From positions 62,001-126,000 of the forward strand of contig JAIUPH010000031.1 in NCBI GenBank assembly GCA_020161065.1: 64,000 nt of DNA, given 5' to 3'. Below are positions 1 to 64,000 of the stretch, in pieces. The notes beneath the pieces are model-generated. The model ran no database searches and had not been told where the DNA came from. It worked only from the letters and a program-made list of their open reading frames with translations. The stretch comes from Pseudomonadota bacterium. Its GTDB lineage: Bacteria; Pseudomonadota; Gammaproteobacteria; Burkholderiales; Burkholderiaceae_C. Position numbers and translations under genes: made by a program. The number at the start of each line of letters is the position of its first letter. Positions within the stretch are counted from its first letter, which is position 1.

Positions 1-1
1 C

Positions 2-625
2 AGCGAGAACAGCGTCACGCTGCTGGCGGTGAGCAAGACGTTTCCAGGCGACGCGGTGCGCGCGGCGCATGCCGCCGGCCAGCAGGCCTTCGGCGAGAAC
101 TACGTGCAGGAAGCGCTGGCCAAGATCGCCGCGCTGGCCGACCTGCGGCCGCAACTGCAATGGCACTTGATCGGCCCGCTGCAAAGCAACAAGACGCGGC
201 CGGTGGCCGAGGCCTTCGACTGGGTGCACTCGGTCGACCGCCTGAAGATCGCCCAGCGCCTGGCAGAGCAGCGCCCGAGCGGCTTGCCGCCGCTGCAGTT
301 GTGCCTGCAGGTCAACATCAGCGGCGAGGCCAGCAAGAGCGGCCTGCTGCCGGCCGAGGTGCCGGCCGTGGCCGCCGCGGTGGCCGCGCTGCCGCCCGAG
401 CGCGTGCGCCTGCGCGGGTTGATGGCCATCCCCGAGCCGGCGGCCGACCTCGAAGCCCAGCGCCGACCGCACCGTGCCTTGCGCGAGCTGCTGAACGCGC
501 TGCGCGACGCGCACGGGCTCGAACTGGACACGCTGTCGATGGGCATGAGCGCCGACCTCGAAGCCGCGGTGCTGGAAGGCGCCACGCTGGTGCGCGTGGG
601 CACGGCGATCTTCGGCGCTCGCTGA
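2..625 (+). CDS. yggS: YggS/PROSC-family PLP homeostasis protein (5'-truncated by window edge)
   Basis: The reading frame is already open at base 2, so the true start lies upstream of the window. The first visible residues contain LLAVSKTF, the family signature whose lysine binds pyridoxal 5'-phosphate, followed by FGENYVQE and later WHLIGPLQSNK, all typical of the alanine-racemase-like barrel of YggS/PLPHP. About 207 residues are visible; with the roughly 25-30 missing N-terminal residues it would match the usual 230-240. Family members buffer free PLP and affect amino-acid and keto-acid balance; no catalytic activity is established. The stop codon lies inside a three-copy 16-bp tandem repeat. 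The gene converges on the Lrp-type regulator. Identification is secure. Confidence 0.93.
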   Translation, partial: SENSVTLLAVSKTFPGDAVRAAHAAGQQAFGENYVQEALAKIAALADLRPQLQWHLIGPLQSNKTRPVAEAFDWVHSVDRLKIAQRLAEQRPSGLPPLQLCLQVNISGEASKSGLLPAEVPAVAAAVAALPPERVRLRGLMAIPEPAADLEAQRRPHRALRELLNALRDAHGLELDTLSMGMSADLEAAVLEGATLVRVGTAIFGAR

Positions 626-658
626 CTTCGGCGCTCGCTGACTTCGGCGCTCGCTGAC
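611..658 (+). repeat. Three perfect tandem copies of a 16-bp unit over the yggS stop codon
   Basis: The unit TTCGGCGCTCGCTGAC occurs at 611-626, 627-642 and 643-658 without mismatch. The first copy holds the last codons and TGA stop of yggS, so the gene end including its stop has been copied twice more downstream. The array sits between two convergent genes. It looks like replication slippage; any effect on transcript ends is unknown. Confidence 0.95.
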
Positions 659-679
659 GGCCCTTGGCCCTTGCCGCGG

Positions 680-1168
680 CTACAGCGGAATCTGCGCCGT
701 GTTCTTCACCTCTTCCATCACCGCGTAGGTGCGCGTCTCGCGCACGCCGGGCAGCGTCCAGATCACGCTGCCGATGAACTGGCGGTAGGCCGCCATGTCG
801 GAGACGCGGGTCTTCAGCAGGTAGTCGAAGCCGCCGGCCACGAGGTGCGCTTCGAGGATCTCGGGGCGCGCCTGCACGGCGGCGCGGAAGTTGTCCATCA
901 CGTCGTGCACGGTGCGGTCGAGCAGCACTTCGACGAAGACCAGCAGCCCGGCGTCGAGCTTGGCCGGGTTCAGCCTCGCTTCGTAGCCGAGGATGAAACC
1001 GTCGCGCGTGAGGCGCTTCACGCGCTCCAGCACCGCGGTGGGCGACAGGTGCACCAGTTCCGCGAGCTTGAGATTGCTGATGCGGCCGTCGGCCTGCAGC
1101 ACGCGCAGGATGCGGGCGTCGATCTTGTCGATGCCACGCTCGGCGCGGCTGCCGTCGGTCGAATCCAT
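680..1168 (-). CDS. Lrp/AsnC-family regulator, probable regulator of putA
   Basis: 162 residues from the ATG at 1168. An N-terminal winged helix (about residues 12-65, with ISNLKLAELVHLSPTAVLERV) is followed by an AsnC/RAM effector domain (about 75-150, including VAGGFDYLLKTRV). Both domains and the total length are normal for Lrp-type proteins. The gene is transcribed away from putA with about 100 bp between the starts, the arrangement seen for Lrp-type PutR activators of proline catabolism, so proline-responsive control of putA and of itself is likely. Longer in-frame starts exist upstream, but the added residues do not resemble the family. The target is inferred from position. Confidence 0.88.
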   Translation of the reverse strand: MDSTDGSRAERGIDKIDARILRVLQADGRISNLKLAELVHLSPTAVLERVKRLTRDGFILGYEARLNPAKLDAGLLVFVEVLLDRTVHDVMDNFRAAVQARPEILEAHLVAGGFDYLLKTRVSDMAAYRQFIGSVIWTLPGVRETRTYAVMEEVKNTAQIPL

Positions 1169-1223
1169 GCCGAATGATTCTCCATGACGAGGGGTCAAGA
1201 CCGCATCCTTCTCCAGCGGCAGG

Positions 1224-1234
1224 CGAATATTCTG
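1224..1234 (+). promoter_or_regulatory. AT-rich candidate control site between lrp-type gene and putA
   Basis: In an otherwise GC-rich divergent spacer, the string CGAATATTCTG contains the palindrome GAATATTC (1225-1232), which overlaps a possible -10 hexamer TATTCT (1228-1233) for putA. Lrp-family sites are often AT-rich and palindromic, but no convincing -35 was found at the expected distance, so this is only a candidate. Confidence 0.3.
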
Positions 1235-1271
1235 CGCGTCCTGCGCTTCAGCTTCGCCGAGGTCGAACCCC

Positions 1272-4268
1272 ATGAGCAACGCTCCCGCCCCCCGTTTGCC
1301 GTTTCCGTACCGCCCTGAAGCCGAGGTCGTCAGCGAGTTGCTCGCCGGCCTGCAAGGCCGCCTGGATTGGGCGCGCGCCGCCGCGGCGGCCACGCCCTGG
1401 GTGCATGCGGTGCGCGCGCATCCGGCGCCGTTCTGGGCGATGGAATCGCTGCTGCGCGAGTACCCGATCAGCAGCGCCGAAGGCCTGGCATTGATGCGCC
1501 TGGCCGAAGCGCTGCTGCGCGTGCCCGATGCCGAGACCGCGGTGGCGCTGACGGCCGACCAGCTGGGCCGCGCCGACTTCAGCGGCGGCGGCGACGGCGA
1601 CGGCCCGCACCGCATGCTGGCAAGCCTGTCGGCCAGCGCGATCTCGCTGTCGAAGAAGCTGCTGCCCGAAGGCGGCGACCCGCCCGGGCTGCTGCAGCGC
1701 CTGGGCGCGCGCACCGTGGTCGCGGCCACCGTGCGCGCCATCCAGTTGCTGGGCCGGCAGTTCGTGCTGGGCCGCTCGATCGACGAGGCGATGGCCGAGG
1801 CCGACGCGCAGCGCAAGGCGCAGCCGGCGCTGCGCTTCTCGTACGACATGCTGGGCGAAGGCGCGCGCACCGAGGCCGACGCCGAGCGCTACCTGGCCAG
1901 CTACCGCCACGCGATCGACCGCATCGCCGCGGCGCGCCCCGCCGCCGCCCGTGCCGCGCCCAGCCCGATGCAGGGCGACGGCATCTCGATCAAGCTGAGC
2001 GCGCTGTTCAGCCGTTATGAAGACGCCCAGCGCGAGGCCGTCTTCGCCACGCTGCTGCCGCGCGTGCAGGCGCTGATCGAGCCGGCCGCCGCCGGCAACC
2101 TCAACCTGACCATCGACGCCGAGGAGAGCGACCGGCTGGAGCTGTCGCTCGACCTGTTCGACGCGCTGGCCCGCCACGTCGCCGAGCGCCACCCCACGTG
2201 GCAAGGCTTCGGCCTGGCGGTGCAGGCCTATCAGACGCGCGCGCTGGCGGTGGTCGACGCGGTGGCCGCCATCGCCCGCCGCCACGACCTGCGCTTCATG
2301 GTGCGGCTGGTCAAGGGCGCGTACTGGGACGGCGAGATCAAGCGCGCCCAGGAAGGCGGCCTGGTCGGCTACCCGGTGTTCACGCACAAGCACCACACCG
2401 ATTTGTCGTACCTGGCCTGTGCGCAGGCCTTGATCGGCCACCACCGGCAGATCTACCCGCAGTTCGCCACCCACAACGCCGGCACCATCGCCGCCATCGT
2501 GCAGATGGCGCGTGCCGCCGGCGCCGCCTTCGAGATGCAACGCCTGCACGGCATGGGCGAAGGCATCTACCGCGAAGTGCTGAAAGACCCGGCGATCGCC
2601 TGCCGCGTCTACGCCCCGGTGGGCGAGCACCGCGACCTGCTGGCCTACCTGGTGCGCCGGCTGCTGGAGAACGGCGCCAACTCGTCCTTCGTGCACCAGC
2701 TCGCCGACGCCGCGGTCGGCCCCGACGAACTGCTGGCCAGCCCGCTGCGCGCCGAGGCCGCGCCCTCGCTGCCGCTGCCGGTGGATTTGCTGCAGCCAGC
2801 GCGGCGCAACTCCATTGGCGTGGACCTGGCCTGCGTCGCCCAGCGGGCGCCGCTGCTGGCCGCGCTGACGCCGCTGCCGCTGCCCACGGTGGCGATGGCC
2901 ACGCCGGCCGCGGTGGACGCCGCGATGGCGCGGCTGCAGGCCGGCTTCGCGCCCTGGTCGGCACGGCCGCTGGCCGAGCGCTGCGCCGCGCTGCGCCGCG
3001 CCGGCGACGCGCTGGAGCAGCGGCTGCCCGCCTTCTGCGGCCTGCTGGTGCGCGAGGCCGGCAAGACCTGGGGCGACGCCGTCGCCGAGGTCCGCGAAGC
3101 CGTTGATTTCTGCCGTTATTACGCCGAGCAGGCGCAAGCCCGCCTGGCCGACCAGCCGCTGCCCGGCCCCACCGGCGAGCGCAACGTGCTGCGCCTGCGC
3201 GGCCGCGGCGTCTTCGTCTGCATCAGCCCGTGGAACTTTCCGCTGGCCATCTTCGCCGGCCAGGTGGTGGCGGCATTGGTGGCCGGCAACGCGGTGGCCG
3301 CCAAGCCGGCCGAGCAGACGCCGCTGGTGGCGCAGGCCTTCGTCGCGCTGCTGCACGAGGCCGGCGTGCCGGCCGACGCGCTGGCGCTGCTGCACGGCCT
3401 GGGCGAGACGGTCGGCGCGCAGCTGGTCGGCGACGCGCGCACCGCCGGCGTGTGCTTCACCGGCAGCACGCAGGTGGCGCGGCTGATCAACCGCACGCTG
3501 GCGGCCAAGGACGGCCCCATCGTGCCGCTGATCGCCGAGACCGGCGGCTTGAACGCCATGGTGGTCGACAGCACGGCGCTGCCCGAGCAGGTGATCGACG
3601 CCGTCGTGCAAAGCGCCTTCCGCTCGGCCGGCCAGCGCTGCTCGGCCTTGCGGCTGCTGTGCCTGCACCAATCCACCGCCGACGGCGTGATCGAGATGCT
3701 GCGCGGCGCCATGCTCACCCTGCGCCTGGGCGACCCCGCCGAGCTGGCCACCGACGTCGGCCCGCTGATCGACGACGAGGCCTACGCCAACATCGGCCGC
3801 CACGTCGAGCGGCTGCGCCGCGAGGCCAGGCTGCTGGGCCAGACGCCGGCCGGCGACAGCGGCTTCCCGCGCCTGCTGGCGCCGGCCGCGTTCGAGATCG
3901 AGCGGGTGGCCGACCTGCGCGAAGAGGTGTTCGGCCCGGTGCTGCACGTCGTGCGTTGGGACGGCGAGGTCGGCGCGCTGGTGGCGCAGATCAACGCCCT
4001 CGGCTACGGGCTGACGCTGGGCGTGCAGACGCGCATCGACAGCCGCGCCCAGCGCATTGCCGACGGCGCGCACGTCGGCAACGTCTACGTCAACCGCAAC
4101 ATGATCGGCGCCGTGGTCGGCGTGCAGCCCTTCGGCGGCGAAGGCCTGTCGGGCACCGGCCCCAAGGCCGGCGGGCCGCACTACCTGTACCGCTTCTGCG
4201 CCGAGCAGACGCTGACCATCAACACCGCCGCCGCCGGCGGCAACGCCGAGCTGCTGGCCGCTGCATAA
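1272..4268 (+). CDS. putA: Bifunctional proline dehydrogenase / L-glutamate-gamma-semialdehyde dehydrogenase PutA
   Basis: 998 residues. It oxidises proline to P5C with FAD (PRODH barrel, roughly residues 180-460), then oxidises the hydrolysed semialdehyde to glutamate with NAD (ALDH domain, roughly 530-980). Visible PRODH motifs include IDAEESDRLELSL, VRLVKGAYWDGEIKRAQ and FATHNAGTIAA. The ALDH half has SPWNFPLAIF, the glycine-rich FTGSTQVA, ETGGLNAM and the catalytic Cys790 in SAGQRCSAL. Length and architecture match the short type-A PutAs, which lack the N-terminal ribbon-helix-helix DNA-binding domain of enteric PutA; an outside regulator is therefore expected, and an Lrp-type gene is divergent. 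Glutamate produced can feed the glutamate dehydrogenase 2.1 kb downstream. Confidence 0.97.
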   Translation: MSNAPAPRLPFPYRPEAEVVSELLAGLQGRLDWARAAAAATPWVHAVRAHPAPFWAMESLLREYPISSAEGLALMRLAEALLRVPDAETAVALTADQLGRADFSGGGDGDGPHRMLASLSASAISLSKKLLPEGGDPPGLLQRLGARTVVAATVRAIQLLGRQFVLGRSIDEAMAEADAQRKAQPALRFSYDMLGEGARTEADAERYLASYRHAIDRIAAARPAAARAAPSPMQGDGISIKLSALFSRYEDAQREAVFATLLPRVQALIEPAAAGNLNLTIDAEESDRLELSLDLFDALARHVAERHPTWQGFGLAVQAYQTRALAVVDAVAAIARRHDLRFMVRLVKGAYWDGEIKRAQEGGLVGYPVFTHKHHTDLSYLACAQALIGHHRQIYPQFATHNAGTIAAIVQMARAAGAAFEMQRLHGMGEGIYREVLKDPAIACRVYAPVGEHRDLLAYLVRRLLENGANSSFVHQLADAAVGPDELLASPLRAEAAPSLPLPVDLLQPARRNSIGVDLACVAQRAPLLAALTPLPLPTVAMATPAAVDAAMARLQAGFAPWSARPLAERCAALRRAGDALEQRLPAFCGLLVREAGKTWGDAVAEVREAVDFCRYYAEQAQARLADQPLPGPTGERNVLRLRGRGVFVCISPWNFPLAIFAGQVVAALVAGNAVAAKPAEQTPLVAQAFVALLHEAGVPADALALLHGLGETVGAQLVGDARTAGVCFTGSTQVARLINRTLAAKDGPIVPLIAETGGLNAMVVDSTALPEQVIDAVVQSAFRSAGQRCSALRLLCLHQSTADGVIEMLRGAMLTLRLGDPAELATDVGPLIDDEAYANIGRHVERLRREARLLGQTPAGDSGFPRLLAPAAFEIERVADLREEVFGPVLHVVRWDGEVGALVAQINALGYGLTLGVQTRIDSRAQRIADGAHVGNVYVNRNMIGAVVGVQPFGGEGLSGTGPKAGGPHYLYRFCAEQTLTINTAAAGGNAELLAAA

Positions 4269-4298
4269 CCTCCTCAGCCCGAAAGGGCCGCAGGGGGC

Positions 4299-5165
4299 TC
4301 AATTCAAGTACATGCCCAGGTAGCGGCGGCCGCGGGAGACCGCTTCGGAATCGCCGCAGACGTCGAACCACTCGACGAGCTGCGCGCGCGCCTTCTCGCG
4401 CCACTCGCCCTTGTCGCGCAGCACCACGTCCAGCAACGTGTCGAAGGCGGCGTTGAAGTCGCCTTCGTAGGCCTGCAGCGCGGCCAGCGCAAAGCGCGCC
4501 TCGTGGTCCTTGGGGTTGGCGGCGATGCGCGCGGCCAGTGCCGCGGGGTCGCCGGCCGGCTTGTTGCGCGCCAGCTGGATGCGCTTGACCAGCGACGCAT
4601 GTCGATCGTTGCGCGCCGACTCGGCCACGCGGTCGAGCAGCGCCTGCGCGTCGTCGAGCGCGCCGCGGGCGATCACGCGCTCGGCGAGGTCGAGCGTGGC
4701 ATCCAGGTGCCCGGGCTGCATGGCCAGCGCCTGGCGCAGCAGCGCTTCGGCCAGCGCGGCGTCGGGCGCCGTGGCGGCCTGCTCGCGCAGCGCGTCGATC
4801 GGCGAGACCGCCGGCGCCAGGTGCTTGTCGAGGAAGGCGCGCACCTGGGCCTCGGGCAGCGCGCCGGTGAACTGGTCGAGCACCTGCCCGCCCTTGATCA
4901 GGAACACCTGCGGGATGCTGCGCAACTGCAGCGCCTGCGCCACGCCCGGGCATTCGTCGCTGTTGAGCTTGGCCAGCACGAACTGCCCGCCATAGGCCTG
5001 CACCAGCTTTTCGAGGATGGGCTTGAGCGACTTGCAGGGCCCGCACCAGGGCGCCCAGCAGTCCAGCAGCACCGGCACGTCCATTGAACGGTCGAGTACG
5101 GTGGTTTCGAAATCGGCGTCGCTGACGTCGTAGGACAGCGCGGAAGGCGAGGCGGAGGTCGGCAT
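4299..5165 (-). CDS. ybbN: Thioredoxin-like / tetratricopeptide co-chaperone, YbbN (CnoX) family
   Basis: 288 residues from the ATG at 5165. An N-terminal thioredoxin domain (about 10-110) carries an intact WCGPC motif (Cys41 and Cys44) and the cis-proline region RSIPQVFLIKGG. It is followed by a helical TPR region (about 120-288) with ALLRQALAMQPGHLDATLDLAE and NPKDHEARFALAALQ-type repeats. This is the YbbN/CnoX architecture: a chaperone that holds unfolding proteins and hands them to GroEL or DnaK. The E. coli member lacks a full CXXC, whereas this one keeps both cysteines, so redox activity is possible. A longer reading frame upstream is ignored because the family N-terminus aligns here. 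It converges on putA. Confidence 0.9.
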   Translation of the reverse strand: MPTSASPSALSYDVSDADFETTVLDRSMDVPVLLDCWAPWCGPCKSLKPILEKLVQAYGGQFVLAKLNSDECPGVAQALQLRSIPQVFLIKGGQVLDQFTGALPEAQVRAFLDKHLAPAVSPIDALREQAATAPDAALAEALLRQALAMQPGHLDATLDLAERVIARGALDDAQALLDRVAESARNDRHASLVKRIQLARNKPAGDPAALAARIAANPKDHEARFALAALQAYEGDFNAAFDTLLDVVLRDKGEWREKARAQLVEWFDVCGDSEAVSRGRRYLGMYLN

Positions 5166-5308
5166 GTCGGTCGGGTGGAGAAGAAGTCGGCGGGCCGGCC
5201 GAACGCGCGGCCACCGGCAAGCATATGGGGTCGCTCGCCGGCGCCGCAAGACGGCCGCCTATGATGCCCCGCACGATGCCCACGCCCCCTTCGAGGAGAC
5301 CGCCTGCC

Positions 5309-6271
5309 ATGCGCCGACGCACCGTCATCATCACCGCCCTGGCCGCCGCGCCCTGGGCCCGCGCGCAAGGCGCCTACCCGGCCAAGCCGATCAAGCTGGT
5401 GATCGGCTTCGCACCCGGCGGCGGGCTCGATTTCACCGCGCGCACGGTGCAGCCGGGGCTGGAAGCGGCGCTCGGCCAGCCGCTGGTGATCGACTACAAG
5501 CCCGGCGCCGGCGGCGTCATCGCTGCCACCGAGCTGGTGCGCGCCGCGCCCGACGGCTACACGCTGCTGGTGGCCAACACCGGGCCGTTCGCGATCGCGC
5601 CCTATCTGCGCAGCAAGATGCCGTACGACCCGGTGAAAGATTTCACCTACATCGGCCAGATGACCGAAGCGGCCTACATCGTGGCCACGCGCGCCGACCA
5701 CCCGGCGCGCGACCTGCGGCAGTTCGTCGACTGGGCGCGCGCCAACCCCGGCAAGGCCAGCTTCGCGTCCAGCGGCATCGGCGCGTCGACGCATCTCAAC
5801 GGAGAGCTGCTCAACAGCGCCGCCGGCATCGACCTGCTGCACGTGCCCTACAAAGGCAGCGCGCCGGCGGTGACCGACCTCATCGCCGGCCAGGTGCAGT
5901 TGCTGATCGACGCCGGCACGGTGCTGCTGCCGCACATCAAGAGCGGCAAGCTCAAGGCGCTGGCCGTCACCGGCGCGCGCCGCGACGCCGCGCTGCCCGA
6001 GGTGCCGACGGCCATCGAGCAAGGCTTCAAGGGGCTGGAGTCATCAGGCTTCCAGGGCCTGGTGGGCCCGGCCGGGCTGCCGCGCGAGGTGGTGGCGCGG
6101 CTCTCGGCCGAGCTGGGCAAGGTGCTGGCGCAGCCCGACGTGAAGGCCAAGTTCGCCGGCGCCGGTTCGGAGGTGCAGCCGCGCGACGCGGCGGCTTTCG
6201 CCGCCCACGTCAAGGCCGAAGCGGACAAATGGTCCGCGCTGATCCGCCAGCGCAAGATCCAGGTGGACTAA
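5309..6271 (+). CDS. Bug/TctC-family tripartite tricarboxylate transporter receptor
   Basis: 320 residues starting at the ATG at 5309, which has a good ribosome site (GAGGAG at 5293-5298). A short signal peptide ending near ARAQG is followed by the mature Bug fold: [44 protein letters not shown], a central HVPYKGSAPAVTDLIAGQVQ, and [13 protein letters not shown]. These are hallmark positions of periplasmic receptors that bind carboxylates or other small organic anions. No TctA or TctB membrane partner is nearby, so it is an orphan receptor, as is common in Burkholderiales. The ligand cannot be deduced from the sequence. Confidence 0.93.
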   Translation: MRRRTVIITALAAAPWARAQGAYPAKPIKLVIGFAPGGGLDFTARTVQPGLEAALGQPLVIDYKPGAGGVIAATELVRAAPDGYTLLVANTGPFAIAPYLRSKMPYDPVKDFTYIGQMTEAAYIVATRADHPARDLRQFVDWARANPGKASFASSGIGASTHLNGELLNSAAGIDLLHVPYKGSAPAVTDLIAGQVQLLIDAGTVLLPHIKSGKLKALAVTGARRDAALPEVPTAIEQGFKGLESSGFQGLVGPAGLPREVVARLSAELGKVLAQPDVKAKFAGAGSEVQPRDAAAFAAHVKAEADKWSALIRQRKIQVD

Positions 6272-6335
6272 GGCCCCGCGGGCCGGTCCCCCCGAGGGGG
6301 CGCGAACCCGACCGGGAGAACCGGATCGGGTTCTT
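6272..6335 (+). terminator. Hairpin cluster after the Bug gene, likely bidirectional terminator
   Basis: Three palindromes follow the stop codon. GGCCC-cgc-GGGCC lies at 6272-6284. A C-run/G-run lies at 6288-6300. A strong stem follows, with GAACCCGA (6304-6311) plus CCGG pairing with CCGG plus TCGGGTTC (6326-6333) around loop GAGAA and one bulged A at 6325. A short T-containing tail follows. It separates convergent genes (Bug receptor and gdhA). A close relative of the last stem occurs at 43096-43129. Confidence 0.7.
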
Positions 6336-6378
6336 CATCGCCCGCCAAGAGCCCGCCGTTGGCTGCCGCAGACACGGC

Positions 6379-7653
6379 TCAGGGGTACAAGCCGCGCTCT
6401 TGGCGGGCGTGCAGGATGCGCTCGCAGGCCACGGCGAAGGTGGCGGTGCGCAGGCTGATCTTGTGGCGGTCGGCGGTCTCCCAGATGTTGCGCAGGGCGC
6501 CGACCATGATCTTGTCCAGCCGCACGTTGATCTCGTCCTCGGTCCAGAAGAACGAGCTGAAGTCCTGCACCCACTCGAAGTAGCTGACCGTCACGCCGCC
6601 GGCGTTGCAGATCACGTCGGGCACGACCAGGATGCCGCGGTCGGCGAGGATGTCGTCGGCCGCCGTCGTCGTCGGGCCGTTGGCGCCTTCGAGCACCAGC
6701 TTGGCCTTCAGCCGGCGCGCGCGCTCGGGCTGGATCTGCCCTTCCAGCGCGGCCGGGATCACGATGTCGCAGTTGACGTCCCAGAAGTCCTCCAGCCCGA
6801 TGGCCTCGGCGCCCTTGAAGCCGGCCACGCCGCCGGTGCGGCGCACGTGCGGCACCAGCTCGGCCATGTCGAAGCCGGCGTCGTTGTAGATGCTGCCGGT
6901 GTGGTCCTGCGCGGCCACGATCTTCGAGCCGGCCTGGTGGAACAGCTCGGCCGCCGAGCTGCCCACGTTGCCGAAGCCCTGCACCGCGACGCGCGCGCCG
7001 GGCAGCTCCAGCCCGCTGCGGCGCGCCGCCTCGCGCCCGGTGACGAAGACGCCGCGGCCGGTGGCCTTCACGCGGCCCAGGCTGCCGCCCAGGTGGATGG
7101 GCTTGCCGGTGACGACGCCGGTGGCGGTGGCGCCGACGTTCATCGAGTAGGTGTCCATCATCCAGGCCATGATCTGGCCGTTGGTGTTGACGTCGGGCGC
7201 CGGGATGTCCTGGTGCGGGCCGATGATCAGGCCGATCTCGCTGGTGTAGCGGCGCGTCAGCTTCTCCAGCTCTTTCAGCGACAGCTTCTTGGGGTCGACG
7301 CGGATGCCGCCCTTGGCGCCGCCGTAGGGCAGGTTGACGGCGGCGTTCTTGATGCTCATCCACGCCGACAACGCCATCACCTCGTCCAGCGTCACGTCGG
7401 GGTGGTAGCGCACGCCGCCCTTGCCGGGGCCGCGCGTCAGCGAGTGCTGGACGCGATAGCCCTCGAAGTGCGCGACCGAACCGTCGTCCAGCTCGATCGG
7501 CACGTCGACGATCAGCGCCCGCTTGGGCCGCCGCAGCGTCTCGCCCCAGCGCGCCAGCGGGCCCAGGTAGGGCAGCACGCGGTCGACCTGCGAGAGGTAG
7601 GTGCCCCAGGGACTCTCGGGGCTGGGGTTGACGAAGGACAGGGGCTCGTTCAT
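6379..7653 (-). CDS. gdhA: Glutamate dehydrogenase (Glu/Leu/Phe/Val dehydrogenase family)
   Basis: 424 residues. It interconverts glutamate and 2-oxoglutarate plus ammonium with NAD(P). The N-terminal substrate domain shows [13 protein letters not shown] (Lys78) and [15 protein letters not shown] with the catalytic Lys114, then [14 protein letters not shown]. The C-terminal Rossmann domain has [17 protein letters not shown], and [21 protein letters not shown] near the end. Length fits the roughly 420-residue hexameric enzymes. The family resembles leucine dehydrogenase, but the overall motif set favours glutamate. Next to putA and upstream of several amino-acid catabolic loci, it probably funnels glutamate to the citric acid cycle. 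The coenzyme specificity is not decided by what I can see. Confidence 0.93.
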
Positions 7654-7831
7654 GGCGGCTTTGCTTCGGTTGGCGCCGTCGTGCGGCGATGGGCGGGCAC
7701 TGTAGTGAGAGCGGCGCCGAATGTGTCACCGTCGCCGATGCCGTGTTTGCATAACGCCTGAGCCGGCGCCGCATGCGGCGCTGCGGCAAGCGGCTGTCGC
7801 CTGCGCCCTGCGCCCCTACACTGCCGGCCCC

Positions 7832-8893
7832 ATGCCACCTTCGCCGTTGCCCCGCGTCAGCCAGCTCGCCGAGCTGCGCGACCAGCTGCGCGCGCGGGGC
7901 GCGCGGCCGGCGCACGAGCAGCAACTGCTGCGCCGCTGGCTGCAGGCAAAGCCTTTGGACGGCGGCCGGCTGGACCTGCCGCTGGCGCTGCGCGCCGCGC
8001 TGCCCGAGCTGCACGCCGCGCTGCAAGGCCTGCTGCGGCTGCGCAGCGAGCACCCGGCGGCCGACGGCTCGGCGCGGCTGCTGCTGGGCCTGGCCGACGG
8101 CCAGAGCATCGAGGCCACGCTGCTGCCGCGCGAGGGGCTGTGCATCTCGTCGCAGGTGGGCTGCGCGGTCGGCTGCCGCTTCTGCATGTCGGGCCGCGAC
8201 GGCCTGCAGCGCCAGCTGGGCAGCGCCGAGATCGTCGCCCAGGTGGCGCTGGCGCGCGCGCGGCGGCCGGTGCGCAAGGTGGTGTTCATGGGCATCGGCG
8301 AGCCCTCGCACAACCTCGGCGCGGTGCTGGAGGCGATCGAACTGCTGGGCACGCTGGGCGGCATCGGCCACAAGGAGCTGGTGTTTTCCACCGTCGGCGA
8401 CGCGCGCGTCTTCGAGCGGCTGCCGCTTGGCGCCGTGAAGCCGGCGCTGGCGCTGTCGCTGCACTCCACCGACGCCGCGCGCCGGGCGCAGTTGCTGCCG
8501 CACGCGCCGCCGCTGGCGCCGGCCGAGCTGGTGGACGCCGCCGACCGCTACGCGCGCGCCAGCGGCTACCCGGCGCAACTGCAGTGGACGCTGCTGGCCG
8601 GCGTCAACGACGGCGACGACGAGGTGCACGCCCTGCTGCGCCTGCTGCCCGGCCGCCGGCTGATGCTCAACCTGATCCCCTTCAACCCGGTGGACGGCAG
8701 CGGCTACCGCCGCCCCGACTGGGCGCGCGCCGTGGCGATGACCCAGCAGCTCAACCGCGGCGGCGTGCTGACGCGGCTGCGCCGCTCGGCCGCGCAGGAC
8801 GTGGACGGCGGCTGCGGGCAGTTGCGGGCGCGCCAGGCGCCGCCGCCGCGGCCGGCGCTTCAGTCGGTCGCCTTGCCCCCGCCCTGGCTGTAG
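7832..8893 (+). CDS. RlmN/Cfr-family radical SAM RNA methyltransferase (probable paralogue of RlmN)
   Basis: 353 residues from ATG 7832. The radical-SAM cluster motif CAVGCRFC supplies Cys111, Cys115 and Cys118. The two extra catalytic cysteines of RlmN-type C2-adenine methyltransferases are also present: Cys104 in GLCISSQVG and Cys328 in DVDGGCGQL. MGIGEPSHNL and FSTVGD match the SAM-binding parts. So it should methylate adenine C2 in RNA. It is not in the ndk-rlmN-hisS neighbourhood where beta-proteobacterial rlmN usually lies, which suggests a second copy with another target. A TACACT hexamer at 7817-7822 lies 9 bp before the ATG and could drive a nearly leaderless mRNA. Its last 34 bp overlap the convergent anti-sigma gene. 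Confidence 0.85.
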   Translation: MPPSPLPRVSQLAELRDQLRARGARPAHEQQLLRRWLQAKPLDGGRLDLPLALRAALPELHAALQGLLRLRSEHPAADGSARLLLGLADGQSIEATLLPREGLCISSQVGCAVGCRFCMSGRDGLQRQLGSAEIVAQVALARARRPVRKVVFMGIGEPSHNLGAVLEAIELLGTLGGIGHKELVFSTVGDARVFERLPLGAVKPALALSLHSTDAARRAQLLPHAPPLAPAELVDAADRYARASGYPAQLQWTLLAGVNDGDDEVHALLRLLPGRRLMLNLIPFNPVDGSGYRRPDWARAVAMTQQLNRGGVLTRLRRSAAQDVDGGCGQLRARQAPPPRPALQSVALPPPWL

Positions 8894-9675
8894 ATCGCCT
8901 GCGCCAGCGCCAGCAACTGCTCCTTCGGCAACGCGCCCACCAGGGCGTAGCCGGCGCCCGACTCCACCCAGTAGAACAGGCCCAGCTCGCCCTGGCGTTC
9001 GTAGCGGAAGGCGGCCGGCGTGCCGACCTCGGGCTTGCGCAGGTAGACGGTGACGCGCAGGCCTTGCGCGTCCTGGTACATGAGCTGCGCGCTCTTGCCG
9101 CCGCCGTCGGGCAGCAGGCGGCCGCCCACCAACTCGAAGCCCTGAGTGCGCAGGTCGAACAGCTTGACCGGCACGTCGATGCGCCGCGTCAGCCAGCGCG
9201 CGAGGTGTTCTTCCTGAGCCTTGACCTCCACCGCGTGGCGCGGCTCGGGCACGTAGACGGCGTGCGCCGCCGCCGCGCGCTGCACCCAGCCGCCGCTGCC
9301 GCGCTGCGCCAGCGGCGCCGACGCGGCGCGCTGCTGCCACTGCCACAGCCCGCCGGCGCCGAGCGCGCCGCCCAGCAGCAGCAAGCCGGCGGCCGACGCC
9401 GCCAGCGCCCAGCGCGCGGCGACGAAGGGCCGCCGCGTGACGGTGGCGCGCAAGGCGGCGGGCACCGGCTCGTCCAGCATCGGCGCCAGCCGCGCGCGCA
9501 GGCCCTCGGCGTCGGCGGCCCAGCAGCGCACGCGCGCGGCGTCCTGCGGGTGCTCGTGCAGCCAGGCTTGCACCGCGGCGCGCTCGGCGGCGTGCTCGGG
9601 ACGGTCGAGCTCACCGTCGAGCCAGGCAGACAGCAGCTCGTCGGTCACGGTGACGGGTTTGACGGGCTCGTTCAT
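8860..9675 (-). CDS. Membrane anti-sigma factor, RsiW/RskA-like
   Basis: 271 residues. The N-terminal part (about 1-80, with LLSAWLDGELDRPE and AVQAWLHEHP) resembles the cytoplasmic anti-sigma domain of COG5662 proteins, but the zinc-binding HxxxCxxC motif is absent. One membrane segment follows (about 88-112, ALAASAAGLLLLGGALGAGG), then a periplasmic domain of about 155 residues. It starts 13 bp after the ECF sigma gene, in the usual sigma/anti-sigma operon order, so it most likely holds that sigma factor inactive at the membrane until an envelope signal arrives. The gene end overlaps the 3' end of the convergent RlmN-like gene. Confidence 0.82.
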   Translation of the reverse strand: MNEPVKPVTVTDELLSAWLDGELDRPEHAAERAAVQAWLHEHPQDAARVRCWAADAEGLRARLAPMLDEPVPAALRATVTRRPFVAARWALAASAAGLLLLGGALGAGGLWQWQQRAASAPLAQRGSGGWVQRAAAAHAVYVPEPRHAVEVKAQEEHLARWLTRRIDVPVKLFDLRTQGFELVGGRLLPDGGGKSAQLMYQDAQGLRVTVYLRKPEVGTPAAFRYERQGELGLFYWVESGAGYALVGALPKEQLLALAQAIYSQGGGKATD

Positions 9676-9688
9676 GTCACAGCACGGC

Positions 9689-10225
9689 TCACACCACCCG
9701 GCGCAGGCCGGCGCCGCCCGCCGGCGCGGCGGCCGAGCCGTCGAGAAACTGCCGCAGCGCGGCGCGGGCGCGGCAGACGCGCGACATCACGGTGCCCACC
9801 GGGATCTGCATCACCTCGGCCACCTCGGCGTAGCTGAGCTGCTCCACGCAGACCAGCAGCAGCGGCTCGCGCTGCTCGGGGCTCAGGCGCCGCAGCGCGG
9901 CCTGCAGGTCCAGCCGCAGGCCGACGTCGGGGCCGGGGTCGCCGCCGGCCTGGTCTTGCAGGCGCCGCAGCTCGTCGGGGTCGGCGATGCTCAGCCGCGC
10001 GTCGCGCCGGCGGCTGTCCAGGAAGGCGTTGTGGGCGATGGCCAGCACCCACACCAGCATGTCGCGCCGCTGGTCGAACTGGTGCCAGTGCGCCAGCGCG
10101 CGTTCCAGCGCGTTCTGCGCCAGGTCGTCGGCCTGCGCGAGGTCGAACACCAGCGTGCGCACGTAGCGGCGCAGCCGCGGCACGGTGTCGAGCAACTGGC
10201 GGCAAAAGCAGTCGGGGGCGCGCAC
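9689..10225 (-). CDS. ECF-type RNA polymerase sigma factor
   Basis: Contains sigma region 2 (RRYVRTLVFDLAQADDLAQNALERAL, then MLVWVLAIAHNAFLDSRRR) and region 4 (LSPEQREPLLLVCVEQLSYAEVAEVM, then PVGTVMSRVCRARAALR). The start is uncertain: the GTG at 10225 gives 178 residues that align with ECF factors. An ATG at 10282 would add 19 residues (an Arg/Cys-rich stretch) unlike the family. A TATGCT hexamer lies just before the GTG on this strand. It is the first gene of a pair with a membrane anti-sigma factor and diverges from trxC. The regulon is unknown; the neighbouring thioredoxin gene is a possible oxidative-stress hint only. Confidence 0.87.
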   Translation of the reverse strand: MRAPDCFCRQLLDTVPRLRRYVRTLVFDLAQADDLAQNALERALAHWHQFDQRRDMLVWVLAIAHNAFLDSRRRDARLSIADPDELRRLQDQAGGDPGPDVGLRLDLQAALRRLSPEQREPLLLVCVEQLSYAEVAEVMQIPVGTVMSRVCRARAALRQFLDGSAAAPAGGAGLRRVV

Positions 10226-10332
10226 AAGCCAGCATACGCGGTGGCGCCGGCATTCATTCCGCGCGACGCGGCCCCACGCCACCCCACGCCGCCGGGGCTT
10301 GAGACGGCGGCGGCCATCCCCAACTGCACCGG

Positions 10333-10764
10333 ATGGACACCGACAAGCTGCTGATCGCCTGCCCGCACTGCGGGGTCACCAACCGCGTGCCGGCGGCGCG
10401 CGCCGCCGAGTCGCCGTCGTGCGGCAAATGCGGCAAGCCGCTGCTCGACGGCCACCCGCTGGAGCTGGGCGACGCCAACTTCGACGCCGTGGTCGCGGCC
10501 AGCCCGGTGCCGGTGCTGGTGGACTTCTGGGCGCCCTGGTGCGGCCCCTGCCGCGCGATGGCGCCGGCGTTCGCCGACGCGGCGCGCCAGCTCGGCGGCC
10601 GCGCGCTGCTGGTCAAGGTCAACAGCGACGAGAGCCCGGCCTTGAGCCAGCGCTTCGGCATCCGCAGCATCCCGACCCTGGTGCGACTGCAGCAGGGGCG
10701 CGAGACGCAGCGCCAGTCGGGCGCCGTCTCGGCGGCGGCGATCGTGCAGCTAGCCGCCGCCTGA
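10333..10764 (+). CDS. trxC: Thioredoxin 2 (TrxC) with N-terminal zinc finger
   Basis: 143 residues. An N-terminal zinc ribbon uses CPHC (Cys10, Cys13) and CGKC (Cys30, Cys33). The thioredoxin domain that follows carries WAPWCGPC (active cysteines 70 and 73) and the cis-Pro segment IRSIPTLVRLQQG. This is the TrxC architecture, a cytoplasmic disulfide reductase linked to oxidative stress responses. It diverges from the ECF sigma gene and its last 15 bp overlap the convergent ABC ATPase gene. Confidence 0.95.
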   Translation: MDTDKLLIACPHCGVTNRVPAARAAESPSCGKCGKPLLDGHPLELGDANFDAVVAASPVPVLVDFWAPWCGPCRAMAPAFADAARQLGGRALLVKVNSDESPALSQRFGIRSIPTLVRLQQGRETQRQSGAVSAAAIVQLAAA

Positions 10765-11799
10765 AGCGGCGCCGCCGCGCAGCCAGCAGGCGCAGGCCTG
10801 GCCCGGCGCCACGGCGCGCAGCGGCGGCAGCGCGCTGCGGCATTCGGGCACCTGCGCCTCGGGGCAGCGGGTGTGGAAGCGGCAGCCCGGCGGCAGCCGG
10901 CTGGGCGAGGGGATGTCGCCGCCCAGCAGCGCCGGCGGCGCGCCGCCGGCCAGCCGCGGCACGGCGGCCAGCAGCGCCTGGGTGTAGGGGTGCGACGGGC
11001 GTTCGAACACCGCGGCCACGTCGCCCTGCTCCAGCACCTTGCCCAGGTACATCACCGCCATGCGGTCGCACAGGTAGCGCACCACCGCCAGGTTGTGCGA
11101 GATGAACAGGTAGGTCAGCCCCTGCTCGCGCTGCAGCTCGCGCAGCAGCGCCAGGATCTGCGCCTGCACCGAAACGTCGAGCGCCGAGGTCGGCTCGTCC
11201 AGCACCACCAGCCGCGGCTGAAGCGCCAGCGCGCGGGCGATGCACACGCGCTGCTTCTGCCCGCCCGACAGCTCGTGCGGGTAGCGCCAGGCCAGCGCCC
11301 GCGGCAGGCTGACGCGGTCCATCAACGCATGCACGCGCTGCGCCAGCGCCGGGCCACGCTCGCCGCGCTGCACGCGCAGCGGCTCGCCGATGGCGTCGAA
11401 GATCGTGTGCCGGCCATTCAGCGCCGAGTGCGGGTTCTGGAACACGATCTGCATGTGCCGCCGCAGCTCGCGCAGGCGCGCGCCGGTGGCCGCCGTGATG
11501 TCCTCGCCGTCGAACACGATGCGGCCGGCGCTGGCATCGGCCAGGCGCAGCAGCAGCCGCGCCACCGTGGTCTTGCCCGAGCCCGATTCGCCGACGAGGC
11601 CGAAGCATTCGCCGCGCCGCAGTTCGAGGTCGACGCCGTCGACCGCCTTCACCGTGGTCTTGGCGAAGGCGCCGTTGGCGCGGTCGGCCACCTCGAAGCG
11701 CTTGCTCAGGCCTTCGGCGCGCAGCAGGACGTCACCATGACTCGCGTCGCCGTGGCTCGCAGCGTCGCGCGTCTGCGGGGCGATGGCGGCTTCAGGCAT
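10750..11799 (-). CDS. Dipeptide/oligopeptide ABC importer ATPase, DppF/OppF type
   Basis: 349 residues. Walker [10 protein letters not shown], signature LSGGQKQR and Walker [16 protein letters not shown] are all present. The C-terminal cysteine-bearing oligopeptide-transporter extension ([14 protein letters not shown]) is characteristic of Dpp/Opp ATPases. It is the last gene of the seven-gene minus-strand run that begins with the AroM-HTH fusion. Its start overlaps the end of the preceding DppD-type ATPase by 8 bp, and its end overlaps trxC by 15 bp. It powers uptake together with the DppD-type partner through the two permeases upstream. Confidence 0.94.
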
Positions 11800-12787
11800 G
11801 GTGGCAGGCCACGCGGTGCAGCGGCGCGCCGTCGGCCAGCGGCCGCAGCACCGGCCGCTCGCGCCGGCAGCGTTCGCTGGCCAGGGCGCAGCGCGGGTGG
11901 AAGCGGCAACCCGCCGGCGGCGCCAGCAGGTTGGGCAGGCTGCCGGCAATGCCTTGCAGCGCGGCGTGCGGGCCGTCGATGTCGGGCAGCGCGGCGAGCA
12001 GCCCGCGCGAATACGGGTGGCGCGGCGCGCGCAACAGTTCGTCGGCCGACGCGTCCTCGACGATGGTGCCGGCGTACATCACCGCCACGCGGCGGCACAC
12101 CGCGGCCACCGCGCCGAGGTCGTGGCTGATCATCACGCAGGCCAGCCGCAGCCGCGCCGCCAGGTCGCGCATCAGCGCCAGCACCTGGGCCTGGATGGTG
12201 ACGTCGAGCGCCGTCGTCGGCTCGTCGGCGATCAGCAGGCGCGGCGTGCCGACCAGCGCCATCGCGATCAGCACGCGCTGGCGCATGCCGCCCGACAGCT
12301 GATGCGGATAACGCGCCAACAGCGCGGCTGCATCGGGCAGGCGCACCAGCTCCAGCAGCTCGACGGCGCGCGCGCGCACCTGGGCCGAGGTGAGGGCCGG
12401 CGCCGCCGCTGCGCCGGGCGCGGCATGCTGCACGCGGATCACGTCGCCCAGCTGGCGCCCGATGCTGAGCACCGGGTTCAGGTAGGTCATCGGGTCCTGG
12501 AAGATCATCGCGATGCGGTGGCCGCGCAGCCGCCGCCAGGCGGCGGCGTCGCAGGCCAGCAGGTCTTCGCCGTCGAAAGCGATCGCGCCGCTGCGCACGC
12601 GCGCCGTGCGCGGCAGCAGGCCGATCACGCTGCGCGCCAGCACGCTCTTGCCGCAGCCGGTCTCGCCGACCAGGCCCAGCGTCTCGCCCTCGGCCAGTTC
12701 GAGCTCGACGCCGTCCAGCACCTTGACGGCACCGTCGAAGGTCTCGAAGTCGAGCCGGTAGTCGCTGATGCGCAGCAAGGCCGTCAT
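11792..12787 (-). CDS. Dipeptide/oligopeptide ABC importer ATPase, DppD/OppD type
   Basis: 331 residues. Walker [14 protein letters not shown], signature [15 protein letters not shown] and Walker [19 protein letters not shown] are complete, and the carboxy-terminal [14 protein letters not shown] extension is of the OppD/DppD type. Its ATG overlaps the stop of the DppC-type permease (ATGA), and its end overlaps the DppF-type ATPase, indicating translational coupling. It forms the heterodimeric motor with the DppF-type protein. The cargo is not a proven peptide; the AroM and hydantoinase context suggests a small cyclic or modified amino-acid compound. Confidence 0.94.
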
Positions 12788-13677
12788 GAGCTGCGGCTCT
12801 TCGGGTCGAGGATGTCGCGCAGCCCGTCGCCGAACAGGTTGAAGCCCAGCACCGTGAGGTAGATGGCCAGCCCCGGCGCCAGCGCGTACCACCACCAGTC
12901 GGGCATGTAGCTGCGCGCGATCGAGATCATCGAGCCCCACTCCGGCGCCGGCGCCTTGGCGCCGAGGCCGATGAAGCCCAGGCTGGCCGCCGCCAGCACC
13001 GCCAGCCCGAAGTCCATGCTGGCCTTGACGATCAGCGGCGACACGCAGTTGGGCAGGATGTGGCGGAACAGGATGTAAGGCGTGCTGGCGCCGACCGCGC
13101 GCGCCGCCTCGACGAACAGCTCCTGCTTCAGCGCCAGCGTCTTGCTCTCGATCAGCCGCACGTAGCCCGGCCACCACACCAGCGACAGCGCGATCACGCA
13201 GTTCATGATGCCCGGGCCCAGCGAGGCCACGATGGCCAGCGCCAGCGCCAGCCCGGGCACCGAGAGGAAGACGTCGGTCAGCCGCATGATGGCCTCGCGC
13301 GTGCGCCCGCCCACGTAGCCGGCGAAGATGCCCAGCGGCACGCCCACCAGCACCGCCACCGCGGTGATGACGAGGCCGATCCACAGCGAGGTGCGGGTGC
13401 CGACGATCACGCGGCTGAGGATGTCGTCGCCCATCTCGTCGGTGCCGAAGGGGTGCGCCAGGCTGGGCGGCTGCAGCTTGTTGTCCATGTGCACCGCGCC
13501 CTGGGTGTCTTCCGGGTACGGCGCGATCAGCGGCCCGAACGCGGCGAGCAACAGGAACAGCAGCACCAGCGCCAGCCCCAGCATCGAGCTGAAGCTGCGC
13601 CGGAACAGGTGCGCATACAGCCGCCACTGGCGCAGCGTGCCGGCATGGCGCTCGCGCCACGGGGTGCGGACTGCCAT
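12784..13677 (-). CDS. Dipeptide-type ABC permease, DppC
   Basis: 297 residues with an N-terminal membrane segment (LALVLLFLLLAAFGPLIAPY), the linker motif HPFGTDEMGDDILSRVIVGTR, and five further hydrophobic segments. The EAA loop reads EAARAVGASTPYILFRHILPN, and the end matches DppC (NLFGDGLRDILDPK). It is separated from the DppB-type gene by 133 bp that contain strong hairpins, unlike the tightly packed rest of the operon, so its level may be tuned by an intercistronic RNA structure. It forms the inner-membrane channel with the DppB-type permease. Confidence 0.94.
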   Translation of the reverse strand: MAVRTPWRERHAGTLRQWRLYAHLFRRSFSSMLGLALVLLFLLLAAFGPLIAPYPEDTQGAVHMDNKLQPPSLAHPFGTDEMGDDILSRVIVGTRTSLWIGLVITAVAVLVGVPLGIFAGYVGGRTREAIMRLTDVFLSVPGLALALAIVASLGPGIMNCVIALSLVWWPGYVRLIESKTLALKQELFVEAARAVGASTPYILFRHILPNCVSPLIVKASMDFGLAVLAAASLGFIGLGAKAPAPEWGSMISIARSYMPDWWWYALAPGLAIYLTVLGFNLFGDGLRDILDPKSRSS

Positions 13678-13746
13678 CAGTCCTCCCTGGCACCAAGCAC
13701 CGCCCTCGGCGCACGAATCGGCGGCAACCCAGCGGCCGCCGCGGAA

Positions 13747-13799
13747 CCGGCTTTGCCGGGCCGCTGGCGGCGCCCCCTGGGGGGAGGCGCCGAAGGCGC
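13747..13799 (-). other. Hairpin cluster between the dppB- and dppC-type genes
   Basis: Within the 133-bp spacer are three palindromes: CCGGC-ttt-GCCGG (13747-13759); GGCGCC plus CCC pairing with GGG plus GGCGCC (13769-13791), which contains a CCCCCTGGGGGG core; and GCGCC-gaa-GGCGC (13787-13799), which overlaps the previous one and is therefore an alternative fold. Such C5/G5 elements also occur at 6288-6300 and 43081-43092. In a minus-strand transcript this could stabilise or attenuate the mRNA between two subunits of one transporter. Confidence 0.55.
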
Positions 13800-13810
13800 T
13801 TCGGGGGGGT

Positions 13811-14818
13811 TCATGTTTCGCGCAGCCGCGGGTCGAGCCAGGCGTAGGCCAGGTCGATCGCGACGTTGATCAGCATGAAGCTCAGGCCGACGATCAGCGC
13901 CACGCCGATCACCGGTTGGAAGTCGGAGTACAGCGCCGACTGCACCGCGTACAGCCCGATGCCCGGCCAGTCGAACACCGTCTCCACCAGCACCGTGCTG
14001 CCCAGCATCCAGCCGAAGCGCAGGCCGATGATGGCCAGCGTCGGCAGCATCGCGTTGCGCAGCGCGTAGACGGCGACGATGCGCCACGGCGCGATGCCGT
14101 GCGCGCGCGCCGCGGTGATGTGGTCGCTGGCCAGCACCTCGATCATCTCGGCGCGGTTGACGCGCAGGATCGACGCCAGGCACGGGAACGACAGCACCAG
14201 CGCCGGCAGCACCAGGTGCTGCAGCGCCTGCCCGAAGGTGGCCCATTCGCCGCGCAGCGCGGCGTCGACCAGCAGCAGGTGCGTGATCGGCTCGGGCGGC
14301 GGCGTCGTGATCGGCAGCCGCCCCGAGACCGGCAGCCATTCGAGCTTGACCGAGAAGTACAGCTGCAGCAGCAGCCCGAACCAGAACGCCGGCAGCGCCA
14401 CGCCCGAGACCGAGAAGATGCGCGTCAGGTGGTCGAGCGTGCGGTCCTTGTACACCGCGCTCAGCATGCCCAGCGGCACGCCGACGACGATGCCCAGCGT
14501 CATCGCTGCCAGCACCAGCTCCAGCGTGGCCGGGAAGAAGCGCGCCAGCTCCTGCAGCACCGGCTTGGTGGAGACCATCGAGCGGCCGAGGTCGCCGCGC
14601 AGCACGCCGCCCAGGTAGTGCAGGTACTGCTGCGGCAGCGGCAGGTCGAGGCCGTGCTCGCGGCGGATGGTGTCCACCATGTCCTGCGTGGCGTTGGGCC
14701 CGGCGATCAGCCGCGCCGGGTCGCCCGGCGCGACCTGGGTGATCACGAACATCAGCGTGGCCAGGCCGAGCAGCATCACCGCCAGCAAAGCCAGGCGCTT
14801 GCCGACGACGATCAGCAT
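13811..14818 (-). CDS. Dipeptide-type ABC permease, DppB
   Basis: 335 residues with six predicted membrane segments. It starts with the family signature VGKRLALLAVMLLGLATLMF and VAPGDPARLIAGPNA, carries LDLPLPQQYLHYLGGVLRGDLG, and has the EAA-type loop around ITAARAHGIAPWRIVAVYALRNA. The C-terminus (SFMLINVAIDLAYAWLDPRLRE) is standard for DppB. It begins 43 bp after the binding-protein gene. Together with the DppC-type subunit it forms the translocation pore for the cargo delivered by the family-5 binding protein. Confidence 0.94.
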   Translation of the reverse strand: MLIVVGKRLALLAVMLLGLATLMFVITQVAPGDPARLIAGPNATQDMVDTIRREHGLDLPLPQQYLHYLGGVLRGDLGRSMVSTKPVLQELARFFPATLELVLAAMTLGIVVGVPLGMLSAVYKDRTLDHLTRIFSVSGVALPAFWFGLLLQLYFSVKLEWLPVSGRLPITTPPPEPITHLLLVDAALRGEWATFGQALQHLVLPALVLSFPCLASILRVNRAEMIEVLASDHITAARAHGIAPWRIVAVYALRNAMLPTLAIIGLRFGWMLGSTVLVETVFDWPGIGLYAVQSALYSDFQPVIGVALIVGLSFMLINVAIDLAYAWLDPRLRET

Positions 14819-14861
14819 GGCAGGCGACCGCTGGTCAGGGCCGTGGCCGCCGCCGCGGCGC

Positions 14862-16454
14862 CTACTTCGAGTCGATCCACAGCTCGTAGAGGTCGACTTC
14901 GCCGGTGAAGCGCACCGGGCTGAACTGGAAGCCCTTGAGGTAGTCGCGCTGCGCCCAGCGGCGGTTCTGGATCATGCCGAAGACCTCCGGCTGGTCGGCC
15001 ATGATCTGCTGCTGGATCTGCGCGTACAGCGGCGCGCGCTGCTCCCACTTGCCCAGCGAGCGCGCCTTGTCGATCAGCGCGTTGACCTGCGGGTTGTCGT
15101 AGTGGCTCATCGCGAAGTACTGGCCCCAGGCGTTGCGGTGGTACTGGTAGGCCACGGCGTCGGGGTCGGTGGAGATCGGCGTCACGTAGACGCTGGTCAT
15201 GTTGGGCGCCGTCTCGGGCTTGCTGCCCTTGGCCACCATGTTGGGCCATTGCTCGGCCACCACGTTGACCTTGATGTTGAGCTTCTGCAGGTTCAGCAGC
15301 AGCACCAGGCCGATGCGGCGCGCTTCTTCGAGGCCGGCCACGTGCACGTAGTCGAGCTCGATGCCGCCTTGCGGGTACGCTGATTTGGCAAGGTATTCGC
15401 GCGCCTTCGCCAGGTCTTGGGTCGGCCGGCCGGGCACGTCGATCTGGCCGCGCATGCCTTGCGGGAACGGGCTGGTCTCCAGGATCGCGGCGCCGTTGTA
15501 GATCTTCAGCATCGACTCGTAGTCGACCGCGTAGGCGATGGCCTTGCGCAGGTTGATGTCCTTGGTCGGCCCCTGCTGGGTGTTGAACTTGATGCCGAAG
15601 GTGGTCATGCCGACATGGTCCTGCACGACCGTGCCTTTGCTCTTCTTGAGCTGGTCGTAGTCCTCGGGCGTCAGGCCTTCGACGATGTCGGCCTCGCCGC
15701 GCGCCAGCGCCGCCTTCAGCGCCGCCGGCTCGCGGATGATGCGGTAGACGATGCCGGCCGGCCGCTTGGCCTCGCCCATCGGCCAGCCCTTCCAGTAGCC
15801 CTCGTTGGCCACCAGCTCGTGCAGCGTGTTCTGCTCCCAGCGCTTTTGCTTGTAGGGGCCGCTGCCGGCGCTGTTCTCGGTGAGCCACTTCTGGCCGTAG
15901 TCGCCGCCCTCCTCGTGCGCCTTCACCTGCTTGGGGTTGACGATGTACCACCACGGCACCCAGCCGATGAAGGGCGCGTAGCCCTGCTTGAGCGTGAAGC
16001 GCACGGTGTTCGCGTCGACCACCTGGATGCCCGACGGGTCGAGGAAGTCCTTGAGCATCCAGGCCACGCCCTTGTTGAGCTTGAGGCCGCGCTCGAAGCT
16101 GTAGCGCACGGCCTCGGCGTCGACCGGGTCGCCGTTGTGGAACTTGGCGTTCTTCACCAGGTGGAAGGTCCACACCTTGGCGTCGGCGCTGGACTCCCAG
16201 CGCTCGGCCAGCCAGGGCTCCACCTTGGCCGGGTTGCCGCTGTACTTGGCCAGCGCGTCGTACACGGCCTGCTGCATCATGCGCGTGCTCCAGTCGTAGC
16301 GCACGTGCGGGTCGAGCACGGGCACCTGCTGGCGGCCGCCGAAGACGATCACCTTGCGGTCGCCGGCACGCTCGAAGGCCTGGGCCGGGGCCAGCGCCGC
16401 GGCCAGGCAGATGCCGGCCAGCGCCGCCAGCGCGAGAGGTCGCAGTGTGGTCAT
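14862..16454 (-). CDS. Family-5 ABC extracellular solute-binding protein (DppA-like)
   Basis: 530 residues. A Sec signal peptide (about 1-26, LALAALAGICLAAALAPAQA) precedes an SBP_bac_5 fold of typical length: LDPHVRYDWST, WTFHLVKNAKFHNGDPVDAEAV, GSGPYKQKRWEQ and LRKAIAYAVDY mark the expected lobes. It lies between the stand-alone AroM gene and the DppBCDF-type genes and supplies their periplasmic receptor. A ribosome site AGAGGAG precedes the ATG; upstream of that the spacer holds a G-run quadruplex motif on the opposite strand. Family-5 proteins bind peptides, opines, nickel complexes or glycosides, so the ligand is open. Confidence 0.93.
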   Translation of the reverse strand: MTTLRPLALAALAGICLAAALAPAQAFERAGDRKVIVFGGRQQVPVLDPHVRYDWSTRMMQQAVYDALAKYSGNPAKVEPWLAERWESSADAKVWTFHLVKNAKFHNGDPVDAEAVRYSFERGLKLNKGVAWMLKDFLDPSGIQVVDANTVRFTLKQGYAPFIGWVPWWYIVNPKQVKAHEEGGDYGQKWLTENSAGSGPYKQKRWEQNTLHELVANEGYWKGWPMGEAKRPAGIVYRIIREPAALKAALARGEADIVEGLTPEDYDQLKKSKGTVVQDHVGMTTFGIKFNTQQGPTKDINLRKAIAYAVDYESMLKIYNGAAILETSPFPQGMRGQIDVPGRPTQDLAKAREYLAKSAYPQGGIELDYVHVAGLEEARRIGLVLLLNLQKLNIKVNVVAEQWPNMVAKGSKPETAPNMTSVYVTPISTDPDAVAYQYHRNAWGQYFAMSHYDNPQVNALIDKARSLGKWEQRAPLYAQIQQQIMADQPEVFGMIQNRRWAQRDYLKGFQFSPVRFTGEVDLYELWIDSK

Positions 16455-16482
16455 GGGGCTTGGTCTCCTCTGGGTGTGCGGT

Positions 16483-16519
16483 GGGGGTGGTCGGGGGCGG
16501 TCGGGGGCGGTGGGGGGGG
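16483..16519 (+). other. Putative G-quadruplex motif between aroM and the binding-protein gene
   Basis: Four G-runs of 5, 5, 5 and 8 bases (16483-16487, 16493-16497, 16503-16507, 16512-16519) are separated by loops TGGTC, CGGTC and CGGT. The middle part is a direct 10-bp repeat (16491-16500 and 16501-16510). The genes here read from the minus strand, so the G-runs are in the template strand and the mRNA is C-rich. Confidence 0.55.
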
Positions 16520-16532
16520 CGGCCGCGGCGGG

Positions 16533-17198
16533 TCAGACGATCTGCTGCACGGCGCCGGCGACGACGCGGCGCGCCAGCAGCACGGGCTTGTCGACGATGG
16601 CCGCGACGCGCGCGCGCATGGCCTCGGTGTAGCCCATGCAGTGCATCACGACGAGGTCGCTGTCGGCGAGCTCGTGGGCCGCGGCCTCCAGCCGGTCGCC
16701 GCTGTACGGCGAGTAGTGCGCCGCGCTGACGTGGCGCTGCTCGCTGCTTTGCAGGTGGAACTCCTGCACCTGGCGCGCCAGCGGCAGCATCACGCCGAGG
16801 CGGCGGCAGCCCAGCGAGAAGGCGTCGACCATCGCATCGACGACGCGCTGCGCCTCGATCAGCAGCGTGCGGCTGCCCAGTTGCTCGAAGTAGCCGGTGC
16901 ACAGCAGCGTGATGGCGTCGAAGCGCTGGCGGTCCAGCTCGTCGAACAGCGCCTGCAGCCGCGCGCCGGTCTCGCGCTTGCCGATCACCACCTCGCTGCC
17001 GTCGCGCAAGCGCGTGGCCAGGCTGGCCTCGCCCGGTGGCGGCAGCATGCGGGCGATCTCGGCGGGGCCAAGGCCGTCGAGCGCGCCGAACTCGACCGCC
17101 TCGACCTCGCCGTGCACCGCCGCCAGGATCTCGGGCAGCATGTCCACGCGCGGCGACTGGCCGATGGTGACGAAGGCAACGCGGGGCGCATGGGGCAT
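16533..17198 (-). CDS. AroM-family protein (stand-alone)
   Basis: 221 residues from the ATG at 17198. It matches AroM-family proteins over its whole length: VAFVTIGQSPRVDMLPEI, EFGALDGL, LLCTGYFEQLGSRTLL, LVVMHCMGYTE and LLARRVVAGAVQQIV. The biochemical role of AroM is unknown; the fold appears related to the two-lobed Asp/Glu/hydantoin racemases, and this copy has a cysteine in each half (Cys100 and Cys187) at places resembling the racemase thiols. That suggests an enzyme, by inference only. It is followed by the ABC importer genes, preceded by an AroM-HTH fusion paralogue, and lies close to a hydantoinase-family operon. Confidence 0.85.
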   Translation of the reverse strand: MPHAPRVAFVTIGQSPRVDMLPEILAAVHGEVEAVEFGALDGLGPAEIARMLPPPGEASLATRLRDGSEVVIGKRETGARLQALFDELDRQRFDAITLLCTGYFEQLGSRTLLIEAQRVVDAMVDAFSLGCRRLGVMLPLARQVQEFHLQSSEQRHVSAAHYSPYSGDRLEAAAHELADSDLVVMHCMGYTEAMRARVAAIVDKPVLLARRVVAGAVQQIV

Positions 17199-17286
17199 GG
17201 CGGGGCTCGGGGGCGGGGCGGCGCGACGAGGGTATGCCAAGCCCGGGGCGGCGACCCATACGGGCGAACACGTAAGCGGGCGGCCG

Positions 17287-17316
17287 GCCGGCAGCAAGCC
17301 GGCAGCAAGCCGGCAA
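17287..17316 (+). repeat. 11-bp tandem repeat just after the aroM-HTH stop codon
   Basis: The unit GCCGGCAGCAA occurs at 17287-17297 and 17298-17308 and partly at 17309-17316. The stop codon of the minus-strand AroM-HTH gene is at 17318-17320, so the array lies immediately downstream of it in the spacer before the next aroM gene. Confidence 0.85.
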
Positions 17317-17317
17317 G

Positions 17318-18301
17318 TCAGGACGCCGGCGACTCGACCCCCAGCACCATGCGGATCAGCGCGCCGACCGAAGCGGCGCCCATCTTTTCCATCATGCGCG
17401 CGCGATGGATCTCCACCGTGCGCGGCGAGATGTCGAGCTGGCGGCCGATGGCCTTGTTGCTGAGGCCCTCGGCCACCAGCGACATCACCTGCCGCTCGCG
17501 CGGCGTCAGCGTCTGCATGCGCGCGGCGGTGGCGGCCGCGGCGCCGTCGCCGGCGCGCTCGTCGACCAGCGGCGGCGGCGGGCGGCGGCTGCCGCCGGGG
17601 TCCAGCAGCAGCCGGATGGCGCCGGCCACCACGCGCCGCGCCAGGATCACCGGCCGCCCGGTGCGCGCGGCCACCGCCTCGCGGTCGGCCTCCACGTAGC
17701 CCACCGAATGCAGCACCACGAAGTCGCAGCCGCGCAACTCGTCGGCGGCGCGCCGCAGGCCGGCCGCGTCGCCGCCGGCGGCGTGGCTGAAGCGCAGCGC
17801 GCAGCCCGGCACCGAGTAGCCGGCGTTCTCGTCGACCTGGCGGCGCAGCGGGTAGATCACGCCCACCGCCTGGCCGGCGGCGGCCAGCGCGGCGATGGTG
17901 GCGTCCATCGCGCGCTGGGCGTTGACCGTCGGGCACTCGCTCTCGAACTCGCGGAACAGCCCCGTCGTCAGCACGATCAGCAGGTCGAAGCGCGCCGGGT
18001 CGATCGCGCGGCAGATCGCCTCCATGCGCTGCGCCAGCCGCTGGCGCGACAGCACCACCTCGCGGCCGTCGCGCAGCCGCGTCACCAGGCTGCCTTCGTC
18101 GGCGCGCGGCGCCAGCGCGGCGATCTCGCGTTCGCTCAAGCCGTCGAGGGCGCCGAACTCCTGCACCTCCAGCGCCATCGGCAACTGCGCCAGGATGTCG
18201 GGCACCACGTCGCCGCGCGGCGACTGGCCCAGCGTGAGGCTGGCCACGCGGCGCACGGCGCCGGCAGGCGAACCCGGCGAGGCGGGCGGATCGGTCGGCA
18301 T
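17318..18301 (-). CDS. AroM-domain / FixJ-type LuxR HTH fusion regulator
   Basis: 327 residues from the ATG at 18301. Residues 17-233 form an AroM domain (VASLTLGQSPRGDVVPDI, EFGALDGL, ILARRVVAGAIRLLL) clearly paralogous to the next gene's product. A proline-rich linker (234-262) leads to a LuxR/FixJ HTH (264-322) with LTPRERQV and SPRTVEIHRARMMEKMGA. The AroM half thus takes the place normally held by a receiver domain. Both cysteines of the stand-alone AroM are replaced here (Thr112 and Ser199), which suggests it senses rather than converts a ligand. First gene of the importer operon and divergent from the DUF917-hydantoinase operon, it probably controls both. I know of no characterised protein with this architecture. 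Confidence 0.88.
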   Translation of the reverse strand: MPTDPPASPGSPAGAVRRVASLTLGQSPRGDVVPDILAQLPMALEVQEFGALDGLSEREIAALAPRADEGSLVTRLRDGREVVLSRQRLAQRMEAICRAIDPARFDLLIVLTTGLFREFESECPTVNAQRAMDATIAALAAAGQAVGVIYPLRRQVDENAGYSVPGCALRFSHAAGGDAAGLRRAADELRGCDFVVLHSVGYVEADREAVAARTGRPVILARRVVAGAIRLLLDPGGSRRPPPPLVDERAGDGAAAATAARMQTLTPRERQVMSLVAEGLSNKAIGRQLDISPRTVEIHRARMMEKMGAASVGALIRMVLGVESPAS

Positions 18302-18385
18302 GGGGCGGGCGGCGCGGCGGCGCGATGGCGTGGTACGGGGCTCGCGAGGCAGTGTAGGGCAGCGCCGCAGCACCGACGGCGGCGG

Positions 18386-18393
18386 CTACGTAG
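18386..18393. promoter_or_regulatory. Candidate FixJ-type box in the divergent promoter region
   Basis: The perfect palindrome CTACGTAG lies near the middle of the 161-bp region between the AroM-HTH gene (start 18301) and the DUF917 gene (start 18463), 85 and 70 bp from the two starts. The TAC/AGTA core resembles FixJ-type recognition sequences, and the neighbouring regulator carries a FixJ-like HTH. No other match was sought beyond this region. Confidence 0.35.
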
Positions 18394-18462
18394 GCATCCT
18401 GATTTGCGCCGCCGCGGCCGCGGCGTACCGTGCCGCCACCCTCAAAGAGCAGGCTCAGCAGC

Positions 18463-19557
18463 ATGCAACGTCCCATCGAAGCCGGCGAGATCGAAGCCCT
18501 CGCCATCGGTGCCTGGATCCTCGGCACCGGCGGCGGCGGCAACCCGTATCTCAACTACCTCAACTGCCGCAAGCTGGTCGACGAAGGCGCGCGGCTGACG
18601 TTGATGGACCCGATGGACCTGGCCGACGACGACCTGGTGGCCGTGGTCTCCAACATGGGCGCGCCGCTGGTCGGCCAGGAGCGGCTGAACGACCCCGCCA
18701 CCGCGGCGCGCGCGGTGACGATGATGGAAGAGCATCTCGGCCGGCGCTTCCGCGCCGTGATGAGCGTGGAGATCGGCGGCGGCAACGGGCTGCAGCCGCT
18801 GCTGGTGGCGGCGCAGAAGAACATCCCCGTCGTCGACGCCGACGCCATGGGCCGCGCCTACCCCGAGGCGCAGATGACCAGCTTCGCCATCGGCCGGCTG
18901 CCGATGGCGCCGATGTCGCTGGCCGACGTGCGCGGCCACGAAGTGCTGATCACCAAGGTGACGAGCTGGAAGTGGATGGAGCGCATCGGCCGCAAGATCG
19001 TCACCGAGGTCGGCTCGATCGCCAGCACCTGCAAGGCGCCGCGCAGCGGCCGCGAGGTCAAGGACTGGGGCATCCACTACACCACCACCAAGGCCATCCG
19101 CCTGGGCCAGGCGGTGCTGGCCGCGCGCGCGCGCCACGCCGACCCGATTGCCGCGGTGCTGGAACACGAAGGCGGGCAGCAGGTCTTCCGCGGCAAGATC
19201 AGCGACATCCAGCGCCGCGCCACCGAAGGCTTCCTGCGCGGCAAGGCGACGATCGAAGGCCTCGACGGCGACCGCGGCCGCAGCCTGGTGCTCGACTTCC
19301 AGAACGAGTTCACCGTCGGCACCATCGACGGCGAGGCGGTGGTGATGACGCCCGACCTGATCTGCGTGCTCGACACCGTGTCGGGCGAGGCCATCGGCAC
19401 CGAGACGCTGCGCTACGGCCAGCGCGTCACCGTCATCGCGCTGCCGGCGCCGCCGGTGCTGACCAGCCCCGAAGGGCTGCAGCACGTGGGCCCGCGCGCC
19501 TTCGGCTACGACATCGATTTCCGCTCGGTGTTCACCGGCGCAAGGGGCGTGCAATGA
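18463..19557 (+). CDS. DUF917 (PF06032) protein, S-methyl-thiohydantoin desulfurase-like
   Basis: 364 residues. The start ILGTGGGGNPYLNYLNCRKL, MDPMDLADDDLVAVVSNMGAP, MSVEIGGGNGLQPL and VVDADAMGRAYPEAQM are typical of the family long called DUF917 (COG3535). To my knowledge, PF06032 is now associated with S-methyl-thiohydantoin desulfurase, so a role on hydantoin-like rings is plausible, but the substrate here is not shown. The length matches full two-domain members. The stop overlaps the ATG of the hydantoinase-family gene (ATGA), and the same two genes are often paired. It diverges from the AroM-HTH/importer operon, whose regulator is the likeliest controller. Confidence 0.88.
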   Translation: MQRPIEAGEIEALAIGAWILGTGGGGNPYLNYLNCRKLVDEGARLTLMDPMDLADDDLVAVVSNMGAPLVGQERLNDPATAARAVTMMEEHLGRRFRAVMSVEIGGGNGLQPLLVAAQKNIPVVDADAMGRAYPEAQMTSFAIGRLPMAPMSLADVRGHEVLITKVTSWKWMERIGRKIVTEVGSIASTCKAPRSGREVKDWGIHYTTTKAIRLGQAVLAARARHADPIAAVLEHEGGQQVFRGKISDIQRRATEGFLRGKATIEGLDGDRGRSLVLDFQNEFTVGTIDGEAVVMTPDLICVLDTVSGEAIGTETLRYGQRVTVIALPAPPVLTSPEGLQHVGPRAFGYDIDFRSVFTGARGVQ

Positions 19558-21113
19558 AGCGCATCGGCATCGACGTGGGCGGCACCAACACCGATGCGGT
19601 GCTGGTCGAGAACGACGCGGTGGTCGACGCCGTCAAGGTGCCGACCACCGAAGACGTGATGAGCGGCGTGGTGGCCAGCCTGCGCGCGCTGCTGGCGCGC
19701 GTGGGCGAGCGGGCCCGCCCGCTCGACGCCGTGATGATCGGCACCACCCACTTCATCAACGCCGTGGTGCAGCGGCGCGAGCTGGTGCGCACCGCGGCGC
19801 TGCGCATCAGCCTGCCGGCCTCGCAATCGCTGACGCCGATGATCGACTGGCCGCGCGACCTGCGCGCCGCCGTCGACCCGCTGGTCTTCATGGTCGAAGG
19901 CGGCCACGAATACGACGGCCGCGTGTTCATGCCGCTGGACGAGCGCGCCGTGCGCGAAGCGGCGCAGCGCATCAGCGACAGCGGCGTGCGCACGCTGGGC
20001 ATCAGCGCCACCTTCTCGCCGCTGACCGCCGAGCACGAGCTGCGCGCCGCCGAGATCGTGCGCGAGGTCGACCCCGGGCTGGCGATCACGCTGTCGCACC
20101 GGCTCGGCCGCATGGGGCTGCTGGAGCGCGAGAACGTCACCCTGCTCAACGCCTGCCTGGCGCCGCTGGGGCGCACCACCATCGCCGCCTTCAAGGCCGC
20201 GCTGCAGGCCACCGGGCTGGAGGCGCCGTTCTACCTGACGCAGAACGACGGCACCGTCATGCTGGCCGAGGTGGCGGCCGAGTTCCCGGTCTACAGCTTC
20301 GCCAGCGGCCCCACCAACAGCATGCGCGGCGCGGCCTTCCTGAGCCGGCTGGACGGCGCGATGGTGGTCGACGTCGGCGGCACCACCAGCGACATCGGCT
20401 GCCTGGTGCACGGCTTCCCGCGCGAGGCCAACAACGTGGTCGAGGTGGGCGGCGTGCGCACGCTGTTCCGCATGCCCGACCTGCTGTCCATCGGCCTGGG
20501 CGGCGGCACGCTGGTGGTCGAAGGCGAAGGCCAAGGCGGCCAACCCGCCGTCGGCCCGCGCAGCGTGGGCTTCCGCCTGCCGCAGAAGGCGCTGGTGTTC
20601 GGCGGCGACACGCTGACGGCCACCGACATCGGCGTCGCCGCCGGCCTCATCGACCTCGGCGACAAGCGCCTCGTCAAGCACCTGAGCGCGGGCCTGGTGA
20701 AGGCCACGCTGGCGCGCATCACGGCGATGCTGGAAGAAGGCATCGACCGCATGAAGACGCAGGCCGACGACGTGACGCTGATCGCCGCCGGCGGCGGCGC
20801 CTTCCTGATCCCCGAGCGGCTGGCCGGCGTGGGCCGCGTGCTGCAGGTGCCGCACGCCTCGGTGGCCAACGCCGTGGGCGCGGCGATCGCCCAGGTCTCG
20901 GGCGAGGTCGACCAGGTCTTCACCAACATCGGCCGCGACGCCGCGCTGGCACAGGCCAGGACGCTGGCCGAGCAGCGCGCCGTGCACGCCGGGGCCGACG
21001 CGGCGACGCTGAAGCTGGTCGACATCGAAGACCTGCCGCTGGCCTACCTGCCCGGCGGCGCGATGCGCGTGCGCGCGCGGGTGGTCGGCGACATCGCGGC
21101 GGCCGGCGCCTGA
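19554..21113 (+). CDS. Hydantoinase/oxoprolinase (HyuA)-family protein
   Basis: 519 residues. It begins with the phosphate-binding motif IGIDVGGTNTDAVLV and repeats the theme at VVDVGGTTSDIGCLV; other family marks are GTTHFINAVVQRR, GHEYDGRVF, ERENVTLLNACLAP, FASGPTNSMRGAAFL and LIAAGGGAFLIPERL. This is the half-length HyuA-type protein of the hydantoinase/5-oxoprolinase superfamily, which couples ATP hydrolysis to opening cyclic amides; no HyuB subunit follows, and this class is usually paired with DUF917 proteins as seen here. Translation is coupled through the ATGA overlap. It ends four bases before the convergent hydroxyproline importer operon. Confidence 0.9.
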   Translation: MKRIGIDVGGTNTDAVLVENDAVVDAVKVPTTEDVMSGVVASLRALLARVGERARPLDAVMIGTTHFINAVVQRRELVRTAALRISLPASQSLTPMIDWPRDLRAAVDPLVFMVEGGHEYDGRVFMPLDERAVREAAQRISDSGVRTLGISATFSPLTAEHELRAAEIVREVDPGLAITLSHRLGRMGLLERENVTLLNACLAPLGRTTIAAFKAALQATGLEAPFYLTQNDGTVMLAEVAAEFPVYSFASGPTNSMRGAAFLSRLDGAMVVDVGGTTSDIGCLVHGFPREANNVVEVGGVRTLFRMPDLLSIGLGGGTLVVEGEGQGGQPAVGPRSVGFRLPQKALVFGGDTLTATDIGVAAGLIDLGDKRLVKHLSAGLVKATLARITAMLEEGIDRMKTQADDVTLIAAGGGAFLIPERLAGVGRVLQVPHASVANAVGAAIAQVSGEVDQVFTNIGRDAALAQARTLAEQRAVHAGADAATLKLVDIEDLPLAYLPGGAMRVRARVVGDIAAAGA

Positions 21114-21117
21114 TCGC

Positions 21118-22137
21118 TCAGGCCACCGCCAGCGTTTGCCAGCGCTTCAGGAAGTCGGCGCGCTTGGCCGCCGCTTCGTCCTCGTCGATCGGGAACACCT
21201 TGATGCCGGCCAGCGGCGGCAGTTGCACGAGCTTGGAGACGTCGATGTCGCTGCGCGCCGGGCGGCGGTAGGCGGCCAGCAGCAGCTCGGTCTGCGCTTC
21301 CTTGCTCAGCAGGTGGTCGCAGGCCTTCTTCGCCAGCTCGCCGGCCGGCGCGCCCTTGATGAGCGCGAAGAACTCCGGCGTCGTGAACGTGCCGTCGGCC
21401 GGGTAGACGAGGCTGATCTCCTTCTGCCCGCCGGCCACGTAGGCATAGGCGTTCGACTCGAACGTCAGGCCGACGGCGAACTCGCCCTGGCCGACGCTGC
21501 GCAGCACGGTGGCCGCGGCGCTCGTCACCTTGACGTTGGCGGCCAGCCGCTTCAGGCCTTCGGCGCCGAGCATCTTGTCGACGCCCCACAGGATCGTCAG
21601 CGCCGTGCTGCTGTTGGCCGGGTCGGCGATGAGGATCTTGCCCTTGAAGCGCGGGTCGAGCAGGTCGGCCCAGGTCTTCGGCGCGGCGCCGCCGCCGAGC
21701 TGCTTGGTGTTCACCATCGCCACCGCGACGTGCAGGTTGGCGGCCGACCACAGGTTCTGCGGCTGCTGCAGCGCCGCCGGAATGGCCGCCAGCTCGGGCG
21801 AGCGATAGGGCTCGAGCAGGTGCTTGAAGGCGCCCAGCGTGTTGGCCGAGGTGCTCCAGAACACATCGCCCTGCGGCTTGGCGGCTTCGGCCTCCAGCCG
21901 GCGCAGCAACTGGCCCGAGCCGCCGGTGATGGCCGAGAACTTGACGCCGGGCAGCCGCTTCGCGGCCGTCTCGACGACGGCCTCGAAGGCCTGCTGGTTG
22001 TTCGACGTGTAGATGACGACCGAGCCGCTTTGCGCGCGGCTGGGCAGCGCGAGCGTGGCGCCGAGGCCGGCCAGGCCGGCCAGGGCGGCGCGGCGGTTCA
22101 AGAGGTGGTCGTTGCGGTGGTCGTTGCGTTGGGTCAC
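21118..22137 (-). CDS. Iron(III)/phosphonate-type ABC extracellular binding protein, likely hydroxyproline importer
   Basis: 339 residues from the GTG at 22137, chosen because AAGGAG ends about 6 bases upstream; an ATG 21 bases earlier lies in front of that site. After a twin-basic signal peptide (NRRAALAGLAGLGATLALPSRA) the mature part reads VVIYTSNNQQAFEAVVETAA and GDVFWSTSANTLGAFK, as in AfuA/FbpA and 2-aminoethylphosphonate binding proteins. Last gene of the minus-strand lhpC-ATPase-permease-SBP operon, so the ligand may be hydroxyproline or a related imino acid rather than iron; this is inferred from context. The N-terminus carries a duplicated RNDH caused by a 12-bp tandem repeat. Confidence 0.88.
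   Translation of the reverse strand: MTQRNDHRNDHLLNRRAALAGLAGLGATLALPSRAQSGSVVIYTSNNQQAFEAVVETAAKRLPGVKFSAITGGSGQLLRRLEAEAAKPQGDVFWSTSANTLGAFKHLLEPYRSPELAAIPAALQQPQNLWSAANLHVAVAMVNTKQLGGGAAPKTWADLLDPRFKGKILIADPANSSTALTILWGVDKMLGAEGLKRLAANVKVTSAAATVLRSVGQGEFAVGLTFESNAYAYVAGGQKEISLVYPADGTFTTPEFFALIKGAPAGELAKKACDHLLSKEAQTELLLAAYRRPARSDIDVSKLVQLPPLAGIKVFPIDEDEAAAKRADFLKRWQTLAVA
22105..22128 (-). repeat. Two perfect tandem copies of a 12-bp unit inside a signal-peptide coding region
   Basis: GTGGTCGTTGCG occurs at 22105-22116 and 22117-22128 in the reading frame of the binding-protein gene, encoding RNDHRNDH. Being a multiple of three it leaves the frame intact. Confidence 0.9.
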
Positions 22138-22181
22138 GGCGGTCTCCTTTTCTGGCATTCGAGGGCGTCGATGGTCGCCCA

Positions 22182-23897
22182 TCAGGCACGGGAGGCGAAG
22201 AGGTCGATGCGGGTCAGGCGCGTCGCCAGCACGATCGGCAGCACGATCACGGCCACCAGCAGCAGGCCGTAGGCCGAGGCCTGCGCCATCAGGCCGCTGT
22301 CGATCAGGCGGAAGATCTGGATCGGCATCGTCTCGCGGCCGCCCGAGTAGACGATGATGCTGGCGCTCAGCTCGGCCACCGTGGTGGTCCAGGTCAGCAC
22401 CGCGGCGGCGACGATGGCCGGCGCCATCAGCGGCAGCACCACGCGCACGAAGCTGCGCCCCGGCGGCACGCCCAGGCTGATCGACGCCTCCTCGATCGAA
22501 TCGGGGATGTTGAACAGCGTGCTCGACGCGTTGCGCGTGCCGAACGGCAGCCGGCGCACGACGTAGGCCAGCACGATGATCGAGCCGGTGCCGGTGAGCG
22601 AGAGCCAGCCGGTGTTGAAGGTCATCAGCAGGCCGATGCCGATGACCGTGCCCGACAGCGCCAGCGGCAGCGCCGTCAGGTAGTCCAGCGCCGGCGTCAG
22701 CGCATTGCGCTTCTTCACGACCAGGTAGCTGACGATGACCGCCAGCGTGATGCCGATCGCGGTGGCGATGGCGGCGTAGGTCAGCGTGTTCAGCAGCGGG
22801 TCGATGGCGCGCGTGAACACGCGCTCGAGGTGCGCCGTCGTCCACTGGCCCCAGCGCATCACCGGCCCGCGCGCCTGCGTGAAGGCGCCGACCGCGATGC
22901 TGGCCACCGGCAGCAGCGACACCGCGACGACGAGCGCCGCCGCCGCGCCGAGCGCCGCGCCGCGCCAGCCGGCCAGCCGCGCGGGCACCGCCCCGCGGCC
23001 CTGCACGACCTCGCGCCGGCCGCGCGCGACGACGCGGCGCTGCGCGAACAGCGCCAGCATCACGATGGCCACCGAGATCGTCGCCAGCGTGCTTTGCAGC
23101 GTCGGGTCGGAGCCGACCTCCGACACCGTGGCCTGGTAGGTCAGCACCGACAGCAGCGGCACCTTGTTCGACAGCACCATCGCCACCGCGAAGTTGCCGA
23201 CGGCGAGCGTGAAGACGAGCAGCGCGCTGGCCAGCACCGCCGGCAGCACGACCGGCAGCATCACCTTCCAGCGCGAGACGGCCGGCGAGGTGCCCAGGCT
23301 CTGCGCCGCCTCTTCGAGCTGCACGTCGAAGCCGCGGATCGCCGCCAGCGTGCCGATGTAGACGTAGGTGTAGTAGGTGAAGGTCATCACCGTCACGAGG
23401 CCGGTCCAGCCGTAGAAGCTGGGCAGCTCGATGCCGCGCTCGGCCAGTGCGCGCGTCAGCAGGCCGTTGTTGCCGACCATCATCAGCCAGGTCTGCGCCG
23501 CGATGACCTCCGGCACGACCAGCGTCACCAGCGGCAGCACCGCGATCAGCCCCTTGCCCGGGAAGTCGAAACGCGCCGTGAACCAGGCCAGCGGCACGCC
23601 GATGACCAGCGCCAAGAGCGTGACGACGGCGCCCAGCATCACGGTGTTGAGCACGGCCTGCAGGTAGCGCGGCTCGGCGGCAACGATCGCCCAGCCCGAG
23701 CGGCCGCCGCTGCCGAAACTGCCGACGAGCACCTGCACCAGCGGCAGCAGCAGGAAGACGACCAGCAGCGCCAGCACGGCCAGCGTCAGCCACGGCCAGG
23801 GCGTGCGCAGCGAACGCAGCAGCGACGCCCGGCGCAGCGCCGGCCCTGGCACGCCAGAGCGGGCGGGGGCGGGGGCGGCAGCGCCGGCGTCGTTCAT
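22182..23897 (-). CDS. ABC permease, FbpB/AfuB-type with two fused membrane halves
   Basis: 571 residues with about twelve hydrophobic segments arranged as two homologous halves, each with a binding-protein-dependent transport EAA loop: one near EEAAQSLGTSPAVSRWKVML and one near EASISLGVPPGRSFVRVVL. This is the double-domain permease of ferric-iron, phosphonate and putrescine/thiamine-like importers. It overlaps the upstream ATPase gene by 4 bp and is followed by the binding-protein gene. Together with them and the LhpC-like gene it forms a minus-strand operon, which points to uptake of the compound degraded by the hydroxyproline enzymes. Confidence 0.92.
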   Translation of the reverse strand: MNDAGAAAPAPARSGVPGPALRRASLLRSLRTPWPWLTLAVLALLVVFLLLPLVQVLVGSFGSGGRSGWAIVAAEPRYLQAVLNTVMLGAVVTLLALVIGVPLAWFTARFDFPGKGLIAVLPLVTLVVPEVIAAQTWLMMVGNNGLLTRALAERGIELPSFYGWTGLVTVMTFTYYTYVYIGTLAAIRGFDVQLEEAAQSLGTSPAVSRWKVMLPVVLPAVLASALLVFTLAVGNFAVAMVLSNKVPLLSVLTYQATVSEVGSDPTLQSTLATISVAIVMLALFAQRRVVARGRREVVQGRGAVPARLAGWRGAALGAAAALVVAVSLLPVASIAVGAFTQARGPVMRWGQWTTAHLERVFTRAIDPLLNTLTYAAIATAIGITLAVIVSYLVVKKRNALTPALDYLTALPLALSGTVIGIGLLMTFNTGWLSLTGTGSIIVLAYVVRRLPFGTRNASSTLFNIPDSIEEASISLGVPPGRSFVRVVLPLMAPAIVAAAVLTWTTTVAELSASIIVYSGGRETMPIQIFRLIDSGLMAQASAYGLLLVAVIVLPIVLATRLTRIDLFASRA

Positions 23898-25063
23898 CGC
23901 GCCAGCACCAGCGTGGCCGTGGGGTCGAAGGCCAGCAGCGCGGCGTCGCCGACCTGGTGCGCGTCGTGCCCGGCGCCGTGGCGGTCGACCTGCAGCTCGG
24001 CGCCGCTGGCGAGCTGCACGCGGTAGCTCGTCTTGTCGCCGAGGAACTGGCGGCGCAGCACGCGCACGGGCAGCGCCGCGGCGCCGGCGCCGGCGCCGGC
24101 ATCGGCATCGGCGTGCGCCAGCCGCAAGGTCTCGGGCCGCGCCATCAGCAGCGCCTCGCCGGCGCCCAGCGCCGCGACGGCGAGCGCCGCCAGCCGCGTC
24201 GGCGCGCCGCCGGGGCCGCCCGCCAGCACCGCCTGCGCCGTCTCGCCGGCCGCCGCGGCGCGCGCCAGCGTCACCGGCAGCAGGTTGGCCGCGCCGACGA
24301 AGTCGGCCACGTAGCCGGTGGCCGGGCGGCGGTAGATCTCGGCCGGCGTGCCGACCTGTTCGAGCCGGCCGCGGTTCATCACGCCGATGCGGTGCGACAG
24401 CGCCAGCGCCTCGTCCTGGTCGTGGGTGACGAAGACGGTGGTGATGCCGGCCTCGGCCTGCAGCTCGGCGATCGTCTGCCGCACCTGCAGGCGCAGCTTG
24501 GCATCGAGGTTGGACAGCGGCTCGTCCATCAGCAGCACCTGCGGCTGGATGACGAGGGCGCGGGCCAGCGCCACGCGCTGGCGCTGGCCGCCGGACAGCG
24601 CCGCCGGCAGGCGCGCGGCCAGCGCCGCGAGGCCCACCCGTTCGAGCGCCTCGCCGACGCGGCGCCGCACGCCCGCGGCATCGACGCGCCGCGCGCGCAG
24701 GCCATAGGCGACGTTGTCGAACACCGTCTTGTCGGGGAACAGCGCGTAGTCCTGGAACACCATGCCGATGTCGCGCAGGTGCGGCGGCAGCGCGGTCACG
24801 TCGCGCTCGCCGAAGCGGATGCGGCCGCCGCGCGCCGGCACGAAGCCGGCGATCGTGCGCAACAGCGTCGTCTTGCCGCAGCCGCTGGGACCCAGCAGCG
24901 TGAAGAACGAGCCGCGCTCGATGTCGAGGTCCAGCGCCTCGATGACCGCCTGCGCGCCGTAGTCGACGCTGAGCGACTCGATGTGGATGCCGGGGCTCGC
25001 GGCCGCCGCGCCGGCCGCGGGGCGGGCGGTTCGCGCCGGGGCCTCGGGGGCGGCGGAACCCAT
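23894..25063 (-). CDS. ABC importer ATPase, PotA/FbpC type with TOBE domain
   Basis: 389 residues. Walker [10 protein letters not shown] at 58-66, the Q-loop [17 protein letters not shown], signature [16 protein letters not shown], Walker [16 protein letters not shown] and switch histidine FVTHDQDEA are complete. A C-terminal regulatory TOBE-like region (about 260-389) follows, interrupted by a low-complexity [13 protein letters not shown] stretch encoded by hexamer repeats (24080-24109). It starts 17 bp after the LhpC-like gene with a GGGAG ribosome site, and overlaps the permease gene by 4 bp. It energises the importer for the putative hydroxyproline-type substrate. Confidence 0.93.
24080..24109 (-). 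repeat. Hexanucleotide repeat tract in the ATPase gene
   Basis: Three copies of GGCGCC (24080-24097) followed by two of GGCATC (24098-24109), in frame, encode the alternating [10 protein letters not shown] segment. Such tracts can change length in whole-codon steps. Confidence 0.85.
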
Positions 25064-25080
25064 GGGCGCTCCCTCTCGTT

Positions 25081-26019
25081 TCAGCGCAGCGCGCGCGCCG
25101 GCGGCAAGCCCACCTCCGGCAGCAGCGGCCGCCTGGCCAGCGCCTCGTCCATCACACGCTCGACGTGCGCGAGGTCGTCGCCCTGCAGCGGCAGCCGCGG
25201 CGCCCGCGTGCGCCAGCTGCCGCGGCCCATGCGGTGCTCGCACCACTTGATGCACTGCACGAGGTCGGGCCGCGCGTCGAGGTGCAGCAGCGGCATGAAC
25301 CATTCGTACAGCGGCATCGCCTCGGCGTAACGCCCGCCGCGCGCCAGGCGGAACAGCGTCTCGCCCTCGCGCGGAAAGGCATTGCTCATGCCGCTGACCC
25401 AGCCGACCGCGCCCATCGCGACGCTCTCGACGACGACGTCGTCGAGTCCGGCGAAGAGCACGAAGCGCTCGCCGACGCGACGTCGCGTGTCGATGAAGCG
25501 GCGCGTGTCGCCCGAGCTGTCCTTGAAGCAGACGATGGTGTCGCAGTCGGCCAGGCTGGCCAGGATGTCGGGCGTGATGTCGTTCTTGTAGATCGGCGGG
25601 TTGTTGTAGACCATCACCGGCAGCTCGGTGGCGCGCGCGACGCTGCGGAAATGCGCTGCCGACTCGTGCGGCTTGGCGCTGTAGACGAGCGCCGGCATGA
25701 CCATGATGCCGTCCACCTTCGCCGCCGCGGCGGCGCGCGCCGTCTCGATGGCGTTGGCGGTCGTGAACTCGGCGATGCCGCAGATCACCGGCACGCGGCC
25801 GCGCGCCACGCCCACCGCGGCCTCCATCACCTGCACCTTCTCGGCGCGCGACAGCGAGGTGTTCTCGCCGACCGTGCCGCAGACGATGAGGCCGGAGACG
25901 CCGTCGCCGACGAGGCCGTCGATGACCTTCGCGGTGGCGTCGACGTCGAGCGAGGCGTCGTCGCGGAACTGCGTCGTGACGGCGGGGAAGACACCTTGCC
26001 AGGAGATGCGCGCGCTCAT
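25081..26019 (-). CDS. DapA-family lyase, probable 1-pyrroline-4-hydroxy-2-carboxylate deaminase (LhpC-like)
   Basis: 312 residues of the dihydrodipicolinate synthase / N-acetylneuraminate lyase family. The Schiff-base lysine is Lys166 in [10 protein letters not shown], the catalytic tyrosine is Tyr138 in VMVYNNPP, and the loop ICGTVGEN-like segment lies at residues 45-52. Such proteins next to a hydroxyproline epimerase and a D-amino-acid oxidase usually deaminate 1-pyrroline-4-hydroxy-2-carboxylate to 2-oxoglutarate semialdehyde; this assignment follows from the neighbours, since the family has many substrates. It is the first gene of the minus-strand operon with the importer and shares a palindromic promoter region with the divergent GntR gene. 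Confidence 0.88.
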
Positions 26020-26074
26020 CGGTGGGAACCTCGTCGGGGGTGCGGGCGTTGCCGGGACACGCCTCGGGTTGGGG

Positions 26075-26122
26075 TTGCCGTCGATCGTACAATTTATACA
26101 ATCGACGACGCGAGCCCGACAA
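26075..26122. promoter_or_regulatory. Divergent overlapping promoters with a 25-bp GntR-type operator
   Basis: An AT-rich imperfect palindrome fills 26081-26105: each 12-base arm reads TCGATnGTAnAA towards a central T (10 of 12 positions symmetric). On the plus strand TTGCCG (26075-26080), 16 bp, TACAAT (26097-26102) could serve the GntR gene. On the minus strand TTGTCG (26122-26117), 18 bp, TATAAA (26098-26093) could serve the LhpC/importer operon. Both -10 elements lie inside the palindrome, so binding would block both. Confidence 0.65.
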
Positions 26123-26128
26123 ACCCTG

Positions 26129-26896
26129 ATGCGCCCCATGCCCGCCGCGATCGCCCACCGCACGCTTGCCTCGGCGATCGCCGAGCAGTTGCGCCAATCG
26201 ATCCTCGGCGGCCAGCGTGCCGCCGGCACGCAGCTGCGGCAGGACGCGCTGGCCGCCGAGTTCGGCGTCAGCCGCATCCCCGTGCGCGAGGCGCTGTTCC
26301 AGCTCGAAGCCGAAGGCCTGGTGCGCATCGAGCCGCACAAGGGGGCGCTCGTCGCCGGCTTTGCGCTCGCCGAGATCGACGACGTGTTCGACCTGCGCGT
26401 GCTGCTCGAGCCGCGGCTGCTGGCCGCCTCGGCGCCGCGGCTGACGGCGGGCGACTTCGCCGAGGTCGAGCGGCTGGACGCCGCCTTCGCCGAGGCGATC
26501 GCGCGCCAGGACGTGGCGCGCTGGGGCGAGCTGAACGCCGAGCTGCACGAAAGCCTGTACCGCCACGCCGCGCTGCCGCGCACGCAGGCGATCGTCGCGA
26601 CCTTGCTGCAATCGAGCGATCGCTACACGCGCGTGCAGATGAACCGCGGCGCGGCCCTGGCGCGCGCGCAACGCGAACACCACAAGCTGATCGCGCTGAC
26701 GCGCACCGGGCGCATCGACGAAGCCTGCGCGCACCTGCGCGCGCACATCGAGGCGGTGCGGCAGGATCTGCACCGGTTACTGGCGCCGGCGCCGGCGCCG
26801 GCGCCGGCGGCCGCGCGCAGCGACACGGCCCGCACCGCCCGCAGCACCCGCAGCACCCGCAGCGCCCCCCCTCCCCGACGACAGGCCCGCCGATGA
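26129..26896 (+). CDS. GntR-family (FCD/FadR subfamily) transcriptional regulator
   Basis: 255 residues. The N-terminal winged helix spans about 12-78 ([49 protein letters not shown]), followed by an all-helical FCD ligand domain (about 88-215) with [24 protein letters not shown] and the metal-site type histidines of this family (REHHKLI). The C-terminal tail is low complexity: an Ala-Pro repeat from four GGCGCC hexamers (26782-26805), then Arg/Ser/Thr repeats. The stop overlaps the start of the epimerase gene. It probably represses both arms of the hydroxyproline locus through the adjacent palindrome. A second ATG at 26138 is an alternative start. Confidence 0.92.
26782..26805 (+). repeat. 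Four tandem GGCGCC hexamers in the GntR gene
   Basis: Perfect repeats, in frame, coding for alternating Ala and Pro near the C-terminus of the regulator. Further imperfect 9-base repeats code for the following ST/R-rich tail. Confidence 0.9.
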
Positions 26897-27861
26897 CCAC
26901 CGTGCCCAACGCCACCCCCTCCCGCATCATCGACAGCCACACCGGCGGCGAGCCGACGCGCCTGGTCGTCGCCGGCGGCCCGGACCTCGGCGACGGCCCG
27001 ATGGCCGCGCGGCGCGAGCGTTTCCGCAGCGCCCACGACCACTGGCGCCGCGCGCTCGCCAACGAGCCGCGCGGCAACGACGTCGTGGTCGGCGGCGTCG
27101 TCACGCCGCCCGAGCAGCCGGGCAGCGTCTGCGGCATCGTCTACTTCAACAACGCCGGCTACCTGGGCATGTGCGGCCACGGCACGATCGGGCTGGTCGC
27201 CACGCTCGCCTGGCTCGGCCGCATCGCGCCCGGCGTGCACGCGATCGACACCCCGGTGGGCACCGTGCACGCCGAACTGCACGGCGACGGCCGCGTCACC
27301 GTCGCCAACGTGCCGGCCTACCGGCACCGTGCGCACGTCGCGCTCGACGTGCCGGGCCACGGCCGCGTGCACGGCGACGTGGCCTGGGGCGGCAACTGGT
27401 TCTTCCTGTGCCACGACCACGGCCTGGCGCTCGACCTCGCGCAGGTGGCGCCGCTGACGGCGCTGGCCAACCGCATCCGCAGCGCGCTGCCGGCCGCCGG
27501 CATCACCGGCGAGGAAGGCGCCGAGATCGACCATGTCGAACTGCTCGGCCCGCCGCGCGATGCTGCGCACGACGGGCGCAGCTTCGTGCTGTGCCCGGGC
27601 GGCGCCTACGACCGCTCGCCGTGCGGCACCGGCACCAGCGCCAAGCTGGCCTGCCTGGCGGCCGACGGCGCGCTGGCGCCCGGCCGGGTGTGGCACCAGG
27701 AGAGCGTCATCGGCTCGGTGTTCGAGGCGCGCTACGAGCCGGCCGCAGACGGTGACCGCGGCGGCGCCGTCCGCCCGTTCATCACCGGCCGCGCGCACGT
27801 GACGCTCGATGCGCAGGTGGTCATCGACCCGGCCGACCCGTTCGCGTGGGGTCTCGGCTGA
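26893..27861 (+). CDS. lhpA: 4-hydroxyproline 2-epimerase (proline racemase family)
   Basis: 322 residues. The first thiol is Cys94 in [12 protein letters not shown] and the second is Cys244 in [11 protein letters not shown]; both being cysteine favours an epimerase/racemase over a trans-3-hydroxyproline dehydratase, where one is replaced. N-terminal [10 protein letters not shown] is typical of hydroxyproline epimerases. It would convert trans-4-hydroxy-L-proline to cis-4-hydroxy-D-proline. Coupled by ATGA to the GntR gene upstream and by TGATG to the oxidase gene downstream. Proline racemase activity cannot be excluded from sequence alone, but the neighbouring oxidase and LhpC-like lyase support the hydroxyproline pathway. 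Confidence 0.9.
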
Positions 27862-29267
27862 TGCCCGAGGCGGCGGCGGGTCTGGCAGGACTGGCAGGTT
27901 TGGCGGGTCCGGCGGCGCCGCCGCCATCAGCGCCGCTGGCGCCGCTCGACCGCGCCGAGGCGGCCGAGCTCGTCGACATCGCCGTCGTCGGCGCCGGCGT
28001 CATCGGCCTGGCCATCGCCTTCAGGCTGGCGCACGACGATGCCGCGCGCCGCATCGTCGTCATCGACCGCGAAGGCGTCGCCGCCGGCGCCAGCCGCGGC
28101 AATGCCGGCGCATTTGCGTTTTCCGACATCGAGCCGCTGGCCTCGCCCGGCATCGTGCGCCAGGCGCCGCGCTGGCTGTTCGATCCGCTCGGGCCGCTGG
28201 CGCTGCGGCCGGCCTACCTGCCGCGCATCGCGCCCTGGCTGTGGCGGTTCTGGCGCGCCAGCCGTCCGCAACGGGTGGCCGCCAGCACGCTGGCGCAGGC
28301 GACGCTGAACCGCCTCGCGGCCGAGGCGGCGCCGCGGCTGCTGGAGGCCGTCGGCGCCGCGTCGATGTGGCACGAGGACGGCAACCTGCACCTCTACGAG
28401 AGCGAGGCCGAGTGGCGCGCCTCGCTGCCCGGCTGGCAGCGCCGCGCCGCGCACGGCATCGCCTTCGAGCACGCGAGCGGGCCGCTGGCGCGCGAGCAGA
28501 TCGCGCAGTGGCAGCCGGGCGTCAGCCCCGCGTTCGTCGCCGCCACCTTCGTGCCGCGCTGGGCCACGATCGCCGACCCGCACGTGCTGGTCGAGCGCAT
28601 CGCCGCGGCGGCGGCGCGGCTCGGCGTGCGGCTGCGGCTGGGCGAGGTGACATCGCTGGCGCCGCTGCGCGACGCGCGGGCGGGCGCTGCGGCGAACGCT
28701 GCGCCGGACGCGGCGGTGCCGCTGCAACTGGCCGGCGGCACCGTGCTGCGTGCCCGCCGCGTCGTGGTGGCGGCCGGCGCCTGGTCGCACCGGCTTGCCG
28801 CGACGATCGGCGACCGGATCCCGCTGGAGACCGAGCGCGGCTACAACACCACGCTACCGCCCGGTGCCTTCGCGCTGCGCCGCCAGCTCACCTTTCCGCG
28901 CCACGGCTTCGTCGTCACGCCGATCGCCGGCGGCGTGCGCGTCGGCGGTGCGGTCGAACTGGCCGGCCTCGACGCGCCGCCGAACTATGCGCGCAGCGAC
29001 GCGCTGCTCGCCAAGGCCAGCCGCTTCCTGCCGGCGCTGCGCACCGGCGGCGGCACGCGGTGGATGGGCTGTCGGCCGTCGCTGCCCGACTCGCTGCCGG
29101 CCATCGGCAGCGCACGCGGCGATGCGCGCGTCGTCTACGCCTTCGGGCACGGGCATCTGGGGCTCACGCAATCGGCGGCGACGGCCGAACTGGTGGCGGC
29201 GCTCGTCGCCGGCCGGGCGCCGGCGATCGACCTGGCGCCGTTCGATCCGGGGCGGTTCGGACCTTAA
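27861..29267 (+). CDS. FAD-dependent D-amino-acid oxidase/dehydrogenase, probable cis-4-hydroxy-D-proline oxidase
   Basis: 468 residues. The FAD-binding dinucleotide motif VDIAVVGAGVIGLAIAFRL is at about 43-61, followed by ASRGNAGAFAFSDIEPLASPG typical of DadA-like D-amino-acid dehydrogenases; the C-terminal half contains RWMGCRPSLPDSLPAIG and FGHGHLGLTQSAATAELVA. In this operon it should oxidise cis-4-hydroxy-D-proline to the pyrroline used by the LhpC-like lyase. The first 40 residues are a low-complexity GLAGLAGLAG and Ala/Pro extension not needed for the fold, so a later start is possible. Its stop overlaps the stop of the convergent binding-protein gene by 4 bp. Confidence 0.88.
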   Translation: MPEAAAGLAGLAGLAGPAAPPPSAPLAPLDRAEAAELVDIAVVGAGVIGLAIAFRLAHDDAARRIVVIDREGVAAGASRGNAGAFAFSDIEPLASPGIVRQAPRWLFDPLGPLALRPAYLPRIAPWLWRFWRASRPQRVAASTLAQATLNRLAAEAAPRLLEAVGAASMWHEDGNLHLYESEAEWRASLPGWQRRAAHGIAFEHASGPLAREQIAQWQPGVSPAFVAATFVPRWATIADPHVLVERIAAAAARLGVRLRLGEVTSLAPLRDARAGAAANAAPDAAVPLQLAGGTVLRARRVVVAAGAWSHRLAATIGDRIPLETERGYNTTLPPGAFALRRQLTFPRHGFVVTPIAGGVRVGGAVELAGLDAPPNYARSDALLAKASRFLPALRTGGGTRWMGCRPSLPDSLPAIGSARGDARVVYAFGHGHLGLTQSAATAELVAALVAGRAPAIDLAPFDPGRFGP

Positions 29268-31075
29268 GCCGCCGCGTCGCGGCCCGGCAGCACATCGACC
29301 ACGTGCCACCATTCCTGCCAGAACAGCGGCCGGCGGTAGCCGATGACCCAGGGCTGCACGAGGTCGCTGACCATGCGGTGCACGCGGCTCTTGTAGGGCA
29401 TCAGCACGATGCTGCGGCGCTTGATCTCCAGGAACACGGCCTTGCGCTCGGGGCCGTCGGGCAGCTCGGACAGGCGGTCGTAGAGCGCGTCGATCGCGGG
29501 CACGCGCAGCCGCGCCATGTTCTGGCCGCCGATCTGCTTGCTGTGGTAGCGCTGCAGCGCGCTCTGGCCGTCGGGGTCGGGCGCGACGCCGCCCACGCTC
29601 CAGATCTGGAACTTGCCGGCGCGCGCGGCCTTCAGGTTCTCGGCCCACTTGCCGGTCTCGAACTCGATGCGGATGCCCAGCGCCGTCATGTCGCGGCGCA
29701 TCAGCTCGTCCAGCGCGCGGGTCTGCTGCTCGGGCTGCGTCAGCTTGCGCAGCACGAGCGGGCGGCCGTCGGGCATTTCGCGCCAGCCGTCGCCGTCGCG
29801 GTCGACCCAGCCGTAGAGGTCGAGCAGCGCGCGCGCCCGGCCGAGGTCGTATTCGCCGTTCTCGCTCTTGAACGCGGGGTCGTAGGCGTAGGTGTGCGGC
29901 ACCACGGCCGACTGCGCGACGATGGCCTGCCCGCGGCGCACGCGCTCGATCTCGGCCGGCACGTCGGTGGCCAGCGCGATGGCGCGGCGCAGCGCCACCT
30001 GGTGCGGCGCATAACCGCCGACCACGGCGTCTTCGAGGTTGAAGATGGTGTAGTCGGTGGCCGAGCGCACCATGCGCCGGCCGCTGATGCCTTTCTTGGC
30101 CAGGTAGGGCGCCACGTGGCCGCCGGGCAGCGCGCGGTCGTGGAACTCGGGCGGCACGTCGTCGAGCAGGTCGCTGGCGCCTTGCAGGAAGTTCAGCCAG
30201 CGCGGCTGGCTCTCCTCGATGATGGAGACCTCCACGCGGTCGACCAGCGGCAGCCGCCGGCCCTTGAGCTTTTGCAGGATGGCCTGGCCTTCGGCGTCGT
30301 CGGCGGCGGGCCGGGCGTCGTAGCGCACGTCGCGGTAGCCGGGGTTGCGCTCCAGCGCGATGAAGCTGCTGCGCCGCCACTGCACCAGCTTGAAGGGGCC
30401 GGTGCCCACCGGGTGGCCGGGGATCTTGTCGCCGTAGTGCTCGACCACCTCGCGCGCCACCGCACCGCTGAGGTCGCTGCCGCACAGCACGCCGGTGACG
30501 AAGCGCGGCCGCGGCGCGGCCATGCGAAAGCGCAGCGTGTAGCGGTCGGGCGCCGCGAGGCCTTCGATCGGGCGGTCGTAGTCGAAGGGCTGCTTGCTCG
30601 CCAGCGCTTCGCGCCGCAGTTCGCCGAGGCCGAGGAACTCGTAGGTCTCCAGCCAGGTCCAGGCCGGGCTCTTGACGGCGGGGTCGGCAAAGCGCTTGAG
30701 GGCGTAGACGTAGTCGGCCGCGGTCAGCTCGCGCGGCTTGCCGTTGAAGGCGGGGTCGTCGGCGAAGAAGATGCCGGGGCGGATCTTCACCGTCCAGCTG
30801 CGGTAGCCGTCGGCGTGCTCGGGCATGCCCTCGGCGGTGAGCGGGCGCACCAGCGCCGGCCGCGCCAGCGGGTCGTACTGGTAGGGCGCCTCGAAGATGT
30901 GCGGCGTGACGGTGCGCGAGTAGATGTCGCTGATCTGCGCCGGGTCGAAGCCGGTCTCGGCGGTGCGGAACGAGACGCGCAGCACCTTCTTGCCGTCGGC
31001 GTCGATCGCGGCCCGCGCAGCGCCCGGCAGCGCCAGGCCGGCGGCCGCCAGGGCCAGGGTGTCGCGGCGTTTCAT
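29264..31075 (-). CDS. Family-5 ABC solute-binding protein, paralogue 3 of 3 (YejA-like)
   Basis: 603 residues with a signal peptide ending near GAARA. SBP_bac_5 features include ETGFDPAQISDIYSR, GIFFADDPAFNGKPRELTAADYVYAL, HPVGTGPFKLVQWRRSS and RRAIALATDV. About two thirds along is an EF-hand-like loop, DLYGWVDRDGDGWREMPDG. The length, about 70 residues longer than DppA, matches YejA-type receptors for oligopeptides and peptide antibiotics. It is the last of three similar genes on this strand; the other two are upstream and the permeases and ATPase lie on the other strand. The stop codon overlaps that of the convergent oxidase gene. Confidence 0.92.
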   Translation of the reverse strand: MKRRDTLALAAAGLALPGAARAAIDADGKKVLRVSFRTAETGFDPAQISDIYSRTVTPHIFEAPYQYDPLARPALVRPLTAEGMPEHADGYRSWTVKIRPGIFFADDPAFNGKPRELTAADYVYALKRFADPAVKSPAWTWLETYEFLGLGELRREALASKQPFDYDRPIEGLAAPDRYTLRFRMAAPRPRFVTGVLCGSDLSGAVAREVVEHYGDKIPGHPVGTGPFKLVQWRRSSFIALERNPGYRDVRYDARPAADDAEGQAILQKLKGRRLPLVDRVEVSIIEESQPRWLNFLQGASDLLDDVPPEFHDRALPGGHVAPYLAKKGISGRRMVRSATDYTIFNLEDAVVGGYAPHQVALRRAIALATDVPAEIERVRRGQAIVAQSAVVPHTYAYDPAFKSENGEYDLGRARALLDLYGWVDRDGDGWREMPDGRPLVLRKLTQPEQQTRALDELMRRDMTALGIRIEFETGKWAENLKAARAGKFQIWSVGGVAPDPDGQSALQRYHSKQIGGQNMARLRVPAIDALYDRLSELPDGPERKAVFLEIKRRSIVLMPYKSRVHRMVSDLVQPWVIGYRRPLFWQEWWHVVDVLPGRDAAA

Positions 31076-31103
31076 CGCAAGGGCTCCACGGGGTTTGCGG
31101 GGT

Positions 31104-32945
31104 TCAGGCGGCCGCCGGGCGGCGCGTGTCGTCGATGTCGACCAGGTGCCACCAGTCGTACCAGAACACCGGCCGCCGGTAGCCGATCAGCCAGGGCTGG
31201 GCCAGCGAGTCGGCGTACTGGTGCATCGTCACCTTGTACGGCGCGTAGGCCACGGCCAGGCGCTTGGCCTGCTCGAACAGGGCGTCGCGCTCGGGGCCGT
31301 CGGGCAGCACGGTGAGGCGGTCGAACACCTCGTCGAAGGCCTTGAGCCTGAAGCGCGCCAGGTTGCCGCTGCCCACCTCGGGCCCGTACAGGCGCTGCAA
31401 GGCCTGCTGGCCGTCGGGCTGGTTGGCCGCGCTGCCCACGCGCCAGAGCATGAAGTTGCCGGCGCGCGCGGCCTTCAGGTTCTCGGGCCACTTGGCGGGC
31501 TTGAAGACCGAGCGCACCTGCAGCGCATCCAGCGCGCGGCGCAGCAGTTCGTCGCGCGCGCGGCTCAGCTGCTCGGGCTCGGTCGCGCACTCCACCAGCA
31601 GCGGCTGGCCCTCGGGCGTCTCGCGCCAGCCGTCGCCGTCGCGGTCGACCCAGCCGTAGAGGTCGAGCAGCGCCTTGGCGCGCGCCAGGTCGTGGTCGCT
31701 GTTCTCGCTCTTGAAGCCGGCGCGGTAGCCGCTGCTGTGCGGGCTGATCACCGACTCGGCGCGCACCGCCTGGCCGCGGAAGACGAGGTCGATCTCGCGC
31801 TGCACGTCCAGCGCCAGCCACACCGCGCGGCGGAAGGCCACGCGCGGTGGCGTGTTGCCGCCGACCACCGGGTTGTCCATGTTGAAGAACAGCATCTGCG
31901 TGAACGGCACCAGCACGCGCCAGCCCTGGATGCCGCGGCGCGCCAGGTTGGGCGCCAGCTTGCCGCCGGGCATGGCCTGGCCGGCGAACTCCTGCGGCAC
32001 CGCCAGCAGGTCGAGCTTGCCGTTGAGGAAGCTCAGCCAGCGCGGCTGCGCTTCCTCGACCACGGTGACCTCCACGCGGTCGACCAGCGGCAGCTTGCGG
32101 CCGCGCAGGCGCTGCAGCAGCGCCTGGCCTTCGGCGTCGTCGGCGGCGGGCTCGGCGTCCCAGGTCTCGTCGCGGAAACCGGGGTTGCGCTCCAGCGCCA
32201 TCAGCGAGGTGCGGCGCCAGGTGACCAGGCGGAAGGGCCCGGTGCCCACCGGGTGGGCCATGATGTCGTCGCCATAGGCCTGCACCACCTCGCGCGCCAC
32301 GGCGGCGTAGGCCGGGTGGGTCATGCTCTCGACGAAGCGCGGCAGCGGCCGGCCCAGCGTGAACTGCAGCGTGTGGCGGTCGACGGCGCGCACGCCTTCG
32401 ATCGGGCGGTCGTAGTCGAACGGCGTGCGCTCTTTCAAGGCCTGCTCGCGCAAGTCGCTCAGGCCGGGCAGCCGCCAGTCGGCGAGGCTCGACCAGTTGG
32501 GCGACTTGGTGGCCGGGTCGGCGTGGCGCTTGAGCGCGTAGACGAAGTCTTCGGCCACCAGCTCGCGCCGGCGGCCCTGGAACGCCGGGTCGTCGGCGAA
32601 GAAGATGCCCGGCCGCAGCCGCACGGTCCAGACGCGGAAGTCGGCCGAAGGCTCGGGCATGCCAAGCGTCAGCCGCGGCCTGATCTTCGACGGCCGCGCC
32701 AGGTGGTCGTAGCGGTACAGCGGCTCGAAGATGTGGGCCAGCACGGCGATCGAATAGATGTCGTTGACGCGCGCCGGGTCGAAGCCGGTCTCGGCGGTGG
32801 GCAGCGCGATGCGCAGCACCTTGGCGCCGGCCGCCGCGGCGCGCGCGGTCGGCAACGCCAGCGCGGCCGGCAACGCCAGCGCGGCGGCGGCGCCTGACGT
32901 CAGGGTCGCCAGGGTCGCCAACGCTGCGCGCCGCCGCACCGCCAT
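31104..32945 (-). CDS. Family-5 ABC solute-binding protein, paralogue 2 of 3
   Basis: 613 residues. After a long hydrophobic signal peptide (to about residue 39) come ETGFDPARVNDIYS, GIFFADDPAFQGRRREL, HPVGTGPFRLVTWRRTS and the same EF-hand-like DLYGWVDRDGDGWRETPEG loop as its neighbours. It differs from paralogue 3 most in the ligand-facing middle region (for example ESMTHPAYAAV against GVLCGSDLSGAV), which suggests a different cargo for a shared permease. The ATG overlaps the stop of paralogue 1 (TGATG), so the two are translationally coupled. Confidence 0.92.
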   Translation of the reverse strand: MAVRRRAALATLATLTSGAAAALALPAALALPTARAAAAGAKVLRIALPTAETGFDPARVNDIYSIAVLAHIFEPLYRYDHLARPSKIRPRLTLGMPEPSADFRVWTVRLRPGIFFADDPAFQGRRRELVAEDFVYALKRHADPATKSPNWSSLADWRLPGLSDLREQALKERTPFDYDRPIEGVRAVDRHTLQFTLGRPLPRFVESMTHPAYAAVAREVVQAYGDDIMAHPVGTGPFRLVTWRRTSLMALERNPGFRDETWDAEPAADDAEGQALLQRLRGRKLPLVDRVEVTVVEEAQPRWLSFLNGKLDLLAVPQEFAGQAMPGGKLAPNLARRGIQGWRVLVPFTQMLFFNMDNPVVGGNTPPRVAFRRAVWLALDVQREIDLVFRGQAVRAESVISPHSSGYRAGFKSENSDHDLARAKALLDLYGWVDRDGDGWRETPEGQPLLVECATEPEQLSRARDELLRRALDALQVRSVFKPAKWPENLKAARAGNFMLWRVGSAANQPDGQQALQRLYGPEVGSGNLARFRLKAFDEVFDRLTVLPDGPERDALFEQAKRLAVAYAPYKVTMHQYADSLAQPWLIGYRRPVFWYDWWHLVDIDDTRRPAAA

Positions 32946-34789
32946 CACGGCCCCTCGGCGCCGCGGCCGCGCTGCTGCGCGGCGTCGACATCGACGTAGC
33001 GGTACCAGTCGCGCACGAAGATGTTGCGGTGGTAGCCCTTGACCCAGGGCTGCGCCAGGTCGGTCATCACGCGGTGTACGTGCACTTTGTAGGGCATGTA
33101 GGCGATCATCAGCTTGGCCGCCTCGGTCATCATCGCCTGCCGCTCGGGGCCGTTGGGCGTGGCGCGCTGGCGCTCGTACAGCGCGTTGAAGGCCGGCAGG
33201 TCGAAGCGCGCGTGGTTGGCCTGGCCCTTGTTGGGCCCGTAGCCCAGCGCCAGGAAGGTGTCGGCGTCGGGGTCGCCGGCGAGCCAGCCCACGCCCCACA
33301 TCATCAGCTTGCCGCCGCGGCTGGCCTTCAGGTTCTCGGGCCACTTGGCGCTCTTGAAGACCATGCGGATGCCCAGCCGGTCCATGTTCTTCTGCCACAG
33401 CTCCACCAGGCGGCGGCTTTCCTGGTCGGGCTGGGTCGCGTACTCGATGACCAGCGGCTGGCCGTCGGGCTGCTCGCGCCAGCCGTCGCCGTTGCGGTCG
33501 ACGTAGCCGTGCATGTCCAGCAGCGCCTTGGCGCGGCTGACGTCGTAGTCGCTCATCGTGCTCTTGAAGGCCGGGTCGTAGCCCCAGGTCTGCGGCGCCA
33601 GCGGCCCTTGCGCGGGGATGGCCTGGCCGCGCCGCACCAGGCGGATCTCGCGCTCGACGTCGACGCCCAGGCTGATGGCGCGGCGCAGCGCCACCTTGTG
33701 CGGCTCATAACCGCCGACCACCGGGTTCTCCATCGCGAAGTACGAGACGGCGACGTCGGCACGCGGATAACGCACCATCTGGATGCCCCGCTTGGCCAGG
33801 TTGGGCGCCAGCTTGTTGTTCGGGAAGGCGATGGGCGCGAACTCGGGCGGCACGATTTCCACCATGTCGTGCTCTTCATTCAGGAAGGCCAGCCAGCGCG
33901 GCTGGTCTTCCTCGATGATGGAGATGTGCAGCTCGTCGAGCAGCGGCAGCCGGCGGCCCTGGTTGGCCTTGGCAAAGGCCTGCAGCCGCGGGTCGTCGGC
34001 CGGCGGCGTCTCGTCGTAGCGCACCTCGCGGAAGTTCGGGTTGCGCGCCAGCACGATCTTCGAGCTGCGCCGCCACTCCTTCAGCACGAAGGGGCCGGTG
34101 CCGACCGGATGGTCGCCGATGCGATCGCCGTAGTGCTCGACCACCTCGCGCGCCACCGCGCCGGTGTAGCTGGGGTCGGCGAAGTGGAACAGGAAGCGCG
34201 GCTTGGGGTCGGCGATTCTGATCTGCAGCGTATAGCGGTCCAGCGCCTTCAGGCCTTCGACCTCGCGGTCGTAGTCGAACGGGACCTTCTTCGCGATGGT
34301 CTCGCGGCGCAGCTCCGACAGGCCGAGGATCTTGTCGTTCTCCAGCAGGTAGAGGTTGCCGCTCTTCCAGCGCGGGTCGTAGTGGCGCTTGAGGCTGTAG
34401 ACGTAGTCGGCCGCGGTCAGCTCGCGCTTGGCGCCCTTGAACGCCGGGTCGTCGGCGAAGTAGATGCCGGGCTTGATGCGGAAGGTGAAGCTGCGGTAGT
34501 CGGCGCTGATCTCGGGCATCGCCGCCGCCGTGTTGGGGCGCATGCGCACCGGCGAGGCCAGGTACTCGTACTGCAGCAGCGCGTCGAACATGCCGCTGAT
34601 GACGACGCGCGAGTAGTAGTCGGTGACGTAGGCCGGGTCGAAGCTGGTCTCGGCCACGCGGAAGGCATAGCGCAGCACGGCTGGCGGCTGCGCCGACGGT
34701 TGCGCGGCCAGCGGCGATGGCGCCGGCGCCGCGCCGGCTGCGAGCACCAAGCTGGTGGCCAGTGCGCGCAGCAGGGAGGATCTCGTCAT
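32945..34789 (-). CDS. Family-5 ABC solute-binding protein, paralogue 1 of 3 (operon-leading)
   Basis: 614 residues from the ATG at 34789; the longer upstream reading frame adds residues that are not signal-peptide-like. Signal peptide to about residue 29 (LATSLVLAAGAAPAPSPLAA). Core motifs: ETSFDPAYVTDYYSR, GIYFADDPAFKGAKREL, HPVGTGPFVLKEWRRSS, RRAISLGVDVEREIR and an EF-hand-like DMHGYVDRNGDGWREQPDG. First gene of a three-gene minus-strand operon that diverges, 200 bp away, from the dppB/C-like permeases. It is thus the best candidate for the principal receptor of that importer. Confidence 0.92.
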   Translation of the reverse strand: MTRSSLLRALATSLVLAAGAAPAPSPLAAQPSAQPPAVLRYAFRVAETSFDPAYVTDYYSRVVISGMFDALLQYEYLASPVRMRPNTAAAMPEISADYRSFTFRIKPGIYFADDPAFKGAKRELTAADYVYSLKRHYDPRWKSGNLYLLENDKILGLSELRRETIAKKVPFDYDREVEGLKALDRYTLQIRIADPKPRFLFHFADPSYTGAVAREVVEHYGDRIGDHPVGTGPFVLKEWRRSSKIVLARNPNFREVRYDETPPADDPRLQAFAKANQGRRLPLLDELHISIIEEDQPRWLAFLNEEHDMVEIVPPEFAPIAFPNNKLAPNLAKRGIQMVRYPRADVAVSYFAMENPVVGGYEPHKVALRRAISLGVDVEREIRLVRRGQAIPAQGPLAPQTWGYDPAFKSTMSDYDVSRAKALLDMHGYVDRNGDGWREQPDGQPLVIEYATQPDQESRRLVELWQKNMDRLGIRMVFKSAKWPENLKASRGGKLMMWGVGWLAGDPDADTFLALGYGPNKGQANHARFDLPAFNALYERQRATPNGPERQAMMTEAAKLMIAYMPYKVHVHRVMTDLAQPWVKGYHRNIFVRDWYRYVDVDAAQQRGRGAEGP

Positions 34790-34904
34790 GGGAGGGCCTC
34801 GGCGAAAAGGCCGTGAGTCTAGGGCTTGCGCGCGCCAAGGCAAGGGCGCGCACGGCGCCTTCACCCCCGGGGAAGCGGGGGGGAATCACCCGCGCCGGCC
34901 CCCC

Positions 34905-34910
34905 TACACT
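34905..34910 (+). promoter_or_regulatory. Candidate -10 element for the permease operon
   Basis: TACACT lies in the 200-bp divergent spacer between the binding-protein operon and the permease operon, about 80 bp before the dppB-like ATG. No clear -35 was found 16-18 bp upstream. The spacer also holds runs of C and G (34863-34884) but no convincing operator. Confidence 0.25.
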
Positions 34911-34989
34911 CGCCCATCCCATTTTTTGCCGTTCCGCACGGTGCCCGCAGGCCACGAGCCGCACGGCCCGCCCGGGAGCGGTCGACGAC

Positions 34990-35928
34990 ATGGCCGCCTA
35001 CCTGATCCGCCGCCTGTGGCAGATGATTCCCACGCTGGCCGGCGTGGTGCTGCTGGTGTTCTTCCTCTTCAAGTACTTCGGCGGCGACCCGGCCGAGGTG
35101 CTGGGCGGCCTGAACGCCAGCCAGGAGCAGATCGCCGCCATCCGCCAGCAGCTGGGCCTGAACGAGCCGGTGTGGGTGCAGCTGTGGATCTTCGTCAAGC
35201 AGATCCTCACCTTCGACTGGGGCAAGAGCTGGGCCACGAACGAGGCGGTGAGCAACCTCTTCGCCACGCGGCTGCCGGCCACGCTGACGGTGATGATCCC
35301 CATCCTCGTGCTCGACGCGCTGCTCGCGCTGCCGATCGCCATGTGGGTGGCCTACCGCCGCGGCAGCCTGACCGACCGCGCGATCATGATCGTCACCACC
35401 GTCGCGCTGTCGATCAGCTTCCTGGTCTACGTGATCGTCGGCCAGTACGTGTTCGCCTTCCAGCTCGGCTGGTTCCCGGTGCAGGGCTGGAGCGACAGCC
35501 TGGTCACCAACTTGCTCACCTACGCGCCGCTGCCGGTGCTGCTGGCGGTGGCGGTGGGCATCGCGCCGCAGACGCGGCTGTACCGCAGCTTCCTGCTCGA
35601 CGAGCTGGGCCAGGACTACGTGCGCACCGCGCGCGCCAAGGGCATGACCGAAGGCGTGGTGCTGTTCAAGCACGTGCTGCGCAACGCGCTGATTCCCATC
35701 CTCACCAACATCGGGCTGCAGCTGCCGGGCATCTTCGTCGGCAGCTTCCTGATCGAGGTGTTCTTCTCGATCCCCGGCCTCGGCCGCGAGGTGCTGCTGG
35801 CCGTCAACCGCAGCGACTTCCCGGTGATCCAGGCGGTGACCATCTACCTGGCCGTGCTGACGATGGTGATCAACCTGCTGACCGACGTGGCCTACAAGCT
35901 GGCCGACCCGCGGGTGGTCTTGAAATGA
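34990..35928 (+). CDS. Oligopeptide-type ABC permease, DppB/YejB-like
   Basis: 312 residues with six predicted membrane helices. N-terminus AYLIRRLWQMIPTLAGVVLLV, then GLNEPVWVQLWIFVKQILTFDWGKSW, the EAA-like segment YVRTARAKGMTEGVVLFKHVLRNA, and IEVFFSIPGLGREVLLAVNRSDFPVIQ are standard for the family. The stop overlaps the start of the DppC-like gene (ATGA). It should form the pore with the latter and accept loaded binding proteins encoded by the three divergent genes. Confidence 0.94.
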   Translation: MAAYLIRRLWQMIPTLAGVVLLVFFLFKYFGGDPAEVLGGLNASQEQIAAIRQQLGLNEPVWVQLWIFVKQILTFDWGKSWATNEAVSNLFATRLPATLTVMIPILVLDALLALPIAMWVAYRRGSLTDRAIMIVTTVALSISFLVYVIVGQYVFAFQLGWFPVQGWSDSLVTNLLTYAPLPVLLAVAVGIAPQTRLYRSFLLDELGQDYVRTARAKGMTEGVVLFKHVLRNALIPILTNIGLQLPGIFVGSFLIEVFFSIPGLGREVLLAVNRSDFPVIQAVTIYLAVLTMVINLLTDVAYKLADPRVVLK

Positions 35929-36980
35929 GCGCCGTGCTGTCGACTGCAGCGTCGCTCGACGACGCGAACCAGAAGTCCGAAGGCGTCTGGCATGCCGCCT
36001 GGCGGCGCTTCAAGGCCGACCGCGTCGGCCTGGTCTCGCTGGTCGTCGTGGTGGCCTTCCTGCTGCTGATCCTGGCCGCCGCCACCGGGCTGGTGGCCAG
36101 GAACTGGCAGGACGAGGTCGGCGTGCCCAACGCGCCGCCCACCTTCATGGGACCGGCGCCGCCGCAGGCCACCAGCGCCATCGAGGCGCCCAAGGGCCCC
36201 AACGTCGACCTCTCCGACATCGACCCGCTGGCCCCGCGCTACAAGGAATGGGACGAGCGCGCCAAGCAGTTCCAGACCCAGGTGCAGGCCAAGCGCGAGA
36301 CGCTGCCCTTCGGCGCCGACCGCCTGGGCCGCGACGTGCTGGCCAAGGCCATCAAGGGCACCGAGATCTCGGTCTTCGTCGGCGTGGCCGCGGCGCTGTG
36401 CGCCACGCTGCTGGGCACGCTGCTGGGGGCCTGCGGCGGCTTCTTCGGCGGCAAGGTGGGCGACGCGCTGGAGTGGCTGTACAACGTGTTCGAGAGCATC
36501 CCCAACATCCTGCTGATCTTCGCCTTCGCGGCGGTGGTGGGGCGCGGCGTGGAAAGCGTGGTCATCATCCTGGCGCTGACCGGCTGGACCGGCATGTACC
36601 GCCAGGTGCGCGCCGAGTTCATCAAGCACGCCAGCCGCGAATACGTGCGCTCGGCCGAGGCCATCGGCGCCTCGGTGGGCAGCCGCATGTTCCGCCACAT
36701 CCTGCCCAACGTCAGCCACGTCATCCTGGTGCGCATGGGGCTGCTGGCGGTGGGCTTCATCAAGGCCGAGGTCATCCTGTCGTACCTGGGCCTGGGCGTG
36801 CGCGTCGACCAGGTCAGCTGGGGCACCATGCTGGCCGAGGCGCAGAGCGAGCTGATCCTCGGCTACTGGTGGCAGCTGGCCACCGCCACGCTGTTCATGG
36901 CGGTCTTCGTCACCGCCTTCTCGCTGATGGCCGACGCCTTGCGTGATGCGTTGGATCCCAAGTTGAGGGGGCTGGAATGA
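35925..36980 (+). CDS. Oligopeptide-type ABC permease, DppC/YejE-like, with enlarged first periplasmic loop
   Basis: 351 residues. TM1 (about 36-58) is followed by an unusually long periplasmic section of about 75 residues before LPFGADRLGRDVLAKAI; it contains a charged, probably helical stretch (YKEWDERAKQFQTQVQAKRE). The remaining five helices and EAA loop (EYVRSAEAIGASVGSRMFRHILPN) are normal, and the C-terminus ALRDALDPKLRG is canonical. Typical DppC proteins are near 300 residues; YejE types are longer. Coupled by ATGA overlaps on both sides. Confidence 0.93.
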   Translation: MSAVLSTAASLDDANQKSEGVWHAAWRRFKADRVGLVSLVVVVAFLLLILAAATGLVARNWQDEVGVPNAPPTFMGPAPPQATSAIEAPKGPNVDLSDIDPLAPRYKEWDERAKQFQTQVQAKRETLPFGADRLGRDVLAKAIKGTEISVFVGVAAALCATLLGTLLGACGGFFGGKVGDALEWLYNVFESIPNILLIFAFAAVVGRGVESVVIILALTGWTGMYRQVRAEFIKHASREYVRSAEAIGASVGSRMFRHILPNVSHVILVRMGLLAVGFIKAEVILSYLGLGVRVDQVSWGTMLAEAQSELILGYWWQLATATLFMAVFVTAFSLMADALRDALDPKLRGLE

Positions 36981-38650
36981 GCGCGCCGTCCTTGTTGAGC
37001 ATCCAGGACCTGCGCGTCGCCTTCCGCATGGGCCGCGGCCAGCGCGCCGAGGCCGTGAAGGGCGTGTCGTTCGACGTGCCGGAGAACACCACCGTCGCGC
37101 TGGTCGGCGAATCGGGCTCGGGCAAGAGCGTCACCGCGATGTCGGTGCTGAACCTGCTGCCCGACAACGCCGAGCGCAGCGGCCGCGTGCTGTGGCGCGG
37201 GCGCGACCTGCTGCAGGCGCCGCTGCGCGAGCTGCAAGGCCTGCGCGGCAAGGAGATCGCCTGCGTCTTCCAGGACCCGATGAGCTCGCTGAACCCGGTG
37301 TTCAGCGTCGGCCAGCAGCTGGCCGAGCCGCTGCGCAAGCACCTGGGGCTGCGCGGCGCGCAGGTGCGCCAGCGCGCCGAGGCGCTGCTGGCCGAGGTCG
37401 GCATCCCCGAGCCGGCGCGGCGTTTGAAAAGCTACCCGCACGAGCTGTCCGGCGGCCAGCAGCAGCGCGTGATGATCGCCATGGCGCTGGCCTGCGAGCC
37501 GCGGCTGCTGATCGCCGACGAGCCGACCACCGCGCTGGACGTGACCATCCAGCGCCAGATCATCGAGCTGCTGGCCAAGCTGAAGGCACAGCACCGCATG
37601 AGCCTGCTGTTCATCAGCCACGACCTCGGCCTGGTGGGCGAGATCGCCGACCAGGTGGTGGTGATGCGCCACGGCCAGGTGCGCGAGCAGGGGCCGGTGG
37701 ACCGCATCTTCAGCGCCCCGCAGGACGCCTACACGAAAGCCCTGCTGGCCTGCCGCCCCAGCCTGGAAGGCAACCCGCGGCGGCTGCTGGTGATCGACGA
37801 CCACATCGCCGGGCGCCAGGACGAAGGCGCGCCCAAGGCGAAGGACCCGGCCGCGCCGGTGGTGCTGGAGGTGCGCTCGCTGGCCAAGAGCTTCTGGCTG
37901 CGCGAGGGCCTGTTCGGCCGCCGCGAGTTCAAGGCCGTGCAGGACGTCAACTTCAAGTTGAAGCGCGGCCACACCCTGGGCGTGGTCGGCGAGTCGGGCT
38001 CGGGCAAGACGACGATGGGGCTGACGCTGCTGCGCCTGCACGAGCCGACCAGCGGCGAGGTGATCTTCGACGGCAAGAACCTGCTCGCGCTGTCCGACCG
38101 CGAGCGCCTGGCGATGCGCCGGCGCATCCAGATCGTCTTCCAGAACCCCTATGCCAGCCTGAACCCGCGCTTCACGATCGGCCAGACGCTGGTCGAGCCG
38201 ATGGCCATCCACGGCATCGGCGCCGACACCGCCGAGCGCGAGCGCCGCGCCCGCGCGCTGCTGGAGAAGGTGGGCCTCGACGGCCGCGCCTTCGGCAAGT
38301 ACCCGCACGAGTTCTCCGGCGGCCAGCGCCAGCGCGTGGCCATCGCGCGCTGCCTGACGCTGGAGCCCGAGGTGCTGGTGCTCGACGAGGCGGTGAGCGC
38401 GCTCGACGTCAGCGTGCAGGCCCAGGTGCTGAACCTGCTGAAGGACCTGCAGGACGAACTGGGCCTGGCCTACGTCTTCATCAGCCACGACCTCGCGGTG
38501 GTGCGCTTCATCAGCGACGAGGTGCTGGTGATGAAGGACGGCCAGGTCGTCGAGCAGGCCAGCGCCGAGCAGATCCTGGCCGCGCCGCGCGAGGCCTACA
38601 CGCAGCGGTTGCTGGCGGCCATCCCGCGCGGCTACCGCGCGGCCGTCTGA
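36977..38650 (+). CDS. Fused double-ATPase of peptide ABC importer (DppD-DppF fusion, YejF-like)
   Basis: 557 residues with two complete nucleotide-binding domains. NBD1 has Walker A GESGSGKS at 44-51, signature [15 protein letters not shown] and [17 protein letters not shown]2 has GESGSGKTT from 338, signature [15 protein letters not shown] and [14 protein letters not shown]. Note Ala in place of Pro in the second Walker B (DEAVSALD), common in this family. Fusing the two motor subunits is characteristic of Yej-like systems. The last codons and stop are duplicated 30 bp downstream (38625-38680). A TonB-dependent receptor gene follows directly. Confidence 0.95.
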
Positions 38651-38680
38651 TGCTCGCGCGGCTACCGCGCGGCCGCCTGA
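38625..38680 (+). repeat. Duplicated 3' end of the double-ATPase gene, including its stop codon
   Basis: 26 bases at 38625-38650, ending in TGA, recur at 38655-38680 with one change (GTCTGA to GCCTGA), period 30. The second copy lies between the ATPase gene and the TonB-dependent receptor and contains an open frame starting at the overlapping ATG 38650. Confidence 0.93.
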
Positions 38681-38703
38681 ACAACGTACGAGAGAACCCG
38701 ACC

Positions 38704-40968
38704 GTGGCGCATCGCTCGACCCTTGCGGCCGCAGCGGCCGGCCGTTGCGTGTTGGCGCTGGCCGGCACGCTGTTGAGCTGGCAGGCCGCGGCGCAGAACG
38801 CACCGCAGAGCGCGCCCCCGGCACCCGCCGCCGCCGCGTCGGCACCGCCGGCCAAGGCGCAGACGGTGGAAGTCACCGCCAACCGCGAGAGCGACACCGA
38901 GCAGCGCCGCCAGTCGACCGCGGCGAAGATCGTCATCGGCCGCGAGGAGATCGAGCGCTTCGGCGACAGCACCGTCGGCGAGGTGCTCAAGCGCCTGCCC
39001 GGCGTCACCGTGCAGGGGCCGCCGGGCCGCGGCGGGCCGCCGCGCATGCGCGGGCTGGGCGCCGGCTACACGCAACTGCTGATCGACGGCCAGCGCGTGC
39101 CGCCGGGCTTCAGCCTGGAATCGCTGACGCCCGAGCAGATCGAACGCATCGAGATCCTGCGCGCGCCCACTGCCGAGACCGGCGCGCGCGCCATCGGCGG
39201 CACCATCAACATCATCACGCGCGAAGGCTACAAGCGCCGCATCAACGACCTGCGCCTGGGCTTCGGCGTCGAAGGCGGCGAAGTGTCGCCGGGGCTGTTC
39301 TGGACGCGCAACGACAGCGTCGGCGACCTCGTCTACAACGTCTCGGCCGGGCTGATCGGCAACCGCCGCGCCAACGCCTTGCGCACCCGCACGACCGAGA
39401 CCGACCTCGGCAGCGGCAGCCTGCTGAGCGACCAGGTCGAGACCAGCGAGGGCCTGGACCGGCGGCTCGGCCTCAACCTCACCTCGCGGCTGCAGTGGCG
39501 GCTGTCGCCGACCGACACGCTGGTGCTGATGCCGGTGCTGTTCCACAACCAGGGCGACAGCCGCCGCCACTACGAGCTGACGCAGACGCTGGGCGCGACG
39601 CCGGCGCTGTACGACCATGCCGACAGCGAGGGCCACAACCGCTTCACGGTCGGGCGCGTCAACCTGCAGTGGCGCTCGCAGCTCGGCAGCGGGCTGCGCA
39701 CCGAGGTGAACGGCGCGCTGGCGCAGGCGCGCGGCCATTCCGACGGCCAGCGCCAGGAGTTCGACCGCAGCGGCACGCTGCTGCGCGACACCAGCGACGA
39801 CAACCGCGTGCGCGACCGCACGACGCTGCTCAACGGCAAGTTCTCCAAGCTGCTCGAAGGCGACCACAGCCTGGTGACGGGCTTCGAGTTCGAACACCTG
39901 AGCCGCGCCGAGACGCGCGTCAGCACCCAGAACGACGAGAACCCGCTGGCCGATTTCGACCCCGACCTGCAGGCCTCCAGCCGCCGCCTGGCGGCCTACG
40001 CGCAGGACGAGTGGGCGATCAACGAGCACTGGGCGGCGCACGCCGGGCTGCGCTGGGAGAGCATCCGCACGCGCGGCGACAGCGGCGACGGCAGCCACCC
40101 CGACAACCGCAGCCAGGTGCTGACGCCGCTGCTGCACGCGGTGTGGAAGCCCGACCCCAAGGCGCGCGACCAGATCCGCATCAGCCTGACGCGCAGCTAC
40201 AAGGCGCCGACGCTGCAGAACCTGGTGGCGCGGCCGTCGCTGTCCAGCCGCTACCCGGCCGCCGGCGCCAACACCGCGACCAGCCCCGACCGCGCCGGCA
40301 ACCCCGAGCTGCGGCCCGAGCTGGCCACCGGCGTGGACGTGGCGTTCGAGCGTTACTTGAGCGGCGGCGGCGTGCTCAGCGCCAACGTCTTCCACCGCCG
40401 GCTGAAGGACTACATCCGCAGCACCACGGTGCTGGAGACGGTGTCGTGGAGCCCCGTGCCGCGCTGGGTGTCGCGGCCCAAGAACATCGGCCGCGCGACG
40501 ACCCAGGGCGTCGAGCTGGAGGCCAAGTTCCGGCTCGACCAGATGATCGACGGCGCGCCGCCGGTGGAGCTGCGCAACAACCTGAGCGTCTTCCACTCGC
40601 GCGTGGAGCAGGTGCCGGGCCCCGACAACCGGCTCGACGAGCAGCCGCGCGCCACCGCCAACCTGGGCGCCGACTACCGCTTCCGCGGCACGCCGTTCAC
40701 CATCGGCGGCAGCCTGAACCTGACGCCGGCATACCACACTCAGGTCTCCGACGTGCAGCAGCGCGAGGCCGGCCGCAAGCGCCAGTTCGACGCCTACGCG
40801 CTGTGGACCTTCAACCCGGCGCTGCAGTTGCGGCTGCTGGCGTCCAACCTGGCGCCCGAAGACTACCCGTCGTGGGCCGCGGTCGACACCGGCAGCCTGC
40901 GCACGCGCGCCGACACCACCGCCACCACCTACACCAACTGGCAGTTGCGGCTGGAGCTGAAGCTGTAG
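38704..40968 (+). CDS. TonB-dependent outer-membrane receptor
   Basis: 754 residues from the GTG at 38704, which yields a proper signal peptide (to about residue 30, [14 protein letters not shown]). An ATG at 38650 is in frame but its extra residues come from the duplicated end of the previous gene. A TonB-box-like VEVTAN (about 55-60) precedes the plug domain (about 75-180: [42 protein letters not shown]-like [19 protein letters not shown]), then a 22-strand-type barrel ending in an aromatic-poor LELKL. Located behind a Yej-like importer and three receptors, it could bring the same bulky cargo (siderophore, peptide or chelate) across the outer membrane. Confidence 0.9.
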
Positions 40969-41041
40969 GGGGCACGCCCGCCGCGCCACGCCCATCGCCA
41001 CGAGCCCCACGCACCTGCAAGACCCACCGGAGACCCGCCCC

Positions 41042-42040
41042 ATGCGCCTGACCCGCCGTCACTTCTCCCTGGCCTGCGCGGCCGCGCCGCTGGCCCCGCT
41101 CGCGGCGCGCGCGCAAGCCGGCTGGCCGACCAAGGCCGTGCGCATCGTCGTGCCCTTTGCCGCCGGCGGCACCACCGACATCCTGGCGCGCGCGCTGGCG
41201 CCCGAGCTGCAGCGCGCCTTCGGCCAGCCCTTCGTGGTCGACAACAAGCCCGGCGCCGGCGGCAACAGCGGCGCCGCCGAAGTCGCCAAGGCGCCCGGCG
41301 ACGGCTACGCGCTGCTGATGGGCACGGTGGGCACGCACGCCATCAACGTTTCGCTGTATCCCAAGCTGCCGTACGACCCGGTGAAGGACTTCGTGCCCAT
41401 CACCTTGCTGGCCGGCGTGCCCAACGTGCTGGTGATCAACCCGGCCAGCGCGCAGCGCCTGGGCGTGACCGACGTCGCCAGCTTCGTCAAGGCGCTGAAG
41501 GCCAACCCCGGCAGGATCAACATGGCCAGCTCGGGCAACGGCACCTCGATCCACCTTGCCGGCGAGCTGTTCAAGAGCATGACCGGCACCTTCATGCTGC
41601 ACATCCCCTACCGCGGCTCGGGCCCGGCGCTGATCGACCTGATGGGCGGCACGATGGACGTGATGTTCGACAACCTGCCCAGCGCGCTGCCGCACATCAA
41701 GAGCGGCAAGCTCAAGGCGCTGGCGGTGACCAGCTCGCAGCGCTCGGCCGCGCTGCCTGACGTGCCCACCGTGGCCGAGGCCGGCGGCCCTGCGCTCAAG
41801 GGCTACGAGGCCAGCTCGTGGTTCGGCCTGCTGGGCCCGGCGGGCCTGAGCCCCGAAATCGCCGGCCGCATCCAGGCCGAGACGGCCAAGGCCGTGGCCA
41901 CGCCGGCGCTGAAGGAGCGGCTGCTGTCGCAAGGCGCGATCCCCAGCGCCAACACGCCGGCGGCCTTCACGCGGCTGATCGACGCCGAGACGCGCAAGTG
42001 GGCGCAGGTGGTCAAGACCTCGGGCGCCAAGGTGGACTGA
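41042..42040 (+). CDS. Bug/TctC-family tripartite tricarboxylate transporter receptor
   Basis: 332 residues with a twin-arginine-like or Sec signal ([24 protein letters not shown]). Bug hallmarks: [94 protein letters not shown]. No TctA/TctB genes nearby. A CGGAG ribosome site precedes the ATG. It sits between the TonB receptor and a LuxR-type regulator, but nothing ties it functionally to either. The ligand is unknown; members bind di- and tricarboxylates, aromatic acids or amides. Confidence 0.93.
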
Positions 42041-42196
42041 AGCGGGGGCAGGCCAAAGCAGGCCGCGTGTCAATGTAAATCGGTCACCAAACCGACGCGA
42101 AACACTGCCCGTCGTGAAAGAGGTGTAAGGCCTAGTCTCCCGTCCACTCGCACAGGTCCGGCTGTTCCGGCACCAGCGAACGATCGGGAGCCCACG

Positions 42197-42976
42197 ATGT
42201 TCGACCTGGAAACGCTGATCCCCGCCGCGCTGGCAGCGCGCCAGCCTTCGCTGCCCACCACGACCACCACCGGCACCACGACCACCACGCTGCGGCCGCC
42301 GGTGGCAGCCTACGCCGGCCCTGCGACGGCGGCCGCCAACGCCGCCAGCAGCAGCTACCGCGGCCCCGAGCGCCGCTCGGCCCAGTCGCAAGGCTCGCGC
42401 TGGCTGGCGCTGGCGCTCGACGAGGTCGACTTCGGCATGGTGCTGGTGGCCGACGACGCCCAGGTGCTGCACGCCAACCACGCCGCCCGCGCCGAGCTGG
42501 ACGCCGAGCATCCGCTGCAACTGCTGGGCCGCGAACTGCGCGCCCGGCTGGCCGTCGACGCCGTCGCGCTGCACGACGCGCTGGTCGCCGCGCGCCGCGG
42601 GCTGCGCCGCATGGTGCACCTGGGCGAGCGCGGCCAGAAGGCCTCGATCGTCATCGTGCCGCTGGGCGTGCTGACGCCGGGCGGCCCGCAGGCCAGCCTG
42701 CTGATGCTGAACAAGCGCGAGGTCTGCGGCAACCTCTCGGCGCAATGCTTCGCCAGCAGCCACGGGCTGACGCCGGCCGAGACGCGGGTGCTGCTGGCGC
42801 TGAGCCAGGGCAAGAAGCCGCGCGAGGTGGCCGAGGCGCACGGCGTCGGCCTGGCCACGGTGCGCACGCAGATCGGCTCGATCCGCGCCAAGACCGGCAC
42901 CGCCGGCATCCGCGACTTGGTCAGCCGGGTGGCGACGTTGCCGCCGATGGTGAGTTCGTTGCGCTTGCGCGCGTAG
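42197..42976 (+). CDS. LuxR-family transcriptional regulator with PAS-like sensor region
   Basis: 259 residues. N-terminal 60 residues are low complexity with a threonine run (20-31). A PAS-like region (about 70-175: VDFGMVLVADDAQVLHANHAAR, and MVHLGERGQKASIVIVPLG) precedes a LuxR HTH at 189-248 (GLTPAETRVLLALSQGKKPREVAEAHGVGLATVRTQIGSIRAKTG broken here only by length). A GGGAG ribosome site precedes the ATG. The arrangement is that of single-component redox or ligand sensors found in many Burkholderiales. Targets are unknown; the adjacent Bug gene is a candidate. Confidence 0.87.
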   Translation: MFDLETLIPAALAARQPSLPTTTTTGTTTTTLRPPVAAYAGPATAAANAASSSYRGPERRSAQSQGSRWLALALDEVDFGMVLVADDAQVLHANHAARAELDAEHPLQLLGRELRARLAVDAVALHDALVAARRGLRRMVHLGERGQKASIVIVPLGVLTPGGPQASLLMLNKREVCGNLSAQCFASSHGLTPAETRVLLALSQGKKPREVAEAHGVGLATVRTQIGSIRAKTGTAGIRDLVSRVATLPPMVSSLRLRA

Positions 42977-42995
42977 CCTGACAGCCCCCGCCGCC

Positions 42996-43190
42996 TGGCG
43001 GCTGCCGTCGGGCTTGCAGGCCCGACGGCCCTCGCAGGCGAAGAACAGTCCGCAGGGACTGTTCTTCGTCCGGGCTCGGCCCCCCAGGGGGGCTACCAAA
43101 CCCGACCGGCAGAGCCGGATCGGGTTTGGCGCGCTTGCGGACGCCGCTCCCCCTGGTCGCCTGCGGCGACCGGTCCCCGTGGGGGAATGC
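42996..43190 (+). other. Hairpin-rich spacer (four or more strong stems)
   Basis: The 295-bp stretch between the LuxR-type and MarR genes holds consecutive palindromes. GCCGTCGGGC pairs with 43020-43029 (perfect 10-bp stem, 43004-43029). A 12-bp perfect stem GAAGAACAGTCC spans 43040-43067 around GCAG. A C5-A-G6 block lies at 43081-43092. A stem of 10 plus 5 bp with one bulge fills 43096-43129 (CCAAACCCGA, CCGGC). A 7-bp stem GGTCGCC spans 43155-43171. The 43096-43129 stem is a relative of that at 6304-6333. They probably terminate the LuxR transcript; the number of stems suggests a mosaic repeat element. No gene is visible here. Confidence 0.7.
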
Positions 43191-43271
43191 AATAAGACAT
43201 CGGCGTTGTCATCGCCATCAACCCGGCTGCCGGGTCGGGCATTGATTGCCGGGTCATAATTTGCCTGAGCA

Positions 43272-43850
43272 ATGATTGACGCGCCAAGCAACCGGCGCGA
43301 CCAGCCCCCTGCCATGTCCACCCGGAGCACCAGCCCACCCTCAGCGTCGCGCCGCGCGGCCGCCTGTTCGCAGGCGGCTTTTCCGCGTTACGACGGCGCG
43401 CACTACGACATCACGCAAAGCGTGGGCCACCACCTCATGCACCTGATGCAACTGATGCGGCGCGAGGTCGAATCGCGCATGGCCGCGCACGATTTGACCG
43501 ACGCGCAATGGAAGCCGCTGATGCTGCTGGCCAGCGGCCGCGCCGGCAGCGCGCTGGAGATGGCGCGCGCGCTCGACCTCGACGCCGGCGCCGTGACGCG
43601 GCTGCTCGACCGCCTGCAGGCCAAGGGCCTGGTGGAGCGCGCGCGCTCGGAGAGCGACCGCCGCGTCGTGCACCTGCGCCTCACGCCGGCCGGCCAGGCC
43701 GCCGCGGCCCAGGTGCCGCACGTGCTGGCCGCCGTCAACAACGACTTCCTGCGCGGCTTCACGCGGGCCGAATGGGAAGAACTGCGCCGCCTGATCCAGC
43801 GCATGACCGACAACGGCCTGGCGCTGCAGGCCCAGCGGTGCGCGGCATGA
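43272..43850 (+). CDS. MarR-family transcriptional regulator of the downstream efflux operon
   Basis: 192 residues from ATG 43272 (178 if ATG 43314 is used; the first 30 residues are poorly conserved). Winged-helix core: ITQSVGHHLMHLMQLMRREVESRMAAH, LTDAQWKPLMLLASGRAGSALEMARALDLDAGAVTRLLDRL and the wing SESDRRVVHLRLTPAGQAAA. Its stop overlaps the start of the outer-membrane factor gene (ATGA), placing it as first gene of a marR-OMF-emrA-emrB operon, the usual autoregulated arrangement in which phenolic or other toxic ligands release repression. A CATAAT hexamer at 43255-43260 may be a -10. Confidence 0.93.
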   Translation: MIDAPSNRRDQPPAMSTRSTSPPSASRRAAACSQAAFPRYDGAHYDITQSVGHHLMHLMQLMRREVESRMAAHDLTDAQWKPLMLLASGRAGSALEMARALDLDAGAVTRLLDRLQAKGLVERARSESDRRVVHLRLTPAGQAAAAQVPHVLAAVNNDFLRGFTRAEWEELRRLIQRMTDNGLALQAQRCAA

Positions 43851-45280
43851 GGCACGCCGCCGCCCCCGTCGCGCTGGCCGCCGCGCTGCTGCTGGCCGCC
43901 TGCGCCAGCCCCGGCCCGCAGCGCACGCCCCAACGTTTGACCGAAGCCGCCGCGGTCGGCCTGGGCGCCGACGCCACCACCACCGCCTGGCCCGACGAAC
44001 GCTGGTGGCAGCGCTTCGGCGACCCCGCGCTGTCGGCGCTGGTCGAGCAGGCGCTGGCCGGCCAGCCCTCGCTGCGCCAGGCCGAGGCGCGGCTGCGCCA
44101 GGCCGAGGCCGGCGTCGCCGCCGCCGATGCCGGCCGCCTGCCGCAGGTGCAGGCCAGCGTCGACCTGACCGACCAGCGCTTCACCGCCAAGGGCATGATC
44201 CCCGCCCCGCTGGCCGGCGCGACGATGTGGAACAACAGCGCGCAGCTCGGCGCGAGCTGGGAGCTGGACCTGTTCGGCCGCCAGCGCGCCGCGCTGGACG
44301 CCGCCATCGGCCAGCAGCGCGCGGCCGCCGCCGACGCCCAGGCCGCGCGCGTGCTGCTGGCCGCGCAGGTGGCCGGCCACTGGTTCGCGCTGGCCCGCCA
44401 GCAGGAGCTGCAGCGCCTGTCGCAGCGCTCGCTGCAGCAGCGCGAGCAGGTGCTGGCGCTGGTGCGCCAGCGCATCGCCGCCGGGCTCGACACCGCCGTC
44501 GAACGCCATCAGGCCGAGGGCCTGGTGGCGCAGTCGCGCGCCGAGCTGGAAGCGCTGGCCGAAGGCGTCGCGCGCGAGCGCCACGCGCTGGCCGAACTCA
44601 GCGGCCAGGCGCCGCAAGCCCTGGCCGCGCGCGACGCCGCGCTGGCGCCGCTGCACAGCCAGCCGCTGCCCGGCGCGCTGGGTGCCGACCTGCTGGGCCG
44701 CCGCGCCGACCTGGTGGCGCAGCGCTGGCGCGTCGAGGCGGCGCTGAAAGACGTGGCCGTGGCGCGCACGCGCTTTTATCCCGACGTCAACCTGGTGGCC
44801 TTCTTCGGCCTCTCCAGCCTGGGCCTGGACAACCTGTTGAATGCCGGTGCCCGCACCTACGGCGCCGGCCCGGCGCTGCGGCTGCCGGTGTTCGAAGGCG
44901 GCCGCCTGCGCGCGCAGCTGGCGGCGCGCGGCGCCGAGGCCGACGCCGCCGTCGAGGCCTGGAACGCCACGCTGCTGCGCGCCTTGCGCGAGGTGGCCGA
45001 CGAGGTCGCCACGCTGCAGGCGCTGGACCGCCAGCAAGGCGCGCAGGCGCAGGCCACGGCGGCCGCCGAGGCCGCCTTCGACCTGGCGCTGCAGCGCTAC
45101 CAGGCGGGGCTGGGCAACTTCCTCAGCGTGCTGGCCGCCGACGGCACGGTGCTGACCCAGCGCCGCGCCGCCGCCGACCTGAAGGCCCGCCACCTCGGCA
45201 GCGAGGTGGCGCTGGCCCGCGCCCTGGGCGGCGGCTACCACGCCGACGCGCTGCCGCCGCTGGCCGCCCTCAAACCCTGA
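43847..45280 (+). CDS. NodT-family outer-membrane efflux lipoprotein
   Basis: 477 residues. A lipobox LLLAAC puts the lipidated cysteine at residue 19. The RND/MFS outer-membrane factor fold is recognisable from two repeats: WWQRFGDPALSALVEQAL, LRQAEARLRQAEAGVAAADAGRLPQV and SWELDLFGRQRAALDAAIGQQ, then DLLGRRADLVAQRWRVEAAL, ALRLPVFEGGRLRAQLAARGA and ALQRYQAGLGNFLSVLAADG. It forms the outer-membrane duct of the tripartite EmrAB-type pump encoded by the following genes. Start codon overlaps the marR stop; the next gene begins 14 bp after the stop. Confidence 0.94.
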   Translation: MRHAAAPVALAAALLLAACASPGPQRTPQRLTEAAAVGLGADATTTAWPDERWWQRFGDPALSALVEQALAGQPSLRQAEARLRQAEAGVAAADAGRLPQVQASVDLTDQRFTAKGMIPAPLAGATMWNNSAQLGASWELDLFGRQRAALDAAIGQQRAAAADAQAARVLLAAQVAGHWFALARQQELQRLSQRSLQQREQVLALVRQRIAAGLDTAVERHQAEGLVAQSRAELEALAEGVARERHALAELSGQAPQALAARDAALAPLHSQPLPGALGADLLGRRADLVAQRWRVEAALKDVAVARTRFYPDVNLVAFFGLSSLGLDNLLNAGARTYGAGPALRLPVFEGGRLRAQLAARGAEADAAVEAWNATLLRALREVADEVATLQALDRQQGAQAQATAAAEAAFDLALQRYQAGLGNFLSVLAADGTVLTQRRAAADLKARHLGSEVALARALGGGYHADALPPLAALKP

Positions 45281-45294
45281 ACCTCCGCGACACC

Positions 45295-46530
45295 ATGAAC
45301 GAAGAAAAAGCCTCCGCGCCGGCGCCCGCCGTGGCGCCGTCGCGCCGCCGCCCGGCGCTGCTGATCCTCAGCGCCTTGGTGGTGCTGGCCGGCATCGGCT
45401 ACGGCGCCTGGTGGGCGATCTACCAGCGCCACTACGAGTCCACCGACAACGCCTACGTGCAGGCGCCGGTGGTGCAGATCACGCCGCAGGTCGGCGGCAC
45501 CGTGCTGGCGGTGCTGGCCGACGACACCGACGTCGTCAAGGCCGGCCAGCCGCTGGTCAAGCTGGACCCGGCCGACGCCAAGCTGGCGCTCGACAAGGCC
45601 GAGGCCCAGCTCGCGCAGACCGTGCGCGAGGTGCGCACGCTCTACACCAACAACGCCACGCTGGACGCCGGCATCCGCCTGCGCGAGGCCGAGGTGGCGC
45701 GCGTGCAGTCCGACCTGGCCAAGGCGCAGGACGACGTCAACCGCCGCCGCCCGCTGCTGGCCAGCGGCGCCGTCGGCGGCGAGGAGATGAAGCACGCCGA
45801 AGCGGCCGTGGCCGCGGTGCGCAGCACGCTGGCCAGCGCGCAGTCGGCGCTGGCCGCGGCGCGCGAGCAGGCCGCCGCCAACCGCGTGCTGACCCAGGGC
45901 ACCACGGTCGACAAGCACCCCAACGTCGAGCGCGCCGCCGCCGCGGTGCGTGAAGCTTACCTGGCACTTCAGCGTACCGAGCTGCCGGCGCCGGTGGCCG
46001 GCCAGGTGGCGCGGCGCACCGTGCAGGTGGGCCAGCGCCTGGCCCCGGGCACGCCGCTGATGGCGGTGATCCCGCTCGACCAGGTCTGGGTCGAGGCCAA
46101 CTTCAAGGAAGGCCAGCTGCGCCAGATGCGCATCGGCCAGCCGGTCAAGCTGACCGCCGACCTCTACGGCGGCAAGGTCGAATACAAGGGCCGCATCGCC
46201 GGCCTCGGCGCCGGCACCGGCGCCGCCTTCGCGCTGCTGCCGGCGCAGAACGCCACCGGCAACTGGATCAAGGTGGTGCAGCGCGTGCCGGTGCGCGTGG
46301 AGATCGACGCCGCCGACCTGGCGGCGCACCCGCTGCGCGTGGGCTTGTCGATGGAAGCCACGGTCGACGTGGCCGAGCAGTCGGGCCGCCCGCTGGCCGC
46401 GGCGTCGGCCCCGGCCGCCGGCCCGCGCGCCAGCAGCAGCACCGACGTCTTCCAGGGCGCCGCCGCCGAGGCCGAGCGCCGCGTGCGGCAGATCATCTCC
46501 AGCCAGCTCGGGAAAGTGGTGCGCGGCTGA
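45295..46530 (+). CDS. emrA: EmrA-type membrane-fusion protein (HlyD family)
   Basis: 411 residues. One N-terminal transmembrane helix (about 21-42), then the lipoyl half-motif STDNAYVQAPVVQITPQVGGTVLAV, a long coiled-coil hairpin rich in Ala/Glu/Arg (about 95-215), the second lipoyl half ELPAPVAGQVARRTVQVGQRLAPG and the beta-barrel VWVEANFKEGQLRQMRIGQPVKL. This is the periplasmic adaptor joining EmrB in the inner membrane to the NodT-type duct. It lies between those two genes, three bases upstream of emrB. Confidence 0.94.
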   Translation: MNEEKASAPAPAVAPSRRRPALLILSALVVLAGIGYGAWWAIYQRHYESTDNAYVQAPVVQITPQVGGTVLAVLADDTDVVKAGQPLVKLDPADAKLALDKAEAQLAQTVREVRTLYTNNATLDAGIRLREAEVARVQSDLAKAQDDVNRRRPLLASGAVGGEEMKHAEAAVAAVRSTLASAQSALAAAREQAAANRVLTQGTTVDKHPNVERAAAAVREAYLALQRTELPAPVAGQVARRTVQVGQRLAPGTPLMAVIPLDQVWVEANFKEGQLRQMRIGQPVKLTADLYGGKVEYKGRIAGLGAGTGAAFALLPAQNATGNWIKVVQRVPVRVEIDAADLAAHPLRVGLSMEATVDVAEQSGRPLAAASAPAAGPRASSSTDVFQGAAAEAERRVRQIISSQLGKVVRG

Positions 46531-46533
46531 GCC

Positions 46534-48090
46534 ATGGCCACCAAGCCTCCCGTCGCCTTTCCGCCGCTGCAGGGCAGCCAGCGCGTGCTGGGCACGCTGG
46601 CGCTGTCGCTGGCGACCTTCATGAACGTGCTGGACACGTCGATCGCCAACGTCTCGCTGCCGGCGATCGCCGGCGACATGGGCGTCAGCCCCTCGCAGGG
46701 CACCTGGGTCATCACCTCGTTCGCGGTGGCCAACGCCATCGCCGTGCCGCTGACCGGCTGGCTGACGCAGCGCTTCGGCCAGGTGCGGCTGTTCACGCTG
46801 AGCGTGCTGCTGTTCGTGCTGGCCTCGTGGCTGTGCGGGCTGGCGCCCAACCTCGAAATGCTGATCGCCTTTCGCGTGCTGCAGGGGCTGGTGGCCGGGC
46901 CGATGATCCCCTTGAGCCAGACGCTGCTGCTGGCCAGCTACCCGCCGGCGATGGCCGGCACCGCGATGGCGCTGTGGGCGATGACCACGCTGGTGGCGCC
47001 GGTCACCGGGCCGCTGCTCGGCGGCTGGATCACCGACAACGTCGCGTGGCCGTGGATCTTCTACATCAATGTGCCGGTGGGCCTGTTCGCCGCCGCGCTG
47101 ACGTGGTCGATCTACCGCAGCCGCGACCCCGGCCCGCGCCGCGTGCCGCTGGACCGCACCGGGCTGCTGCTGCTCGTGCTGTGGGTGGGCTCGCTGCAGT
47201 TGATGGTCGACAAGGGCAAGGAGCTGGACTGGTTCGCCTCGGGCCAGATCATCGCGCTGGCCATCAGCGCGGCGGTGGGCTTCGCGTTCTTCCTGGTGTG
47301 GGAGCTGACCGAGCGCCAGCCCATCGTCAACCTGCGGCTGTTCGCGCGGCGCAACTTCACGATGGGCGTGCTGGCGCTGTCGGTGGCCTACGGTCTGTTC
47401 TTCGGCAACGTGGTGCTGCTGCCGCTGTGGCTGCAGCAATGGATGGGCTACACCGCCACCTGGGCCGGGCTGGCCACCGCGCCGGTGGGGCTGCTGGCCA
47501 TCGTGCTGTCGCCCTGGGTCGGCAAGAACGTCGGCCGCATCGACCCGCGCAAGCTGGCCACCGTGTCGTTCGCCGGCTTCGGCTACGTGCTGTGGCTGCG
47601 CAGCCATTTCAGCACCGCGTCGACCTTCGAGCTGGTGCTGATCCCCACCATCCTGCAGGGCGCGGCGATGGCCTTCTTCTTCATCCCGCTGCAAAGCATC
47701 GTCTTCAGCGGCATCCCGCCCGAGCAGTTGCCGTCGGCGGCCGGCGTCTCGAACTTCGTGCGCATCACCGCCGGCGCCATCGGCACCTCGCTGTTCACCA
47801 CGCTGTGGGACAGCCGCGCCAGCCTGCACCACGCCCGCCTGGTGGAAAGCCTGAACAGCGGCAACGTCGCGCTGCAGCAAAGTTTCACGCAACTGGGCAC
47901 GCTGGGCATGACCGAGGACCAGGTGCGCGCGCTGGTCGAGCGCCAGCTGCAGCAGCAGGCCTACACGATGGCGGTGACCGACCTCTTCCTGCTGTCGTCG
48001 GCGCTGTTCATCGGGCTGATCGCGCTGGTGTGGCTGAGCGAGCGCCCGCCGCGCGTCAGCGGCGCGGCGGCGGATGCCGGGGCGCATTGA
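46534..48090 (+). CDS. emrB: EmrB/QacA-type MFS multidrug transporter (DHA2 family)
   Basis: 518 residues with about 14 hydrophobic helices. DHA2 motif D1 LDTSIANVSLPAIAGDMG lies in TM1, motif A-like GWLTQRFGQVRLF after TM2, and motif C-like AMTTLVAPVTGPLLGGWITD in TM5. Proton-driven export of hydrophobic toxins or drugs, together with EmrA and the NodT-type protein encoded upstream. Last gene of the MarR-controlled operon. The stop is followed directly by two copies of the 8-mer GGGCCTGA (48091-48106), and then by the convergent FAD oxidoreductase gene. Confidence 0.95.
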   Translation: MATKPPVAFPPLQGSQRVLGTLALSLATFMNVLDTSIANVSLPAIAGDMGVSPSQGTWVITSFAVANAIAVPLTGWLTQRFGQVRLFTLSVLLFVLASWLCGLAPNLEMLIAFRVLQGLVAGPMIPLSQTLLLASYPPAMAGTAMALWAMTTLVAPVTGPLLGGWITDNVAWPWIFYINVPVGLFAAALTWSIYRSRDPGPRRVPLDRTGLLLLVLWVGSLQLMVDKGKELDWFASGQIIALAISAAVGFAFFLVWELTERQPIVNLRLFARRNFTMGVLALSVAYGLFFGNVVLLPLWLQQWMGYTATWAGLATAPVGLLAIVLSPWVGKNVGRIDPRKLATVSFAGFGYVLWLRSHFSTASTFELVLIPTILQGAAMAFFFIPLQSIVFSGIPPEQLPSAAGVSNFVRITAGAIGTSLFTTLWDSRASLHHARLVESLNSGNVALQQSFTQLGTLGMTEDQVRALVERQLQQQAYTMAVTDLFLLSSALFIGLIALVWLSERPPRVSGAAADAGAH

Positions 48091-48106
48091 GGGCCTGAGG
48101 GCCTGA
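48091..48106 (+). repeat. Two copies of GGGCCTGA after the emrB stop
   Basis: An exact 8-bp tandem duplication directly after the TGA of emrB, each copy ending in another TGA. Confidence 0.8.
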
Positions 48107-48125
48107 GGCCCGCCGCCACCGCGCT

Positions 48126-49421
48126 TCAGTGCAGGATCGCCCCCTGCTCGCGCAGCCGGCGCTGCAGCGCGCGGATGTCGATGCCGCGCACGGCGCCGTC
48201 GCGGCCGCCGGCGCAGGCCAGCGCGGCGCCGATGCCGGCGGCGTGGCCGACGGCCATCGAGATCGTCATCACGCGGATCGCGGCCTGCGCCTCGTGCGTG
48301 GCCGAGACGCCGCGGCCCAGCGCCAGCGCGTTGTCCAGCGTGGTCGGCAGCAGGCAGCGCCAGGGGATCGCGTAGGCGTGGTCGTCGCCCAGCTCGCGGT
48401 ATTGCAGGCCGCCGCCTTGCGCGGGATGGATGTCGATCGGGTAGGCGCCGGCAGCAATCGCGTCGGCAAAGGCCGCGGGGCGCAGCAGGTCGTCGGCGCC
48501 GAGCACGTGGTCGCCCTCGACGCGCCGCGTCTCGCGGATGCCGATCTGCGTGCCGAAGGCGCGCAGCGTGCCGCGCTCGCAGCCGGGCACCTCGCGCTGC
48601 AGGAACTGCGCGGCGCGCCAGGCCTGGTCGCGGCCTTCGATCTCGGCGCGGCTCAGGGCCCAGGCATCGGTGGCGTCGACCGCCAGGCGGCTGATGTTGA
48701 ACCAGGCGTCGTCGCTGCCGGGGTCGCGCGCCGCGTGCAGCGCCGCGCGCGCCAGCTCGCCCTGCGCATGGCCGCGCCGCGCCAGCGCGGCGCGCTCGGG
48801 CGCGGCGATGGCGTCGAAGCGCTCGAAGTCCACCGGCCCGAAGCGGAACATCATCGTCGCCGGCTGCAGTGCCTCGCCCTCGGCCAGCGGCAGGAAGCGC
48901 GCGCCGGCGCGCTGCAGCGCGTCGAGGTCGCCGCTGGCGTCGGCCAGCACGCGCGGCCGCAGCTCGACCAGGCCGCTCTTGCATAACACCGATAGCGATT
49001 CAACGCGCCGCCCCGCCGCCTGCACCGCCGCCACCTGCGCGTGCAGCAGCGGCTGCACGCCGGCGTCCAGCAGCAGCCGGTCGAGCACCCACTTCAGCCG
49101 CTCGGGCGCGTAGACCACACGGTCCATGCGGTGGCCGGTGGACATGGTGAAGACTTCGTGCGGCCCGGCCGCGCCCACCGCGCGCAGCCGCGCCACCACC
49201 TCGTCGGCCAGCCCGGCCACCACGCGGCGGCCGGCCGCCGTCTGCCAGCTGTTGAACTGCGCCACCGCGCCGGCGGTGGCGTTGCCGCCGAGGAAGCCGT
49301 AGCGCTCGACCAGCACCACGCGCGCCCCTTCGCGCGCCGCCGCCACCGCGGCCATGCAGCCGGCCACGCCGCCGCCGATGACGGCGAGGTCGACGGTCAG
49401 CGCGTTCGTCATCCTCGTCAC
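48126..49421 (-). CDS. FAD-dependent oxidoreductase of the FAD_oxidored (PF12831-like) family
   Basis: 431 residues from the GTG at 49421, which overlaps the stop of the Bug gene (GTGA) and has AAGG just upstream; an ATG at 49412 is the alternative. N-terminal FAD motif VDLAVIGGGVAGCMAAVAAA, then RVVLVERYGFLGGNATAGAVAQF characteristic of these succinate-dehydrogenase-like or thiamine-thiazole-like flavoproteins, and VLADASGDLDALQRAGA. The C-terminal CLLPTTLDNALALGRGVSATHEAQAAIRVM closes the FAD site. Substrate unknown. It is co-transcribed with an upstream Bug receptor, so it may oxidise the compound that receptor captures. Confidence 0.85.
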   Translation of the reverse strand: MTRMTNALTVDLAVIGGGVAGCMAAVAAAREGARVVLVERYGFLGGNATAGAVAQFNSWQTAAGRRVVAGLADEVVARLRAVGAAGPHEVFTMSTGHRMDRVVYAPERLKWVLDRLLLDAGVQPLLHAQVAAVQAAGRRVESLSVLCKSGLVELRPRVLADASGDLDALQRAGARFLPLAEGEALQPATMMFRFGPVDFERFDAIAAPERAALARRGHAQGELARAALHAARDPGSDDAWFNISRLAVDATDAWALSRAEIEGRDQAWRAAQFLQREVPGCERGTLRAFGTQIGIRETRRVEGDHVLGADDLLRPAAFADAIAAGAYPIDIHPAQGGGLQYRELGDDHAYAIPWRCLLPTTLDNALALGRGVSATHEAQAAIRVMTISMAVGHAAGIGAALACAGGRDGAVRGIDIRALQRRLREQGAILH

Positions 49422-50428
49422 TCGGCCTTGATGCCGCGCGCGCTGATCACCTTCTGCCAGCGCGCGCCCTCGGCGCGCAGCGTGGCGGCCGCCGCTTCGC
49501 GCGTCGACACCCAGGTGCTGATGCCGGCGCCGCCCAGCTTGGCGCGCACCGCCTCGCTGCCGAGCGCCGCGGCCAGTTGCGTCGACAGTTGGGCAAGGGC
49601 AGCCGGCGGGATGCTGCCCTTGGGCGCCACCAGCACGGCCCAGCCCTGCACTTCGAGGTCGGGGAAGCCCAGGCTGCGGAAGGTCGGCACGGCGGGCAGC
49701 TCGGGCAAGGCCTGCGGCGACGAGACGGCCAGCGCCTTCAGCTTGCCCGCCTTCAGGTGCGGCAGCACGCTGGGCAGGTTGAGGAAGCCCAGCGCCACCT
49801 GGCCCGACAGCAGGTCGGGCAGCAGCGCGCTCTCACCCTTGTAGGGCACGCTGATCAGGTCGGTGCCGGTCTGCAGCTCGAACAGCACCGAGGTCAGGTG
49901 CGCCAGCGTGCCGTTGCCGCTGTTGCCGGCCGACAGCCGGCCCGGCTGCGCCTTGGCCTCGGCCACCAGCTCGGCCACGGTGCCGGGCCGCGCCGCGGCC
50001 GGCAGCACCAGCACCAGCGGCTGCGCCGAGACCATGCCCACCGCGTCGAAATCGCGCTCCACGTCGTAGCCCAGGCCGGGGCGCAGCAGCGGGTTGACCA
50101 CCATGCTGTTGCTGCCCATCAGCAGCGTGTGGCCGTCCTTGCTCTGCGCGGCCAGCGCCACGCCCACCGCGCTGCCGGCGCCGGGCTTGTTCTCGACGAA
50201 CACCGGCTGCCCCAGCACCGGCGCCAGCGCCTCGGCCAGCGCGCGCGCCGAGATGTCGGCGCCGCCGCCGGGCGCGAAGGGCACGATGATGCGCAGCGGG
50301 CGGCTCGGCCAGGCCTCGGCGGCCGCGGCCGGCAGGCCCGGCAGCGCGACAGCGGCGGCGGCGGCCGCGGCGGCCGCGGCCGCATTCGCCAGCAGCGCGC
50401 GCCGGCGGACGGGTTGCAGGGTCTTCAT
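49418..50428 (-). CDS. Bug/TctC-family tripartite tricarboxylate transporter receptor
   Basis: 336 residues from the ATG at 50428, preceded by a strong AAGGAG site. The signal peptide includes a run of 12 alanines (about 15-26). Bug motifs: [98 protein letters not shown]. It forms a two-gene operon with the FAD oxidoreductase. As with the other two Bug receptors here, no TctAB permease is encoded nearby. Confidence 0.93.
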   Translation of the reverse strand: MKTLQPVRRRALLANAAAAAAAAAAAVALPGLPAAAAEAWPSRPLRIIVPFAPGGGADISARALAEALAPVLGQPVFVENKPGAGSAVGVALAAQSKDGHTLLMGSNSMVVNPLLRPGLGYDVERDFDAVGMVSAQPLVLVLPAAARPGTVAELVAEAKAQPGRLSAGNSGNGTLAHLTSVLFELQTGTDLISVPYKGESALLPDLLSGQVALGFLNLPSVLPHLKAGKLKALAVSSPQALPELPAVPTFRSLGFPDLEVQGWAVLVAPKGSIPPAALAQLSTQLAAALGSEAVRAKLGGAGISTWVSTREAAAATLRAEGARWQKVISARGIKAE

Positions 50429-50520
50429 GCGTCGGTCTCCTTGCTGGGTCTTCTCGCTGGGTGGCGATCGTAAGCGGGTGCCACAATGCCAAGCGCCATC
50501 GGCGCCGCAGGACCGTGCCC

Positions 50521-50643
50521 ATGCCTTACATGCTGTTGATCGTCGAACCGCCGGAGCAGCGCGCCATCGCCGCCGAATGCCCGGCCGCGCAATGGGCGAC
50601 GGTGGAGGTGCGCGCCACCGGGCCTTGCGACCCGTCGGCCTGA
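50521..50643 (+). pseudogene. Collapsed DGPF/YCII-family gene (internal deletion)
   Basis: A 40-codon frame. The start MPYMLLIVEPPEQ is the typical N-terminus of YCII/DGPF proteins, while RAIAAECPAAQWATVEVR matches the C-terminal part of the same family (usual form: EAIEWAxRCPAA...xIEVRP). The middle, about 80 residues including the DGPF motif, is missing with the frame kept. Family proteins are near 120 residues and are the usual partners of ECF42 sigma factors, whose remnant follows. The resemblance to the family is from memory of its motifs. Confidence 0.6.
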
Positions 50644-50691
50644 GCCTGGCCCTGAGCGTCGCCCCGAGGCGCAGACTGCGCGCGCTTGTCG

Positions 50692-51057
50692 ATGTCGTCC
50701 CCCGTCGATCGTCGCAGCGGGAAGCCTCTCGAACCGGTGACCGGGAATGAAGCCGCGCGCCGAGCCGTCGCCGCCGTCTGGCGCCAGGAGTCGGCCAAGA
50801 TCGTGGCCGGCGTGGCGCGCCTGGTGCGCGACCTCGGCCTGGCCGAAGAGCTGGCGCAGGACGCGCTGGTCGCCGAGCCGGCGCTGCGCCGCTACCCGTG
50901 GGCGCCGGCGGTGCGCGCCGACCTGCTGCTGAAGCTGGGCCGCCGCGCCGAGGCTGCCGCCGCCTTCGAGCAGGCCGTCGCGCTAACCCGCAACCTGCGC
51001 GAACGCGCGTTGCTGCTGCAGCGCGCCGCGGCCGCTTCGGCAGCGCCGCCACCCTGA
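50692..51057 (+). pseudogene. Collapsed ECF42-type sigma factor gene (internal deletion)
   Basis: The frame retains an N-terminal sigma region 2 start (RRAVAAVWRQESAKIVAGVARL, VRDLGLAEELAQDALVA) and then jumps to the C-terminal TPR-like end of ECF42 factors (PAVRADLLLKLGRRAEAAAAFEQAVALTRNLRERALLLQRA). The rest of region 2, all of region 4 and most of the C-terminal domain are absent; about 120 codons remain of an expected 400 or more. Starts at ATG 50692, TTG 50686 or GTG 50737 are possible. With the DGPF remnant 50 bp upstream it is a decayed ECF42-DGPF module. It is unlikely to act as a sigma factor. Confidence 0.65.
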
Positions 51058-51059
51058 CG

Positions 51060-51743
51060 ATGTGGAGCGTGCAGCACCGCCGCCGCCTGCGCGAGGTCTG
51101 GGCTTCCGCCGGCTGGCCCTGCCAGGATGCGATCGAGATCGAGCTGCTCGCCGCCGGGCTGCTGCTGCAGGTCTTCGACGACGGCGGCCGCATGACGCTG
51201 CGCGTCACCGAGGCCGGCGTGCAAGTGCTGGCCGCCAGCCTGCAGCGCAACCGCGCCGCCTTCGATGCGCATGAAGCGCTGGTCGGCCGCGTGGTGCGCG
51301 AGATGCAGCGCGCCGGCCGCCTGGCCTGGCGCGGCCTGCGCCTGCGCGCGCCGCCGCCCGACGACGAAGGCCCGCGGCGGTGGCCCACCGCGATGCCCGA
51401 TGTCTTCTCGATCCGCCACACCACGCGCGAAGACCTGGTCGAGCCCATCGTCCACGAGATCAAGGTGCGCCGCGCCGACCTGCTGGCCGATTTGCGCCAC
51501 GAGGCCAAGCGCCAGGCCTACCTGGGCCTGGCCAGCCAGTGCTGGTACGTGCTGAAGGCCGGCATCGGCAGCGCCGACGACGTGCCGGCGTGCTGCGGCG
51601 TGTTGATCGCCCACGACGAAGCCTTGGAACTCGCGCGAGCGGCGCCGCGGCGCGCCATGCGGCTGCCGCTGGCCACCTGGATGGTGCTGGCCCGCGCCGA
51701 CGCCGAAGCCGCGCCCGACGACGACGGCCAGGGCCGGCTGTAA
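51060..51743 (+). CDS. Unrecognised protein with winged-helix-like N-terminus and PD-(D/E)XK-like motif
   Basis: 227 residues, not assigned to a named family. The first 65 residues contain AIEIELLAAGLLLQVFDDGG and LRVTEAGVQVLAA, which look like a small winged helix. Then MPDVFSIRHT (Pro113-Asp114) and VHEIKVRRADLL (Glu133, Lys135) form a PD...ExK arrangement with 18 residues between, and CWYVLKAGIG plus VPACCGVLIAH could be the following strands, as in PD-(D/E)XK or MmcB-like nuclease folds. It begins 2 bp after the sigma remnant and ends just before queC. The nuclease idea is inference; the open reading frame and codon usage look genuine. Confidence 0.6.
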   Translation: MWSVQHRRRLREVWASAGWPCQDAIEIELLAAGLLLQVFDDGGRMTLRVTEAGVQVLAASLQRNRAAFDAHEALVGRVVREMQRAGRLAWRGLRLRAPPPDDEGPRRWPTAMPDVFSIRHTTREDLVEPIVHEIKVRRADLLADLRHEAKRQAYLGLASQCWYVLKAGIGSADDVPACCGVLIAHDEALELARAAPRRAMRLPLATWMVLARADAEAAPDDDGQGRL

Positions 51744-51784
51744 CGGCATGCGGCGTTAGCCCGCCGGCGCGCCGGACGCGGCCC

Positions 51785-51790
51785 TATGCT
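51785..51790 (+). promoter_or_regulatory. Candidate -10 element for queC (near-leaderless)
   Basis: TATGCT lies 7 bp before the preferred queC ATG at 51798, which would give a transcript starting at or next to the start codon. No good -35 was seen. Confidence 0.3.
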
Positions 51791-51797
51791 GCGCGCC

Positions 51798-52514
51798 ATG
51801 AGCGATGCGACGAACCCCGAGCGTGCGCTGGTGCTGTTCTCCGGCGGCCAGGACTCCACCACCTGCCTGGCCTGGGCGCTGCAGCGCTACGCCGAGGTCG
51901 AGACCGTGGGCTTCGACTACGGCCAGCGCCACGCCGTCGAACTGGACTGCCGCCCCGTGGTGCTGGCGGGCTTGCGCGCCGCGTTCCCCGGCTGGTCGGC
52001 GCGGCTCGGCGCCGACCACCTGCTGGACCTGCGCACGCTGGGCCAGATCAGCGACACCGCGCTGACGCAGCCGCGCGCCATAGCGCTGCAGGCCGGCGGC
52101 CTGCCCAACACCTTCGTGCCCGGGCGCAACCTGCTGTTCCTGACCTATGCCGCGGCGCTGGCCTACCGCCGAGGCGCCGGCGTGCTGGTGGGCGGCATGT
52201 GCGAGACCGACTATTCCGGCTACCCCGACTGCCGCGACCTGACGATGCAGGCCCTGCAGCTGGCGCTGAGCCTGGGCCTGGACACCCGCATGCAGGTCCA
52301 CACCCCGCTGATGTGGCTGGACAAGGCCGCCACCTGGGCGCTGGCGCAGCAGCTCGGCGGCGCCGCGCTGGTCGAGCTGATCCGCCGCGAGACGCACACC
52401 TGCTACCTGGGTATGCGAGGGGACCTGCACGACTGGGGCCACGGCTGCGGCGACTGCCCGGCCTGCGCGCTGCGCCGCCGCGGCTGGCAGGCTTTCGAGG
52501 CGGCGCGCGCATGA
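51798..52514 (+). CDS. queC: 7-cyano-7-deazaguanine synthase QueC
   Basis: 238 residues from ATG 51798; an ATG at 51786 overlaps a likely -10 element. The ATP pyrophosphatase loop [14 protein letters not shown] is at 12-24. Further marks are [36 protein letters not shown] and the zinc-binding set Cys202, Cys217, Cys220, Cys223 ([15 protein letters not shown]). QueC turns 7-carboxy-7-deazaguanine into preQ0 with ammonia and ATP on the way to queuosine. No other queuosine gene is in the window. The start of a small membrane-protein gene overlaps its stop. Confidence 0.96.
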
Positions 52515-52831
52515 AGCGCCCTCAGGCCGACGGCCGGCTCGACGACCTGCCGCCCTACCGCCCCACGCCGCGCCGCCGCCGGCTGCTGATCGCGCTGCTG
52601 GCGGTCTGCACCGCGCTGGTCGTGCTGTGGCTGATGCTGCGGCCCAAGCTGCAGCAGATGGAGGTCGAAGCGCAGCGCCGCGCGGCGCCGCCGCCCCCGC
52701 CGCTGCCGTGCGCGGCCAGCCAGAGCCAGGGCTGCATCGGCGGCACCACGCAGGTGATCGTGCCGCCGCCGCCAGCGCCTACACCTCGAACTGCACCCCT
52801 TGCGCCAGCGGCAGCGCGCGCGAGTAGTTGA
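52511..52831 (+). CDS. Small single-pass membrane protein, coupled to queC
   Basis: 106 residues. Arg-rich N-terminus (TPRRRR), one transmembrane helix (about 26-43, [18 protein letters not shown]), then a proline-rich periplasmic tail with two cysteines ([14 protein letters not shown]). The ATG overlaps the queC stop (ATGA). The last 53 bp overlap the end of the convergent aldehyde dehydrogenase gene. I do not recognise a family; topology is predicted inside-to-out from the positive N-terminus. The true gene may be shorter in conserved length, but the frame and coupling favour expression. Confidence 0.6.
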
Positions 52832-54287
52832 CGGTGTTGGTGGCCCGCCGCATGTAGCTCTTCCAGGCGTCGGAGCCCGATTCGCGGCCGCCGCCGGTCT
52901 CCTTCTCGCCGCCGAAGGCGCCGCCGATCTCGGCGCCCGAGGTGCCGATGTTGACGTTGGCGATGCCGCAGTCCGAACCCTCGGCCGACAGGAAGGCCTC
53001 GGCCTCGCGCAGGTCGTTGCTGAAGATGGCCGACGACAGGCCTTGCGGCACGTCGTTGTGCAGCGCCAGCGCCTCGCCGAACTGCTGGTAGCCCAGCACG
53101 TAGAGGATGGGCGCGAAGGTCTCGCGGCGCACGGTCTCGGTCTGCGCCGGCATCTCGACGATCGCCGGCCGCACGTAGAAGGCCTGGGGCTGGCGCTCCT
53201 GCAGCAGCCGCTCGCCGCCGGTCACGCGCCCGCCCTCGGCGGCGGCGGCCTGCAGCGCGGCCTGCATGGCCTGGAAGCCGGCCTCGTCGATCAACGGGCC
53301 CACCAGCGTGCCGGCGTCCAGCGGGTTGCCCACCGGCAGCTTGGCGTAAGCCGCCTTCAGCCGCTGCAGCAGCGCCGGCTTGACGCTGTCCTGCACGATC
53401 AGCCGCCGCGTCGTCGTGCAGCGCTGGCCGCAGGTGCCGGCGGCGGCGAAGACGATGCCGCGCACCGCCAGGTCGAGGTCGGCCGTGGGCGTGACGATCA
53501 CCGCGTTGTTGCCGCCCAGCTCCAGCAGCACGCGGCCGAAGCGCTGCGCCACGCGCGGCCCCACCTGGCGGCCCATGCGCGTGCTGCCGGTGGCCGAGAC
53601 CAGCGCCACGCGCGCGTCGTCGACCAGCGCTTCGCCGGTGTCGCGCAGGCCGATCACCACTTGCGACAAATGCGCCGGCACGTCGGCGCCGAAGCGCGCC
53701 GCGGCGCGCTCGAACAAGGCCTGGCAGGCCAGCGCGGTGAGCGGCGTCTTCTCCGACGGCTTCCATACCACCGCGTCGCCGCAGACCACCGCCAGCGCGA
53801 AGTTCCAGGCCCACACCGCCACCGGGAAGTTGAAGGCCGTGATCACCGCCACCACGCCCAGCGGATGCCAGCTCTCCATCATGCGGTGGCCGGGGCGCTC
53901 CGACGCGATGGTCAGCCCGTACAGCTGGCGCGAAAGGCCGACCGCGAAGTCGCAGATGTCGATCATCTCCTGCACCTCGCCCAGGCCTTCGGAGACGATC
54001 TTGCCGGCCTCGATCGACACCAGCCGGCCCAGCGTTTCCTTCTCGGCGCGCAGCTCCTCGCCGAGCAGGCGGATCAGCTCGCCGCGGCGCGGCGCCGGCA
54101 CCTGGCGCCAGGCCTCGAAGGCCTGCTGCGCGCGGCCGACGGCGCGCGTGACTTCGGCGGCGTCATGCCGCTGCACGCGGCCGATCTCGGCGCCGTCGAT
54201 CGGCGAGCGCACGGGCCAGTCGCCGCCGCTGGCGCGGTCGGCAACGCCCAGGCGGGCAAGGAGGGTGGCGGCGGTCGATGTCGTCAT
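52779..54287 (-). CDS. Aldehyde dehydrogenase, ALDH7 type (aminoadipate-semialdehyde / piperideine-6-carboxylate dehydrogenase-like)
   Basis: 502 residues. Family marks: SIEAGKIVSEGLGEVQEMIDICDFAVGLSRQLYG, RMMESWHPLGVVAVITAFNFPVAVWAWN, WKPSEKTPLTALA, Glu256 in LLELGGNNAV and catalytic Cys290 in GTCGQRCTTTRRL. The stretch around GHRMMESWHPLG is characteristic of ALDH7 enzymes that oxidise 2-aminoadipate semialdehyde in lysine catabolism. It is not the keto-glutarate-semialdehyde dehydrogenase expected for hydroxyproline breakdown. No lysine-pathway partner is adjacent. A 12-bp repeat array lies upstream in its leader. Confidence 0.9.
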   Translation of the reverse strand: MTTSTAATLLARLGVADRASGGDWPVRSPIDGAEIGRVQRHDAAEVTRAVGRAQQAFEAWRQVPAPRRGELIRLLGEELRAEKETLGRLVSIEAGKIVSEGLGEVQEMIDICDFAVGLSRQLYGLTIASERPGHRMMESWHPLGVVAVITAFNFPVAVWAWNFALAVVCGDAVVWKPSEKTPLTALACQALFERAAARFGADVPAHLSQVVIGLRDTGEALVDDARVALVSATGSTRMGRQVGPRVAQRFGRVLLELGGNNAVIVTPTADLDLAVRGIVFAAAGTCGQRCTTTRRLIVQDSVKPALLQRLKAAYAKLPVGNPLDAGTLVGPLIDEAGFQAMQAALQAAAAEGGRVTGGERLLQERQPQAFYVRPAIVEMPAQTETVRRETFAPILYVLGYQQFGEALALHNDVPQGLSSAIFSNDLREAEAFLSAEGSDCGIANVNIGTSGAEIGGAFGGEKETGGGRESGSDAWKSYMRRATNTVNYSRALPLAQGVQFEV

Positions 54288-54307
54288 GGCGGCAGCCCTT
54301 CGGTGGC

Positions 54308-54350
54308 GGTTTCAGCAACGGGTTCAGCAACGGGTTCAGCAAACGGGTTC
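54308..54350 (-). repeat. 12-bp tandem repeat in the leader of the aldehyde dehydrogenase gene
   Basis: The unit GGGTTCAGCAAC occurs at 54308-54319 (one change), 54320-54331 and 54332-54344 (one extra A), with a partial fourth at 54345-54350. The array begins about 20 bp upstream of the minus-strand ATG at 54287, in the 107-bp spacer before the VIT-like gene's end. Confidence 0.85.
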
Positions 54351-54394
54351 GGCGGCCCGTCATCCTAGCCCGCGGCGCGCCGGCGCAAGGCGCA

Positions 54395-55096
54395 TCAACC
54401 GCCGAGCGCGATGACCACGGCCTGGATGATGGCGCCCAGCACCACCATCACCACGCCGGTCGGCAGCGGCCGCACGCCGGCATGAAGCCCCCAGCGGTAG
54501 CCGGCGATGAACAGCATGGCGGTGGCGATGGCGCCGGACACGCGCATCGCCCGCGGCAGGTCGTCCATGAAGACGAAGGGCAGCACCACCGGAAAGGTCG
54601 ACGTGAAGACCAGCAGGAACACGGCCAGCGCGCCGCCCAGGTCGCGCCAGGTCGGCCGCAGGCGCTGCGGCGCCGCGCGCGGCGGCTGCCTCAGCAGCCA
54701 CTGGCGCAGCGCTTCGAGGTCGGCCGTGCTCATCGCCGCCGCGACGTGGCCGATCTGTTCGGCGATCAGCCGCTGCGCCGCGGCCGGGTCGGCCTCGGCG
54801 CGCACCGCGCGCACGAACTTCGCCTGGTGGCCGCGCGTGACCAGCGTGCGCAGCACGTACATCACGCCGTCGACGAAGCCCCAGGCCGTGTTGCAGCCGA
54901 TCGCCGCGACCAGCATCGTGCGCACGCCGTTCTCGCCGGCGCCGGCGCCGGCCACGCTCATCGTGCCGGTGAAGCCGAGCACCATGAACACGCCGAACAG
55001 CAGCTCGGAGATGCGGTCGACCGGGTCCAGCACGCGGCCCGCCTCGGGCGCGGCGTCGGCGGCCGTCACGCGGGGGCTGGCGGCGGCGTCGCTCAT
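54395..55096 (-). CDS. VIT1/CCC1-like membrane protein
   Basis: 233 residues from ATG 55096 (ATG 55105 adds three). Five hydrophobic segments are visible: ISELLFGVFMVLGFTGTMSV, TMLVAAIGCNTAWGFVDGVMYVL, LGGALAVFLLVFTSTFPVVLPF, SGAIATAMLFIAGYRWG and TGVVMVVLGAIIQAVVIALGG. The GFVDGVMYV motif and the LVFTSTFPVVLPFVFMDD segment resemble the vacuolar iron transporter (VIT) family, so transport of Fe2+ or Mn2+ is possible but unproven. Its start is about 100 bp from the divergent CLC-type gene; ion transport is the shared theme. Confidence 0.72.
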   Translation of the reverse strand: MSDAAASPRVTAADAAPEAGRVLDPVDRISELLFGVFMVLGFTGTMSVAGAGAGENGVRTMLVAAIGCNTAWGFVDGVMYVLRTLVTRGHQAKFVRAVRAEADPAAAQRLIAEQIGHVAAAMSTADLEALRQWLLRQPPRAAPQRLRPTWRDLGGALAVFLLVFTSTFPVVLPFVFMDDLPRAMRVSGAIATAMLFIAGYRWGLHAGVRPLPTGVVMVVLGAIIQAVVIALGG

Positions 55097-55210
55097 GGCC
55101 GGCATTGTGCCGCCGCCCCCGGGCGCGAGAATGGGCGCTCGATCCGTTTGATCCGCCCGGAGCCGCCGCGTGCCACTGCCGACCCTCTGCCAGCGCCGAC
55201 CTTGCCGGCG

Positions 55211-56416
55211 ATGAAGCTCAAGCCCTTGCTCATCGCCCTCGGCTACGGCGGCGTGTCCGGGGCGCTGACGGCCGCGGTGCTGGCCGCGATGGAGGCGCTC
55301 TCGGCGCTGCTCTGGCAGGGCACGCCGTCGCCGTGGCGCAGCTTCTTCACCATCCTCGCCGGCGGCGTGCTGATCGCGCTGCTGCGCGTGCTCGACGGCG
55401 GCGACGAGCCCGACCTCGCGGCGCAAGTGCGGCAGGCGCGCGCGCCGCAAGAGCTGCACCGCCGCCAGGCCGCGCTGCTGGCGGCGATGGCCATCGTCGC
55501 CGTGGCCTTCGGCGGCGCCGTCGGCCCCGAGGCCGGCACGCTGGCCGTGGTGGCCGAGCTCTCGGCCCTGGTGGCGCTGGCCATCGGCCGCAGCGCCGAC
55601 GAGCGCGCGCTGATCGGCGAGGTCGGCGCCACCGGCGCGCTGGGCGCCCTCTACGGCTCGCCGCCGGGCGGCCTGCTGGTGGCCGAAGGCGAGCCCGCCG
55701 CGCCGCCGGCGCGCGACGAGGCCACACCGCACCGCGCCTTGCTGCTGCTGGCCGGCGTGGCCGGGCTGGGCGGCTTCTACCTGGCCTGGCGGGCGCTGTC
55801 GCACGGCGGCGCGATGCGCGTGCAACTGCCGCCCTACGTGGTGGCCGACAGCGCGCTCGACCTGCTGCCCGCGGTGCTGCCGGCGCTGCTGGGCGGCCTG
55901 GCCGGGCTGGCCTTCGTCACGCTGCTGCCGCGGCTGCGGCGGCTGCTGGCGCGCTGCGGCGGCGTGGTCGTGCAGACCCTGGTGGGCAGCCTGGCGTTCG
56001 CCGCGCTGGCCGCGACCTGGCCGATCCTGCGCGACTCGGGCCACCACCAGCTCGACGCGCTGCTCGCCTGGGGCCGCGATGCCGGCTGGGCCGCTTTGCT
56101 GCTGCTGGCCGCGCTGAAGGTGCTGGCGCTGTCGCTGTGCCTGGCCTCCGGCTGGCGCGGCGGCGCGATCTTCCCGCTCATCTTCGCCGGCGCCGCCGCC
56201 GGCGGCGCGGCGCTGGCCATCCAGCCGCAGGCCAACCCGACGCTGGCGCTGGTCGCCGGCATCGCGGCGGCCGCGACGGTCGGCATCGGCAAGCCGGCGG
56301 CCGCCTTGCTCATCGTCGCCCTGCTGATCGCCCCGCTGGCCCCGGGCCCGCTGCTGGTGGGCGCGCTGGTCGGCTACGGCCTCGCGCGGCTGGGGCCGCC
56401 GCCGAGCCTGCATTGA
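55211..56416 (+). CDS. CLC-family chloride channel/transporter-like protein
   Basis: 401 residues, about ten hydrophobic helices. Recognisable CLC elements are the GxxGP helix start (AFGGAVGPEAGTLAVVAEL) and GWRGGAIFPLIFAGAAAGGA (GxFxP-type). In the first, the position of the gating glutamate of transporters (GREGP in E. coli) is Val (GAVGP), so proton-coupled exchange may be absent and channel-like behaviour or another ion is possible. No cytoplasmic CBS domains. An arginine- and proline-rich GTG start further upstream cannot be excluded. Divergent from the VIT-like gene. Confidence 0.82.
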   Translation: MKLKPLLIALGYGGVSGALTAAVLAAMEALSALLWQGTPSPWRSFFTILAGGVLIALLRVLDGGDEPDLAAQVRQARAPQELHRRQAALLAAMAIVAVAFGGAVGPEAGTLAVVAELSALVALAIGRSADERALIGEVGATGALGALYGSPPGGLLVAEGEPAAPPARDEATPHRALLLLAGVAGLGGFYLAWRALSHGGAMRVQLPPYVVADSALDLLPAVLPALLGGLAGLAFVTLLPRLRRLLARCGGVVVQTLVGSLAFAALAATWPILRDSGHHQLDALLAWGRDAGWAALLLLAALKVLALSLCLASGWRGGAIFPLIFAGAAAGGAALAIQPQANPTLALVAGIAAAATVGIGKPAAALLIVALLIAPLAPGPLLVGALVGYGLARLGPPPSLH

Positions 56417-56475
56417 GCGACGGGGCCAGCCTTCAAGCCGCGTCGACCGGCCCTCATCCCCAAACCCGCCACGCC

Positions 56476-57726
56476 ATGAACGACATCACCACCACGCTCC
56501 GCGTCGACGGCCGACGCCTCTGGGATTCGCTGATGGCGCTCGCGCGCATCGGCGCCACGCCCAAGGGCGGCGTCTGCCGCCTGGCGCTGACCGACCTCGA
56601 CCGGCAGGGCCGCGAGCAGGTCATCGCCTGGGCGCGCGAGGCCGGCCTGACGATCACGATCGACCGCATCGGCAACTGCTTCATGCGGCGCCGCGGCCGC
56701 AACGCGGCGCTGGCGCCGGTCATGACCGGCAGCCACATCGACACCCAGCCCACCGGCGGCAAGTTCGACGGCAACTACGGCGTGCTGGCCGGCCTGGAAG
56801 TGGTGCGCACGCTGAACGACCATGGCATCGAGACCGAAGCGCCGATCGAGGTGGCCTTCTGGACCAACGAGGAAGGCTCGCGCTTCGTTCCGGTGATGAT
56901 GGGCTCGGGCGTGTTCGCGCGCGCCTTCACGCTGGCGCAGGCCTATGCGGCGCAGGACGCCGAAGGCCGCACGGTGGGCGAGGAGCTGGCGCGCATCGGC
57001 TTCGTCGGCGACGAGGAGCCGGGCGACCATCCGATCGGCGCGTACTTCGAGGCCCACATCGAGCAAGGGCCGGTGCTGGAGGACGCGGGCGTCACCATCG
57101 GCGTGGTGTCGGGCGTGCTCGGCATCCGCTGGTTCGACTGCACGGTGACCGGCATGGAGGCGCACGCCGGCCCCACGCCGATGGCGCTGCGCCGCGACGC
57201 GCTGCAGGTGGCGACGCGCCTGATGCAGGAAGTGGTGGCGACGGCGCAGCGCCACGCGCCGGAGGGCCGCGGCACGGTCGGCATGGTGCAGTTGCACCCG
57301 AACAGCCGCAACGTCATCCCCGGGCAGGTGCGCTTCTCGATCGACCTGCGCCACGCCACCGATGCCGTGGTCGACCGGATGGCCGCCGAGGTGCACGCCT
57401 TCGCGCAGCGCCTGCAGGCCGAGAGCGGGCTGCCCATCGAGATCGTGCCGGTGTCCAGCTACCCGGCGCAGGCCTTCGACGACGGCTGCGTGCGCGCCGT
57501 GCAGCGCGCGGCCGAGTCGCTGGGCTATTCGCACCTTGCCGTCGTCTCGGGCGCCGGCCACGATGCGGTGTACACCGCCCGCCTGGCGCCGACCGGCATG
57601 ATCTTCGTGCCCTGCAAGGACGGCATCAGCCACAACGAGGTGGAGGATGCGCGGGCCGATCACCTGGAGGCGGGCTGCAACGTGCTGCTGCAGGTGATGC
57701 TCGAACGCGCGGGCGTGCGCGCCTGA
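56476..57726 (+). CDS. M20-family Zn-dependent hydrolase (N-carbamoyl-L-amino-acid hydrolase / allantoate amidohydrolase type)
   Basis: 416 residues. Metal ligands of the two-zinc site are visible: His87 (TGSHIDTQ), Asp98 (GGKFDGNYG), Glu132 or Glu133 (FWTNEEGSRF), His194 (YFEAHIEQG), plus a C-terminal ISHNEVED histidine. A dimerisation lid domain lies at about 215-330 (AHAGPTPMALRRDAL). These enzymes remove the carbamoyl group of N-carbamoyl amino acids or ureido compounds, the last step of hydantoin or pyrimidine breakdown. It could complete the hydantoinase-type pathway at 18-21 kb, but there is no physical link. Confidence 0.92.
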   Translation: MNDITTTLRVDGRRLWDSLMALARIGATPKGGVCRLALTDLDRQGREQVIAWAREAGLTITIDRIGNCFMRRRGRNAALAPVMTGSHIDTQPTGGKFDGNYGVLAGLEVVRTLNDHGIETEAPIEVAFWTNEEGSRFVPVMMGSGVFARAFTLAQAYAAQDAEGRTVGEELARIGFVGDEEPGDHPIGAYFEAHIEQGPVLEDAGVTIGVVSGVLGIRWFDCTVTGMEAHAGPTPMALRRDALQVATRLMQEVVATAQRHAPEGRGTVGMVQLHPNSRNVIPGQVRFSIDLRHATDAVVDRMAAEVHAFAQRLQAESGLPIEIVPVSSYPAQAFDDGCVRAVQRAAESLGYSHLAVVSGAGHDAVYTARLAPTGMIFVPCKDGISHNEVEDARADHLEAGCNVLLQVMLERAGVRA

Positions 57727-57759
57727 TCGGTTCAGCCCGCCGCCGCGCCGCGGGGCGGC

Positions 57760-58635
57760 TCACCCATTCTCCGCACCGCACCCCAACAGCCCGCGCGCCA
57801 GCCGGTGCAGGCGGGCCGAGGGCTCGATCAAGTCATCGAGCACGTCCATGTGGTTGCGGCCGGGCAGCACCTCGCAGACGGGCACGACGGCGTCGCCCCA
57901 GCGCCGGCGGATCAGCGCGTGCTGGCGCAGGAACTCCTCGCTCTCGCGCCCGCCGACCACCGCCGCCAGCGGGCCGCGCGGCGGCGGCAGGCGCGCCGGG
58001 CTGAGGCGCGCGACGGCGGCCGCATCGAGCCGCAGGTCGGGCGCGAGGAAGGGCGCGCGCCGCAAGGGCTCCAGTTCGTAGACCCCGGAGATCGACAGCG
58101 CCGCGCCGACCAGGTCGCGCGGCAGGTCGTCGCCGACGCGCGGCCACTGGCAGGCGAGCAGCATGGTCGCCAGGTGCCCGCCCGCCGAATGGCCGGCGAC
58201 GACGATGCGGCGCGGGTCGATGCCGTGCTCGCGCGCGTGGCGGTGCAGCCAGGCGAGCGCCTGCACCGTCTGGCGCACGATGTCCTCGATGCGCACCGCC
58301 GGGCACAGCGCATAGTCGAGCAGCGCCACCGCCGCGCCGGCGGCGACGAACGGCGGCGCGACGAAGGCCTGGTCGCGCTTGCCCAGCGCGCGCCAGTAGC
58401 CGCCGTGGATCCACACCAGCAGCGGCGCGTCGCGGCCGGCCGCGGGGAAGAGGTCGAGCGTCTCGGCCGGTCCGTCGCCGTAGCGCAGGTCGCGCCGCAC
58501 CGCCAGCGCCGCCGGCGCCGAGTAAGCAGCCGCCGAGGTCTCGGCCCAGCGCCGCAGGATGGCCGGATGCTCCGCGATGCGCGCCCGGTTGTCGTACTGC
58601 GCGTCGTACCAGGCGGCCGGGGGGCGGCGGCTCAT
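57760..58635 (-). CDS. Alpha/beta hydrolase, BD-FAE/kynurenine-formamidase-like esterase
   Basis: 291 residues. Oxyanion motif LVWIHGGYWRALGK (77-86), nucleophile Ser150 in VAGHSAGGHLATM, and the C-terminal histidine in GRNHMDVLDDLIEP; the acid is probably in the VVGGRESEEF segment. The N-terminal AWYDAQYDNRARIAEHP is typical of kynurenine formamidase-like or carbamoyl-ester hydrolases. Its ATG overlaps the stop of the TetR gene (ATGA), so both form one unit under the TetR promoter. It probably takes part in the same catabolic route as the divergent FAH, hydrolase and amidohydrolase genes. Confidence 0.88.
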   Translation of the reverse strand: MSRRPPAAWYDAQYDNRARIAEHPAILRRWAETSAAAYSAPAALAVRRDLRYGDGPAETLDLFPAAGRDAPLLVWIHGGYWRALGKRDQAFVAPPFVAAGAAVALLDYALCPAVRIEDIVRQTVQALAWLHRHAREHGIDPRRIVVAGHSAGGHLATMLLACQWPRVGDDLPRDLVGAALSISGVYELEPLRRAPFLAPDLRLDAAAVARLSPARLPPPRGPLAAVVGGRESEEFLRQHALIRRRWGDAVVPVCEVLPGRNHMDVLDDLIEPSARLHRLARGLLGCGAENG

Positions 58636-59345
58636 CGCGCCACCTTCGCGCGGCGCGGGGCCGGTGCGGGTGTGCGTGCGGGTGTGGGTGCCGACGCCGG
58701 CGCGGCGGCGGCCTGCGCGTCGCGCATGGCGGCGTCGATCAGCGCATCGGCCATCCACATCGCGATGCGCTCGACCTCGCGATCCGACTGGCCCCAGATG
58801 TCCTTCAGCACGACGTAGGGCTCGATGCCGTAGACCACCGAAAGCGCCCGGTGCAGCCGGTCGCGCGTGGCCGGCGGCAGCGCGGTGGCCAGCGGCTCGA
58901 TCGCATGGCCGAGCAGGCGCACGCGGTGGCCGCGGCGGTACGGCTCTTCTTCCAGCAGGCCGGCGCGTTCGAGCGCCCAGTGCTCGAGCGACAACTGCAT
59001 CGCCGCGCGCATCTGCGGCTCGAACTCCTTGAAGCGCGGGAAGGTCTGCCGGAACAGTTCGTGGATGCGCCCGCGCCCGCCTTCGCTGCCGAAGGCGAAG
59101 TTGCGCACCGGGCCGAGCGACGAGTCGACGACCGCCGTGACCAGCGCGCTGCGGTTGGGGAAGTAGCGGTAGGCCGTGGCGCGCGAGACCTTGCAACGCA
59201 CCGCCACCTCGGCCACCGAGGGGATGTGGCCGGCCTGCTGGATCAGCTCGGTGGCCGTGTCCAGCAGCAGGCGGAAGGTGGCGGCCTTGACCCCGCGCTC
59301 GGGCGGCGACGGCGGTTCGCTGAGCTTGTATCGCGGACGAGCCAT
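58632..59345 (-). CDS. TetR-family transcriptional regulator
   Basis: 237 residues. The HTH is at about 43-66 (SVAEVAVRCKVSRATAYRYFPNR), followed by an all-helical ligand-binding domain (ELFRQTFPRFKEFEPQMRAAM, ALSVVYGIEPYVVLKDIWG). The C-terminus is an Ala/Pro/Thr-rich tail (ASAPTPARTPAPAP). On its strand TATAAA (59357-59352) sits 6 bp before the ATG, suggesting a near-leaderless mRNA. It probably controls the divergent plus-strand catabolic operon through the GAGAC-GTCTC palindrome at 59429-59442, and itself with the esterase gene. Confidence 0.92.
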   Translation of the reverse strand: MARPRYKLSEPPSPPERGVKAATFRLLLDTATELIQQAGHIPSVAEVAVRCKVSRATAYRYFPNRSALVTAVVDSSLGPVRNFAFGSEGGRGRIHELFRQTFPRFKEFEPQMRAAMQLSLEHWALERAGLLEEEPYRRGHRVRLLGHAIEPLATALPPATRDRLHRALSVVYGIEPYVVLKDIWGQSDREVERIAMWMADALIDAAMRDAQAAAAPASAPTPARTPAPAPRRAKVAR

Positions 59346-59383
59346 GCGGGTTTATACGGGGCGATCGAGTCGCGCCGTGTTCT

Positions 59384-59442
59384 TGTGGCGTGTCATCGGC
59401 CGCCAGTATGATCCATCTCAACCGAAACGAGACAGCCGTCTC
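59384..59442 (+). promoter_or_regulatory. Promoter (TTGTGG-17-TATGAT) with downstream TetR-type operator
   Basis: TTGTGG at 59384-59389 and TATGAT at 59407-59412 are separated by exactly 17 bp, giving an expected start near 59419. Just downstream is a palindrome GAGAC-agcc-GTCTC (59429-59442) with flanking AA and TT at matching distance. This fits repression of the FAH-to-LivH operon by the adjacent TetR protein binding across the early transcribed region. Confidence 0.7.
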
Positions 59443-59514
59443 ATTTTGGGCTCAGAGTCTCGCCGTGGCCGGCCTCCGTCGCGCCCGAAGCGGGCCGCGA
59501 CGGAGACCGTCTCG

Positions 59515-60390
59515 ATGCGCTTGGCCAGCTGGAGTTGGGGTGGACGCGACCATGTCGGCACGGTTGGCGCCGACGGCCGCGAGCTGACGCCGCTGGCCTG
59601 CCCCGATGCGTCGCGCGGCGTGCTGCCGCTGATCGAGGCGCTGGCGCGCGGCGAAGGCCTGCCGCCGCCTTCGGGCGCGCGGCTGCCCACGCAGGTGGCG
59701 GTGCTGCGCGCGCCGCTGCCCCGTCCGCGCCGCGGCCTGTTCTGCGTCGGGCGCAACTACCGCGCCCATGCGCAGGAACTGGCCGGCACCGTCTTCCGCG
59801 ACGCGGGCGACGCGGCGGCCGCCGAGCAGGGCTGGCCGATGGTCTTCACCAAGTTCGCCGAGTGCGTGACCGGCCCCTACGACGCGGTGCGGCTGCCGCG
59901 CGCCGAGGTGTCGACCCAGATCGACTACGAAAGCGAGCTCGCCGTCGTCATCGGCCGTGGCGGCTGCGACATCGCGCGCTCGCGGGCGATGGACCACGTC
60001 TTCGGCTGGACCATCGTCAACGACGTGACGGCGCGCGACATCCAGCAGCGCCACCAGCAATGGGACCTGGGCAAGAACCTCGACGGCTTCTGCCCGATGG
60101 GGCCGTGGATCGTCAGCGCCGACGAACTCGACGGCCGCGCGACGCGCGTGCGCGGCTGGGTCAACGGCGAAGCGCGGCAGGACGCGCGCACGAGCGACAT
60201 GCTGTTCGACGTGCCGACGCTGATCGAGACCTGCTCGCGCGGCATCACGCTGCTGCCCGGCGACGTCATCGCCACCGGCACGCCCGCGGGCGTCGGCATG
60301 GGCTTCACGCCGCCGCGCTGGCTGCGCGCCGGCGACGTCGTGCGCATCGAGGTCGACGGCATCGGCCACATCGAGAACCGCTTCGCATGA
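59515..60390 (+). CDS. Fumarylacetoacetate-hydrolase-family protein
   Basis: 291 residues from ATG 59515 with GGAG 9 bp upstream; the long frame further 5' is not FAH-like. A short N-terminal domain (to about 70) is followed by the FAH fold: GLFCVGRNYRAHAQEL, metal ligands Glu139 and Glu141 (DYESELAVVIG) and Asp170 (WTIVNDVTARDIQ), then GKNLDGFCPMGPWIV and LLPGDVIATGTPAGVGMGF. Members hydrolyse C-C bonds in acylpyruvates, or act as decarboxylases or hydratases in meta-cleavage pathways. First gene of the plus-strand operon, coupled to the next by ATGA. Confidence 0.92.
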   Translation: MRLASWSWGGRDHVGTVGADGRELTPLACPDASRGVLPLIEALARGEGLPPPSGARLPTQVAVLRAPLPRPRRGLFCVGRNYRAHAQELAGTVFRDAGDAAAAEQGWPMVFTKFAECVTGPYDAVRLPRAEVSTQIDYESELAVVIGRGGCDIARSRAMDHVFGWTIVNDVTARDIQQRHQQWDLGKNLDGFCPMGPWIVSADELDGRATRVRGWVNGEARQDARTSDMLFDVPTLIETCSRGITLLPGDVIATGTPAGVGMGFTPPRWLRAGDVVRIEVDGIGHIENRFA

Positions 60391-61178
60391 GCTTCCACCT
60401 CATCGACCGCATCGCGGTGGAGGACGAAGGCGACGGCGACGCCGTCGTCTGCCTGCACGGCCTGGGCGGCAGCTCGAACACCTGGACGCCGCTGATGCCG
60501 GCGCTCGCGCGACACCGCGTCGTGCGCGTCGACCTGCCGGGCAGCGGCCGCTCGCAGCGCGTCGAAGGGCCGTTGTCGATCGCCCGGCTGGTCGAGGCGG
60601 TGCAGTCGGCCTGCGCGCGGCTCGCCATCGAGCGTGCGCACGTGCTCGGCCATTCGATGGGCACGATCGTCGCGCAGCACCTGGCGGTCGAGTCGCCGAA
60701 GCTCGTGCGCAGCCTCGCGCTGTTCGGCCCGCTGGTGGTGCCGCCCGATGCCGCGCGCAGCGCCATCCGCGCCCGCGCCGCGAAGGCGCGCGAGGGCGCG
60801 GCGGCGATGCAAGGGATCGCCGTCGCGCTGGTCGACGCGGCGCTGTCGGCCGACACGCGCGAACGCGCGCCGCTGGCCGTGGCCTTCGTGCGCGAAAGCC
60901 TGATGCGGCAGGACGGCGAGGCCTACGCCCGCAGCTGCGAGGCGCTGGCCGAGGCGCAGCCGGCGGCCATCGAGCGCATCGCCGTGCCGGTGCTGCTGGT
61001 CACCGGCGACGAAGACGGCGTGGCGCCGCCGTCGGCCGTGCGCGCGATGGCGGCGCGGCTGCATGGCGCCCGCGACCCGCGCGTCGTCGTGCTGCCGCGC
61101 TGCGGCCACTGGACGCCGGTGGAGCGCGCGGCCGAGTGCCAGCGCGAACTGCGCGACTTTCTCGCCTCGCAGCGATAG
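60387..61178 (+). CDS. Alpha/beta hydrolase (3-oxoadipate-enol-lactonase/meta-cleavage hydrolase-like)
   Basis: 263 residues. VVCLHGLGGSSNTWTPLMPAL gives the oxyanion loop, VRVDLPGSGRS the following turn, and VLGHSMGTIVAQHLA the nucleophile elbow with Ser90; the acid is in VTGDEDGVAP and the histidine in LPRCGHWTPVERA. All triad positions are in order, so it should be an active hydrolase of an ester, lactone or meta-cleavage product. Start overlaps the FAH stop; the amidohydrolase gene follows 8 bp after its stop. The substrate is unknown. Confidence 0.9.
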   Translation: MSFHLIDRIAVEDEGDGDAVVCLHGLGGSSNTWTPLMPALARHRVVRVDLPGSGRSQRVEGPLSIARLVEAVQSACARLAIERAHVLGHSMGTIVAQHLAVESPKLVRSLALFGPLVVPPDAARSAIRARAAKAREGAAAMQGIAVALVDAALSADTRERAPLAVAFVRESLMRQDGEAYARSCEALAEAQPAAIERIAVPVLLVTGDEDGVAPPSAVRAMAARLHGARDPRVVVLPRCGHWTPVERAAECQRELRDFLASQR

Positions 61179-61186
61179 GAGCCGAC

Positions 61187-62479
61187 ATGGCCGACGTCCT
61201 CTACACGAACGTGCGCATCTTCGACGGCGGCGGCGAGGCGCCCTTCACCGGCGACGTGCTGGTGCAGGGCAACCGCATCGCGCGCGTCGTCAAGACCGGC
61301 TTCGGCCAGCGCACGCCGCCGGTGCTGGGCGCGCAGGTCATCGACGGCGATGGCGCCTTCCTGATGCCGGGCATGGTCGAGGCGCACACGCATTTCTCGT
61401 GGAACGACCAGCCCAGCCTCGACGCCATCCAGCGCATGCCGCCGGAAGAGCACATCCTGTGGTGCGCCGAGGTCGCCAAGCGCTACCTCGACATGGGCTG
61501 GACCAGCTGCGTCGGCGCCGCCACCGCCAAGCCGCGGCTGGACGTCGTCATCCGCAATGCCATCAACGACGGCACCATCGTCGGCCCGCGCTACCTGGCG
61601 GCGAGCCAGGAGATCACCGTGCCCGGCGGCCTCGGCGACACCACCGCGCCGCACCTGCCGCAGAGCGAGTTCGCGTTCGGCGCCGTGGTCAGCGGCCCGC
61701 ACGAGATGCGGCGCTGCGTTCGCATGTTCGCGAAGTACGGCGTCGACACGCTGAAGATCAACCTGTCGGGCGAGTCGATCACCGGCATGCCCTCGGAGAT
61801 GAGCCAGTTCACGACCAAGGAGATCAGCGTCTGCGTCGAGGAGGCCAAGGCCTGGGGCAAGCGCGTGGCCGCGCATGCGCGCTCGACCTGGTCGGTCAAG
61901 GAATGCGTGCGCCAGGGCATCGAGGTGATCTACCACGCCAGCTTCTGCGACGAAGAGGCGCTGGACCTGCTGGAAGCGCACAAGTTCGAGCACTACATCG
62001 CCCCCGGCCTGGCCTGGCTGATCAACACCGTGCACAACGCCAGCGCCTGGGGCCTGACGCCCGAGGTGGTGCGCAAGATGGACTACCCGCGCGAGCTCGA
62101 CGCCGCCATCGAGAGCATGCGCGCGCTGCGCAAGCGCGGCGTGCGCATCCTGCCCGGCGGCGACTACGGCTTCGCCTGGACGCCGCACGGCAGCAACGCC
62201 AAGGACCTGGAGTACTTCGTCCGCCACGTCGGCATGAGCCCGATGGAGGCGCTGCTGTCGGCCACCGCCTGGGGCGGGCCGATGATGAAGATGGGCAAGC
62301 AGCTCGGCTACATCCGCGAAGGCTGCCTGGCCGACATCCTGCTGGTCGACGGCGACCCGCTCGCCGACATCACCGTGCTGCAGGACCGCTCGCGCATCCT
62401 GTCGGTGATGAAGGATGGCGTGTTCCACCGCGCGCCGCCGGTGCGCGGCGCCCGGTCCACCACCCGCTGGGCGGCGTGA
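61187..62479 (+). CDS. Amidohydrolase-superfamily enzyme, copy 1
   Basis: 430 residues. The N-terminal beta-sandwich strand MADVLYTNVRIFDGGG precedes the metal-binding EAHTHFSW (His67, His69); AAHARSTWSVKECVRQGIEVIYHASFCD and GGDYGFAWTPHGSN supply further histidine and aspartate ligands. The family includes imidazolonepropionase-like and Xaa-Pro dipeptidase-like hydrolases acting on amides or lactams. The C-terminal 9 codons and the stop (RSTTRWAA) are tandemly repeated downstream (62455-62558). A close paralogue follows. Likely substrate: a cyclic amide or amide-linked product of the pathway; not determined. Confidence 0.92.
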   Translation: MADVLYTNVRIFDGGGEAPFTGDVLVQGNRIARVVKTGFGQRTPPVLGAQVIDGDGAFLMPGMVEAHTHFSWNDQPSLDAIQRMPPEEHILWCAEVAKRYLDMGWTSCVGAATAKPRLDVVIRNAINDGTIVGPRYLAASQEITVPGGLGDTTAPHLPQSEFAFGAVVSGPHEMRRCVRMFAKYGVDTLKINLSGESITGMPSEMSQFTTKEISVCVEEAKAWGKRVAAHARSTWSVKECVRQGIEVIYHASFCDEEALDLLEAHKFEHYIAPGLAWLINTVHNASAWGLTPEVVRKMDYPRELDAAIESMRALRKRGVRILPGGDYGFAWTPHGSNAKDLEYFVRHVGMSPMEALLSATAWGGPMMKMGKQLGYIREGCLADILLVDGDPLADITVLQDRSRILSVMKDGVFHRAPPVRGARSTTRWAA

Positions 62480-62558
62480 TGTTCACCACCCGCTGGGCGG
62501 CGTGATGTTCACCACCCGCTGGGCGGCGTGATGTCCACCACCCGCTGGGCGGCGTGAA
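62455..62558 (+). repeat. Four tandem copies of a 26-bp unit made from the end of amidohydrolase copy 1
   Basis: Copies at 62455-62480, 62481-62506, 62507-62532 and 62533-62558. They differ only at the third base (C or T) and the last (T or A). The first contains the last seven codons and TGA of the gene; each copy carries GTGATG or GTGAAG. The fourth ends in GAAGG, forming part of the ribosome site of the next gene. The unit length is not a multiple of three, so every copy lies in a different frame. Confidence 0.96.
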
Positions 62559-62568
62559 GGAGAGTTCC

Positions 62569-63852
62569 ATGGCCGACGTGTTGTTCACCAATGTCCGCAT
62601 CCTCGACGGCACGGGTGCGAACCCGTACACCGGCAGCGTGCTGGTCGCCGGCAACCGCATCCGCCAGGTCGGCCGCGGCGCCGCGGCGATCAGGCCCGCC
62701 GGCGCGCAGGTCATCGACGGCGCCGGCGCGACGCTGATGCCCGGCATGTGCGAAGCGCACACCCATTTCTCGTGGAACGACGCGGCCACGCTCGCGGCGA
62801 TCCAGACCATGCCGCTCGAAGAGCACGTGCTGTGGTGCGCGAAGGTCGCGAAGAAGTACCTGGAGGCCGGCTGGACCTCCTGCGTCGGCGCCGCCTGCGC
62901 CAAGCCGCGGCTCGACGTGGTGATCCGCAATGCCATCAACGCCGGCCAGATTCCGGGCCCGCGCTACCTCGCCGCCAGCCAGGAGATCACGGTGCTCGGC
63001 GGCCTCGGCGACGAGACGCTGCCGCACCTGCCGTTCCCCGAGTTCAGCTTCGGCGTCAACGTCAGCGGCGCGGAAGAGATGCGCAAGGCGGTGCGGCTGT
63101 TCCTGAAGTACGGCGTCGACAGCATCAAGCTCAACCTGTCGGGCGACAACTTCACGCCGCAGTCGCCGGCCGGCACCACGTGGATGACCGACGCCGAGGT
63201 CGCCGCCGCGATGGACGAGGTGCGCCTGCGCGGCAAGCGCGGCACCGCGCACGCGCGCTCGGCGGCCAGCGTGAAGCAGGCGCTGCGCCACGGCATCGAC
63301 GTGATCTACCACGCCAGCTACAGCGACACCGAGACGCTGGACATGCTGGAGGCCGCGAAGGACCGCGTCTTCGTCGCGCCCGGCATCGCCATCATCTACG
63401 CGATGCTCAACGAGGCCGAGCCCTGGGGCGTGACCCGCGCCATCGCCACCGACATGGGCTACCAGCACGAATGGGAAGCGGCGCTCGAATCGCTGCGCGC
63501 CATGCACCGCCGCGGCGTGCGCATCCTGCCGGGCGGCGACTACGGCTTCGCCTTCACGCCCCACTGCAACAACGCGCGCGACCTGGAGTTCTTCGTCAAG
63601 TACCTCGGCTTCACGCCGATGGAGGCGATCCGCAGCGCCACGCAGTACGGCGGCCAGATCATGATGCGCGGCCACGAGCTCGGCACCATCCACGACGGCG
63701 CGCTGGCCGACCTGCTGCTCGTCGACGGCGACCCGCTGGCCAACCTGGCGATCCTGCGCGATCCGAAGCGGCTGCTCGCGGTGATGAAGGACGGCGTGTT
63801 CGCGCGCGCGCCGGAAATCGCCGCGCAGCGGCGCTGGGAGCGCGCCGCATGA
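62569..63852 (+). CDS. Amidohydrolase-superfamily enzyme, copy 2 (paralogue of copy 1)
   Basis: 427 residues from ATG 62569 with AAGGAGAG 5 bp upstream. It follows copy 1 nearly block for block: ADVLFTNVRILDG, EAHTHFSWND (His64, His66), LEAGWTSCVGAACAKPRLDVVIRNAIN, GPRYLAASQEIT, GVDSIKLNLSGDNF, HGIDVIYHASYSD and GGDYGFAFTPHCNN. Differences cluster in 195-210 (SPAGTTWMTDAEVAAAMD), which could face the substrate. So the pair arose by tandem duplication and then diverged. The stop overlaps the start of the permease gene by ATGA. Confidence 0.92.
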   Translation: MADVLFTNVRILDGTGANPYTGSVLVAGNRIRQVGRGAAAIRPAGAQVIDGAGATLMPGMCEAHTHFSWNDAATLAAIQTMPLEEHVLWCAKVAKKYLEAGWTSCVGAACAKPRLDVVIRNAINAGQIPGPRYLAASQEITVLGGLGDETLPHLPFPEFSFGVNVSGAEEMRKAVRLFLKYGVDSIKLNLSGDNFTPQSPAGTTWMTDAEVAAAMDEVRLRGKRGTAHARSAASVKQALRHGIDVIYHASYSDTETLDMLEAAKDRVFVAPGIAIIYAMLNEAEPWGVTRAIATDMGYQHEWEAALESLRAMHRRGVRILPGGDYGFAFTPHCNNARDLEFFVKYLGFTPMEAIRSATQYGGQIMMRGHELGTIHDGALADLLLVDGDPLANLAILRDPKRLLAVMKDGVFARAPEIAAQRRWERAA

Positions 63853-64000
63853 CGCGACCCGGGCAGTGGACCCGCGGCACCTGGCTCGCCTGGCTGCTGA
63901 TCGGGCTGCCGGTGGCGGTGTTCTCGGTCTGGGCCATCGTCGACAACGACACGCTGTACTTCAAGACCCTGCTCAACGGGCTGACGCTGGCCTCGCTGTA
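63849..64000 (+). CDS. Branched-chain amino-acid-type ABC permease (LivH-like), 3' end outside window
   Basis: Only 50 codons are visible. One N-terminal hydrophobic helix (LAWLLIGLPVAVFSVWAIV) is followed by LYFKTLLNGLTLASL, which matches the start of LivH-type permeases (family text LNGLTLASLYFLVA). Coupled to amidohydrolase copy 2 by ATGA. It predicts that a LivHMGF-type importer for the pathway's substrate continues beyond the window. The call rests on a short segment. Confidence 0.6.
   Translation, partial: MTRPGQWTRGTWLAWLLIGLPVAVFSVWAIVDNDTLYFKTLLNGLTLASL

Follow-up and report, generated by a model that had tools for sequence, protein, structure and literature searches.

At the centre of the locus lies a gene whose product joins an AroM domain (PF07302) to a C-terminal GerE/LuxR-type helix-turn-helix (HTH; PF00196), flanked on one side by genes for a second, stand-alone AroM and a peptide-type ABC transporter, and on the other by divergent genes for a DUF917 protein and a hydantoinase A-like protein; positions in the window (the whole stretch of 64,000 nucleotides that was analysed) are compiled in Table 1. 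Both domains score above the curated Pfam cut-offs, with 168.6 bits against 23.8 for AroM and 78.3 bits against 23.5 for the HTH, which places the fusion protein in the AroM family and among the LuxR/FixJ-type proteins alike. The preliminary description had put the two domains at residues 17-233 and 264-322 and had noted an adjoining AroM paralogue; the Pfam limits of 20-230 and 263-319, and a match of 217.8 bits for the frame at 16533-17198 (minus strand), bear this out. A receiver domain was not found in the fusion protein by the Pfam scan, residues 20-230 being taken by AroM instead, so that the protein is not a NarL/FixJ response regulator, nor was there a match to PF01177 at E 0.01, which separates it from the Asp/Glu/hydantoin racemases. 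The nearest PDB sequences to the HTH are two FixJ chains, 1x3u (E 1.8e-18) and 5xso, and the recognition helix, SPRTVEIHRA, is nearly identical to that of 1x3u. An in-frame GTG upstream, at 18373, provides a second possible start, and four consecutive prolines in the linker are confined to the window's protein among 25 fused proteins. An AlphaFold model built from a two-row alignment was poor (pLDDT 49.5), and its fold matches, NarL, arylmalonate decarboxylase (2vlb, the second match) and FixJ, are taken as agreement only.

Table 1. Genes, domains, residues and candidate operators at the fusion locus (window coordinates)
Feature	Position	Strand	Basis
Two ABC ATPase reading frames, OppD/OppF type (approximate limits)	10750..12787	-	translations; blastp 58% to Neorhizobium ATPase
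ABC permease, OppC type	12784..13677	-	named by translation and place
ABC permease, OppB type	13811..14818	-	named by translation and place
Peptide-type ABC transporter substrate-binding protein (SBP_bac_5)	14862..16454	-	Pfam
Stand-alone AroM, both cysteines (C100, C187)	16533..17198	-	PF07302, 217.8 bits
Proposed operator 2, ahead of the AroM and transporter genes, exact dyad TACGGGCGAACACGTA	17259..17274		pattern scan, f104 matrix
AroM-LuxR/FixJ-type fusion gene, 327 aa, stop included	17318..18301	-	ORF call
FixJ-like HTH, residues 263-319, recognition helix SPRTVEIHR	17345..17515	-	PF00196, 78.3 bits; FixJ 1x3u alignment
AroM domain (putative non-catalytic ligand sensor), residues 20-230	17612..18244	-	PF07302, 168.6 bits
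Ser199 codon (aligned with AroM Cys187)	17705..17707	-	alignment
Thr112 codon (aligned with AroM Cys100)	17966..17968	-	alignment
Proposed operator 1, divergent promoter region, TACGTAGGCATCCTGA, one mismatch to TAVGK-N6-MCBTA	18387..18402		pattern scan
DUF917 / S-Me-THD-like protein, divergent from the fusion	18463..19557	+	PF06032 and PF20906
Hydantoinase A-like protein	19554..21113	+	PF05378 and PF01968

The DUF917 protein was also considered as a thiohydantoin desulfurase, and this was rejected, both NCBIfam models lying far under their cut-offs (107.8 against 450 and 80.2 against 440). A separate cluster at 21118-27861, with an ABC transporter, a DHDPS-family gene (25081-26127, by Pfam), a GntR-type regulator and a proline-racemase-like gene, looks like one for hydroxyproline use, all its genes except the DHDPS one being named by eye.

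The fusion is unlikely to be an assembly artefact, since the same architecture is found in a second genome of the genus (G006), in another class of the phylum, and on plasmids of Neorhizobium, Ketogulonicigenium and Shinella. At E 0.001, PF07302 was matched in 2 of 60 genomes of the genus, 6 of 299 of the family, 6 of 349 of the order and 14 of 398 of the phylum, each of these sets including the window's own genome and the sets as a whole overlapping, and furthermore in 13 of 337 genomes of another class of the same phylum (that of G828), in 1 of 17 in the family of G1072 and in 58 of 75 in that of G1309 (f104). A tblastn search of plasmids returned six records with at least 80% query cover; the four examined (one Neorhizobium, two Ketogulonicigenium, one Shinella) all carry the fusion, annotated there as hypothetical protein or AroM family protein with no HTH in the name. 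Eight loci from the search of genome contigs with the fusion protein were set aside, their similarity being confined to residues 222-321 at the HTH end, and a viral scan with the AroM alignment gave no AroM relative.

The fused AroM domain and the stand-alone AroM of the window are 43% identical. It had been suggested that the fusion carries Thr112 and Ser199 where stand-alone AroM has Cys100 and Cys187, and the alignment places T112 opposite C100 and S199 opposite C187, such that the fusion has neither residue of the two-cysteine AroM type. In turn, C100 and C187 align with both conserved cysteines of the hydantoin racemase 2eq5 (E 0.0012) and, at an hhalign probability of 96.1, with those of the PF01177 racemases, the racemase profile spanning residues 77-221 of the stand-alone protein; in the PF01177 family both of these cysteines are catalytic. 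Among 98 distinct domains, the two sites read Met/Ser in 14, Ser/Ser in 7, Ser/Ala in 3 and Thr/Ser in 1 of the 25 fused ones, and Cys/Cys in 65, Ser/Cys in 7 and Ser/Ser in 1 of the 73 single ones, the lone Ser/Ser case (L059) being a weak partial match of 39 bits. Sixteen more single domains are all Cys/Cys, and AroM of E. coli K-12 is Ser/Cys. With one truncated single domain (Cys at the first site, the second absent) left out of the counts, a cysteine occurs at either site in 0 of 25 fused domains, and both are present in 81 of 90 single ones, a further 8 of which, E. coli included, have the second cysteine only. After thinning at 70% identity, from which L059 and the truncated fusion L125 were excluded, none of 12 fused domains has a cysteine, and of 21 single domains 19 are Cys/Cys and 2 Ser/Cys.

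This tabulation of the two sites in fused and single proteins had been proposed as the test of an enzyme-to-sensor transition, which was to fall if fused domains kept the cysteines as often as single ones. The idea came through in that respect; loss of a single cysteine, on the other hand, is not peculiar to fusions, since AroM of E. coli K-12 and seven of the nine single domains of family f58 are unfused and do not have the first one. The E. coli gene (L139:2929-3606) encodes Ser at the first site and TIGIVPM in place of the GQSPR motif, and its product is, judged from these residues, an atypical one-cysteine member of the family; the same Ser/Cys pair is common to the seven f58 domains.

A tree was computed from 68 domains (23 of the 25 fused and 45 of the 73 single), with the cysteine columns omitted and near-copies from f104 thinned; L059 and L125, both kept in the site table, were dropped from it. 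The 23 fused domains form one side of a branch with 99/97 support, recovered in 99% of 200 bootstrap trees, in a tree that is unrooted and for which the program warned of long branches, some of them on fused rows. The simplest reading of this topology is a single origin of the fused domains, and the loss of both cysteines would then most simply be one ancestral event and not 25 independent ones. As a consequence of the common branch, the contrast between fused and single domains does not amount to 25 independent observations. On the single-origin reading, later changes would have produced Thr, Ser or Met at the first site and Ser or Ala at the second.

The remaining motifs of the family are largely retained. 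T101, G102, P139 and Q143 (AroM numbering) are present in all 25 fused domains, G13, P16 and R17 in 24, the 25th being truncated there, and Y190 in 23, with Phe in the other two; this pattern argues for a folded and used AroM domain in the fusions. It could be taken to mean that the fused half is still an enzyme, working through Ser, Thr or another residue, with the HTH as a DNA tether or the whole as a trigger enzyme, i.e., a catalyst that also regulates. In line with this, the Asp/Glu racemase superfamily includes one-cysteine members, such as arylmalonate decarboxylase, and the E. coli AroM pair is Ser/Cys. Such a continued catalytic role is nevertheless unlikely, as both cysteines are absent from all 25 fused domains examined, and the Met found at the first site in 14 of them and the Ala at the second in 3 would be unfit for the same acid-base chemistry. 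Loss of both cysteines and a first site that may be Thr, Ser or Met would also suit a degenerating passenger, or a plain dimerisation module that binds no ligand and leaves the regulator constitutive. This appears very unlikely in view of the motifs kept across the fused set and of the comparison between the window and G006, in which the fused domain is 77% conserved, about as well as the single AroM with 80%.

The gene order is conserved. In all 24 loci that could be assessed (the 25th, L125, is a contig fragment), the fusion stands head to head with a DUF917/hydantoinase A cluster, which is a usual layout of a regulator and its target. DUF917 is the first divergent gene in 23 of the 24; in L099 it is DUF1177, followed by PepE, DUF917 and hydantoinase A. 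Many f104 loci (L097, L115, L118, L121, L122, L123 and others) have a tandem pair of DUF917 reading frames. AroM genes without a fusion (L039-L042, L108-L112) often lie beside DUF1177, PepE or an OPT transporter, and they also occur in Bacillota (Niallia, Paenibacillus) and on an archaeal plasmid (Salinigranum). A stand-alone AroM follows the fusion directly in the window, G006 (L094), L035, L096 and L099, and was not found in the stretch retrieved for 7 of the 24 fusion loci, two of which (L117, L124) are short or at a contig end; in three genomes among these (G1207, G1296, G1389), a search of the whole genome gave the fused copy only, so that the putative sensor has no need of the enzyme. 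That the regulator instead senses its partner, forming mixed dimers with the stand-alone AroM and so reading the state or amount of the enzyme, would fit the five loci with AroM directly downstream and the 43% identity of the window's two domains, and is highly improbable given the seven loci, and the three whole genomes, in which that partner was not found. In L036, L037, L038, L100 and L101 the fusion has no nearby stand-alone AroM, and the genes behind the second site described below encode an M20 hydrolase, an OPT transporter with an Asp/Glu racemase, or OppA.

Two candidate operators were identified in the window. Operator 1 overlaps the palindrome CTACGTAG (18386-18393), of which the 64-kb window has a single copy although none is expected; it is the weaker of the two proposed sites, about three sites with one mismatch being expected by chance in 64 kb. 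Operator 2, TACGGGCGAACACGTA, is one base from the commonest operator of f104, which belongs to another class of the phylum. Class 1 patterns (TACGTA or TACGT-N6-ACGTA) occur in 18 of the 24 divergent regions, at 2.96 per kb against 0.016 elsewhere in the same loci, and the class 2 pattern (TARGG-N6-CCYTA) in 4, at 0.66 against 0.002 per kb. Both classes fit one 16-bp dyad, TAVGK-N6-MCBTA, found exactly in 19 of the 24 regions (3.1 per kb, compared with 0.018 in the remainder of these loci) and with one mismatch allowed in all 24 (0.13 per kb elsewhere), contrasts that are inflated by the pattern having been composed after the loci and published FixJ sites had been viewed, and that stem from about nine lineages, 13 of the 24 regions being from f104. 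As a control, 24 AroM loci without the fusion (408,915 bases) contained no exact dyad and 22 sites with one mismatch (0.054 per kb); the first patterns gave 6 class 1 and no class 2 matches there, the nearest 748 bases upstream of the DUF917 frame in L041. Among these control loci, L133 belongs to a genome with a fusion on a different contig, and the sole AroM match of L102 is the weak L059.

Nine exact dyads lie outside the divergent regions, and seven of these precede whichever transport or enzyme gene comes next. The gene so preceded is AroM for the sites in the window (17259), L094 (10637), L095 (6860) and L035 (10992), OppA for that in L101 (3188), the OPT transporter for that in L038 (10956), and the M20 hydrolase for that in L037 (8883), a site that touches the fusion stop codon. 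The remaining two are L115 16167 and L120 3431. Second sites with one mismatch precede AroM in L096 (10403), OppA in L100 (3085) and, by eye, M20 in L036. A less circular test is provided by a weight matrix trained on 10 distinct f104 operators alone. It ranked 17259-17274 first in the window, with 21.1 bits against 4.5 for the next site, placed the top site of L094 between the fusion and AroM, and returned both expected sites as first and second in L100, L101 and L038; in 5 of the 10 loci (L096, L095, L035, L036, L099) no expected site ranked first, and L036 contains one unexplained site of 12.4 bits. The reading of the fusion as a regulator, already put forward in the preliminary description, is favoured by the divergent neighbouring operon together with these conserved FixJ-type dyads.

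In the f104 loci, the dyad lies immediately ahead of the probable fusion start, a position that would suit autorepression, while in the window some 85 bases separate operator 1 from the downstream fusion ATG at 18301. A sigma-70-like promoter was not found at 17150-18520. A wider regulon was sought through CTACGTAG, which occurs at 5 places in the window's 6.29-Mb genome (26 for the pattern read backwards), and was abandoned, the other four places showing no visible link in the open reading frame lists. The divergent region of L099 (5873-5982) has direct repeats of the AGTGCGAAGCACC type at an exact spacing of 23 bases, and its fusion is the one with the helix TVEKHR instead of TVEIHR or TVDIHR; the repeats are perhaps a changed operator that matches the changed helix. 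Directly after HR[AS] in the fusion HTHs, most class 1 loci have Arg, and class 2 loci, like FixJ, have Asn, Gln or Lys; G006 (Lys) and L096 (His) are exceptions, and the position may act as a specificity switch.

Among known systems, FixJ is closest in HTH sequence, in the recognition helix SPRTVE[IV]HRA and in operator geometry. PMC4999443 gives GTAGTTTCCC and GTAMGTAG as FixJ SELEX consensus motifs and TAAGTAATTTCCCTTA as the fixK site; that natural site and the fixK2 oligonucleotide, taken from PMC4682037, both contain an exact TAVGK-N6-MCBTA dyad. The FixJ-like HTH of the fusion seems to have kept a FixJ-like DNA code, its binding being predicted, with AroM in the receiver's place, and the gene neighbours, DUF917, hydantoinase and transporter, differ from those of FixJ. 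As a member of PF07302 the fusion carries the full domain; it departs from the family in that the 25 examined fusions have neither cysteine, bear a C-terminal HTH and form a branch of their own. The Asp/Glu/hydantoin racemase superfamily (PF01177; 2eq5; 2vlb) is matched by the stand-alone AroM, with its cysteines aligned, whereas the fusion scores as AroM without a PF01177 match. One-component LuxR-type regulators with a sensor before the HTH are an already known kind. EL222, which was among the PDB matches, has its sensor before a GerE HTH and works without a kinase, like the fusion, and acyl-homoserine-lactone LuxR is likewise of this build; the fusion differs from these in that its sensor would come from a racemase-like enzyme.

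Taken together, the fusion is probably a one-component regulator in which a former AroM enzyme serves as a putative sensor and which would switch uptake and breakdown genes through FixJ-like dyads. An AroM-type domain, distantly akin to the racemases, would have been joined to a FixJ-type HTH, most simply once in an ancestor, and, as alignment and tree suggest, would have lost both cysteines, with much of the conserved motif set retained. The protein is predicted from the conserved sites to bind TACGT-N6-ACGTA or TARGG-N6-CCYTA dyads at two places, one separating its own gene from the divergent DUF917-hydantoinase A pair, the other ahead of the AroM and peptide-transporter genes. A small molecule of the pathway, bound by the AroM half, would alter how the protein dimerises or binds DNA and thereby control uptake and breakdown, ligand binding taking the place of the phosphorylation step of FixJ. 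The company of DUF917, hydantoinase A, AroM and a peptide transporter points to a cyclic or carbamoylated amino-acid or peptide compound, and the ligand is probably a cyclic or N-carbamoyl derivative of this kind, imported by the transporter. Along these lines, we see an even chance that the fusions constitute a separate family of one-component regulators, derived from one fusion of a racemase-like enzyme with a FixJ HTH, which kept the 16-bp geometry, later acquired the TACGT and TARGG codes, and responds to a hydantoin-, thiohydantoin- or cyclic-dipeptide-like ligand.

PMC11055893 describes AroM as not experimentally characterised, reports PF07302, DUF917 and PF01177 genes together in cyclodipeptide-oxidase clusters, and finds the predicted AroM fold nearly identical to hydantoin and Glu/Asp racemases. 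Nothing on point beyond that paper was found on thiohydantoin breakdown, and no publication on an AroM-LuxR regulator or an enzyme-derived LuxR sensor came up in a search that mostly lay outside subscription journals; as far as was searched, a one-component LuxR-type regulator with an enzyme-derived sensor is previously undescribed. For the AroM family, this natural, putative sensor offers a functional handle, and conserved sites link it to genes for DUF917, hydantoinase A, AroM and transporters. Comparing the enzyme with its paired sensor form would reveal how such a fold turns from catalysis to sensing once two residues are lost, and the regulator with its two proposed operators could serve as a reporter in screening for the compound of the pathway. 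If the fusions are indeed a separate family, AroM/DUF917/hydantoinase A pathways would have a dedicated regulator and, with it, a built-in reporter of their ligand.
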